Assembly: GCA_013813875.1 (NCBI GenBank)
Contig: JACCQZ010000165.1
Coordinates: 1-39,844, forward strand
Source: Gemmatimonadales bacterium
GTDB lineage: Bacteria > Gemmatimonadota > Gemmatimonadetes > Gemmatimonadales > GWC2-71-9
DNA length: 39,844 nucleotides
Reading direction: 5' to 3'
How positions within the stretch are numbered: position 1 is the first letter of the stretch; each line of letters opens with the position of its first letter. Shown in pieces: positions 1 through 39,844 of this stretch. Below the pieces are notes generated by a model, which saw only the letters and a list, made by a program, of their open reading frames with translations, searched no databases and had not been told where the DNA came from. A program made the position numbers and the translations under genes.

Positions 1-139
1 GCATCGGGATGTCGGCGCTGCTCCGCTCGTAGGCGGCGGGGTCGTATGCCGATTCGCCGGCCCGCTGGGCCTGGAGCGGACTGGCCGTTACGAGCAGTAG
101 CAGCGTCGAACACAGAAGACCGGATTCAACAGATCGCAT
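1..139 (-). CDS. Secreted protein, N-terminal fragment (runs off the window)
   Basis: An ATG at 139 on the minus strand opens a frame that runs to the window edge. The first residues (MRSVESGLLCSTLLLLVTAS, then PLQAQ) look like a Sec signal peptide with an AxA-type cleavage region near residue 25. An AGAAGG ribosome site lies just upstream of the ATG. The start lies inside the last 50 bases of the upstream S12/VanX fusion gene in another frame, so the two are probably co-transcribed and translationally coupled. Only about 46 codons are visible, so the function cannot be told; its place suggests another envelope or peptide-processing protein. Confidence 0.5.
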   Translation of the reverse strand, partial: MRSVESGLLCSTLLLLVTASPLQAQRAGESAYDPAAYERSSADIPM

Positions 140-2613
140 GGGGACCTTCTGCTCCGGGGCGAGGCGAGCTGCTCGAAGGTGAGGTTCTGAATGCGGTAGC
201 GGCGCCAGTCCTGGTAGTCGAAGTGCCACCACTCGGTTTCATAGACGGTGAAGCCCTCGGCTTCCATGGCGTGGCGCAACAGATCGCCGTGCCACCGCTG
301 CAGCGACGTGCCGCCGGGATAGCGTGGGTAGGAGCGGTCGCTCAGCTCGTCGTACCCGCCCGTCATCCGCACGGGTTTCCCGGTCCTCAGGTCGTAAAGC
401 GTGAGATCGACGGCGCACCCACGGTTGTGCCGCGATCCCTGCGACGGGTGCGCCACGAAGATGTGCTTGTCCTCCGGTGTACCGTCCCAGAACATCTTCG
501 TCACATACCACGGCCGATACGCATCGTGCACCAGCAAGCCGTAGCCGAGCGCATTGAGCTTTCGGGCGGCGCGGGTGAGCGCCTCCGCCGCCGGCCGCTG
601 GAGAAAGGCGTGCGCCGAGTTGTAGAACGGCGCACCCATGAAGTTGTTCGACGTCGCGTACCGGATGTCGTACGCGATGTTGGGCTCGAGGCCGCGGAGC
701 TCGACCAGGTCGGACTCTAGGAAGTCACCGGTTTCCTCGGGCGGCTGGGCGGACAGCGCGGCGGCACGGAGCGCTGGCACCGGCTTTACCGGCGTGATCC
801 GGAAGCTCACGCGATCGTCGTCTCCCGGCAGGCTCCTGCGCTTGAACCGAACCTCCGCCGCGACCGCCGCGACGGCGCGGCCGTCGGGACCACGGCGGAA
901 GACGATCTTCTCGCCGTCGTACAACCCCCAGTTGGGGAAGCGGTACACGTCGCCGGAGACGGGCTGCAGCGGGTAGTCGAAGAACCACTCGATGAGCGCG
1001 TGCAGTCGCCCGTGCTTCTCGTGGATGTACAGGATGTTGTGGTCCCAGCCGTACTCACCGATCAGGCCGGCGTAGGTGTCCGGCGCCGGTGCCGGCCGTG
1101 GCTCAGCCATCGGGATCCCGGCCGAATCGGGAGTCGGGAGCCGGGCAAGGGTGTCGCCGTCGACGACGATCCGACCGGGCGCGAGCACCTGCAGCGACAC
1201 GGGGGAGCCGGCCAGATCGGTTCCTACCAACTTCGCCGGCGCACCGATAGCGGTGCTGCCGCCGGCCGGCCCGGCGAGGCGCAAGTGGGCTCGGGTACCT
1301 CTCTCGATCGGGGTGAGGTACAGCTTTCCCGCGTACTCCGTCAGATCGAGCCCGTCGTCGCCACTGAGATACCGGCCCATCAGCGCGACCGCTTGCGCCC
1401 GGGTGAGCGGGGAGGTCTGCGGGCCGGCGGGAAGCGGCTTGCCCGCCCGCGCCGCCAACATCATCCGCAGCGCCAGCTCGGCGAGCTCGTCGGTCACCCC
1501 GTTCATGATGTCCAGGGTGGCCACCGCGACCACGCCGAGGGAATCGTCGGGAAGTGCGAGGAGACTGGTGGCGAAGCCGTAGATCGCGCCGCCGTGTCCG
1601 ACGCTCCGGTGGCCGTCGAGTTGACCCACTCCGAAGCCGATGCCGAAGCCGCTGGTCGAGCCCGGCGGCGCGTACTGCGGAGTCCACATCGAATCGAGGG
1701 TAGTCCGTTCCAGCGCTCGGCCACCGCCGGGAGTGGCGCCGCCGGCGAAGAGGACCGACATGAAACGGCCGAGGTCGAGAACGGTGGTGTACAGACTGCC
1801 AGCCGGCCCCTCGCCGAGCTGGAAGGTGGGTGCTTGGAAGCGTCTGCCGTCGAGCGTCCACATATCCGCCTCGGCCAGGCGGGCCCGGAGCTCGGGAAGC
1901 GGCTGAAAGGCGCTCTCGGTCATGCCCATCGGCTGGAGCACGGCGCGTTTGAGATAAGTGTAGAACCCTTCCCGCTGGGTGTGTTCCAGCACGTGGCCGA
2001 GCACGGCGATGCCGGCGTTGGAGTACTTGGCGCGCGTGCCGGGCCGGTACACCAGCGTGGTCCCGTTGAGGCTTGCGACCGTGGCCGCGAGCGTCGGCTC
2101 GGTGTCGTCGAAGTAGTGGCCGACCGGAGGCTCCCGGACCAGTCCCGCGTGATGCGAAGTGAGCTGACGAATGGTGATGGGATCGCCGAAGGGGTTTCTC
2201 GGGTGGAAGTCGGGCAGGTATCGGGTGACCGGTGCGTCGAGGTCCAGTGCCCGCCGTTCGACCAGCTGCATGATGCCGATGTCGGTGAACAACTTGGACA
2301 CCGAGCCGACGCGGTACACCGTCGAGGCCGTGGCCGGGATGCCGGCGGCGGAGTCCGCCCAGCCGAACCCTTGCGCCCACACGATGCGACTCCCCTCCAC
2401 CAGCGCGAGGGAAATCGCCGGGATGCTCCTCTGGGCGCGCTCGCGTTCGACGATGGGCGCGAGGGCACGGGCGACTTCCGCATAGTGGCCCTGGGCCTCT
2501 ACCGCGACTTGGGGGACCGCGCTCCGCGGGAGCAGCGCGAGGCCAAGGCCCAGGAGTGGTCCCAGAGTGCGTGCCGCGCGCCGTACGGTGTCCGGTCTCG
2601 TGGTTCGTATCAT
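88..2613 (-). CDS. S12 serine hydrolase fused to VanX-type D-Ala-D-Ala dipeptidase
   Basis: An 841-residue two-enzyme protein. Residues 1-35 are a signal-like N-terminus (two Arg, then a hydrophobic stretch), so it is probably exported. Residues about 45-390 are a beta-lactamase/S12 serine hydrolase with the SxxK nucleophile motif S104-V-S-K107, the YSN motif at 197-199 and HGG at 340-342. Residues 515-605 form a linker beta domain. Residues 633-825 are an M15D dipeptidase with every VanX signature: Y-R700-P, SxHxxGxAxD with H729 and D736, and E794-W-W-H797. By family knowledge H729, D736 and H797 bind zinc and E794 and R700 are catalytic; VanX releases D-Ala from D-Ala-D-Ala. The last 15 or so residues read through the start of the next gene and are probably not conserved. 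A promoter with a putative GntR operator lies about 100 bases upstream. The domain calls are firm; the substrate of the S12 half is unknown. Confidence 0.93.
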   Translation of the reverse strand: MIRTTRPDTVRRAARTLGPLLGLGLALLPRSAVPQVAVEAQGHYAEVARALAPIVERERAQRSIPAISLALVEGSRIVWAQGFGWADSAAGIPATASTVYRVGSVSKLFTDIGIMQLVERRALDLDAPVTRYLPDFHPRNPFGDPITIRQLTSHHAGLVREPPVGHYFDDTEPTLAATVASLNGTTLVYRPGTRAKYSNAGIAVLGHVLEHTQREGFYTYLKRAVLQPMGMTESAFQPLPELRARLAEADMWTLDGRRFQAPTFQLGEGPAGSLYTTVLDLGRFMSVLFAGGATPGGGRALERTTLDSMWTPQYAPPGSTSGFGIGFGVGQLDGHRSVGHGGAIYGFATSLLALPDDSLGVVAVATLDIMNGVTDELAELALRMMLAARAGKPLPAGPQTSPLTRAQAVALMGRYLSGDDGLDLTEYAGKLYLTPIERGTRAHLRLAGPAGGSTAIGAPAKLVGTDLAGSPVSLQVLAPGRIVVDGDTLARLPTPDSAGIPMAEPRPAPAPDTYAGLIGEYGWDHNILYIHEKHGRLHALIEWFFDYPLQPVSGDVYRFPNWGLYDGEKIVFRRGPDGRAVAAVAAEVRFKRRSLPGDDDRVSFRITPVKPVPALRAAALSAQPPEETGDFLESDLVELRGLEPNIAYDIRYATSNNFMGAPFYNSAHAFLQRPAAEALTRAARKLNALGYGLLVHDAYRPWYVTKMFWDGTPEDKHIFVAHPSQGSRHNRGCAVDLTLYDLRTGKPVRMTGGYDELSDRSYPRYPGGTSLQRWHGDLLRHAMEAEGFTVYETEWWHFDYQDWRRYRIQNLTFEQLASPRSRRSPCDLLNPVFCVRRCYCS

Positions 2614-2687
2614 GTCGAAGTGAACTCCGGCTCGGGCGGGGATTGCTTCGGATCGGTAGGTGACGGATCCGCCGCCTCATGCACTTG

Positions 2688-2707
2688 CGCCGAGGTCGAT
2701 CTCGGCG
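2688..2707. repeat. Inverted repeat (7-bp arms, 6-base loop)
   Basis: CGCCGAG and CTCGGCG are perfectly complementary around a GTCGAT loop. It falls just downstream of the predicted -10 of the S12-VanX promoter, so it would form a hairpin at the 5' end of that transcript or be a second protein-binding site. Nothing in the sequence decides which. Confidence 0.4.
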
Positions 2708-2709
2708 AT

Positions 2710-2737
2710 ATTATGAGCAAAAGTGTATACAAGTCCA
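2710..2737 (-). promoter_or_regulatory. Candidate promoter of the S12-VanX gene
   Basis: Read on the minus strand: -35 TGGACT (2737-2732, 4 of 6 consensus), a 16-base spacer and -10 CATAAT (2715-2710, 5 of 6). The TGTATACA palindrome fills the spacer next to the -35, a placement expected for a repressor site. The predicted leader to the ATG at 2613 is about 90 bases. Confidence 0.45.
2724..2731. promoter_or_regulatory. Putative GntR/FadR-type operator 1 (TGTATACA)
   Basis: A perfect 8-bp palindrome. FadR-subfamily GntR regulators are known to recognise sites of the form yGTM-(N0-1)-KACr, which TGTATACA fits exactly. The same octamer recurs at 5529 and 15058, also intergenic and next to genes of the same theme. 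The GntR gene begins about 280 bases away. Binding is inferred. Confidence 0.6.
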
Positions 2738-3014
2738 GGTACAGCTTGTATGTCACCGCGGAAATGCGCAAGAGGGTCCGAGAGAATCCGGGCGCGGGCC
2801 AGGGTGGGTACCGGGTCCAATCTCAGCTCGGATCGGATGACGTCGCCTGGAGAGGGGGAAGCGTGAGTGAGGCGAGTCCCGGAACCGCAAGGGCGTGCTC
2901 GACGTTCGGCAGAGTCGTCCCCCGGCTCGACAACCGGCCGAGGACGGTGCTATCGTTGCCACCTCGACTACGTTGCTCGATCCGGGAGACCTCGATGTCC
3001 TTGGTCCGATTCCA

Positions 3015-3758
3015 GTGAGTGGCCCCGCCGCCAGGGTGCGCAAAGGCGTCGCCGCCCGCCCCGCGGCGATCGCCCGCGGCGAGCGCCCGCTGGTGGTCTA
3101 CGAGCAGCTGCGCGATCTGATCGTGCATGGCCACCTCGCGCCGGGCGGCCGGATTGTCGAGAGCGACGTGGCCGCGCGGCTCGGCGTGAGCCGGACGCCG
3201 GTACGCGGCGCGTTGCAGCGGCTGCAACAGGAGGGGTACATCGTGGACGCCTCGGGCGGCCGACTGGCTCGCCCGATGGTTGCCCCGCTCACCAGTGAAG
3301 ATGCTCGGGAGCTGTTCCACATGGTGGCCGAGATCGAGGGACTGGCGGCTCGGTGGGCGGCGGCCCGCCCGACGGGTGAGCGCCGGACGGTGGTCCGCGT
3401 CCTTCGCGCGCTCAACGCGGACTTCCGCCGCGAGGCGGAGATCCGTCGCCCCGACTTCAACCGGCTGCACGACCTCGACACCAGCTTTCACCGGAGCTAC
3501 GTCGAAGCCGGCGCCGGCCCCAGGCTGCTCGCCCTGCACACGATCATCAAGCCCCAGGCGGAGCGCTACGAGCGGCTGTACCTGAGCCTGCTGGTGAGCG
3601 ACCTCAAGAGCTCGGTCGCCGAGCACGAGGCCATCGCGGCCGGCATCGAGCGAGGAGATGCCGACGCCGCCCAGCGCGCGGTCCAGACCAACTGGCGGAA
3701 TGCGGCCGGACGGCTGGAGCGCGTGATCGATCGTGCCGGTGAGCGGGGAAGCTGGTAG
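3015..3758 (+). CDS. GntR-family transcriptional regulator (FadR/FCD subfamily)
   Basis: A 247-residue DNA-binding regulator. The GntR winged helix-turn-helix covers residues about 26-95 (recognition segment DVAARLGVSRTPVRGALQRL at 51-70, then the beta-wing). Residues 97-230 form an all-helical FCD ligand domain with the DxxxH pair D155/H159 and H204 of the usual metal site. The last His of that site seems replaced (TNW where family members often have an H), so ligand binding may differ. The GTG at 3015 is chosen because it gives the usual family length; the frame is open upstream to a GTG at 2895, so a longer start is possible. It lies between divergent peptidase genes and is the only one-component regulator near the three TGTATACA sites, so it is the likely regulator of the cluster. 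The effector could be a D-amino acid or short peptide, which is inference. Confidence 0.88.
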   Translation: MSGPAARVRKGVAARPAAIARGERPLVVYEQLRDLIVHGHLAPGGRIVESDVAARLGVSRTPVRGALQRLQQEGYIVDASGGRLARPMVAPLTSEDARELFHMVAEIEGLAARWAAARPTGERRTVVRVLRALNADFRREAEIRRPDFNRLHDLDTSFHRSYVEAGAGPRLLALHTIIKPQAERYERLYLSLLVSDLKSSVAEHEAIAAGIERGDADAAQRAVQTNWRNAAGRLERVIDRAGERGSW

Positions 3759-3762
3759 GCCG

Positions 3763-5475
3763 CTACCGGGACCTGCGCTCGAAGCGCAGGCCCTGGGTCC
3801 GGCCGGCGGCCAGGGTGAATCCATCCACCCGGCCGGCCCTGCGCGTAAAGCGGAGGGTGAGGCCGTACACGGGATACTCGAACTCGTCTCGAAGGGTCGG
3901 CTCGAGCTTCGCGGTGGGCAGGTTTCTGGCATGGAGCACCAGCGCTCCCCGTTCCATCACGATGCGGTATGTGCTTCGCAGCTCGGGGCTGAAGTACTCG
4001 CCGACCAGGCTGTCGAGCCCCGCAGCCGAGGGCCGCACCGGAACGATCGCCTCGAAGGTGGTTTCTCCCAGACCAGGTCCGGAAAGACTGATACGCCGCG
4101 GGCTACCGGACCGGCCAGGCACCAGCCGAAGTCGGGCGTCGAATCCGATCGGGCGAAACTCCGTCGCGCTCACCGGACGAAGCTCGATGGCGGCGCCCGA
4201 GTACCGGAGCTCCAGCTTCCGGCCGGCCAGGACGATGCGGGCCACGGCCCCCCGGGTCGAGTCGCGGTAGGTGCCGACGGCCGCACGGAGCCGCTCCGGT
4301 GGGAGCGTCACCGCGCTCGCCCCCGCGCTATCCCCATCCCCTTCCGCCTGTCCGTCGCGCGGCCCCAGCCGGTCAGCCAGATAGATATCCGCCACCTCCT
4401 GCGCCAGCCCGTCGGGATCCGCCGTCCCCAGGTTGCAGAGGCACGCCACCGACACATGCTGGGTGGGGAACCGGAGCAATTGCGACCGATAACCTGCCCA
4501 GGATCCGCCGTGTTCCACCGTCTGCAGCCCGCGGTACGTTCCGACGAAGAGGCCCGCGGCATAATCCAGCGGGTCCCCGCCGTCGAGCTTTCCGGGCTGG
4601 ATCATCCGCGCCAGCACCGCGGGGCCGCCGACCCTGGCGGAATAGAAGTTCTCGTCCCATTGCAGCAGGTCCTCGACGGTGGTGAAGACCGAGCCGTCCC
4701 CGGTCTGCTCGAAGTCCGACATCTCGATCCGGAAAGGGCCGGCGCTGTCGGCGGCGACATAGCCGGTGGCTCGGTTGGGCACCACCATCCCGTGGTCGTC
4801 GTGGAAGTGGCTGTGGGTCATGCCGAGCGGCTGGAAGATCCGGGCGTGGGCAAAGCGGCGCAGCGACTGCCCACTGACCCGCTCCACCACGAGCGACAGC
4901 AGGAAGTAGCCCGAGTTGCTGTACTGCCACTGGCTGCCGGGCGGGAAGTTGAGTGCCCGCTGGCGCACGATGAGGTCGAGCGCGTCGTCATCGGTCGTCC
5001 AGTTCTCGGTTCGCTCGCCGGCCAATGTGAACAGCGTGGTGTAGTCGCGGATCCCGCTGGTGTGGTGCAGCAGGTGACGGATCGTGATCGGCGCGCCATA
5101 CGATGGGAGCGAGGGGACGTACCGGCGAACCTCATCATCGAGCCCCAGCTTTCCTTCCCTCGCCAGCAGCAGGACGCTCATGGCCGTGAACTGTTTCGAC
5201 GTCGAGCCGATATCGAACACCGACGCCGGGGTGAGCGGCGCGCCAAGCTCGAGGTTCCCGCTCCCGTAGCCCTTGGCGTATACGACGCGGCCGTCGCGGT
5301 ACACTCCCAGGGTGCATCCCGGCGAGTTGGGGCGGTCGTATCGGGCGAACACCGCGTCCAGCCGGCGGGCCATGCTGTCCGGCACGGCGCCCTGGCCCGC
5401 CAATGCCCCGGCGTGCAAGCCCGCGAGCGCGGCGGCGGCGAGCAACCTTCCCATCCAGCGAGCGGGTGAGCCCAT
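3763..5475 (-). CDS. Secreted S12 (beta-lactamase-fold) serine hydrolase
   Basis: A 570-residue exported protein. The signal peptide is residues 1-28 (AxA-like end ALAGQ). The S12 catalytic domain spans about 35-370: SxxK at S91-T-S-K94, YSN at 185-187 and HGG at 322-324. The rest (about 380-570) is a beta-rich C-terminal domain usual in S12 D-aminopeptidase or esterase relatives. The family includes D-Ala-D-Ala carboxypeptidases, D-aminopeptidases and esterases, so the substrate is not fixed by sequence. The ATG at 5475 is chosen because the signal peptide starts there; the frame is open further upstream but crosses the operator. It is convergent with the GntR gene (4-base gap) and divergent from the next S12 gene, sharing the operator at 5529. 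Confidence 0.9.
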   Translation of the reverse strand: MGSPARWMGRLLAAAALAGLHAGALAGQGAVPDSMARRLDAVFARYDRPNSPGCTLGVYRDGRVVYAKGYGSGNLELGAPLTPASVFDIGSTSKQFTAMSVLLLAREGKLGLDDEVRRYVPSLPSYGAPITIRHLLHHTSGIRDYTTLFTLAGERTENWTTDDDALDLIVRQRALNFPPGSQWQYSNSGYFLLSLVVERVSGQSLRRFAHARIFQPLGMTHSHFHDDHGMVVPNRATGYVAADSAGPFRIEMSDFEQTGDGSVFTTVEDLLQWDENFYSARVGGPAVLARMIQPGKLDGGDPLDYAAGLFVGTYRGLQTVEHGGSWAGYRSQLLRFPTQHVSVACLCNLGTADPDGLAQEVADIYLADRLGPRDGQAEGDGDSAGASAVTLPPERLRAAVGTYRDSTRGAVARIVLAGRKLELRYSGAAIELRPVSATEFRPIGFDARLRLVPGRSGSPRRISLSGPGLGETTFEAIVPVRPSAAGLDSLVGEYFSPELRSTYRIVMERGALVLHARNLPTAKLEPTLRDEFEYPVYGLTLRFTRRAGRVDGFTLAAGRTQGLRFERRSR

Positions 5476-5527
5476 GAGACGACTCCGGCCGGTGGGCCAA
5501 TTGGGGTGTGTCAAAGTGTATCCGAAA

Positions 5528-7546
5528 ATGTATACAGGATCCCTCCGCCGACAAGTCCGCTCCCGGCCACGATTGCTGCTCCCGGCGGTGGTCGGCGTCA
5601 TCCTGGCCTGCTCGCCGGAGCAAACGTCTGATTTCGCCCCGCCGGGGCCGCCGGCGGCCAGAGCGAGCCCCGCCGAGCCGCCGATCGCCACCGCCGCGGT
5701 GCTCGAGCGGGGCAACGTGGAGGCCTGGCTCGATGGGTACCTCCCCTATGCCCTCCAGCGGGGCGACGTCGCCGGAGCGGTCGTGGTGGTAGTCAAGAAT
5801 GGAGAGATACTGCTCCAGAAGGGCTACGGCTACGCCGACGTCGAGGCGCGCATCCCGGTAGATCCGAGGGTCACGCTCTTCCGGCCCGGCTCGGTCTCCA
5901 AGCTTTTCACCTGGACCGCGGTCATGCAACTGGCTGAGCAGAGAAAGCTCGACCTCGACCGCGACGTCAATCAATACCTCGATTTCACCATCCCGCCCGC
6001 CTTCGGTGCGCCGGTCACCCTGCGGAATCTCATGACCCACACCCCGGGATTCGAGGAGGTCAACAAGAACGTCTTCACCAGCGACTCGACCGGGATCATG
6101 CCGCTGGACGCGTTCCTCAAGGGTTGGGTGCCCACCCGGATCTTCCCGCCGGGCCGGGTACCCGCCTATTCGAACTACGCCACCGCCCTGGCGGGATACA
6201 TCGTCCAGCGGGTCTCGGGCGAGCCCTTCGAAGACTATGTGGAGCGGCACATCTTCGCTCCGCTCGGCATGAAGCATTCGACGTTCCGGCAGCCGTTGCC
6301 GGCGCCGCTCGCGGCCGCCATGGCGAAGGGCTATGACGTGGCGTCGGGCGAGCCGAAGCCGTTCGAGGTGGTGATCCCGGGGCCCGCCGGAAGTCTGAGC
6401 GCCACGGGCGAGGACATGGGGCGCTTCATGATCGCCCACCTGCAGGACGGACGGTACGGCGACCGGAAGATCCTCCAGCCCGAGACCGCGAGGAGGATGC
6501 ACACATCGGCGCTGACGATCCTCCCGGCGGTCAACCGGATGGTGCTGGGCTTCTACGAGACCAACCGCAACGGGCGCCGCGCCATCGCTCACGCCGGCGA
6601 CACCTACCTCTTCCATACCGACCTGCACCTCTTCATCAACGACGGGTTAGGCATCTACATCTCGCTGAACAGCGCCGGCAAGGACGGGGCGAGCGGCGCG
6701 ATCAGGAGCGCCCTGTTCGAGCAGTTCGCCGACCGCTACCTGCCGGGCGAGGAAACCGCCGGCCGGGTGGACCCGGAAACCGCCGAGGCGCATGCCCGGC
6801 TGATGGCCGGCACTTACGAAAACTCGCGCCGGTCGGAGTCCAACTTCTTCAGCGTGCTGAGCCTCCTCGGCCCGGCCGAGGTGACGGTCAACGAGGATAC
6901 GACCATCAGCCTGGGGCTGCTCACCGGCCTCGGGGGCGAGCCGAAGCGGTGGCGGGAGACGGCGCCGTTCGTCTGGCGCGAGGTGAACGGCAAGAACGTG
7001 CTCTCGGCCCAGGTGGAAAGCGGGAAGGTGGTGATGCTCAGTGGCGACGAGGTTTCCCCATTCATGATGTTTCTGCCGACACCGTGGTGGAGATCGCCGG
7101 TGTGGCTGACTCCGCTGGTGTCGTCGGCGATCGCGGCGCTGCTGCTCTCTCTGCTGTTCTGGCCGATCGCGGCGTTGGTCCGCCGGCGTTACCGGGCTCC
7201 CTCCCCGCTCCTCGGGCGCGACGCAGCGGCACACCGACGCATGCACTTCGCCGCGGCGGCGGTGCTCATCGTCCTCCTGGCGTGGGGCGCCAGCTTCATG
7301 AATATGCTCTCCGACATCTCGGCGCTCTCCTCGGAGGGAGATCCCTGGCTCTGGGTGCTCCAGCTCCTCAGCCTGGTGGTGTTGCCCAGCGCGGCGGCCG
7401 TGGCGCTGTGGCACGCCTGGGTGATGTGGAGCGGAAAGCGGCGGTGGCCTGCCCGGATGTGGAGCGTCGTGCTCGCTTTGGCCTGCTTCACGCTGCTCTA
7501 CGTGGCGCTTGCGTTCAAGTTCATCGCCTTCGACGTCAACTACTGA
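5528..7546 (+). CDS. S12 serine hydrolase lipoprotein with C-terminal membrane domain
   Basis: About 672 residues. The N-terminus is a lipoprotein signal (Arg-rich n-region, hydrophobic core, lipobox ILAC with Cys28). The S12 domain (about 60-410) has SxxK at S122-V-S-K125, YSN at 214-216 and HAG at 355-357. A linker region (415-515) is followed by four predicted membrane helices near 526-551, 574-594, 606-630 and 643-665, so the catalytic part faces the periplasm. The start is uncertain: the ATG at 5528 overlaps the operator, another in-frame ATG lies at 5474, and a TTG near 5573 is possible. The D-aminoacylase gene follows after 13 bases with its ribosome site over this stop codon, so the two form an operon. 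Confidence 0.88.
   Translation: MYTGSLRRQVRSRPRLLLPAVVGVILACSPEQTSDFAPPGPPAARASPAEPPIATAAVLERGNVEAWLDGYLPYALQRGDVAGAVVVVVKNGEILLQKGYGYADVEARIPVDPRVTLFRPGSVSKLFTWTAVMQLAEQRKLDLDRDVNQYLDFTIPPAFGAPVTLRNLMTHTPGFEEVNKNVFTSDSTGIMPLDAFLKGWVPTRIFPPGRVPAYSNYATALAGYIVQRVSGEPFEDYVERHIFAPLGMKHSTFRQPLPAPLAAAMAKGYDVASGEPKPFEVVIPGPAGSLSATGEDMGRFMIAHLQDGRYGDRKILQPETARRMHTSALTILPAVNRMVLGFYETNRNGRRAIAHAGDTYLFHTDLHLFINDGLGIYISLNSAGKDGASGAIRSALFEQFADRYLPGEETAGRVDPETAEAHARLMAGTYENSRRSESNFFSVLSLLGPAEVTVNEDTTISLGLLTGLGGEPKRWRETAPFVWREVNGKNVLSAQVESGKVVMLSGDEVSPFMMFLPTPWWRSPVWLTPLVSSAIAALLLSLLFWPIAALVRRRYRAPSPLLGRDAAAHRRMHFAAAAVLIVLLAWGASFMNMLSDISALSSEGDPWLWVLQLLSLVVLPSAAAVALWHAWVMWSGKRRWPARMWSVVLALACFTLLYVALAFKFIAFDVNY
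5529..5536. promoter_or_regulatory. Putative GntR/FadR-type operator 2 (TGTATACA)
   Basis: An exact copy of the palindrome seen at 2724 and 15058. It lies 53 bases upstream of the minus-strand S12 gene. On the plus side it overlaps the likely ATG (5528-5530) of the lipoprotein S12 gene. A half-site-like GTGTATCC at 5516-5523 sits beside it. A protein bound here could block both divergent genes. Confidence 0.6.
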
Positions 7547-7559
7547 GGAACGCACGCGG

Positions 7560-9173
7560 ATGAGCATCTGTCGGCGAGCATGGGGCCGGGCCGCCGCGCT
7601 GGGTTTGTTGGCGGCGTGCGCGGGAGCGGTGGGCGGAACTCCCCGGCCGGCGACGCTCATCGTCAACGCGACAGTGGTAGACGGTACCGGCGCCGAGCCC
7701 CGAGGGGCGAGCGTACGGATCAGGGGTGACCGCATTCTCGCGCTCGGCGATCTCCGCCCCGAGCCTGAAGACAGCATCGTGAATGGGGCGGGCCTGGTGC
7801 TCGCGCCCGGCTTCATCGACACGCACAGCCACGCGGACGGGGACATCTTCGACCACCGCGACGCCCTCGCCGCGGTGAGCCAGGGCATCACCACCGCCGT
7901 GGTGGGCCAGGACGGAGGTTCGGCCGATACGCTGGCCACGTTGTTCGCGCGCCTGGCGCGCACCCCGCCGGCGATCAACTTCGCCAGCTACGTCGGGCAC
8001 AACACCGTGCGGGCCCGGGTGATGGGGCCCGACTATCGGCGCCGCGCCACAGCGGACGAGGTGAGCCGCATGCAGGCGCTCGTGGGCCAAGGCATGGGTG
8101 ACGGGGCCCTGGGGCTCTCCACCGGCCTGGAGTACGACCCCGGCATCTACTCCGACCGAACCGAGGTACTGGCACTCGCCAGGACGGCGGCTGAGTTCGG
8201 CGGGCGCTACATCAGCCATCTCCGGAGCGAGGACCGAGGCTTCTGGGATGCCGTGGACGAGATCATCGCGATCGGCCGGACCACCGGTATGCCGGTGCAG
8301 ATCTCCCACACCAAGCTGGCCATGCGAAGCCTCTGGGGTCAGGCCGACTCGCTGCTGGGGGTGCTCGACCGGGCTCGGGCCGCGGGCGTGAATATCACGG
8401 CCGACATATATCCCTACACGTATTGGCAGTCCAACCTCGCGGTGCTCCTGCCGGAGCGGAACTTCGACGACCGAGCGGCGGTGCAGTTCGCGCTCGACCA
8501 GCTCGCCCCGCCCGATGGCCTCCTCCTCTCGCTTTACGCCCCCGAACCGTCATACGTGGGGAAAACGGTGGCCGAGATCGCCCGGCTCAGGGAGACCGAC
8601 CCCACCACGGCATACCTCGACCTCATCCGCCGCTCCGAGGCGTTCCGGGCAGACCGCGACCGGCGGAACCCGGCTGCGTCCTCCCAGCCGGTGGACATGG
8701 TCATCGGCACCAGCATGGTCGAGCCTGACCTCGAGCGGATCATGGCCTGGCCGTTCACCAACTTCTGCACCGATGGATCGCTGGTGGACCGGCACCCCCG
8801 GGGTATCGGATCCTACCCACGAGTCCTCGGCCGGTACGTGCGCGAGCGGCATGTGCTCAGCCTGACCGAAGCGGTACGCAAGCTGTCCGGTCTCGCGGCC
8901 GCCAACGTGGGTCTCGGGGACCGGGGGACGATCGCTCCGGGGACATACGCCGACCTCGTGCTGTTCGACCCGGCCACCGTCGCGGACCGGGCGGACCGCG
9001 AGGATCCACGCGCGCTCTCGGTCGGCATCCGCACGGTGTGGGTGAACGGGCGTGTGGTTTACCAGGATGGTCGGACGACGGGGGTATTCCCGGGCCGCGT
9101 CGTCAGACGAGGGGTGCCTCCGAACCCGCCATCCCGTCGTCTCAAATCGCCGCCAGCATCTCCCGCGGAATGA
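7560..9173 (+). CDS. N-acyl-D-amino-acid deacylase family lipoprotein
   Basis: A 537-residue amidohydrolase-superfamily enzyme with a lipoprotein signal (lipobox LAAC, Cys20). The family removes the acyl group from N-acyl-D-amino acids. Metal-site residues seen: HSH at 89-91, H220 (SHLRSE), H250 (SHTK) and D405 (CTDGS). The position of the bridging Cys of the Alcaligenes enzyme (GNCG) is Asp118 here (GQDG), so the metal site may differ. The ATG at 7560 is supported by GAGGAA, which overlaps the stop of the upstream S12 gene. Together they would cleave peptides and free D-amino acids outside the cytoplasm. N-acyl-D-Glu or D-Asp specificity cannot be excluded. Confidence 0.9.
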   Translation: MSICRRAWGRAAALGLLAACAGAVGGTPRPATLIVNATVVDGTGAEPRGASVRIRGDRILALGDLRPEPEDSIVNGAGLVLAPGFIDTHSHADGDIFDHRDALAAVSQGITTAVVGQDGGSADTLATLFARLARTPPAINFASYVGHNTVRARVMGPDYRRRATADEVSRMQALVGQGMGDGALGLSTGLEYDPGIYSDRTEVLALARTAAEFGGRYISHLRSEDRGFWDAVDEIIAIGRTTGMPVQISHTKLAMRSLWGQADSLLGVLDRARAAGVNITADIYPYTYWQSNLAVLLPERNFDDRAAVQFALDQLAPPDGLLLSLYAPEPSYVGKTVAEIARLRETDPTTAYLDLIRRSEAFRADRDRRNPAASSQPVDMVIGTSMVEPDLERIMAWPFTNFCTDGSLVDRHPRGIGSYPRVLGRYVRERHVLSLTEAVRKLSGLAAANVGLGDRGTIAPGTYADLVLFDPATVADRADREDPRALSVGIRTVWVNGRVVYQDGRTTGVFPGRVVRRGVPPNPPSRRLKSPPASPAE

Positions 9174-9293
9174 GACCGCTGACGGTCCGATCACCGCCCA
9201 GTAGAGGCGAAGACTCCGTATACTGAAGATGGCCATGCTGTATCGCGGAATGCGCTACGCGATCGTTCTCGCGCCCCTCTCGATGGAGGACTG

Positions 9294-9833
9294 ATGGACC
9301 AGAAAGCGCTCGCGACAGCCCTCCTCTGCGCGCTGGGGGTTCCTGCAACGGCGCCGGGACAGTCGGCACCCGCTCTCGCGACCGATGTCAGCACGATCGA
9401 AGGAATAGTCCGCGCCTACTACGACGTGATAAGCGGCCCCCCGGGGGCCCCACGCCAATGGCGACGTGACAGCACCCTCTATATGCCGGGCGCCAGGTTC
9501 GTGGCCATGAAGCAGCAGGGCGGCAAGCCCGTCGCCGACGTGATGACGCCGGAGGAGTTCCGCCGCGCCGTCGATCGGGAATTTGCGGCGAAGGGGTTTT
9601 ATGAGACCGAGATCGGGCATCGGATCGAGCGGTTCGGGCACGTGGCTCAAGTCCGCAGCGTGTACCAAACCCGGCGCACGGTTGATGGCCCGCTGCTGGG
9701 TCGTGGCGTGAACTACCTCCTGCTGTACTGGGACGGTACCCGCTGGTGGATCACGGGAGCGGTATGGGATGACGAGCGCCCGGATAACTCGCTTCCGGAT
9801 TCCTGGATAGGACCGCGCGAGCGGGTGCCGTAG
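9294..9833 (+). CDS. Secreted SnoaL/NTF2-like protein of unknown function
   Basis: A 179-residue protein with a signal peptide (residues 1-22, cleavage near APGQS). The body has the look of a SnoaL/NTF2-like cone fold: an N-terminal helix with IVRAYYDVISG, then alternating strands with Trp-rich ends (LLLYWDGTRWWITGAVW at 145-161). A strong ribosome site, GGAGG, lies 6 bases before the ATG. A TATACT -10-like box stands at 9219-9224, about 70 bases upstream, though without a good -35. No catalytic role can be assigned. It is not clearly part of the D-amino-acid set. Confidence 0.75.
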   Translation: MDQKALATALLCALGVPATAPGQSAPALATDVSTIEGIVRAYYDVISGPPGAPRQWRRDSTLYMPGARFVAMKQQGGKPVADVMTPEEFRRAVDREFAAKGFYETEIGHRIERFGHVAQVRSVYQTRRTVDGPLLGRGVNYLLLYWDGTRWWITGAVWDDERPDNSLPDSWIGPRERVP

Positions 9834-9910
9834 CTGGGCTGGGAAATGCATGCTCGTGAATCGAAGTGGAAGGACAGTTCTCTCACCAAGCCAACCTCAG
9901 GAGCCGCACT

Positions 9911-10390
9911 ATGGCAAAGAAGCAGGCAGTCCCCCCGGGATACCATACCGTCACGCCGAATATCGTCGTCGAAGACGCGGCTAATGCCCTGGAGTTTTAT
10001 AAGAAGGCGTTCGGAGCCGAAGAGACGGTACGCATGCCCGGACCGGGCGGCCGGATCATGCACGCCGAGATGCGGATCGGCGACTCGGTCATGATGATCG
10101 GCGAGGAGATGCCCGACATGGGCAGCAACAGCCCCAAGAAGTACGGCGGGTCACCCGTCGGGTTCTACGTCTATGTCGAGAACGTGGATGCGGCCTGGGA
10201 GCGAGCGATTGACGCCGGCGCCCAGGGCACGATGCCGCTGACGGACATGTTCTGGGGTGACCGCGTGGGGAAGTTGGAAGACCCTTTCGGACATTCCTGG
10301 TCGCTAGCGGAGCATGTGAAGGACCTCACCCCCGAGGAGATCGACAAGGGGCAGGAAGCGTTCTTCGCGCAGATGCAGAAGTCGTCCTGA
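9911..10390 (+). CDS. VOC/glyoxalase-fold protein (PhnB-like)
   Basis: A 159-residue cytoplasmic protein of the vicinal-oxygen-chelate superfamily. Two beta-alpha-beta-beta-beta modules are visible: the first around NIVVEDAANALEFYKKAFGA (residues 17-36), the second around FYVYVENVDAAWERAIDAGA (78-97) and ending in LEDPFGHSWSLAEH, a PhnB-type signature. The ribosome site AGGAG is 7 bases before the ATG. Such proteins bind metals or small molecules; the substrate is unknown. It stands alone, convergent with the M20D gene. Confidence 0.87.
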   Translation: MAKKQAVPPGYHTVTPNIVVEDAANALEFYKKAFGAEETVRMPGPGGRIMHAEMRIGDSVMMIGEEMPDMGSNSPKKYGGSPVGFYVYVENVDAAWERAIDAGAQGTMPLTDMFWGDRVGKLEDPFGHSWSLAEHVKDLTPEEIDKGQEAFFAQMQKSS

Positions 10391-10420
10391 GCCTCCGCCT
10401 CTCACGAGGGGAACGGGTCG

Positions 10421-10440
10421 CTCGCCGGCGTGGCGGCGAG
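10421..10440. terminator. GC-rich hairpin between convergent genes
   Basis: CTCGCCG and CGGCGAG form a perfect 7-bp stem with loop GCGTGG in the 81-base gap between the converging VOC and M20D genes. There is no T-tract on either side, so terminator function is only suggested by position. Confidence 0.3.
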
Positions 10441-10471
10441 TCGAGCCCTTCGATTGCGTGAAGGCGACGAT

Positions 10472-11659
10472 TCAACCGAGCGCCGCGGCCGCCCGCCGCG
10501 CCGTCTCCGCCAGCACCGCGGCGCCCACAAAGACGCTCTCCTCCGCCGCGTAGAATCCCGGCGAGTGCGCCGGCGCATAGGCCCCGCCCGGCTCGCGGGC
10601 CCCGATGCGCAGAAAGCAGCCCGGCAGCCGCTCCAGATAAAAAGCGAAGTCCTCGCCTCCCATATTGGTGCCCGCCATCGGCATCTCGGCCCCGGGGCCC
10701 AGAACCGCTCGAATGGCCTCGCGCGCCCAGGCGGTGGGGCCGGGTGGATTCACCAGCGGCGGCGTGCCCCGGGCAAATTCGACCCGCGCCGTGAGGTGAT
10801 GCGCCGCGGCCAGCCGTTCCGACACGTGGCGCAGCTCCTCCAGCAGAAAGGCGCGGGACGCGGGATCCACCGCGCGTATCGTGCCCGTCAGCGTCGCCCG
10901 GTCGGGGATGATGTTGTCCGCGGTGCCCGCATGCACGGTGGCCACCGTTACCACACCGGGGATGGCTGGGTCGAGCCGGCGGGCGATGAGGGTCTGGATG
11001 GCGCCGATCAGAGCACCCGCTCCGACGATGGGATCGGCACATTCGTGCGGGCGGGCGCCGTGCCCTCCAGCCCCGGTAAGCTCGACTTCGAAGAAGTCGG
11101 CGGAAGCGGCCACCGGCCCCGTCTGGGCCACGACCTGCCCGACTTCGTATCGCCGGTCCACGTGCGCACCAAAGATGGCCGACACGCCGTCGAGCGCGCC
11201 GCTCCCGAGCACCGCCGCGGCCCCTTCCGCCACCTCCTCGGCCGGCTGGAGCAGGATCACCACGTCCCCTTCGGCCGGCGCCTCGCGCAGCAGCATCGCC
11301 GCCCCCACCGCCCAGGTCGCGTGAACATCGTGGCCGCACGCGTGCATGACGCCAGGGATCTCGGAGGCGAACGACAATCCGGTCGCTTCCCGGATCGGCA
11401 GCGCGTCAATGTCGCCCCGGATCGCCACGGCCGGCGCGCCCGCCCGGCGGCCGGGCAACCGCGCTGTGACGCCGGTGCCTGCGATGCGGCGGACCTCGGT
11501 AGCGCCGATCGCCGTGAGTGCGTTTACCAGGCGGGCGGCGGTGCTCTCCTCCTGCCACGACAGCTCGGGGTGCCGGTGCAGGTCGCGTCGGAGGGCGCCG
11601 AGCCACTCCTCTTCGCCGTCCGCGAACCCCTGTGGGCTCACGCGAGGGTGCGACGTCAC
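10472..11659 (-). CDS. M20D amidohydrolase (hippurate/N-acyl-amino-acid hydrolase-like)
   Basis: A 395-residue metallohydrolase of the M20D group. Metal-site signatures: GDIDALP (82-88), MHACGHDVH (C108, H110, D111), QPAEE (E141/E142) and GAHVD (H166). The dimerisation domain carries GGHGARPH, and GEDFAFYLE is in the C-terminal part. The GTG at 11659 is preferred: GGAG precedes it, it starts right after the stop of the GNAT gene at 11662, and it gives the family's usual length. It is the last gene of the racemase-permease-GNAT operon. In the described D-to-L pathway an M20 enzyme hydrolyses the N-succinyl-L-amino acid; that role is inferred from the company it keeps. Confidence 0.9.
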   Translation of the reverse strand: MTSHPRVSPQGFADGEEEWLGALRRDLHRHPELSWQEESTAARLVNALTAIGATEVRRIAGTGVTARLPGRRAGAPAVAIRGDIDALPIREATGLSFASEIPGVMHACGHDVHATWAVGAAMLLREAPAEGDVVILLQPAEEVAEGAAAVLGSGALDGVSAIFGAHVDRRYEVGQVVAQTGPVAASADFFEVELTGAGGHGARPHECADPIVGAGALIGAIQTLIARRLDPAIPGVVTVATVHAGTADNIIPDRATLTGTIRAVDPASRAFLLEELRHVSERLAAAHHLTARVEFARGTPPLVNPPGPTAWAREAIRAVLGPGAEMPMAGTNMGGEDFAFYLERLPGCFLRIGAREPGGAYAPAHSPGFYAAEESVFVGAAVLAETARRAAAALG

Positions 11660-11661
11660 CG

Positions 11662-12522
11662 CTACTCCCGCGCGAGGTGATAGAAGCCCTGTCCGTCGCC
11701 GCGGTGAAAGCCGCTGACTCGGTACCCGCGCTTCAGATAGCGAAGGAACGCCGCGCGGGTGCTCTCGCGCCATGCCCGCGCAAGATCGGGCGTGCGGGCC
11801 ACCACTTCGTGAATGTCACCGGGAACGACGATGTAGACGTCACCGGCCCCGTCGCCGGCCGCCGCGGCCTCACCTGCCGGGTTCATTTGGTTGACGACGG
11901 GTGTGGGCGAGGACGGGTCGGGGATGCCGCGTCCCCGCGGCGCCGGTGGGGCCTCGGTCGTGAGGTCCCAGGCGACGATGAATCGATCGGTACCCACCGC
12001 GGAATGAAGCGCGCTGCCCGTATCCACACCGTACATGTCCGGAACATAATCGGTGATGCTGGCCCCGAGCGCGTTCAGGTTGAGATGAGCGTTTCTCGCC
12101 ACCAGCGGGTCGAAGGTCCACAGCATCCGGGTGACGCCGATGGGAATCACCGCCGACCGCTGAAACAGCTTGAGCCGGCGCCCGACGCCACGGTCGCGGG
12201 CCTCGCACCGCACCGCCAGCAGATCCGACCAATGGACCAGGCGGCCGTCCTGCACCCCGGTCATGCCGAACACGAAGCCGAGCATCCCGCCGTGTTGGCC
12301 GGAGAACGCGGCGGCGGTCACCCCGCCCAGATACTGGCTGACGCGAAAGATCGTGCTCGGCACCCGCTCGGTGAAGCCCATGCCCCAGGTCTCGTACTGT
12401 ATCCGCACGCACTCGTCGTACTCCTCCTGGGATTCGACCCGGCGGATGATTATGCCGTCCGATTCCGGATGGTCGGAGCTTGCGGCAGGATCGGCCTCGT
12501 GCCTGGTCTGCGTGTTGGTCAT
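11662..12522 (-). CDS. GNAT-superfamily acyltransferase-like protein (COG3375 type)
   Basis: A 286-residue protein with a GNAT fold at residues about 24-200. The acyl-CoA loop is RDRGVGRRLK (109-118), followed by the conserved segment FDPLVARNAHLNLNALGA (137-154) typical of the COG3375 group. The C-terminal part (after 215) is proline- and alanine-rich, then has a short conserved end. Its ATG overlaps the permease stop (ATGA), which means coupled translation. Members of this group are encoded beside N-succinylamino-acid racemases and are reported to transfer a succinyl group from succinyl-CoA to D-amino acids. Its place between permease and M20D fits the first step of that pathway. The acyl donor is not visible in the sequence. 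Confidence 0.85.
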   Translation of the reverse strand: MTNTQTRHEADPAASSDHPESDGIIIRRVESQEEYDECVRIQYETWGMGFTERVPSTIFRVSQYLGGVTAAAFSGQHGGMLGFVFGMTGVQDGRLVHWSDLLAVRCEARDRGVGRRLKLFQRSAVIPIGVTRMLWTFDPLVARNAHLNLNALGASITDYVPDMYGVDTGSALHSAVGTDRFIVAWDLTTEAPPAPRGRGIPDPSSPTPVVNQMNPAGEAAAAGDGAGDVYIVVPGDIHEVVARTPDLARAWRESTRAAFLRYLKRGYRVSGFHRGDGQGFYHLARE

Positions 12523-13898
12523 GCGCTCGGCTCTCCAGCGCGAGTGGATACCATGACCCTGGTGGCGTTCGCTCCGCGCCGGCGCCAGACGAGATACGCC
12601 GGCGAGCCGAGCAGCATGACACCCAGGCCAACCGCCGCGCGAGCGGGCTGGGCCACGATGGTGTTCACCACGACGGCGGCGGCCGCGACGGCGAAGAGGA
12701 TCGGTGTGACCGGGTAGCCGGGGACCCGGAAGGGGCGCGCGGCCGCCGGCTCCCGGATGCGGTAGCTGAAGATGCTCAGAGCGCCGAGCGCGTAGAAGAT
12801 CCAGCCGATGAACACGACGTAGGTCAGCAGTTGCTCGAAAGTTCCGGTAGCCGCGAGGAGCATCGACCAGAGGGCGCACGCGAGGATAGCGAAGGCCGGG
12901 GTGCCGTACCGGGGATGGATTTCGGCGAGCTTGCCGAAGAAGACGCCGTCGCGCGCCATGGCAAAGAACGCCCGCGGGGCGGTGAGCATGATCGCGTTGG
13001 TGGCACTGAGGATCGACACCAGGATCATCACGGCGACGAGTTGCCCGGCGGCCGGCCCGAAGAGGGCCGTCGCCGCATCGGCCGCGACTCGGTCCGACCG
13101 GGCGACACCGGCGGGCCCCAGTGCCGCAAGATAGGCGATGCTGGCCAGCAGGTAGATCAGGATCAGCGCGACGGTACCGGCCACAATGCCGCGATGGAAG
13201 GTCCGCTGCGGGTCCTTCGCCTCGCCGGCCGAATAGGTGACGTACTGCCATCCCTCGTAGGCCCAGAGGGTCGCGATCATGGCGAGTCCGAGGCCCGAGA
13301 GCGCCGGACCGGACGCTTCACTCGGCGGAAGGCCGGCGGGAGCAGCGTCCAGCCCGTTGCCCCGCATCAGAAACAGCCCACTCATCACCAGAATGCCGAC
13401 GAGCTTGAACAGGGTCGTCCAGTCCTGGATCCGCGCGCTGCCGCGGGTGCCCCGCACGTTGATGGCGGCGATCGCGGCGATCATGCCGACCGCCGCCGCG
13501 CGGGACGCCAGCGGGCCGAGGGGCACGAACTGGCCGAGATAGGAGACCGACGCGACCGCCAGGGTGGCCACCGAGCCGCTGCCGATGATGAAGAACAGGG
13601 TCCAGCCGAAGAGAAAGGCGGGAAACCGGCCGAAGGCATCGCGGATATAGACGTAGAGCCCGCCGGCCTTGGGGTGCATGGCCCCGAGCTCGGCGTAGGT
13701 GAGCGCCCCCAGGAGCGACAGCACTCCCGCGGCGAGCCAGACCAGGAGAGACGCGCCGACCGACCCTCCCGACTGACGCAGCACGGCCCCCGGCACGATG
13801 AAGATCCCCGAGCCGATGACGGACCCGATCACGATGTAGGTGAGTTGCCGGACTCCGAGGATGCGGGTCAGGGCGGAGGGAGCGGACTTTCCGGTCAC
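12519..13898 (-). CDS. APC-family amino-acid permease
   Basis: A 459-residue inner-membrane transporter with about 12 hydrophobic helices. The N-terminal signature of amino-acid/polyamine/organocation permeases is clear: IGSVIGSGIFIVPG at residues 24-37 (unwound helix 1 with GSGIF), then ALTYAELGAMHPKAGGLYVY. Later helices carry SATNAIMLTAPRAFFAMARD. The GTG start at 13898 overlaps the racemase stop (GTGA), and its own stop overlaps the ATG of the GNAT gene, so the three are one translational unit. It would bring amino acids or small peptides into the cytoplasm; the neighbours suggest D-amino acids, which is inference. Confidence 0.93.
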   Translation of the reverse strand: MTGKSAPSALTRILGVRQLTYIVIGSVIGSGIFIVPGAVLRQSGGSVGASLLVWLAAGVLSLLGALTYAELGAMHPKAGGLYVYIRDAFGRFPAFLFGWTLFFIIGSGSVATLAVASVSYLGQFVPLGPLASRAAAVGMIAAIAAINVRGTRGSARIQDWTTLFKLVGILVMSGLFLMRGNGLDAAPAGLPPSEASGPALSGLGLAMIATLWAYEGWQYVTYSAGEAKDPQRTFHRGIVAGTVALILIYLLASIAYLAALGPAGVARSDRVAADAATALFGPAAGQLVAVMILVSILSATNAIMLTAPRAFFAMARDGVFFGKLAEIHPRYGTPAFAILACALWSMLLAATGTFEQLLTYVVFIGWIFYALGALSIFSYRIREPAAARPFRVPGYPVTPILFAVAAAAVVVNTIVAQPARAAVGLGVMLLGSPAYLVWRRRGANATRVMVSTRAGEPSA

Positions 13899-15028
13899 CG
13901 GGTCCGCCGCAGCCGTTCTTCCCGCATGGTCAGGCGTACAATGCGCTCGCGATCCACCGCCACGCCGATTCCCGGCTGCTGAAGCGGCACCCGCATCAGC
14001 CCATCGCCGCTCATGACCCACTCCGGCGTCACGATGTCTTCGGTCCAGTACCTCGAGCCCGGCGAGAGGTCGCCGGGCAGGACGAAGTTCGGAAGCGACG
14101 CCAGGGCCACATTGTAGGCCCGGCCCACGCCACTCTCCAGCATGCCGCCGCACCACACCGGGATCTGGTTACGCTGGCACAGGTCGTGAATTGCCAGGGA
14201 GGGACCGAATCCGCCGACCCGGCCCGGCTTGATGTTGACGATGCGGCCGCTGCCGAGTGCCAGCATGTCCTCCACCCGCTCGACCGAGGTGATGGACTCG
14301 TCGAGGCAGATCGGCGTTCTCAGCCGGCGTTGCAGCGCCGCGTGCCGGGCCAGATCGTCCCAGGCCAGCGGCTGCTCGATCATCATGAGGCCGAGCTCGT
14401 CCAGCTCCAGCAGCGGAGCGGCGGCGCCCAGCGTGTACGCATTGTTGGCATCGGCCATGAGGGGGGCCTCGGGGCCGAGGGCCTCGCGCACCGCGCGAAT
14501 GTACTCCACGTCGGCGCCGGGCCCGATCTTGATCTTGATCTTGCGATACCCCGCGAGGGCCGCCCGGCCGGCCCGCTCCACCAGCGCGGCCGGCGTCGTC
14601 TGGATGCCGAGCGAGATACCCACCTCGACGCACTCGCGGGCGGCCCCGAGACGGGCCGCGAGCGGTTGGCCGAGGCGCTCGGCGTCGAGCGCCCACATCC
14701 CCATCTCGACTGCGGCTTTGGCCATCAGATGGCCGCGGAAATGACGCTCTAGAGCAGGGAAGACCTGGGCCGGCTCGTCGAAGGTTCGATTCAGGACCCG
14801 GGGCGCGACCCAGTTTCTGATGGCGAGCCAGGCGGTGTCGATCGCCTCGGAGGTGTAATTGGGTTCCTCGGGGGCGACGCATTCGCTCCAGACGCTGACG
14901 CCGTCCGCGTCCTCCAGCTCCAGCAGGAGAATGCGGCGCACCGCCTGGGTGCCGGAGGAGATCCGAAACGGCTCCTTCAGCGGGAGCTGGATCTCGCGGA
15001 GGGTGAGCTGCTCGAGCCGTAGCGTCAC
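13895..15028 (-). CDS. N-succinylamino-acid racemase / o-succinylbenzoate synthase-like enzyme (enolase superfamily)
   Basis: A 377-residue MR/MLE enolase-superfamily enzyme. The KxK catalytic motif is in YRKIKIKIGPG (K165, K167). Magnesium ligands are D193 (MADANNAY), E218 (IEQP) and D243 (LDES), and the second catalytic Lys is K267 (NIKPGRVGG). The stretch GGMLESGVGRAYNVALASLP (292-311) and the following LPGD are hallmarks of the NSAR/OSBS group (often labelled MenC), not of dipeptide epimerases. No menaquinone genes are nearby. The permease, GNAT and M20D partners instead match the NSAR pathway, in which the enzyme epimerises N-succinyl-D- to N-succinyl-L-amino acids. The start is a GTG with a weak ribosome site. 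It is the first gene of the operon, 29 bases from the operator at 15058. Confidence 0.92.
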   Translation of the reverse strand: MTLRLEQLTLREIQLPLKEPFRISSGTQAVRRILLLELEDADGVSVWSECVAPEEPNYTSEAIDTAWLAIRNWVAPRVLNRTFDEPAQVFPALERHFRGHLMAKAAVEMGMWALDAERLGQPLAARLGAARECVEVGISLGIQTTPAALVERAGRAALAGYRKIKIKIGPGADVEYIRAVREALGPEAPLMADANNAYTLGAAAPLLELDELGLMMIEQPLAWDDLARHAALQRRLRTPICLDESITSVERVEDMLALGSGRIVNIKPGRVGGFGPSLAIHDLCQRNQIPVWCGGMLESGVGRAYNVALASLPNFVLPGDLSPGSRYWTEDIVTPEWVMSGDGLMRVPLQQPGIGVAVDRERIVRLTMREERLRRTR

Positions 15029-15048
15029 CGGCGTGCCCTAGCTAGTGG

Positions 15049-15078
15049 ATTCAAAACTGTATACATTTAATGGAACAA
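15049..15078 (-). promoter_or_regulatory. Candidate promoter of the racemase-permease-GNAT-M20D operon
   Basis: On the minus strand: -35 TTGTTC (15078-15073), an 18-base spacer and -10 TTGAAT (15054-15049). The TGTATACA palindrome lies inside the spacer, as in the S12-VanX promoter. The leader to the GTG at 15028 would be only about 15 bases. Confidence 0.4.
15058..15065. promoter_or_regulatory. Putative GntR/FadR-type operator 3 (TGTATACA)
   Basis: The third exact copy of the octamer. It sits in the 142-base gap between the minus-strand racemase operon and the plus-strand S12 operon, so a single site could control both. The surrounding bases are AT-rich compared with the window, as expected of a promoter region. 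Confidence 0.62.
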
Positions 15079-15170
15079 TGGTCATCCACAGGTGTGGGCG
15101 CAAGGGGCCGGCCGGGCTCCCGGCCCCGGTGTCAGCGGCGCCGCCCTCGAACCGTCCAGCGGAGCGGAGC

Positions 15171-16979
15171 ATGAGACTCGTCGCCGTTCTTATCCTCACT
15201 CTCTTGAGCCGATCGGTCCCGGCCGGGGCTCAGGGCAAGCCGCTCCAGGACCTCGACGCCTACATCACCCGCAGCATGGCGGAGTGGCGGATCCCGGGGC
15301 TGGCGATCGCCGTGGTGCGGAACGACTCGGTGGTGCTGCTGAAGGGTTACGGGGTGAAGCGGCTGGGTGCGGCCGAGCCGGTGGACGAGCGCACCCTCTT
15401 TGCCATCGGCTCCTCGTCCAAGGCCTTCACCGCGCTGGGCGTGGCGATGCTGGTGGATGAGGGGAAGGTCCGCTGGGACGATCCCGCCACCAAATACCTG
15501 CCGGGGTTCCAGCTCTTCGATCCGTACGTGACCCGCGAGCTCACCGTGCGCGACCTGCTCACCCACCGGAGCGGGTTGGCGCGCGGGGATCTGATGTGGT
15601 ACGCCCAGGATCTCCCGCGGGACAGCGTCCTGCACCGGGTCCGGTACCTGAAGCCCACCTGGAGCCTTCGGGCTCACTTCGGCTACCAGAATATCATGTA
15701 CCTCGCGGCCGGCCAGCTCACCGCACGGGTGGCCGGCAAGTCATGGGACGAGGTCATGCGGGATCGCATCCTCACCCCGCTCGGCATGAGCTCCAGCAAC
15801 ACCAGCGTCAGCGAACTCCATCGCCTACCGAACGTAGCCACGCCGCACGAGGAGGTTGACGACACGGTGCGGGCCGTCCCGTACCACAACATCGACAACG
15901 CCGGCCCTGCCGGGTCTATCAACTCCAACGTGGTGGACATGGCGCAGTGGCTCCGTTTTCAGCTCGCCGGTGGAAAGGTAGGCGGAAAGCCGCTTCTGAG
16001 CGCGGGCGCCTTCGACGAGACCCACACACCCCAGACCATCGTTCGCCTCGAAGGGGCGTGGAAGCTCATAATGCCGGATGCGCACTTCGCCGCCTACGGT
16101 CTGGGCTGGCTCCTCCACGATTACCGGGGCCGTAAGATCGCTCAGCACGGAGGAGGCATCGACGGAATGCACGCGCTGGTGGGTCTGATGCCCGAGGAGA
16201 AGACCGGAGTGGTGATCCTCACAAACCTAGCGGGCAACTCTCTTACCCACGCCCTGATGTACCGGATCTTCGATGCGTATTTGAAGCAGCCCCGGAAAGA
16301 CTGGAGCACGGAGCTATTGAAGGGACTCGAGGCGCTGGAAGCCCAAGCCAAGGCCGAGAAGAAGAGCCGTGAAGTTCAGCGGGTAACGGGGACATCGCCT
16401 TCACTGAGCCTGGACAAGTATGCGGGAACCTACGCGGACAGCATGTACGGCGAGGCGACGGTGGGCGCCAACGGCGGCAAGGTGGTCTTGCGATACGGGT
16501 CCATGACCGGCGACCTCGAGCATTGGCAGCACGACACCTTCCGCTCGCAGTGGCGGCAACGGCACCACGGCAAGGCCTTCGTCACCTTCGGCCTGGACGC
16601 CGGCGGCAAGGTGGACGAGATGGAGGTGGAGGACCTGGCCGAGTTCAAGCGCAAGCCGGAGGTCCCCGACACCGTTCCGGCGCTGCAACTGGCGGAAGCC
16701 GCCCTGTCCAAGTACACCGGCAGTTTCGCGGCCGCCTCGCTGCCGGTCACCGCCGAGGTCCAGGTGGTCGGGGGTCGGCTCAAGCTGACCGTGGCCGGGC
16801 AGCCGCCGTACACCCTGATAGCCGTTACTCCCACCCGGTTTCGACTCACCGGCCCCGCGGACATGCCGGCCGGCTTCTTTCTCGACTATACCATGAAGGG
16901 CGAACGTATCGACCACGTGACGCTGGTGCAGCCGGAACCGCAGCCGGCTCTGACGCTCCTCCCGGGTACCACTCAATGA
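15171..16979 (+). CDS. Secreted S12 serine hydrolase with DUF3471 domain (copy A)
   Basis: A 602-residue exported hydrolase. The signal peptide ends near residue 20 (PAGAQ). The S12 domain (25-400) has SxxK S81-S-S-K84, YQN at 172-174 and HGG at 326-328. A DUF3471 domain follows (about 420-500, with YGEATV and LEHWQHDTF), then a further beta domain. The ATG at 15171 has GGAG 7 bases upstream. Its stop overlaps the next ATG (ATGA). It is a close paralogue of the gene at 18586, with long stretches of almost identical DNA. It is the first gene of the plus-strand operon after the shared operator at 15058. The substrate is unknown; the family includes D-stereospecific peptidases. Confidence 0.92.
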   Translation: MRLVAVLILTLLSRSVPAGAQGKPLQDLDAYITRSMAEWRIPGLAIAVVRNDSVVLLKGYGVKRLGAAEPVDERTLFAIGSSSKAFTALGVAMLVDEGKVRWDDPATKYLPGFQLFDPYVTRELTVRDLLTHRSGLARGDLMWYAQDLPRDSVLHRVRYLKPTWSLRAHFGYQNIMYLAAGQLTARVAGKSWDEVMRDRILTPLGMSSSNTSVSELHRLPNVATPHEEVDDTVRAVPYHNIDNAGPAGSINSNVVDMAQWLRFQLAGGKVGGKPLLSAGAFDETHTPQTIVRLEGAWKLIMPDAHFAAYGLGWLLHDYRGRKIAQHGGGIDGMHALVGLMPEEKTGVVILTNLAGNSLTHALMYRIFDAYLKQPRKDWSTELLKGLEALEAQAKAEKKSREVQRVTGTSPSLSLDKYAGTYADSMYGEATVGANGGKVVLRYGSMTGDLEHWQHDTFRSQWRQRHHGKAFVTFGLDAGGKVDEMEVEDLAEFKRKPEVPDTVPALQLAEAALSKYTGSFAAASLPVTAEVQVVGGRLKLTVAGQPPYTLIAVTPTRFRLTGPADMPAGFFLDYTMKGERIDHVTLVQPEPQPALTLLPGTTQ

Positions 16980-18589
16980 TCCGAGCCGCCTTTCCCCGGG
17001 CCATCTGCTCGCTCGGGATCCTCTCCGGCCTGAGCGCGTCGGCGCTGCTGGCCCAGGCCTCGCCGCCGGCGGACCTCGACGCCTACGTATCGGCCGCGCT
17101 CGATAGCTTCGCTACCCCCGGGGCTGCAGTCGCGATCGTCAAGGACGGCCAGGTCGTGCACGCGAAGGGATACGGCGTCCGCCGGCTGGGGGAGCCCGCG
17201 CCGGTGGACTCGCACACGCTCTTCCAGATCGCATCCAACACCAAGGCCTTCACCACCGCCGCGCTGGCCATGCTGGTGGACGAGGGGAAGCTCGCGTGGG
17301 ATGACCCGGTGACGAAGCACCTGCCCTGGTTTCAGCTCTCCGATCCCTACGTCACGCGCGAACTCACCGTGCGCGACCTGCTGGTCCATCGCAGCGGCCT
17401 CGGCCTCGGCGCCGGTGATCTCCTCTGGTACCACTCCGATTACCCGCGCGACAGCATCGTCCGCCGCATCCGCCATGCGAGGGTCGCGTCGAGTTTCCGG
17501 AGCGAGTTCGCCTACGACAACGTGCTCTATGTGGTCGCGGGAGAGGTGATCCCCGCCGTCACCGGCCTGAGCTGGGAGGATTTCATCCGGCAGCGCATCT
17601 TCGTCCCGCTCGGCATGCGCGAGGCGCGGGTCACCGCCAAGGGCGTCCGGCCGGGTGACAACTCCGCCTCCGCGCACGCCAGGGTGGAAGGCCGCCTCAC
17701 CGCCGTCGCCCGCGACACCTTCGACGCAACCAACGCCGCCGGCGGCGTCGTTGCCGGGGTGTCCGACCTCGCGAAGTGGATGCTGGTGCAGCTCGATTCG
17801 GGTCGGGTGCGGGGAAGCACCACCGGGGCCAGCAGCGGGCCAGTGCCCCCGCTGTGGAGCACCGAACGCACCGCGGAGATGTGGTCCGGGCAGACGATCC
17901 AACCGATCAACGAGCTGGGGCCCTCCCTCGCCGGGTACCGGCCGATGTTCCTCCTCTATGGACTGGGGTGGGACCTCCGCGACTACCGCGGCCGCAAGCT
18001 CGTCACCCATACCGGCGGGCTCGACGGGATGACCTCGCGGACGCTGCTGGTGCCGGAGGCCAGGCTCGGCATCGTGGTGCTCACCAACGGCGAGTCACCG
18101 CTCAGTACCGCGGTGGCTTGGCGGGTGCTCGATCACTACCTGGGAGTGCCGCCCACGAACTGGGTGGCCAGGATGGCGGAGTTCGTGCGGGCGCGGGAGG
18201 CCGAGGCACGTGAGATCGAGCGCAAGGCCGCCGGCTCACGACGGCGGGATTCCCGGCCCTCGCTCCCGCTCGCGAGGTACGCCGCCCGGTACAGCGACCA
18301 GATGTACGGAGACGTCACCATCGTGCGGCAGAACGGGCGTCTGGTGCTGCGCTTCAGCCACTCGCCCGCGCTCACCGGCGATTTGGAGCACTGGCAGTAC
18401 GACACGTTCGTGGCGCGGTGGCGCCAGCGAAACATCCCAGATGCCTACGTGACGTTCGCGCTGGGGCCGGATGGCTCGATCGAGACGATGAAGATGGCGG
18501 CCGTCTCTCCCCTCGCGGATTTCAGCTACGATTTTCAGGACCTGCTTTTCAGGCCGGCGCAGGCGGCCGACAATCGGAGTGAACCATGA
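16976..18589 (+). CDS. Secreted S12 serine hydrolase with DUF3471 domain (divergent middle copy)
   Basis: A 537-residue exported S12 hydrolase with a signal peptide (residues 1-27, ALLAQ). Motifs: SxxK S87-N-T-K90, YDN at 180-182 and HTG at 345-347. A DUF3471-type segment (LEHWQYDTF) lies near 465. It lacks the last 70 or so residues present in the flanking copies. It overlaps both neighbours by ATGA, so all three are translated from one message. It is clearly homologous to them but much more diverged, which suggests an older duplication and a different substrate. Confidence 0.92.
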   Translation: MIRAAFPRAICSLGILSGLSASALLAQASPPADLDAYVSAALDSFATPGAAVAIVKDGQVVHAKGYGVRRLGEPAPVDSHTLFQIASNTKAFTTAALAMLVDEGKLAWDDPVTKHLPWFQLSDPYVTRELTVRDLLVHRSGLGLGAGDLLWYHSDYPRDSIVRRIRHARVASSFRSEFAYDNVLYVVAGEVIPAVTGLSWEDFIRQRIFVPLGMREARVTAKGVRPGDNSASAHARVEGRLTAVARDTFDATNAAGGVVAGVSDLAKWMLVQLDSGRVRGSTTGASSGPVPPLWSTERTAEMWSGQTIQPINELGPSLAGYRPMFLLYGLGWDLRDYRGRKLVTHTGGLDGMTSRTLLVPEARLGIVVLTNGESPLSTAVAWRVLDHYLGVPPTNWVARMAEFVRAREAEAREIERKAAGSRRRDSRPSLPLARYAARYSDQMYGDVTIVRQNGRLVLRFSHSPALTGDLEHWQYDTFVARWRQRNIPDAYVTFALGPDGSIETMKMAAVSPLADFSYDFQDLLFRPAQAADNRSEP

Positions 18590-20409
18590 GAACCATCGCG
18601 CAGCTTCTCTTCGCCCTCCTCGTCCTGGCTCCATGGGGGGCCACCGCCGGCGCACAGGCGCGGCCGCTGCAGGGGTTCGACGCCTACGTCAGCCGCAGCA
18701 TGGCGGAGTGGAAAATGCCCGGCCTGGCGATCGCCGTGGTGCGGAACGACTCGGTGGTGCTGCTGAAGGGCTACGGGGTGAAGCGGCTGGGTGCGGGCGA
18801 GCCGGTGGACGAGCGCACCGTCTTCGCCATCGGCTCCTCGTCCAAGGCTTTCACCGCGCTGGGTGTAGCGATGCTGGTGGACGAGGGGAAGGTGCGCTGG
18901 GAGGATCCGGCCACGAAGTACCTGCCGGGCTTCCAACTCTTCGATCCCTACGCGACCCGCGAGCTCACCGTGCGCGACCTCCTCACCCACCGGAGTGGGT
19001 TGTCGCGCGGGGATCTCGTCTGGTACGCGCTGGATATCCCACGGGACAGCATCCTGCACCACGTCCGGTACCTGAAACCGACCTGGAGCCTCCGCTCCCA
19101 CTTCGGATACCAGAACCTCATGTACCTGGCGGCGGGCCAGCTCACCGGTCGGCTCACCGGCAAGTCGTGGGACGAGATCATGCGGGACCGCATCTTCAGA
19201 CCTCTCGGCATGAGCTCCAGCAACACCAGCGTCAACCGACTCGATCGCCTGCCCAATGTGGCCGCGCCGCACGAGGAGGTCGAGGACACGGTGCGGGCCG
19301 TCCCGTACCACAACATTGACAACGTCGGTCCGGCCGGCTCCATCAACTCGAATGTCTCGGATATGGCGCAGTGGGTCCGCTTTCAACTCGCCCGAGGGAA
19401 GGTCGGTGGCAAGCCGCTCCTGAGCGCGGGCGCATTCGATGAGACCCATACTCCCCAGACCATCGTCCCCCTCGAAGGAGCGTGGAAGCTCATGATGCAG
19501 GACGCGCACTTCGCCGCGTACGGCCTGGGGTGGTTCCTGCATGACTACAAGGGCCGGAAGATCGTGCAGCACGGCGGGAACATCGATGGAATGAGTGCGC
19601 TGGTGGCGATGATGCCGGAGGAGAAGACCGGGCTCGTGATCCTGACCAATCTGGGCGGCAACTTCCTGACCTACGCCCTGATGTACCGGGTATTCGACGC
19701 CTATCTGAAGCAGCCCCCGAAGGATTGGAGCGCGGAGCTGTTGAAGGGCCTCGAGGAGCTCGAGGCCCAGAGCAAGGTCGAGGAGAAGAACCGCGAAGCT
19801 CAACGGGTGAAGGGGACCTCGCCGACGCTGGCGCCGCAGAAGTATGCGGGAACCTACCTGGACAGCATGTACGGTGAGGCCACCGTCCGCGCCGAGCGCG
19901 GAAAGCTGGTCCTGCATTACGGGTCCATGATCGGTGACCTCGAGCACTGGCAGCACGACACCTTCCGCTCGCAATGGCGGCAACGCCATCAGGGCAAGAC
20001 GTTCATTACCTTCGGCCTGGACGCGAACAGCAAGGTGGAGGAGATGGAGGTCGAGGATGTGGCCGAGTTCAAGCGCAAGCCGGAGCTCGCCGACACGACC
20101 CCGGCGGTGCAACTGGCGAAAGCCGACCTGCCCCGGTACACCGGTACCTTTGCGTCCGCTTCGCTGCCGGTTACAGCCGAGGTGCAGGTAGTCGGAGATC
20201 AGCTCAAGCTCACCGTTTCCGGGCAGCCCCCGTACACGCTGGTGCCGGTCACCCCGACTCGCTTCCGGCTCAGCGGCCCGGCGGACATGCCGGCAGGGTT
20301 CTTCCTCGACTACACCATGAAGGGGGGACGGGTCATTCACGTGACGCTGGTGCAGCCGGAGCCGCAGCCGGCCATGACGCTCCTCCCGCAGCGCGGGGCG
20401 GGGCGGTAG
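18586..20409 (+). CDS. Secreted S12 serine hydrolase with DUF3471 domain (copy B)
   Basis: A 607-residue paralogue of the gene at 15171, with the same layout: signal peptide (1-24, AGAQA), S12 domain with SxxK S84-S-S-K87, Y175-Q-N177 and H329-G-G331, then DUF3471 and a terminal beta domain. It starts with an ATGA overlap. Large parts, including the segment before the SxxK motif and the LEHWQHDTFRSQW segment, are nearly identical to copy A in DNA, so the duplication is recent or kept alike by gene conversion. The next gene, a D-aminoacylase-like lipoprotein, starts 8 bases after the stop. Confidence 0.92.
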   Translation: MRTIAQLLFALLVLAPWGATAGAQARPLQGFDAYVSRSMAEWKMPGLAIAVVRNDSVVLLKGYGVKRLGAGEPVDERTVFAIGSSSKAFTALGVAMLVDEGKVRWEDPATKYLPGFQLFDPYATRELTVRDLLTHRSGLSRGDLVWYALDIPRDSILHHVRYLKPTWSLRSHFGYQNLMYLAAGQLTGRLTGKSWDEIMRDRIFRPLGMSSSNTSVNRLDRLPNVAAPHEEVEDTVRAVPYHNIDNVGPAGSINSNVSDMAQWVRFQLARGKVGGKPLLSAGAFDETHTPQTIVPLEGAWKLMMQDAHFAAYGLGWFLHDYKGRKIVQHGGNIDGMSALVAMMPEEKTGLVILTNLGGNFLTYALMYRVFDAYLKQPPKDWSAELLKGLEELEAQSKVEEKNREAQRVKGTSPTLAPQKYAGTYLDSMYGEATVRAERGKLVLHYGSMIGDLEHWQHDTFRSQWRQRHQGKTFITFGLDANSKVEEMEVEDVAEFKRKPELADTTPAVQLAKADLPRYTGTFASASLPVTAEVQVVGDQLKLTVSGQPPYTLVPVTPTRFRLSGPADMPAGFFLDYTMKGGRVIHVTLVQPEPQPAMTLLPQRGAGR

Positions 20410-20417
20410 GCCGACGC

Positions 20418-22157
20418 ATGCGACCTCGCCTTGGTGCACTCGCCGTCGCGGCCCTCGCCGCCTGCCGTCCGGGTTCCGGCACTCCCACGGTCGAGCCATC
20501 GGCCGACACCCGCTACGATGTGATCATCAGCGGAGCCCGGGTGGTGGATGGGACCGGGAATGCCTGGTTCCTGGGGGACGTAGGCGTACGCGGCGATCGA
20601 ATCGCCCGGGTCGCGCCGGCGGGCTCGCTCGCCCGCGCCGCCACCCCCACCAGGGTGGATGCTCGCGGGCTCGTAGTCGCCCCCGGCTTCATCGACATCC
20701 AAGGGCAATCGTACGACCATCTCCTCCTGGGCGACGGGCGCGCGCTCAACAAAGTGACCCAGGGAGTGACGACGGAGATCCTGGGAGAGGGCTATACCCC
20801 GGCGCCGTCCAACGACAGAGTCGAGTCTCTGCTCGGGTTCTTCGTCTCCGACGCGGACTCGGCCGCCGGCCGCACGGCGGTGGCAGGGTTCCGGGGACCG
20901 CACGGATTCGGCGCCTGGCTGGAGGCGATGGAGCGGCATGGCATCTCGGTGAACGTCGGCTCGTTCCTGGGTGCTTCGACGGTGCGGGTCTACGCCAAGG
21001 GAATGGCGGAAGGGGCGGCCTCGCCCGCCGAGCTCGACACCATGCGCGCCGCCGTCAGTCGGGCGATGGAGGACGGCGCCTTTGGCCTCGGCACCGCGCT
21101 GATCTATCCGCCGGGCAATTTCGCCTCCACCGCCGAGCTGATCGAGCTGGCCCGGGCGATGGCGCCTCATCACGGCGTCTACATCACCCACATGCGCTCC
21201 GAGGCTGACGATTTCCTCGAAGGCATTGACGAGGCGTTCGCCATTGGCCGGGATGCGGGAGTGCCGGTCGAGATCTACCATCTCAAGGCGGCGGGCAAGC
21301 GCAACTGGCGCAAGGCCGCGCTCGCGATCGCCAAGATTGACTCCGCGCGTGCCGCGGGGCAGGATGTGGGAGCCGACATGTATCCCTACGAAGCCGGCGG
21401 CACGGCCCTGGCCGCCTGCTTCCCGCCGTGGGCCTCGGCCGACGACGAGCTGTTGGAAAACCTGAAGGATTCCTCGACCCGCGCGCGGATCCGGGCCGAC
21501 GTCGCCGCGGACCGATCCGGCGAATGGGAGAACCTTTGTCAGCTCGCCACACCGGAAGGCGTGCGCATCGGCGGGTTCGAGGTGCCGGAGCACAAGGCGT
21601 GGGAAGGGAAAAGTCTCGCCGAGATCGCGGCGAGCAGACGCCAGGACTGGGTGGACGCGCTCATCGACCTCACCGTGAAGGAGGAGGGCCGACTCGGCGC
21701 ACTCTACTTCCTCGCGTCCGAGGAGAACCTCGCGCTTCAGATCCGTCAGCCCTGGATCAAATTCGGCACCGACGCCGGAGCGATCGAGACGGACAGCGTT
21801 CCCGAGGGAGAGACTCATCCCCGCACCTACGGCACATACACCCGGATTCTGGGGCGCTACGTGCGGGAGCAACGACTCCTGCCGCTGGAGGATGCGGTGC
21901 GCAAGATGACGTCGGCGGTGGCGGCCAGGCTCTCGCTGCGGGACCGGGGACTCGTTCGCGAAGGGATGTACGCCGACCTCGTCGTCTTCGACCCGGCCAC
22001 TGTCGGCGATCGCGCGACCTACGACCGCTCGCACCAGCTTTCGGCCGGCATCCGGCACGTCTTCGTGAACGGCATCGCGGTGCTGCGCGGCGGCGCGCAC
22101 ACCGGGGCAAAACCCGGGCGGGCTGTTCGGGGGCCGGGGTGGATACAGGATCGGTGA
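20418..22157 (+). CDS. D-aminoacylase-family amidohydrolase lipoprotein with altered metal motif
   Basis: A 579-residue amidohydrolase-superfamily lipoprotein (lipobox LAAC, Cys16), homologous to N-acyl-D-amino-acid deacylases. The usual HxH metal motif after GFID is replaced by Q95-G-Q97 (FIDIQGQS), and the bridging-Cys position is E124 (GEGYTP). H258 (HMRSE), H288 (YHLK) and D452 (FGTDAG) are kept. This may be a subfamily with a single metal or another chemistry; loss of activity is also possible, but the protein is otherwise intact. It is the fourth gene of the plus-strand operon, right after the three S12 hydrolases, so a role in N-acyl or peptide hydrolysis is likely. Confidence 0.87.
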   Translation: MRPRLGALAVAALAACRPGSGTPTVEPSADTRYDVIISGARVVDGTGNAWFLGDVGVRGDRIARVAPAGSLARAATPTRVDARGLVVAPGFIDIQGQSYDHLLLGDGRALNKVTQGVTTEILGEGYTPAPSNDRVESLLGFFVSDADSAAGRTAVAGFRGPHGFGAWLEAMERHGISVNVGSFLGASTVRVYAKGMAEGAASPAELDTMRAAVSRAMEDGAFGLGTALIYPPGNFASTAELIELARAMAPHHGVYITHMRSEADDFLEGIDEAFAIGRDAGVPVEIYHLKAAGKRNWRKAALAIAKIDSARAAGQDVGADMYPYEAGGTALAACFPPWASADDELLENLKDSSTRARIRADVAADRSGEWENLCQLATPEGVRIGGFEVPEHKAWEGKSLAEIAASRRQDWVDALIDLTVKEEGRLGALYFLASEENLALQIRQPWIKFGTDAGAIETDSVPEGETHPRTYGTYTRILGRYVREQRLLPLEDAVRKMTSAVAARLSLRDRGLVREGMYADLVVFDPATVGDRATYDRSHQLSAGIRHVFVNGIAVLRGGAHTGAKPGRAVRGPGWIQDR

Positions 22158-22179
22158 TCCGAGTACTTTCACCACGCCG

Positions 22180-23073
22180 ATGACCGCTTCGATTCCCTTC
22201 TACCTGGTAGACGTCTTCGCCGATGCGCCGTTCACCGGTAACCCGCTGGCCCTCGTCGTCGACGCCGAGCACATCAAAGAACCCGTGATGCGCGCAGTGG
22301 CTCGTGAGTTCAACCAGTCCGAGACGACGTTCCTGCTACCTCCCACCCGCGCCGGGGCGACGTGGCGCCTGCGCTCGTTCACCCCGGCGGGCGCCGAGGT
22401 CTTCGGCGTGGGCCACAACGCCCTGGGCGCCTGGTGGTGGCTGGCGACCGCGGGCCGGCTCGCGCTCGGTAACGACGGGGGCCGCTTCGCCCAGGAGATC
22501 GGCGCCCGAGTCCTCCCCGTCGAGGTGATCGCCGAGGATGGGCGACCTCTCGGGATCCTGATGGACCAGGCGCCACCAGAGTTTGGGAACATTGTCGAGG
22601 ACCGTGCGGCGCTGGCAGCGGCGCTGGGCTTGGCCGGCGAGGACCTCGCCGAGCACGCACCGGCACAGGTTGTATCTACAGGGGCCGCGCACTTGCTGGT
22701 ACCGGCGCGGGATCGCGGGGTCGTCGATCGCGCTCGGCCTGAGGCGCCCCACCTCGCGGCAGCCTTGCAAAGCGTCGGAGGCCAAGGATGTTATCTGTAC
22801 TGCCTCGATACGGTGGACGCCGATACGGTGGCACATGCGCGGTTCTTCAATCCCACCGTCGGTATCTGGGAGGATCCGGCCACCGGTAGCGCCGCCGGTC
22901 CGCTGGTGAGCCAACTCGTCCGTCAGGGCGTCGTGCCCGATGGCTCGACTGTGCTGGTCGAACAGGGGCATGCCATGGGACGCCCGAGTCGGATCCAGGT
23001 CCAGGTGGCCGGCCACCGGGTCCGCATCGGCGGAGCCGCAGTGGTCGTGGCGGAAGGCACGCTGCGCATCTGA
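22180..23073 (+). CDS. PhzF-family isomerase/epimerase
   Basis: A 297-residue protein of the PhzF family, which has the diaminopimelate-epimerase fold. Seen: the N-terminal VDVFADAPFTGNPLALV block (10-26), the catalytic Glu in NQSETTF (E48), RSFTPAGAEVFGVGHNALGA and the C-terminal GIWEDPATGSAAGPL block. Family members isomerise small acids, and most have unknown substrates. It starts 22 bases after the deacylase and lies in the same direction as the peptidase operon, so it may act on a released amino-acid derivative. That link is inference. Confidence 0.9.
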   Translation: MTASIPFYLVDVFADAPFTGNPLALVVDAEHIKEPVMRAVAREFNQSETTFLLPPTRAGATWRLRSFTPAGAEVFGVGHNALGAWWWLATAGRLALGNDGGRFAQEIGARVLPVEVIAEDGRPLGILMDQAPPEFGNIVEDRAALAAALGLAGEDLAEHAPAQVVSTGAAHLLVPARDRGVVDRARPEAPHLAAALQSVGGQGCYLYCLDTVDADTVAHARFFNPTVGIWEDPATGSAAGPLVSQLVRQGVVPDGSTVLVEQGHAMGRPSRIQVQVAGHRVRIGGAAVVVAEGTLRI

Positions 23074-23101
23074 GCGCGACATGAACGAGGGAGAACGAGC
23101 C

Positions 23102-23536
23102 ATGAACGAAGTGGACGAGCGCTATCTGCGCAGGGCGATCGAGCTGGCGGGCGCCGCGCGTGCCGCGGGTGACCCGCCCTATGGATCGCTGCTCGTCGGC
23201 CCCGGAGGGGAGGTGCTCGCAGAGGAGCGCAACACGGTCGCCACTGGCCGGGACATCACGGCGCACCCGGAGCTGAAGCTGGCTCGGTGGGCGGCACAGC
23301 TGGACCCCGAAGTGGCGCAGGGGACTTCCATGTATACCAGCTGCCAACCGTGCGCCATGTGCGCGAACGCGATCGCGCGATCGGGCCTTGGTCGCGTCGT
23401 CTTCGCACTCTCCGGCGAGCAGCTCCAGCAGCTCAAGCCCCGAGGGTCGGTGAGCCCGGATGCGGCCGAAGTGGCCTATGAAGGGCCCGCGCTGTTCGAC
23501 GAGGCGCGGGTGCCGATCGACGGCTACTACGGCTGA
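23102..23536 (+). CDS. Cytidine/deoxycytidylate-deaminase-fold nucleoside deaminase
   Basis: A 144-residue zinc deaminase. H55-P-E57 gives one zinc ligand and the catalytic Glu, and C84-A-M-C87 (after SCQP) gives the other ligands; this is the tRNA-adenosine/guanine-deaminase type. HPE instead of the usual HAE is a mild variant. The ATG at 23102 is chosen over an in-frame ATG at 23081 because GGGAG precedes it at good distance. It follows the PhzF gene by 28 bases and ends the gene run. The substrate (guanine, cytosine or other) cannot be told. Confidence 0.88.
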   Translation: MNEVDERYLRRAIELAGAARAAGDPPYGSLLVGPGGEVLAEERNTVATGRDITAHPELKLARWAAQLDPEVAQGTSMYTSCQPCAMCANAIARSGLGRVVFALSGEQLQQLKPRGSVSPDAAEVAYEGPALFDEARVPIDGYYG

Positions 23537-23539
23537 GGT

Positions 23540-23696
23540 CGCTGGAATCGCTACAGGCGCGCGCCGCCTACGAGCAGACAGCGCTCCTCGCTCGACGCGA
23601 GGCCGGAGATGCTCGGCGCTGAGTCAGACGCAGTTGGGACAGCTCACCGCCGCGGTGCAGCTCTACCGGGCACTGGGCGGGAGCTGGCGGGAGTAG
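23540..23696 (+). pseudogene. Remnant of a TolC/NodT-type outer-membrane efflux protein
   Basis: The end of this stretch reads SQTQLGQLTAAVQLYRALGG followed by SW, the very typical C-terminus of RND outer-membrane factor lipoproteins (NodT family). Before it, about 85 bases in another frame read like the preceding coiled-coil helix (RSLESLQARAAYEQTALLA). There is no start, no barrel and a frame change, so it is a small decayed fragment. No efflux-pump genes are in the window. Confidence 0.55.
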
Positions 23697-23717
23697 AGCG
23701 GGCGCTGGGGCCGGGGC

Positions 23718-24995
23718 TCAGCGGCGCGGGGCGATTCTCCAGAGCTCGCCATTCGACTGGTCGGTAACGACGTATAGCGCGCCGTCCGGCCCCTGGCGCA
23801 CGTCCCGGACCCGCTGGTCCCGGTCGGCGAGCAGGTGCTCCTCGCCGGTCACGCGATCGTTCTCCAGGGTGAGGCGCACCAGCCGCTGCTCTTTGGGGCT
23901 GCCGACGAAGAGGCTGCCGCGCCACGCCGGGAAAGCGTCGCCGGTGTAGAACTGCGCGCCGGAGGGCGCGATCACCGGGTCCCAGTAATAGGCCGGTTGC
24001 TCGAAGTTGGGACGCGCGGTGACCGCATTGGGGATCGGCGACCCGGAATATTCCTCGCCGTACGCCACGATCGGCCAGCCGTAGTTTTTGCCCTTCTGGA
24101 TCAGGTTCAGCTCGTCGCCGCCCTTGGTGCCATGCTCCACCTCCCAGAGTCGTCCCTCGGGATCGAACGCGGCGGCCTGGATGTTCCGATGGCCCAGCGT
24201 CCAGATCTCCGGCAGCGCATCAGGCTTGCCGGCGAAAGGGTTGTCGTCCGGGACCGACCCGTCGGGGTTGACGCGCAGGATCTTACCCATGTGGCTATTG
24301 AGCCGCTGCGCCTGCGGCCGCATCGGGGTGTCCGAGCGCTCGCCCAGCGTGATGTACAGCATGCCGTCGGTGCCGAACGCGAGGCGGGAGCCGTAATGCA
24401 GCGTGCCGTCGTAGACCGGCAGCGCACGAAAGATCACTCTCACCTGGTCGAGGCGCCGCCGGTCGGCCGACAGCACTCCGCGGGCGACGCTGGTGGCGTT
24501 CCCACCCTGGCGGGGCTCGGAGTAGCTCCAGAAAATGGTACGGTCGGTGGCGAACCCGGGACTCAGCGCGACGTCGAGCAGGCCGCCCTGCCCGCGGGCA
24601 TCGACCTTGGGCACGCCGGCGATCGGCTGCCCCAGTTTGCCCGCCGCCGACACGAGGCGGAGGCGGCCCGGCTTCTCGGTGACCAGCAGGTCTCCGCCGG
24701 GCAGCGGCTCCACGGCCCACGGGTGTTCCAATTCCTTGGTTACCACGGCGACATCGAAAGCGACGTTTGACGCGCTCGCGCAGGCGCGGGTCTGGCCCGG
24801 AAACGCCGGGCGCTGATCGGGCGCGTTGGGCTCGCGGGTCTCCAGCGGAGCGCAGGCGGCCGTGCTCCCGGCCGCGGTGTCACCGGATGCCTGGGAGCCG
24901 GCATCCTCCGGCTGCTCTCCGGAGCGAGCGCCACAGCCACCGGCCGCGAGCGCCAGGACGACGATCGAAATCAATCCTGCACGGGGAATGCACAT
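23718..24995 (-). CDS. PQQ-type sugar dehydrogenase (glucose/sorbosone dehydrogenase family) lipoprotein
   Basis: About 425 residues. The N-terminus is a lipoprotein signal ending LAAGGC, followed by a low-complexity linker with Cys residues. From about residue 75 the six-bladed propeller of the soluble aldose-sugar-dehydrogenase family is clear: LEHPWAVEPLPGGDLLVTEK, GQGGLLDVALSPGF, LHYGSRLAFGTDGMLYITLG, SHMGKILRVNPDGS, WTLGHRNIQ and HGTKGGDELNLI. These enzymes use PQQ and calcium to oxidise aldoses in the periplasm. No PQQ synthesis genes are seen here. The start is either the ATG at 24995 or the GTG at 25007 four codons earlier. It is convergent with the efflux remnant. Confidence 0.92.
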   Translation of the reverse strand: MCIPRAGLISIVVLALAAGGCGARSGEQPEDAGSQASGDTAAGSTAACAPLETREPNAPDQRPAFPGQTRACASASNVAFDVAVVTKELEHPWAVEPLPGGDLLVTEKPGRLRLVSAAGKLGQPIAGVPKVDARGQGGLLDVALSPGFATDRTIFWSYSEPRQGGNATSVARGVLSADRRRLDQVRVIFRALPVYDGTLHYGSRLAFGTDGMLYITLGERSDTPMRPQAQRLNSHMGKILRVNPDGSVPDDNPFAGKPDALPEIWTLGHRNIQAAAFDPEGRLWEVEHGTKGGDELNLIQKGKNYGWPIVAYGEEYSGSPIPNAVTARPNFEQPAYYWDPVIAPSGAQFYTGDAFPAWRGSLFVGSPKEQRLVRLTLENDRVTGEEHLLADRDQRVRDVRQGPDGALYVVTDQSNGELWRIAPRR

Positions 24996-25080
24996 GGATC
25001 CTCTCACGGAGCTCGGCAGTTTCTACCACCCAGTAGCACATTCTCTTAACATTACCGAGCCGAGGCAACTGTGATGGCTG

Positions 25081-25464
25081 TCACCTCCCGTCACGTCTTT
25101 CCTTGGGAAACTGGCCGCCGACCAGAGCGCCGATGATGACACCGAGTCCGGCGCCCACGACAAAGCCGCCGGTGACGGCGCCGCCACAGCCGCCTCCGAC
25201 GTCCGAGTTGCCGCAAAAGCCCGCTGCGAGCAACGCGAATCCGAGCCCTAAGGCGCCGCCGCCGAGGAGCGCTCCTTCTTTCCAGTGGGTTGGTGGGATC
25301 TCGCGCCGCAGCGAATCGAGAGCGAGGAGCCGCCCGAGCGGCCCCCGAGCGGCCGCGCCGAGAGCCGGGCTCGGCACCGGGCGGGGAATTCCGGCGGGCG
25401 CACTCTGGGCTTCGGCGACGAAAGGGTAGAGCAGGAGAAGCAGAAAGAGAAATACCCGACGCAC
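25081..25464 (-). CDS. Small glycine-zipper envelope protein
   Basis: A 127-residue protein. The GTG at 25464 has an excellent ribosome site, AGGAGG, 6 bases upstream and begins a signal peptide (VFLFLLLLLYPFVAEAQ, residues 4-20). The second half has an HWKEGALLGGGALGLGFALL segment (63-82), a Cys pair (CGNSDVGGGC) and a second glycine-rich helix ending GGQFPK. These are glycine-zipper membrane-inserting helices. The HWK module is shared with the next gene upstream. The function is unknown; the two probably form a small operon, 55 bases apart. Confidence 0.7.
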   Translation of the reverse strand: MRRVFLFLLLLLYPFVAEAQSAPAGIPRPVPSPALGAAARGPLGRLLALDSLRREIPPTHWKEGALLGGGALGLGFALLAAGFCGNSDVGGGCGGAVTGGFVVGAGLGVIIGALVGGQFPKERRDGR

Positions 25465-25519
25465 GGGGAACCTCCTGTTGGAGTCTCCCCATAGTGATCC
25501 CGCCGCGTGACTCGACGAT

Positions 25520-26125
25520 CTATTCCGGCTTCGGCTTCTCGGGCTGTCGTTCGTATTTCGGTGCGGCGAGTCCCACCAGGAAGCCGAAGGCTCCACCCAC
25601 TCCCGCGCTGATGAGCTCGAGCTTCACGAAGTCGCCGGCTGTCGGGCTGCTACAGTCGTCACACTTGCCGGCCAGAGCCGCATAAAAGAGCGCGCCGAGC
25701 AGGGCACCGCCACCCGCCCCGAATGCCGCCCCTTTCCAGTGGTGATAGCCCACCCGGCGGCGGCCGGTATCGAGAGCGACCGGTGTCTGGAGCCTTTGGG
25801 GAACAGGCTGCTGGCCCGGCGGCGGCTTCGATGTCAGCCGACCCACGAGGTAACCAAGGCCTCCGCCGGCAGCGGCGCCCGCGAGGCCGAGAACAATGGC
25901 ATTGCCCGACCTGTCAGGCCTGCATTGCGCCCCGGCAACGGTGGGACATGCCGCTGAGTCATGGGAACCGATCCAGGCGCCCATCGCGCCGAACCCAACC
26001 CCACCGAACACCAGGCCCTCATAGCGATAGTCGCGGCGGGGTACGAGCACGGTGTCCTGCTGATCTGCGCCCCATCTAGCCGTGCTTGCCGGCGATGTGG
26101 CGGGAGCTTCCCATCGGACAAACAT
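25520..26125 (-). CDS. Glycine-zipper protein with two repeated modules
   Basis: Up to 201 residues. Two tandem modules are visible. Module 1 (about 33-99) is glycine-rich with YEGLVFGGVGFGAMGAWIG and a second helix ending GRLTSK. Module 2 (about 126-192) has HHWKGAAFGAGGGALLGALF, a CxxC (CDDC) and a second helix ending GLAAPK. Module 2 matches the single module of the gene at 25081. Each is two glycine-zipper helices joined by a Cys-containing loop. No signal peptide is visible from the ATG at 26125, so the start or N-terminus may be lost or wrong. The function is unknown. Confidence 0.65.
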   Translation of the reverse strand: MFVRWEAPATSPASTARWGADQQDTVLVPRRDYRYEGLVFGGVGFGAMGAWIGSHDSAACPTVAGAQCRPDRSGNAIVLGLAGAAAGGGLGYLVGRLTSKPPPGQQPVPQRLQTPVALDTGRRRVGYHHWKGAAFGAGGGALLGALFYAALAGKCDDCSSPTAGDFVKLELISAGVGGAFGFLVGLAAPKYERQPEKPKPE

Positions 26126-26297
26126 CGGCCGGATTCCGCATGGTGTGCAAGCCTAAGAGATCAGGCCCATCGCCGTAACGGTGGCGTGACGGCAACGTCC
26201 AACCAACTCAGGCCAGTGGCATTTTCGGTGCTCGGAAGTGCTCCCGATACCGACCGTCTATTCTCTTTGAGGCCTCCGTTGGTTCCAATCGAGGCAT

Positions 26298-27506
26298 TCA
26301 GGCGTTCATTCGCGAGCTCTTGCTGGAAGGGCGCGGCGCCGAGCTGAGCTCATCGCAGAGCGCCTTCATCTCCCCCGTCATCAGTCCCCGCGGTGCGGGC
26401 ATCTGGATCAGCGAGGGGGACCAGCGCTCGTTCCCCTCGATCAGCAGGGGACCGCGCTCGGAAACTCCGATGTCCCACCCGATCGAGCGCGCCCACGGAA
26501 ACGCGGCGGCCGCTCGCAGCGCCACGTCGCGCACCGCGTCCCACTCCGGCAGCTGGAGGCCGATGAAGCTGCGGTCGGTCCCCGGGATCGTGCTCACATC
26601 GCGGTCGTCGGTGCGGCTCCGTCCCCGGCCGAGCACGCCGGTCTCCGGTTCCACCCAGCAGCCTACCGCTCCGTGGAGCAGGTGGTCCACCCCCGACGTG
26701 CCCGTCTGCAGCTTGAACACCGCCGCCAGGATCTCCGGCGCGCCGGCGCGGCTGACGATCGTCTGCACTCGAACCGAGCAGAGCGTGGGGCCGAGCAGCT
26801 CCTCCAGCGTCGGGTGCGGGCGGACCCGCTCCTCGATGAGGAAACGCCGGGTATCGGCGCCCGGGTTGTGGGCCACGAGCTCGGCGCCGTCGGCGGTCGC
26901 CGCCACCAGCCGCTCCGCGTCGTAGCGCTCTCCGGCCAGCGTGACCCATGCGTCGGGGTCGTCCGGCGCCGCTCCGCTGAAGACGAGGACCCGATCTCCC
27001 CGGATCCCTTCCATCGGCTTGAACACGAACCCCGGTCCGCCGATCTCGCGCAGGCGGGCCCCCAGCTCCGCGGCGGTGCGAAGGCTACGGCCGTCGGGCG
27101 TGTGTCCCAGCTCCGCCTCGAAGACTCCGTGAATGGTGGCGACCGGCAGCCCGACCGCACCGAAGAAGCGGTTGAAGACCAGCTTGTTGTCGTAGAGCAG
27201 GCGATAGCGCCGGGGGACGAGCAGGGCCCAGAGCTGGTGGTTGGCGGGTGCGCAGTCCGGGATGTAGCGCGCCTTCTCGTCGGCTGAGAGGTGGGGCTCG
27301 TAAAGCCGATAGCTGTAGTATGAGTGCTGATCCAGGCGGTGCCGCCGGAAGAGCCCGGCCTGCTCGCGGATCACCGCCATGGGACTGAGACCGTGCCTGT
27401 GGGCGACCTCTTTCGCCGCCCGCCACGTCTCCAGACACCATCGTGCGCGCTGGACCCCGTCCCGCATGAGGCGAGGGGGCCAGAGCTTTCTGAGCCGCCG
27501 GTTCAT
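26298..27506 (-). CDS. Sugar-transfer-associated ATP-grasp protein
   Basis: A 402-residue protein of the ATP-grasp type often found in polysaccharide or cell-surface loci. An N-terminal helical part (1-100) leads to the ATP-grasp core: LLYDNKLVFNRFFGAVGLPV (103-122), the ATP-binding Lys in FVFKPMEGIRGDRV (K163), RFLIEERV, and the metal-binding end GWDIGVSERGPLLIEGNERW. Such enzymes join a carboxylate to an amine or similar nucleophile; the substrate is unknown. It is divergent from the cysteate-synthase-like gene with 114 bases between, so the two may be co-regulated. Confidence 0.82.
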   Translation of the reverse strand: MNRRLRKLWPPRLMRDGVQRARWCLETWRAAKEVAHRHGLSPMAVIREQAGLFRRHRLDQHSYYSYRLYEPHLSADEKARYIPDCAPANHQLWALLVPRRYRLLYDNKLVFNRFFGAVGLPVATIHGVFEAELGHTPDGRSLRTAAELGARLREIGGPGFVFKPMEGIRGDRVLVFSGAAPDDPDAWVTLAGERYDAERLVAATADGAELVAHNPGADTRRFLIEERVRPHPTLEELLGPTLCSVRVQTIVSRAGAPEILAAVFKLQTGTSGVDHLLHGAVGCWVEPETGVLGRGRSRTDDRDVSTIPGTDRSFIGLQLPEWDAVRDVALRAAAAFPWARSIGWDIGVSERGPLLIEGNERWSPSLIQMPAPRGLMTGEMKALCDELSSAPRPSSKSSRMNA

Positions 27507-27620
27507 CCCGCATAGATACCCGCACCCGCCTGACCACGCAAGCAGGTTTCACGCGTCGAAGTGTGCCCTGCGTCACGGCTTGCAGCGGCCGGCGGAGCCA
27601 GGTTGACCCTGCCGCCGGGC

Positions 27621-28946
27621 ATGCCGCCCGGACATCCTCGCGGAGAACATGTGCTGGTGCCCAGGCCGGAAGCGCGACACTACGCGCTGCGATGTCGCGC
27701 TTGCAATCGTGTCATCGAGGATGACGGTTTCGTCCTCGGCTGTCCCAGTCCGCACGAGCCTGCCTTCCTGGTCGCCGATTATCACAACCGCCGTTTTCAG
27801 CCGGACCGGTCTTCCGCCGACCTCTTCCGATTCCATTCATGGCTTCCGATCGGGCGCCGGATGGCGGGGGTCGGCTCGGGCGCCACCTACCGCAGCGAGC
27901 GGCTGGCCCGGGCGGCGGGGCTGGATGAGCTGTGGATCGCCTTCAACGGCTGGTGGCCCGAGCGCGGGGCCACGCTCGCGACGGGCACCTTCAAGGAGCT
28001 CGAGGCCTGGACGGTGCTTGCCCGGCTGCCCCAGCGTCCAGCCGGAACTCTGGTGATCGCCTCCGCGGGCAACACCGCCGCCGCCTTCGCCCGGGCCTGC
28101 TCTCTCGCCGAGGTCGCCTGCCTCATCATCGTTCCGGAGTCGGGGCTCGCCCAGGTGCTCTCCCCCGAGGAGAGAGCTCCGTGGGTCAAGCTGGTAGTGC
28201 TGGACCACCCGGCGGACTACGCCGACGCGATCGCGCTGGCCGGCTGGCTCGCCGAGGTGGAGAAGTACTATCCCGAAGGCGGCGTCCGCAACGTCGCCCG
28301 CCGAGCCGGGCTGGGCACGGTGCTGCTGGACGCGTTGGACACGATGGGCAGGCTGCCGGACTATTACTTTCAAGCGGTTGGCAGCGGAGCCGGCGCGATC
28401 GGGGTGTTCGAGGCGGCCGAGCGCCTGGTAGAGGATGGCGGTTTCGGCGACCAGCTCCCCCGGCTGATGCTCAGTCAGAACCATCCCTTCACTCCGCTCT
28501 ACGACTCATGGCGCACCGGCAGCCGGGTGCTGGTACGGATGGACGCCGAGGTGGCACGGCGGCGCGCCGCCCAGATCCTGACACCGGTTCTCTCCAACCG
28601 CCAACCGCCCTATGCCATACTCGGCGGTGTCTACGACGCGCTTCACACGAGCGGAGGTGACATGCTGGCGGTGGACAACGCTGCGGCCCGGCAGGCCCGG
28701 GCGCTCTTCGAAGAGCACGAAGGGATAGACATAGATCCGGCGGGTGCCGTCGCGCTTGCGTCCCTGCTGCAGGCCGCACGCGATGGGCGGATCGCCAAGG
28801 GGGCGACAGTGCTGCTCAATGTGACCGGTGGCGGCCGGGAACGCCGCTTGCGCGAAGGCTCGCTCCGCCACGCTCGTCCCGACGTCCGGATTGCCCGCAG
28901 CGAGATCCGGCGCAGTGGGGCGGTCGAAATGGTGGGTGCGCTTTGA
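27621..28946 (+). CDS. Cysteate-synthase-like / threonine-synthase-like PLP enzyme
   Basis: About 441 residues of a fold-type II PLP enzyme. The N-terminus has a Cys pair and a third Cys (C25, C28, C41: CRACN...GCPSP), as in cysteate and threonine synthases. The PLP lysine is in TGTFKELEA (K125), and the glycine loop is ASAGNTAAAF. LNVTGGG near the C-terminus is a PLP-phosphate-side signature. Cysteate synthase makes L-cysteate from O-phosphoserine and sulfite; overall pattern recognition favours it over threonine synthase, but assignment by sequence alone is not certain. The start could be ATG 27621 or TTG 27603. Its stop overlaps the start of the aminotransferase gene (TTGA). Confidence 0.8.
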   Translation: MPPGHPRGEHVLVPRPEARHYALRCRACNRVIEDDGFVLGCPSPHEPAFLVADYHNRRFQPDRSSADLFRFHSWLPIGRRMAGVGSGATYRSERLARAAGLDELWIAFNGWWPERGATLATGTFKELEAWTVLARLPQRPAGTLVIASAGNTAAAFARACSLAEVACLIIVPESGLAQVLSPEERAPWVKLVVLDHPADYADAIALAGWLAEVEKYYPEGGVRNVARRAGLGTVLLDALDTMGRLPDYYFQAVGSGAGAIGVFEAAERLVEDGGFGDQLPRLMLSQNHPFTPLYDSWRTGSRVLVRMDAEVARRRAAQILTPVLSNRQPPYAILGGVYDALHTSGGDMLAVDNAAARQARALFEEHEGIDIDPAGAVALASLLQAARDGRIAKGATVLLNVTGGGRERRLREGSLRHARPDVRIARSEIRRSGAVEMVGAL

Positions 28947-30223
28947 CGGCGGCGTCACCCGAAGAGCGGGAGTATCGCCGCCGCACTCCCGCTTCCAAGC
29001 GCTATTTCGAAGAGGCGCGCAGATACCTTCCAGGCGGCGATTCCCGCAGCACGCTTTTCTTCACGCCCTATCCCGCCGTGTTCGCTCGTGGCGACGGCTG
29101 CCGGCTCACGGACCTCGATGGCAACGAGGTGCTCGACTTTACCGGCAATCACTCCTCGCTGGTACACGGCTACGGCCATCCGGCGCTGATGGAGGCGGTG
29201 GGGCGGCAGCTCGATGCCGGCACCTGTTTTCCCGGGCCGACCGAGCCGCAACTCCGGCTGGCCCGGCTCCTCTCTGAGCGAGTGCCTTCGATCGAGTTGG
29301 TCCGATTCACCAACTCCGGAACCGAGGCATCGCTCAACGCGATTCGAGCGGCGCGCAGCTTCACCGGCCGGCGGGTGATCGCCTGGGCCAAGGGCGCGTA
29401 CCACGGGACGCTGGACGAGACCATGACCGCGGCGCACCCGGACGCGATCGTGCTGCCCTTTGCCGACCCCGACGCCGCCGTGCGCCGGATCGAGGAGCGT
29501 GCCGGGGAGCTGGCGGCCGTGCTGGTCGAGCCGGTGCAGGGATCGGCGGGCATGATTCCAGCCACCCAGGAGTACCTGCGGCGGCTGCGGGAGGTGACAG
29601 CCAGGCTGGGAATTCTGCTGGTGTTCGACGAGGTGGTGAGCTTCCGCGTGGCATGGGGCGGGGCGCAGGAGCACTTCGGTGTCACTCCGGACTTGACCAT
29701 CCTGGGGAAGCTGATCGGCGGCGGGTTTCCCCTCGGCGCATTCGGTGGGCGGCGGGACGTGATGGAGCTGTTCGACCCGTCGCGCGGCGCTCCCGTGATC
29801 CCGCACCCGGGGAGCTACAACGCCAATCCGATGAGCCTCGCGGCGGGGGTGGCCACCCTGGAGCTGCTCACCCGAGAGGCGATCGGCCGACTCAACCGAA
29901 GCGGCGAGTCGCTGCGGTCCCGGCTGCAGGAGACGCTCGGTGAATTTTCCGTGGATGCCAGGGTCACGGGACTGGGCTCGCTGTTCGCGATTCATCCGAG
30001 CGAAGCTTACGCGGCCCTTCGGCACCGGATCTTTCTCGGGTTGTACTGCGAGGGAGTTCTGATTGACCCGCGGGGTGTTGGAACCCTCTCGACGGTGATC
30101 GGTGCGGAGGAGATGGAGCGATTTATCGAAGCGCTGCGGGTGGTGCTGGGCCGGCTGGCGCCAGCCCACCTCATCCCGAGCGAAGCGAGGGACCTGCTCA
30201 GCGGGAATCAAACTCCGCACTAA
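28943..30223 (+). CDS. Class III PLP aminotransferase (glutamate-1-semialdehyde aminomutase-like)
   Basis: A 426-residue fold-type I PLP enzyme close to the GSA aminomutase group. The PLP lysine is K256 (TILGKLIGGGFPLGAFGG), D229 pairs with the PLP nitrogen (LVFDEVVS), and FTNSGTEASLNAIRAAR binds the phosphate. The start is a TTG that overlaps the previous stop (TTGA), so it is made with the cysteate-synthase-like enzyme. The last 17 or so residues (LIPSEARDLL and on) come from an interspersed repeat that replaced or extended the native end. A housekeeping HemL role is unlikely given this pairing; amino transfer to or from the product of its partner is a reasonable guess. Confidence 0.88.
   Translation: MTAASPEEREYRRRTPASKRYFEEARRYLPGGDSRSTLFFTPYPAVFARGDGCRLTDLDGNEVLDFTGNHSSLVHGYGHPALMEAVGRQLDAGTCFPGPTEPQLRLARLLSERVPSIELVRFTNSGTEASLNAIRAARSFTGRRVIAWAKGAYHGTLDETMTAAHPDAIVLPFADPDAAVRRIEERAGELAAVLVEPVQGSAGMIPATQEYLRRLREVTARLGILLVFDEVVSFRVAWGGAQEHFGVTPDLTILGKLIGGGFPLGAFGGRRDVMELFDPSRGAPVIPHPGSYNANPMSLAAGVATLELLTREAIGRLNRSGESLRSRLQETLGEFSVDARVTGLGSLFAIHPSEAYAALRHRIFLGLYCEGVLIDPRGVGTLSTVIGAEEMERFIEALRVVLGRLAPAHLIPSEARDLLSGNQTPH
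30171..30198 (+). repeat. Interspersed SEARDL-type repeat copy
   Basis: The sequence TCATCCCGAGCGAAGCGAGG followed by GACCTGCT is the familiar core of a short dispersed repeat seen in many soil-bacterial genomes, whose translation gives IPSEARDL-like or HPERSEG-like peptides. Here it is fused in frame to the 3' end of the aminotransferase gene. I see only this copy in the window. Confidence 0.6.
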
Positions 30224-30867
30224 GCAGCTCCCCGGACCCGCTCCCCAGCTGCTTCAAGGTGACCAGGGACGAATCGGTCTGGCACCCGGCGGTGGCCGCG
30301 TGGAAAGGCGCGGCACCCGTAAGGTCTTCGGACATCAGCGTCCCAGTGGATCCCGAACCCGATCGACAGCTGCACGTCCTTCTGGCTGGCCTGCTCGCCG
30401 GACACGGTGGTGAGCCCCTCGACGTTCTGCTTGTACAGGTAGGTCTCGACTCCGAGTTGAATCGCGGGAAGCGGTCCCAGCCGGAACCCCATCTGGGCGC
30501 CGACTGTCCCGCCGATACTGGTCTTGTCAACCAGGTTGCGATACGCCTCCCCACTTCGCTTTACCAGCGCGATCCCGCCGTTGAGCTGAAAGGAGACGGG
30601 CGAGGTGAGGGGGAGCAGGAAGAACGAGAGCTTGCCGGCCCCGATGAACAGCGAGGCATCGGTCGTCTGCTCCGAGCCGTCGAGCGCGAATCGGAGATTG
30701 CTGGGCACGTAGGTGCCGGTGGCCGGGAACCCCAGCCGCGGGGTGATGCTGATTCCCAGCCGTCCGCCCACCGAGAGCCCGATCTCCTGCTTGAACTCCG
30801 CTCCACTCGCCGCTTTGAGCAGGGTAGAGGAATCCTTTGGCTTCCGGGGTGGGAGAGTGACACTCAC
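30220..30867 (-). CDS. Beta-barrel-like envelope protein, unusual ends
   Basis: A 215-residue protein. From residue 28 it shows alternating strands of an outer-membrane-barrel type (EIGLSVGGRLGISITPRLGF, ASLFIGAGKLSFFLLPL, VSFQLNGGIALV, LPAIQLGVETYLYKQ) and reaches an aromatic-ended strand QLSIGFGIHW near 176. After this come about 37 Arg/Pro-rich residues unlike a barrel end, which suggests loss of the original stop. There is no signal peptide: the GTG start overlaps the upstream gene's stop (GTGA). Either it depends on the partner gene or it is a displaced C-terminal half of it. It is convergent with the aminotransferase and touches its end. Confidence 0.62.
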   Translation of the reverse strand: MSVTLPPRKPKDSSTLLKAASGAEFKQEIGLSVGGRLGISITPRLGFPATGTYVPSNLRFALDGSEQTTDASLFIGAGKLSFFLLPLTSPVSFQLNGGIALVKRSGEAYRNLVDKTSIGGTVGAQMGFRLGPLPAIQLGVETYLYKQNVEGLTTVSGEQASQKDVQLSIGFGIHWDADVRRPYGCRAFPRGHRRVPDRFVPGHLEAAGERVRGAA

Positions 30868-31823
30868 TTGAGCTTTACGAACTCGAGTCGCGGGTCCTCG
30901 TCCTTCTGCGCTTTGCCGATCTGCAGCAGTGCCTGCGCGGTCTTTGCCGTGGCGCCCTTCATAACGGCGGCGTGCGCGGTGGAGAGCCGCTGCGGCCCCA
31001 GCTTCCGGAGCACTACGTCGGCGGACTGCTTCTCCATGTATAGATCGAGGCGATAGGAGCCGCCGGCCTGCTTCATCGCCGCGGCGAGCTGAGCCATGGC
31101 TCGGCCGAACGCCTCCGACCCCGCCGGTGACACCGTTCCCGCTCCCGGTGCCCAGGCGATGTTCCGGATGGCGGTCTTGCCCTTCTTCAGGTCTCCCGCG
31201 ACGTCGGACGACACCTCGATGGCTTTTGCGGGCTCCATATCCATGGCGTCGGACGGCATCTCCGCCGCGCCCGGCGGCATTCCCCCGGCGCCGTTCGGCA
31301 TCTGCCCCATCTGCGCCATCATCGCATCCATCGGACCCGTGCCCTGCGCGGTTCCGCCGCCCTGCATGGCGGCCATCTGGGCTTGCATCTGCTTCATCAC
31401 CTCGGGAGACATCCCCGACATCCCCATGCCGGGCTGACCGGCCAGGCCGGCTGCAGGCGTTCCTGCCCCCGGGGCTGCCGCTCCGGCCATCCCCATCATC
31501 CCCGGCATACAACTGCTGCTTCCTCCGGTCAGGGCGGTGGTAGCGGCCCCGGCCACACTCTTGTTCTCGGCGGCGTCAAGAGCTCCGGCGATGACCTGGC
31601 CTCCTGGCACGACAGTGCACAGCGCCGCCTTTGCCACCTGTTTGATCACCTTGTTCTTGGCCAGTCCCTTCACCTTGCCCATGAGACCCTTTTTTTCCGG
31701 GGCCTCCGGCACACTGTCCGTCGAGTCACCCACAGCGGCTGCAGCCGGCGCGACGGACTGCGCCGCGGCCGTTCCGGAAACATTCAGCGCGAAACCGATC
31801 AACATGAGATGAACGAAGCGCAT
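30864..31823 (-). CDS. Met-rich secreted protein with OmpA-like C-terminal region
   Basis: A 319-residue exported protein. The ATG at 31823 has AGGAGG just upstream, and the signal peptide is residues 1-22 (GTAAAQ). After a helical region with a Cys comes a Met/Gly-rich, low-complexity stretch (about 105-205: MPGMMGMAG, MGMSGMSPEVMKQMQAQMAAM). The C-terminal 110 residues (AIRNIAWAPGAGTVSPAGSE, then YRLDLYMEK, and LGPQRLSTAHAAVM) resemble an OmpA-like peptidoglycan-binding domain, though the match is by eye. It overlaps the beta-barrel-like gene by GTGA. A structural or metal-binding envelope role is possible; none is proven. Confidence 0.75.
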   Translation of the reverse strand: MRFVHLMLIGFALNVSGTAAAQSVAPAAAAVGDSTDSVPEAPEKKGLMGKVKGLAKNKVIKQVAKAALCTVVPGGQVIAGALDAAENKSVAGAATTALTGGSSSCMPGMMGMAGAAAPGAGTPAAGLAGQPGMGMSGMSPEVMKQMQAQMAAMQGGGTAQGTGPMDAMMAQMGQMPNGAGGMPPGAAEMPSDAMDMEPAKAIEVSSDVAGDLKKGKTAIRNIAWAPGAGTVSPAGSEAFGRAMAQLAAAMKQAGGSYRLDLYMEKQSADVVLRKLGPQRLSTAHAAVMKGATAKTAQALLQIGKAQKDEDPRLEFVKLK

Positions 31824-31860
31824 GGTCCCTCCTGGGCACCGTTGTCGAGCACTACGCCGG

Positions 31861-32106
31861 CTATAGTGGGTCGGACCGATTGCGGTCACCGGTCCCGGAC
31901 TGCATGTTTAGATCGAAGGCGGTCCCCCCGCCGACCAGGCGGACCAACTGTTCGCCTGTCTCGAATATCCGCTTCTCCCCCGAGCCGAGACGCTCGATGA
32001 GTCCAGCCAGGCGGCCCGGCTCTCGTTCGGAGCGGGTCACTCGGATCATGAAATAGTCGAAACGCTCGGTCGTTCCTTCGACGCCATCCGGCTGGTGAAC
32101 CGACAT
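31861..32106 (-). CDS. Small conserved-looking protein of unknown function
   Basis: An 81-residue protein starting at ATG 32106 with GGAG about 10 bases upstream. Its core (FDYFMIRVTRSEREPGRLAG, then LIERLGSGEKRIFETGEQLV) reads like a short compact domain seen beside BTAD-type regulators in soil bacteria. No motif gives a function. It is divergent from the BTAD regulator gene with 121 bases between, which hints at a shared control region. Confidence 0.6.
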   Translation of the reverse strand: MSVHQPDGVEGTTERFDYFMIRVTRSEREPGRLAGLIERLGSGEKRIFETGEQLVRLVGGGTAFDLNMQSGTGDRNRSDPL

Positions 32107-32227
32107 CGCTTCTGCTCCGCCATGGCTGGAAATGTGACCGACCGTAAGCCACGATAGCACGACAGCCGCAACCCTCCGTCAGGCCGACTGTCAAGTCCCT
32201 CCCTCTCAGGTACTTGCGTAGCCAGTG

Positions 32228-34831
32228 ATGCTAGTCCTGCACACCCTTGGTGAGCTCCGACTCGGCGGCGGCTGGACGGCGAAACTTTCGAGTCCCCGCA
32301 TAGCCCTCACGTTGCTGGCCTATCTGGCCCGCCGCTCACCACGACCGGTCAGCCGCGGTGAGCTTGCCGATCTGTTCTGGCGGGAGCGGGATGCAGCACG
32401 GGCGCGGCAATCGCTCCGCCAGGTTCTGCTCGAGCTGAAGCGGATCATCGGTGATGGGCTCGTGGCGGATACGGACCGGGTGTTCCTGACCCCGGGAGCT
32501 CTCGCGCTCGATGTGGTACGCTTCGAGGACGACGTTGCCGCGGGGCGATGGCAGGAGGCGGTGGAAGGCTGGCGCGGCGAGTTCCTGGCAAGCGCGGACA
32601 ACGTGGGAGGAGAAGATTTTCGACTCTGGCTCGAGGCGGAGCGCGAGGGTCAGCACCGTAGCCTGCGGGTCAGCTTCCGCGGTCTGATCGAACGAGCTCG
32701 AGCGAACGGCAACTGGCGGGAAGGCCTTGCCTTGGCTCAACGGTGGGTGGAACAGCTGCCGCTCGAGGAAGAAGGTCACCGGCATCTCATCCACCTGACC
32801 CACCTGGACGGCCATACCGTGGAGGCCCTGACTCTGTATGCCGCGTTTCACGCGAGGCTCCGGGCCGCGGACTCCGAGCCGACACCGGCATTTCTTCAGC
32901 TCGGCACGGCGCTCGAGCGCGATGCGGTGGGCGCCTCGGGACGCCGCACTCCCAGCTCCGCCGCACTCTTCACTCCCGACCTGACCGGCCGGGGCCACGC
33001 GCTGGCCGAACTGGAGGCGGTATGGCGCAGTGTCCGGGCGGGCACCCCCGCTACGGTTCTGGTCGAAGGCGAAGCGGGAATCGGGAAGAGCCGGTTCTGT
33101 GGCGAGTTCCTCCGGCGCCTCGCGTCCGAGACCCACGGTGCAACCATTCTTCGCGTGCGGGGATACGAAGCGGCTCCTCACGGCGCTCTTGCCGCGATCG
33201 CCGAGCTGGTGAATACCCTCGTGGCTGCACCGGGTGCATCGGGTGCATCACCCGCGGCGCTGGGAGAGATCGCCCGTCTCGCGTTGGCGATACGCGAACG
33301 CTTTCCATCTCTGCCCCAGCCTACGGGTCAGGGGCACGGACTGGAAGACGCTCTGGTCGAGCTCCTCGGCGCGGTCTCGGCGGAGAGACCGGTCGTCCTC
33401 TACTTCGACGACCTGCCGTCGGCCGACTCGGCCACTCAGCAGCTGCTGATGTCCGTGAGCGATCGGATCTCGACGGCGGTGCTCTTCCTGGTGACTGCTC
33501 TGACGGGAGAAGACCGGACGTCGGCGTACGTCGAGCTGGCCACTCGAGCCGGCGTCCGAAGGCTCAAGCTTCAGCCGCTCGCGCTGGGAGACATCGAAGT
33601 CCTCCTGGGATCAATGCTCGAGCTGGCGCCGTCTGCCAGGAACCATCTGGCCCAGCGCCTGCACGCCGAGACCGGTGGCAACCCGTTCTATATCATCGAG
33701 CTCACGGCCGCACTGGTGGACGATGGGCTGCTGTTGCCCACCGATGCCGGCGCCTGGCGTTTGGAGCCGTCGGAGACGGGGAGGCCTATTCCACTTCCGG
33801 CTACGATCCGTGAGGTCGTGGGCCGCCGGCTTGACCGCCTCAGCCTCGACTCCCGCACAGCCGTTGAAGCCGCCGCGGTCCTGGGGCGCGCGTTCGATCC
33901 GGCCCTGGTGCCTCTGGTTGTGGGTGTGGCACCGGCGACCCTGACGGGGGCGCTGGAGGAGTTGATCGCCCGGCGGATCGTCCGGGAGTGCACCGGCTCG
34001 CCTGGCGGCTACGAGTTCACCCACGAGATCATGCACCGGGTTGCCTACGATCTTCTCCCCGCTCCCCGGCGCGAGGCATTGCACCGCGCGGCCGCCCTGG
34101 CGTACCACCCTGACGCAGGTCTGGATCCCGGCGCCGAAAGAGCATTCAGCTACCACCAGGCGCAGGCCGGGCTCTCCTCTCGACCCGGGTGGCACCGGTC
34201 GAGCCGCCGGCGGATCCTGCTTGCGGCGCTGACTTCCGTCGTGGTCGTGGCCGGGGTCGGCGCCGGCCTGCTACGGAAGCAACAGCTTCCCTGGGATCTC
34301 CAACGGGTCGAAGTGGCGCCATTCGAGAATCAGACGGGAGACTCGTCGCTGGACGCGGTCGGGAGGATGGCTGCTGACTGGATCAATCGGGGTTGGCGCA
34401 GACGCGGCTGGTGGCCACCTCAACCGGTGGGGCGGGGCACTCGCCCAGGGCGGCGACGCTGGTACGGGGCCGGTTCTACGCCGATGGTGACAGCCTCCGG
34501 TTCCGGGCGGAGGCCCTTGATGCGCGCTCGGGCCAGATACTGTTCGTCCTCGATCCGGTCGCGGGCCCTCGCCCGAAACCCATGGATGCGATCGAGCGCG
34601 TCCGGCAGCGGGTCACCGCGGCGCTGGCCACCCACCTCAACCCGCGGCTCAGCGATTGGACCAGCGCCGCCAGCAAGCCCACCACACTCGAGGCATACCA
34701 GGAATACGCCTTGGGCGTCGAGCTCTTTCTCGAGCTCGACTACCGGGCCGCCATCTCGCATTACACCAGGGCGGCGCGGCTCGACCCCGATTTCAGTCTG
34801 GCGCAGCTGGACGCCGCGCTGGCGTACATGA
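32228..34831 (+). CDS. BTAD/SARP-type regulator with AAA ATPase domain, 5' part of a frameshifted gene
   Basis: The open frame from ATG 32228. Residues 1-235 are a BTAD regulator head: an OmpR-like DNA-binding half (SPRIALTLLAYLARRSPRPV, then SRGELADLFW) and a TPR-like BTAD half. Residues about 250-640 are an AAA ATPase with Walker A GEAGIGKS (281-288) and Walker B VVLYFDD. Residues 657-685 are a predicted membrane helix, and the chain then begins a TolB/FlgO-like segment (VEVAPFENQTGDSSLDAVGR). Near 34391 one base is missing in a GGGG run: the real sequence continues in the frame at 34393, while this frame goes on as unrelated Arg/Pro-rich residues to 34831. A ribosome site is not obvious. 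Residues after about 720 should be ignored. Confidence 0.8.
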   Translation: MLVLHTLGELRLGGGWTAKLSSPRIALTLLAYLARRSPRPVSRGELADLFWRERDAARARQSLRQVLLELKRIIGDGLVADTDRVFLTPGALALDVVRFEDDVAAGRWQEAVEGWRGEFLASADNVGGEDFRLWLEAEREGQHRSLRVSFRGLIERARANGNWREGLALAQRWVEQLPLEEEGHRHLIHLTHLDGHTVEALTLYAAFHARLRAADSEPTPAFLQLGTALERDAVGASGRRTPSSAALFTPDLTGRGHALAELEAVWRSVRAGTPATVLVEGEAGIGKSRFCGEFLRRLASETHGATILRVRGYEAAPHGALAAIAELVNTLVAAPGASGASPAALGEIARLALAIRERFPSLPQPTGQGHGLEDALVELLGAVSAERPVVLYFDDLPSADSATQQLLMSVSDRISTAVLFLVTALTGEDRTSAYVELATRAGVRRLKLQPLALGDIEVLLGSMLELAPSARNHLAQRLHAETGGNPFYIIELTAALVDDGLLLPTDAGAWRLEPSETGRPIPLPATIREVVGRRLDRLSLDSRTAVEAAAVLGRAFDPALVPLVVGVAPATLTGALEELIARRIVRECTGSPGGYEFTHEIMHRVAYDLLPAPRREALHRAAALAYHPDAGLDPGAERAFSYHQAQAGLSSRPGWHRSSRRRILLAALTSVVVVAGVGAGLLRKQQLPWDLQRVEVAPFENQTGDSSLDAVGRMAADWINRGWRRRGWWPPQPVGRGTRPGRRRWYGAGSTPMVTASGSGRRPLMRARARYCSSSIRSRALARNPWMRSSASGSGSPRRWPPTSTRGSAIGPAPPASPPHSRHTRNTPWASSSFSSSTTGPPSRITPGRRGSTPISVWRSWTPRWRT

Positions 34832-35847
34832 ATCTGGGGGAGTTCCGCGAAGCCGACTCGATCGGGCAGCTGGTGGGTCAGATGTCGGAGCGGCTTGCCC
34901 CATTCGACCGTTACTGGCTGCGGTGGATGCAGGCCCACCTGCGGGGAGACCGCGCCACCGCCCTCCAGGCTGTGCGTCAGGCGGCCGGTCTCACCGCAGG
35001 CTCGGAGGCCTGGTACCAGGTCGGCTACGAGGCCCGCGCATTGAACCGCCCACGGGAGGCGGTGGAGGCGCTCGGGCGATTGGACCCGGCCAAGGCAGGC
35101 GAGCAGGGCTGGTATCGCTATTGGAACCAGCTCACTACCGCGTACCACCTGATGGGGAAGCACCGCGAAGAACTCGAGGCCGGCCGGGCCGGCCGCCGGC
35201 AGTACCCCGACATCCTTCCCACGCTGGCGTACGAGGTCAGGGCGCTGGCTGCCCTCGGACAAACGGAGAGCGTGCCGCAGCGATTGGATGAGGCACTCTC
35301 GATGCCGTCCTACGATGGGTGGAACTCTGGGACTCTGCTGCAGACGGCGGCCGAGGAGCTGGAGGCGCACGGCCACACGGGACCGGCTCGAGACGCCCGG
35401 CGGCGATGGAAGACCTGGCTGGACAGTCGCCCGGCGGAGGAACGCGCGTCGGAGAGTCACCGATTTTCTCTTGGGCGACTCCTCCACCTGGAAGGCAACC
35501 TACCGGACGCGCGGGCGCTTTTTCTGAGCTTGGCAGCCGAGCACCCGGACAGCGTGAGCTACGCCGGCTATCTGGGCGTGCTGGCGGCGCGAGAGAACGA
35601 TGAAGTGGAGGCAGAGCGGATCGTCGGCTGGTTGGGCGCGCTCCACCGGCCGTATCAAGCCGGGCATCCAGCCTTGTGGCAGGCACGGATCGAGGCGCGG
35701 CTGGGACGAGCGGACCGGGCACTGGACCGGCTGGGCGAGGCGTTCGCGCGGGGGAGGCAGAGCGATCTGTGGCTGCACACCGACATTGATCTGGCGAGTC
35801 TGCGGGAACATCCGCGCTACCGGGCGCTCGCGCGGCCCAAGGACTGA
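34393..35847 (+). CDS. TPR-rich 3' part of the frameshifted BTAD-AAA regulator
   Basis: A 484-residue open frame that completes the upstream protein. Its first residues (AQTRLVATSTGG, then VRGRFYADGDSLRFRAEALD) complete the TolB/FlgO-like domain that the upstream frame begins. Residues about 95-470 are tandem TPR-like helices (YQEYALGVELFLELDYRAAI, FSLAQLDAALAYMNLGEFRE). The first codon is a TTG without a ribosome site, so separate translation is doubtful. The joined protein would be about 1,205 residues with DNA-binding, ATPase, membrane and TPR parts. The 3' end overlaps the convergent arginase-family gene by 31 bases. Confidence 0.78.
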   Translation: MAQTRLVATSTGGAGHSPRAATLVRGRFYADGDSLRFRAEALDARSGQILFVLDPVAGPRPKPMDAIERVRQRVTAALATHLNPRLSDWTSAASKPTTLEAYQEYALGVELFLELDYRAAISHYTRAARLDPDFSLAQLDAALAYMNLGEFREADSIGQLVGQMSERLAPFDRYWLRWMQAHLRGDRATALQAVRQAAGLTAGSEAWYQVGYEARALNRPREAVEALGRLDPAKAGEQGWYRYWNQLTTAYHLMGKHREELEAGRAGRRQYPDILPTLAYEVRALAALGQTESVPQRLDEALSMPSYDGWNSGTLLQTAAEELEAHGHTGPARDARRRWKTWLDSRPAEERASESHRFSLGRLLHLEGNLPDARALFLSLAAEHPDSVSYAGYLGVLAARENDEVEAERIVGWLGALHRPYQAGHPALWQARIEARLGRADRALDRLGEAFARGRQSDLWLHTDIDLASLREHPRYRALARPKD

Positions 35848-36710
35848 ATGAGGCTGTCGGTAAAGCTGCGGGCGATCCGTCCGTCCGGGTCGAGCGAGGG
35901 ATTGAAGATGGTGATGTCCCACCCCACAACGCGGCCCGCCGCGCGGAAGGTAGCCAGGACCACTTCGAGCTCGGCAAAGCTGAGCCCACCCGGCATGCGA
36001 TAATCCACTGCCGGCATCACCGCGTCGTCCACCACGTCGGCATCGAGGTGAACCCAGAAGCTCGCCGGACCATCGGCGCGGGCGAGGTGTGCCACCGCCG
36101 CGCTTGCGGCCGAGCCCGCGCCGGCACGCCGAACGTGGGTCAGGTCCATGGCGCGGAGTGCGGGGGGAAGTGCATCGCTCGCGTAGTCGGGATCGGCGCC
36201 TGCGTCCCGCATCGCGAACGCGACCACGTCCTCATCGCGCACCAGCGGATGCCGGCCCTCGAGATCGGTGAGGACGGCGGGACCGCGCCCGGTCACCAGC
36301 GCCAGATCCATCGAGGCGGCCTCGCCGTTCGGTTCGCGCTCGGGCCCGTAGAAATCCGAGTGCCCGTCAACGAACACCAGGCCCGAGCGCCCGCGGCGCC
36401 GGAGAGCGAGCATGGGGCCCATCAGGATGCTGCAGTCGCCGCCCAGCACGATGGGAACTTCGCCGCGGTCCAGCACCGCGCCGACGGCGTCGGCCAGCTG
36501 AGGCGTGTAGGTGGCGATACCGCGCGGGTTGAGCATCCCGGTTTCTGGATCGCGGGTCCCATCGTACTCCGGCGGCTCCACGCGGCCGGCCAGGCGGGCA
36601 TCGAGCCGGCGGGCCAGCCCGGCCGCGAGCAGCGCCTGGGGCAGAGCCTCTACGCCGGTGGGCCGCAGGCCCAGGATGGAGGGGGCTTCGATGATCGCGT
36701 AGTCGGACAT
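35817..36710 (-). CDS. Arginase/agmatinase/formiminoglutamase-family hydrolase
   Basis: A 297-residue ureohydrolase-fold enzyme. Manganese motifs: D115-G-H117-S-D119 and H221-L-D223-A-D225. The first motif is GGDCS (90-94) where classical enzymes have GGDHS, so one metal ligand is Cys93 instead of His. Arginase, agmatinase and formiminoglutamase activities cannot be separated by sequence here, and the substitution may mark a different substrate. The gene follows the phosphatase-superfamily gene by 4 bases on the same strand, so they are probably one operon. Its end overlaps the regulator's 3' end. Confidence 0.87.
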   Translation of the reverse strand: MSDYAIIEAPSILGLRPTGVEALPQALLAAGLARRLDARLAGRVEPPEYDGTRDPETGMLNPRGIATYTPQLADAVGAVLDRGEVPIVLGGDCSILMGPMLALRRRGRSGLVFVDGHSDFYGPEREPNGEAASMDLALVTGRGPAVLTDLEGRHPLVRDEDVVAFAMRDAGADPDYASDALPPALRAMDLTHVRRAGAGSAASAAVAHLARADGPASFWVHLDADVVDDAVMPAVDYRMPGGLSFAELEVVLATFRAAGRVVGWDITIFNPSLDPDGRIARSFTDSLIQSLGRASAR

Positions 36711-36714
36711 GCGA

Positions 36715-38184
36715 TCAGTCCGAGTGCCTCGCCGCGGGAATGCTCATCTCCAGTTCGCGGTTTCGCGGGAGCCAGACGGACGCGCCATCAATATCGGTCG
36801 GCAGCGGGCACCCCAGCCAGTCGAGCATCGCCGGGAAAAGATCCACGGTTCGGATCGGCATATCCGGCAGCGGGTGGCTGGACCAGAGCGGCGTCTGCAT
36901 GTGCGCCCGAATGAGGCTCCCATGTCCCGCCCGATGCTCCGGCACCTCGAACCGCCGGCGGAAATCGTACCCCTCACGCGCCACGACCAGGAGATCTCCG
37001 GTGCGAGGGGCGCGGAACTGATCGAGCAGGCAGGAGAGCGCGTCGGGATAGGGGGAGTTCCACGTCGCGTCCAGCCACTCCCGTTCGCTCGCCCTCTTTG
37101 GGCCGCCGAGGAAGAGAGGATCGCCCGAGGCCGGAGCGTAGACGATGGTTTCACCTTCTTGCCGGACTTGGGCGCGGCCTCGGTCGCTCTCCACCCAGAG
37201 GCCGCCGGCTTCCGACTCGCCCGCCACCAGTCCCACCGACGGCTCCGCCACCAACGCCGAGATCAGATCCACCTCGCTGCCGAACGCGGACGGCAGCCGC
37301 AGCTTTTCCACCGGCCAGCGATGCTCGCGCGCCTCGCCCGGCCGGGCATAGACCATCGCGGACCCATTGCCGGCTACCATGACCGCGGCCCGGGGTGCGG
37401 CCTCCCACAATACCGGATGGGAGAGAGTGGGCACACCGTGCCGGCGAAACCATTCCGGCAGGTCGAGGTGGGTGTGCACCGACGTGGCGCCGTGGTCGCT
37501 CACCAGGAGAATGAGCGTCGAGTCGAGCTCGCCCCGTTCAGCCAGCCGCTGGCGGACCCGGCCCACCGTCTCGTCCACTCTCCTGAGCGTGCGGTGCACC
37601 AGGGCAGAATCGGGGTCGCTCTGGTGGGTGCACCCGTCAACCGCCGGAAACTGGGCAAAGATGAACCGCCACTCTCGGTCAAGGGCCCGCAGCAGGTGGC
37701 GGGCGACGGCGTCGTCGGAGGGCTGATGCCACTGGGCGTAGTGCGCCAGCCCTCCCCAGAACCACCGTTCCCGCCGCGAAGGATCGCGGTCTGGTGGAAG
37801 GCCCCGGGTGACCGGGGTGAAGAGCCCCAGACTCTCGGGCACCAGCTCGAAGATGGTCCGAACCTCCGGCGCGAGGTCATGGTCCAGCAGCAGGGCCTGG
37901 TAGCCGCAGTAGCTGCGAACCGCGTCGCGATCGCGCCACCAGCGCCCCTGATAGGTGGCGCGGTCGAGCCAGCGAATCGAGGGTATGTTGCACCGGCCCG
38001 GAGTGCATCCGGTAAGGAACGGGAGGTAGGCCACGGTCGTGGTGGAGGGAAAGACCGTGATTGCCCGCCCGCGACCGCCTTTCTGGAGCATCAGCTCCAA
38101 CTGCGGCAGCTCCCCGGCTTCGAGCCGGGCCTCGGCGACGTCGGGCCGAAGCCCATCAACCAGCAGGAGGATGCAGCGAATCAC
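36715..38184 (-). CDS. Alkaline-phosphatase-superfamily phosphodiesterase/pyrophosphatase
   Basis: A 489-residue hydrolase of the nucleotide pyrophosphatase/phosphodiesterase type. Metal residue D10 is in LLLVDGLRPD, the nucleophile Thr is within FPSTTTVAYLPFLTG (T48-T50), a D/H pair is in AVDGCTHQSDPDS, and the second pair is in VSDHGATSVHTH. There is no signal peptide with the GTG start at 38184, which is chosen because GAGAGGAAG precedes it and the chain begins directly with the first strand; a longer exported form seems unlikely. It lies 4 bases upstream of the arginase-family gene. The substrate is unknown. Confidence 0.86.
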   Translation of the reverse strand: MIRCILLLVDGLRPDVAEARLEAGELPQLELMLQKGGRGRAITVFPSTTTVAYLPFLTGCTPGRCNIPSIRWLDRATYQGRWWRDRDAVRSYCGYQALLLDHDLAPEVRTIFELVPESLGLFTPVTRGLPPDRDPSRRERWFWGGLAHYAQWHQPSDDAVARHLLRALDREWRFIFAQFPAVDGCTHQSDPDSALVHRTLRRVDETVGRVRQRLAERGELDSTLILLVSDHGATSVHTHLDLPEWFRRHGVPTLSHPVLWEAAPRAAVMVAGNGSAMVYARPGEAREHRWPVEKLRLPSAFGSEVDLISALVAEPSVGLVAGESEAGGLWVESDRGRAQVRQEGETIVYAPASGDPLFLGGPKRASEREWLDATWNSPYPDALSCLLDQFRAPRTGDLLVVAREGYDFRRRFEVPEHRAGHGSLIRAHMQTPLWSSHPLPDMPIRTVDLFPAMLDWLGCPLPTDIDGASVWLPRNRELEMSIPAARHSD

Positions 38185-38256
38185 CAGCTTCCTCTCGGGG
38201 TGCTGCGAAGGGTAGAGTTCCGGCATGCACGGCAACCCCGACAATCTAGGTGGGTC

Positions 38257-38778
38257 ATGGAGATGATGATGAGCCGGCGTTGCAAGACCGCGAGGAGAGT
38301 GGGAGCCGCCGCGGCAGTGGCGGCAGTGCTGCTGGGGCCTCCGTCGCTCGCCGCTCAGCGGGCCGGCGGGCCGGCGGAGCGGCTCGGCTGGCTGGCCGGG
38401 TGTTGGAGCGACGTGAGCGGCGACCGCGTCACCGAAGAGCACTGGATGGGACCGCGTGGAGGCATGCTGCTCGGCGGGAGCCGAACCGTCGCGGGAGGAC
38501 GGACGGTGGCCTACGAGCAGGTGCGGGTGTTCGAGCGCGGCGGCGTGCTGGTGTTCAACGCCAGACCGTCGGGTCAGGCGGAGGCCGAGTTCGCTCAGGT
38601 CGAGCTGACCGACTCGGCGGTCGCGTTCGAGAATCCGAAGCACGATTTTCCCCAGCGGGTCGTCTACCGGCTGCGGAGTGACGGATCGCTGGCGGCGCGA
38701 ATCGAAGGGACGCAGGGCGGGGAGCGCCGAGCGGTGGATTTTCCGATGCGGCGGGTGGCGTGCGCGGGAGGGGGGTAG
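38257..38778 (+). CDS. Secreted DUF6265-family protein
   Basis: A 173-residue exported protein. The signal peptide is residues 1-33 (ending SLAAQ), with AGGTGG upstream of the ATG. The mature part begins LGWLAGCWSD and carries TEEHWMGPRGGMLLGGSR and FENPKHDFPQRVVYRL, the pattern of DUF6265, a small beta-rich (lipocalin-like) family. Its function is unknown. It is divergent from the phosphatase-superfamily gene with 72 bases between. Confidence 0.85.
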   Translation: MEMMMSRRCKTARRVGAAAAVAAVLLGPPSLAAQRAGGPAERLGWLAGCWSDVSGDRVTEEHWMGPRGGMLLGGSRTVAGGRTVAYEQVRVFERGGVLVFNARPSGQAEAEFAQVELTDSAVAFENPKHDFPQRVVYRLRSDGSLAARIEGTQGGERRAVDFPMRRVACAGGG

Positions 38779-38932
38779 GGACGCCGAGCGCTTCGGCCAG
38801 GAGCGCTTCGACCGCGGAGTTAGCCTGGCCACCTCCGGCGGGAGCACTCGCTCGTACCTTGAGGACATCGCCTAGCCATCCCGCAATGCAGTCACGCGAA
38901 GACGCGGGCAACACTTTGAGCGACAGTCGCGT
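38777..38932 (-). pseudogene. Truncated DUF167 (YggU) family fragment
   Basis: Read on the minus strand, this gives RLSLKVLPASSRDCIAGWLG, then DVLKVRASAP and ANSAVEALLAEALGVP, a clear DUF167 domain that stops before the last strand and helix. There is no start codon or ribosome site at its beginning, and downstream the frame runs antisense into the DUF6265 gene. It is therefore a remnant, cut at the point where that gene ends. Confidence 0.6.
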
Positions 38933-39460
38933 CCCGGCCTCCGACTTGGACCGCGAGCCTCTGGGCTTCAACGTGCTGTGCCGTCGGGGCGCGTGGCCGG
39001 ACCGGCGAAGATAGCCGGAGGTGGCGAGCGTAACCGTCTCGGAAGGGGATCTCCTTGAGCAACGTGCACCTCCGCCTCGATTCACCCCGTCGTGATGATA
39101 TGCATGGCACAGCTCACCACCACTGCGGTGTCCAGCCAAGCCGCAATCCCGCCGCTCCTAGACGTTAGAACTCAATGTCCCAACAAGCGCCTAACGAGCA
39201 GGCGTATAGCCTGTAGGTTCTCAGGCAAGGGGTGCCCCCCGGCTTCCGCGGGGAGGGCTCAGCCCTAGCGCGTCTGGCTCCCCACGTATGGATATGGTAC
39301 ACAAGCCCCGCTCGGCGTTACTGACCGGGAACATGTGAGGATATGGGATGGGCTGGGTTTCGCTGTGCATCAGCTCGGGGATTTCCATCCCTTTGCGTCC
39401 CGCCTTGGCGCCCTGCACTGTATCAAGAAGTACCTGGCGCGTTGAACGATGTACTGCGGG
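38933..39460. other. Non-coding stretch before the tRNA cluster
   Basis: I see no supported gene here. Open frames exist on both strands but have no family resemblance or ribosome sites. A GTTAGAA...CCTAAC pair near 39165-39195 recalls integron attachment-site ends but is in the wrong order. The stretch may be decayed DNA next to the tRNA genes. Confidence 0.5.
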
Positions 39461-39497
39461 TGAGAACAAGAAGCGCCGCATCCGGAAGGATGACGGC
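39461..39497 (-). terminator. Rho-independent terminator of the tRNA cluster
   Basis: On the minus strand: GCCG-T-CATCC, loop TTCC, GGATG-CGGC, a 9-bp stem with one bulge, followed by the T-rich run GCTTCTTGTTCTC. It lies 14 bases after the tRNA-Pro gene, where the tRNA transcript should end. Confidence 0.6.
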
Positions 39498-39510
39498 GTC
39501 TCGGTTTCGA

Positions 39511-39585
39511 TCGGGGCGCCGGGATTTGAACCCGGGACCTCCTGCTCCCGAAGCAGGCGCGCTAACCGGGCTGCGCTACGCCCCG
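39511..39585 (-). tRNA. tRNA-Pro (anticodon CGG)
   Basis: A complete 75-base cloverleaf. The acceptor stem CGGGGCG pairs with CGCCCCG, the anticodon stem is CCTGC/GCAGG with loop TTCGGGA (anticodon CGG), and the T-arm is CCGGG-TTCAAAT-CCCGG. Discriminator A; CCA is not encoded. It is the last gene of the minus-strand tRNA cluster. Confidence 0.95.
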
Positions 39586-39718
39586 TGGGCGATGAGAGGG
39601 GCAAATGTAACCGGGTACTCTGCGATTGGCATCCCCACGCCTCTCGCTCTCGAGTCCATTCCAGCAAAAAACCGCCCCGGCGATTTGCCGTGGCGGCGTC
39701 GTGTGAGCAGGGAGAAAA

Positions 39719-39792
39719 TGCGCCCTGAGGGACTCGAACCCCCAACCTTTTGATCCGTAGTCAAATGCTCTATCCAATTGAGCTAAGGGCGC
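39719..39792 (-). tRNA. tRNA-Arg (anticodon ACG)
   Basis: A complete 74-base cloverleaf. The acceptor GCGCCCT pairs with AGGGCGC, and the anticodon stem TTTGA/TCAAA has loop CTACGGA (anticodon ACG, expected to be edited to ICG). The T-arm is GGGGG-TTCGAGT-CCCTC with one G-T pair. CCA is not encoded. It lies 7 bases after the tRNA-Val gene and 133 before tRNA-Pro. Confidence 0.95.
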
Positions 39793-39799
39793 GGCCCGA

Positions 39800-39844
39800 T
39801 GGGCGGTACAAGACTCGAACTTGTGACCTCCACGATGTCAACGT
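39800..39844 (-). tRNA. tRNA-Val (anticodon GAC), cut by the window end
   Basis: The 3' part of a tRNA: anticodon loop TTGACAT (anticodon GAC), stem half CGTGG, variable AGGTC, T-arm ACAAG-TTCGAGT-CTTGT and acceptor half ACCGCCC with discriminator A. The 5' part is outside the window. Confidence 0.85.

Follow-up and report, generated by a model that had tools for sequence, protein, structure and literature searches.

In Geobacillus kaustophilus, the N-succinylamino-acid racemase pathway, the subject of a 2006 paper by Sakai and co-workers (Biochemistry 45:4455, listed in PMC8762209), reportedly runs from D- to L-amino acids, with an N-succinylamino-acid racemase (NSAR), a GNAT acyltransferase and an M20 deacylase encoded in one operon. 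What the pathway does physiologically has been established in few organisms. In soil and sediment, D-amino acids of dead cell walls make up a large pool that is drawn on slowly. Our literature searches on the NSAR operon returned nothing directly relevant. The same trio of families was found in a single operon on a 39,844-nucleotide stretch of DNA from a Gemmatimonadales bacterium, hereafter the window, as the initial annotation had pointed out. In the window, unlike in the Geobacillus pathway, a permease is coupled to the trio, a GntR regulator is linked to it along with a palindrome that recurs, and presumably exported hydrolases for D-peptides and N-acyl-D-amino acids flank the operon; moreover, the GNAT and M20 homologs of the bacillus type (Lysinibacillus, Priestia) share only some 23-30% identity with the window proteins. 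The N-acylamino-acid racemase trio is thus already known, and the special part of the operon is the position of the permease gene between those of racemase and GNAT protein. The regulator, the palindrome and the flanking hydrolases, which the initial annotation had overlooked, are more informative than the operon alone.

Direct reading of the sequence bore out the predicted four-gene arrangement exactly (Table 1). The racemase gene starts with GTG at 15028 and stops with TGA at 13895, where the GTG of the permease gene (13898-13896) lies on the stop codon in a GTGA overlap. Permease and GNAT genes share an ATGA overlap (permease TGA at 12519, GNAT ATG at 12522), and a gap of two bases separates the TAG of the GNAT gene, ending at 11662, from the GTG of the M20D gene at 11659, which runs to a TGA at 10472. 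Scans of the operon for sigma-70 promoters and terminators gave nothing useful.

Table 1. Features of the racemase operon and its surroundings (window positions)
Feature	Position	Strand	Remarks
S12 beta-lactamase-like hydrolase fused to M15 D-Ala-D-Ala dipeptidase domain	88..2613	-	probable signal peptide; M15 motifs SRHNRGCAVD and EWWH conserved
TGTATACA palindrome	2724..2731	.	between regulator gene and divergent S12-M15 gene
GntR-family regulator with FCD domain	2895..3758	+	orthologous regulators adjoin the trio in related genomes; actual start codon possibly more internal
S12 hydrolase, longest ORF	3763..5715	-	start probably near 5475
S12 hydrolase, longest ORF	5273..7546	+	start probably near 5528
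TGTATACA palindrome	5529..5536	.	in the gap of a divergent S12 hydrolase gene pair; overlap with a possible start of plus-strand S12 gene
D-aminoacylase-like amidohydrolase, longest ORF	7509..9173	+	lipobox LLAAC
M20D amidohydrolase	10472..11659	-	kept: C108 (Cys metal ligand), H110, E141 (catalytic Glu), E142, H166, H200, H365
N-acyltransferase, GNAT fold	11662..12522	-	conserved RxxGxG motif
APC/LAT-type amino-acid permease	12519..13898	-	nearest solved structure 6f2g; also LAT1, Asc-1
NSAR/OSBS-subfamily N-acyl(succinyl)amino-acid racemase	13895..15028	-	KxK + K lysines K165/K167 and K267; metal ligands D193, E218, D243; R270
S12 hydrolase, divergent from operon	15045..16979	+	probable signal peptide; start probably 15171
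TGTATACA palindrome	15058..15065	.	30 bases upstream of racemase start; between operon and divergent S12 hydrolase
S12 hydrolase + DUF3471, tandem copy	16973..18589	+	
S12 hydrolase + DUF3471, tandem copy	18586..20409	+	

The NSAR/OSBS signature that had been assigned to the racemase was upheld: the protein scored 311 bits against TIGR01928 (cut-off 200.65), matched PF13378 and PF02746 as well, and keeps every catalytic residue. R270 is the equivalent of the second-shell arginine R266 of the Amycolatopsis enzyme, which is reported to be important for racemase activity; it is invariant in all 100 proteins of the window type and replaced by lysine in the DgcA-like paralogs. In the tree, the window-type racemases formed a clade with support of 100/99 that was joined with the NSAR/OSBS references at 92/90, and the neighbours in the comparison were the NSARs of Amycolatopsis, Deinococcus and Thermus. 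The phylogenetic placement proposed earlier as a check therefore puts the enzyme within the NSAR/OSBS subfamily, apart from the dipeptide epimerases and DgcA enzymes, and tree and residues together rule out a role of the latter kinds. A separate paralog on C181 is a better fit for a dipeptide-epimerase or DgcA role.

The permease belongs to PF13520. For the last gene, the assignment as an M20D amidohydrolase was corroborated by a TIGR01891 score of 332 bits (cut-off 153.75), by matches to PF01546 and PF07687, and by the presence of the zinc ligands. The GNAT protein had no match in sequence searches of Pfam, NCBIfam or the PDB; its predicted GNAT fold was confirmed through an AlphaFold2 model (pLDDT 88.9), whose best fold matches in the PDB were GNAT acetyltransferases (E about 2e-8). 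As NSAR enzymes are promiscuous, the acyl group and the amino-acid side chain are not fixed by family.

Across Gemmatimonadota, the GNAT gene adjoins the NSAR gene in 49 of 50 loci and an M20D gene lies beside it in 36 of 43, so that GNAT-NSAR-M20D is the standard trio of this phylum. Chance therefore does not account for the four-gene arrangement, and the pathway as such is already known. The permease does share a translational unit with the trio, as claimed, but it is not the distinctive addition it had seemed: its linkage is recurrent in the phylum, which rules out that it is unique to this locus, and only the order is special. Among the 33 genomes having both genes, nine carry the permease at most 5 kb from the racemase; over 249 genomes, their co-occurrence was not beyond chance (p 0.63). 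The order NSAR-permease-GNAT-M20D was seen only in this genus, in this genome and one sister species.

Three Gemmatimonadota loci (L192, L193 and L194) hold the same five families as GNAT-NSAR-M20D-permease-D-aminoacylase, with the GNAT gene first in the canonical order, unlike the window; as in the window, L192 and L194 have the GntR ortholog alongside. A plasmid cluster of Streptomyces sp. NBC_00376 (L179) shares S12/beta-lactamase-like, D-aminoacylase-like, M20, GNAT and NSAR genes with the window but has neither APC permease nor GntR within the stretch, and its racemase is of the Amycolatopsis type (343 of 357 positions match the Amycolatopsis enzyme). The NSAR locus of Deinococcus radiodurans MP1 (L180) likewise combines NSAR and GNAT with transport genes, these being, however, ABC-type substrate-binding proteins, and has no M20 gene in the stretch. 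The D-aminoacylase-like protein of the window found its best PDB match in 1rjp/1m7j (E 1e-82, three stretches). Genes for S12 hydrolases are frequent in these genomes, and an S12 match lay near only three of 47 Gemmatimonadota trio loci; the link of the S12 genes to the trio therefore rests on this genus, on the shared promoter regions and on the Streptomyces parallel.

The sequence itself shows the protein families and their catalytic residues, the order and conservation of the genes, a palindrome that recurs, and a regulator linked to the set. On this basis the operon probably encodes a form of the N-acylamino-acid racemase pathway and belongs to a GntR-controlled island for the salvage of D-amino acids and peptides. 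The S12 hydrolases, the S12-M15 fusion and the D-aminoacylase-like lipoprotein would be exported and would release free D- and mixed amino acids beyond the cytoplasmic membrane, from where the permease would bring them into the cytoplasm. There, the GNAT protein would acylate the D-amino acid with succinyl-CoA or acetyl-CoA as donor, the racemase would interconvert N-acyl-D and N-acyl-L forms, and M20D would take the acyl group off the L form, which would make the net reaction one-way. With the trio conserved across Gemmatimonadota together with import, extracellular release, a candidate regulator and a candidate operator, the in vivo role of the pathway becomes testable; Gemmatirosa kalamazoonensis is one cultured relative that has the trio.

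Other readings of the operon have to be weighed against salvage. The genes could serve the catabolism of N-acyl-amino acids of both hands, imported or derived from peptides: the D-aminoacylase would cut the N-acyl-D and M20D the N-acyl-L forms, with the racemase shuttling between them and the GNAT protein acting as a detoxifying D-amino-acid acetylase. Of 47 Gemmatimonadota loci, 17 do have a D-aminoacylase-like gene next to the trio, with collinearity to the permease in several, and NSARs accept both N-succinyl and N-acetyl substrates (PMC7431475). That the operon includes a conserved acyltransferase, however, suits the making and not only the breaking of N-acyl-amino acids, and the lipobox of the window D-aminoacylase probably puts it outside the cell, so that it would miss cytoplasmic intermediates; we regard this reading as unlikely. 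Flux from L to D, yielding D-amino acids as signals or cell-wall precursors, appears less probable still: the racemase reaction is reversible in the family, for which kinetics with both enantiomers are listed (PMC8142540), and the stereopreference of M20D cannot be read from its sequence, but the surrounding hydrolases would release D-amino acids and the related characterized pathway is reported to go from D to L. A role of the racemase in menaquinone biosynthesis as o-succinylbenzoate synthase (MenC), an outcome the initial annotation had named as fatal to its reading, is scarcely credible. TIGR01928 bears the name menC and takes in true OSBS enzymes, but targeted searches of this genome (86% complete, about 14% missing) found no MenB over the cut-off, the top match reaching 152 bits against 343, whereas MqnE scored above its cut-off (455.7 bits) and was accompanied by a partial MqnC; the sister genome G008 has a full MqnC. 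With the futalosine route and no MenB there is no evident use for an OSBS, and pathway content contradicts this role for the genome unless a set of Men genes lies in its missing part. In the relative G020, menD/B/A/E are present and no MenC other than its trio racemase was found. The label 'menC' on such genes is misleading in futalosine-pathway genomes.

As to the control of the proposed salvage island, the regulator scored 54.4 bits against PF00392 (cut-off 27) and 61.9 against PF07729 (cut-off 24.3), and this FCD-type GntR protein probably acts on the set through candidate operators of the sequence TGTATACA, which lie in three promoter regions between divergent genes. On GntR/FCD regulators of D-amino acids, or on the palindrome as a known operator, the literature offered nothing directly relevant. 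The sites may have nothing to do with the GntR protein or with the regulation of this operon; this would touch only the regulatory half of our proposal, and we consider it unlikely. The link is one of association, some genomic copies lie within coding sequence, next to clpC, and eight of the 21 trio loci that have a GntR gene nearby carry no exact site. Against this, three of the five copies in the genome fall within the 40-kb window, all between divergent genes, and the exact palindrome stands upstream of the trio (GNAT) in 23 of 77 Gemmatimonadota loci but in none of 77 interior controls. At least two mismatches were counted in 46 of the 77, and the palindrome was absent from every Acidobacteriota locus examined. 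Where a GntR ortholog neighbours the trio, 13 of 21 loci carried the exact site; where none does, 2 of 36 did (Fisher p 6e-6, the loci being related and not independent). Two genomes of the genus have the genes for racemase, permease and GntR protein together, and six lack all three.

All four genes of the operon and their junctions were read from the sequence as the initial annotation had described them (Table). The window, contig C21, is part of a 3.3 Mb genome that is 86% complete and whose relatives are Gemmatimonadota. A salvage island is the most economical account of the gene families, residues and conservation set out below, with its presumed substrates, direction, protein localisation and DNA binding: D-amino acids freed by exported hydrolases would be imported by the permease and converted to the L-forms by GNAT, racemase and M20D, and the set would be controlled by a GntR protein. 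A pathway of this kind is already known; Sakai et al. reportedly described the N-succinylamino-acid racemase (NSAR) pathway in 2006. We found no report in the open-licence literature searched of the coupled permease, the gene order, the candidate regulator with its putative operator or the phylum-wide distribution. The enzyme use of NSARs has been reviewed (PMC7431475).

Table. Features of the window; operon genes as read from the sequence
Feature	Position	Strand	Remark
S12 + M15 D-Ala-D-Ala dipeptidase fusion gene	88-2613	-	both zinc motifs present
Palindrome TGTATACA	2724, 5529, 15058		all in gaps between divergent genes
FCD-type GntR gene	2895-3758	+	candidate regulator
D-aminoacylase-like gene	7509-9173	+	solved D-aminoacylases matched at E 1e-82; lipobox
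M20D gene	GTG 11659, stop at 10472	-	2-base gap after GNAT
GNAT gene	ATG 12522	-	ATGA overlap with permease stop
Permease gene	GTG 13898	-	GTGA overlap with racemase stop
Racemase gene	GTG 15028 to stop 13895	-	

The racemase scored 311 bits against TIGR01928 (cut-off 200.65), far above its 111 bits with the DgcA model and its score with that for L-Ala-D/L-Glu epimerase, and the nearest solved structures were the N-acylamino-acid racemases of Deinococcus and Amycolatopsis. The catalytic residues K165/K167, D193, E218, D243 and K267 are all present, and R270 occupies the position of Amycolatopsis R266. In trees, window-type racemases formed a clade (support 100/99) grouped with characterised NSARs, bacillus homologs and E. 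faecalis o-succinylbenzoate synthase (OSBS) (92/90), a subfamily placement that by itself cannot tell NSAR from OSBS. The genome encodes two further family members: a DgcA/epimerase-like paralog on contig C181, which falls far outside, and an NSAR/OSBS-family paralog on contig C256 (L115:499-1647), which clusters with 3mwc from Kosmotoga and belongs to a type common throughout the family. In a relative (locus L171) the genes next to the latter type include ones of the amidohydrolase, DHDPS-family and class III aminotransferase-like kinds.

The initial annotation had named a menaquinone-pathway OSBS, with no other menC in the genome, as one reading that would refute its proposal. This reading fails because no MenB above the cut-off was found in the 86% complete genome (best 152 bits versus 343), MqnE scored above its cut-off (455.7 versus 434.6), the end of an MqnC gene lies at a contig end and the sister species G008 has a complete MqnC. 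The relative G020 carries a menD/B/A/E cluster lacking menC (loci L168 and L169); since MqnC was not found there and the sole MenC candidate is the trio racemase, that enzyme may be a bifunctional NSAR/OSBS.

No match to the GNAT protein was found in Pfam, NCBIfam or PDB sequences. Its alignment contains an RxxGxG motif, and the fold of its AlphaFold2 model (pLDDT 88.9), a predicted structure, matched GNAT acetyltransferases (E about 2e-8). Weak homologs (23-32%) occur in NSAR loci of Lysinibacillus, Priestia, Streptomyces and D. radiodurans. M20D retains C108, H110, E141, E142, H166, H200 and H365. Of the named Gemmatimonadota loci, 49 of 50 have GNAT immediately upstream of the racemase and 36 of 43 have M20D immediately downstream; Acidobacteriota loci retained GNAT in 20 of 21 and M20D in 0 of 20. 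The usual order is GNAT-NSAR-M20D, and NSAR-permease-GNAT-M20D was seen only in the window and G008. Closely alike loci occur on a Lysinibacillus plasmid (L177) and in CP031730.1 (L182), a record labelled Stenotrophomonas that may be mislabelled or contaminated.

The permease is APC/LAT-like, 6f2g being the nearest solved structure, followed by LAT1, xCT and Asc-1. Orthologs were present in 52 of 249 genomes and lay within 5 kb of the racemase in nine of the 33 genomes having both, the window being one of the nine (P about 2e-13 by a rough random-placement calculation with the window counted in). Phylum-wide, presence of the permease showed no association with that of the racemase. Arrangements vary, one being GNAT-NSAR-M20D-permease-D-aminoacylase on a single strand (L194). 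In five genomes without the trio racemase (G037, G041, G109, G133 and G168), the permease is still found, as one or two copies immediately preceded by the ortholog of the GntR gene; therefore regulator and permease can make a unit of their own.

Hydrolase genes surround the operon. The first 20.5 kb hold five S12 hydrolases besides the S12-M15 fusion. At 15171-20409, three S12 + DUF3471 genes follow one another with overlaps of a few bases and are likely a local duplication. G008 retains S12 genes and a D-aminoacylase-like gene on both sides, and 17 of 47 Gemmatimonadota loci have a D-aminoacylase-like gene close to the trio. A Streptomyces plasmid has the same company of S12-type and D-aminoacylase-like genes round its NSAR locus; its racemase shares 343 of 357 positions with the Amycolatopsis enzyme.

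The window contains three copies of the candidate operator TGTATACA, against 0.00 expected from shuffles, and the whole genome contains five, including one on contig C14 next to another FCD-like GntR gene. Of 77 Gemmatimonadota loci, 23 carry an exact copy upstream of GNAT at a distance of no more than 250 bases, compared with none of 77 stretches taken from the interior of these loci. Where sequence sufficed, exact copies were found in 13 of 21 loci with a GntR neighbour versus 2 of 36 without (p 6e-6, which overstates independence, as the loci are related). GntR orthologs lay on the same contig as, and near (up to about 17 kb, distances put together by hand), the trio racemase or permease in 34 of the 74 genomes having one, and within the genus two genomes have all three of racemase, permease and regulator and six have none of them. 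The palindrome also precedes TonB-dependent receptor genes in the window's own genome (contig C319, L229:5313), next to an S15 peptidase-like gene, and in G008 (L224:4113), next to the GntR gene; these receptor loci are possible further regulon members. A second GntR-family gene (L227:5649-6302), 30% identical, has its own TGTATACA site and lies next to a class V aminotransferase-like gene.
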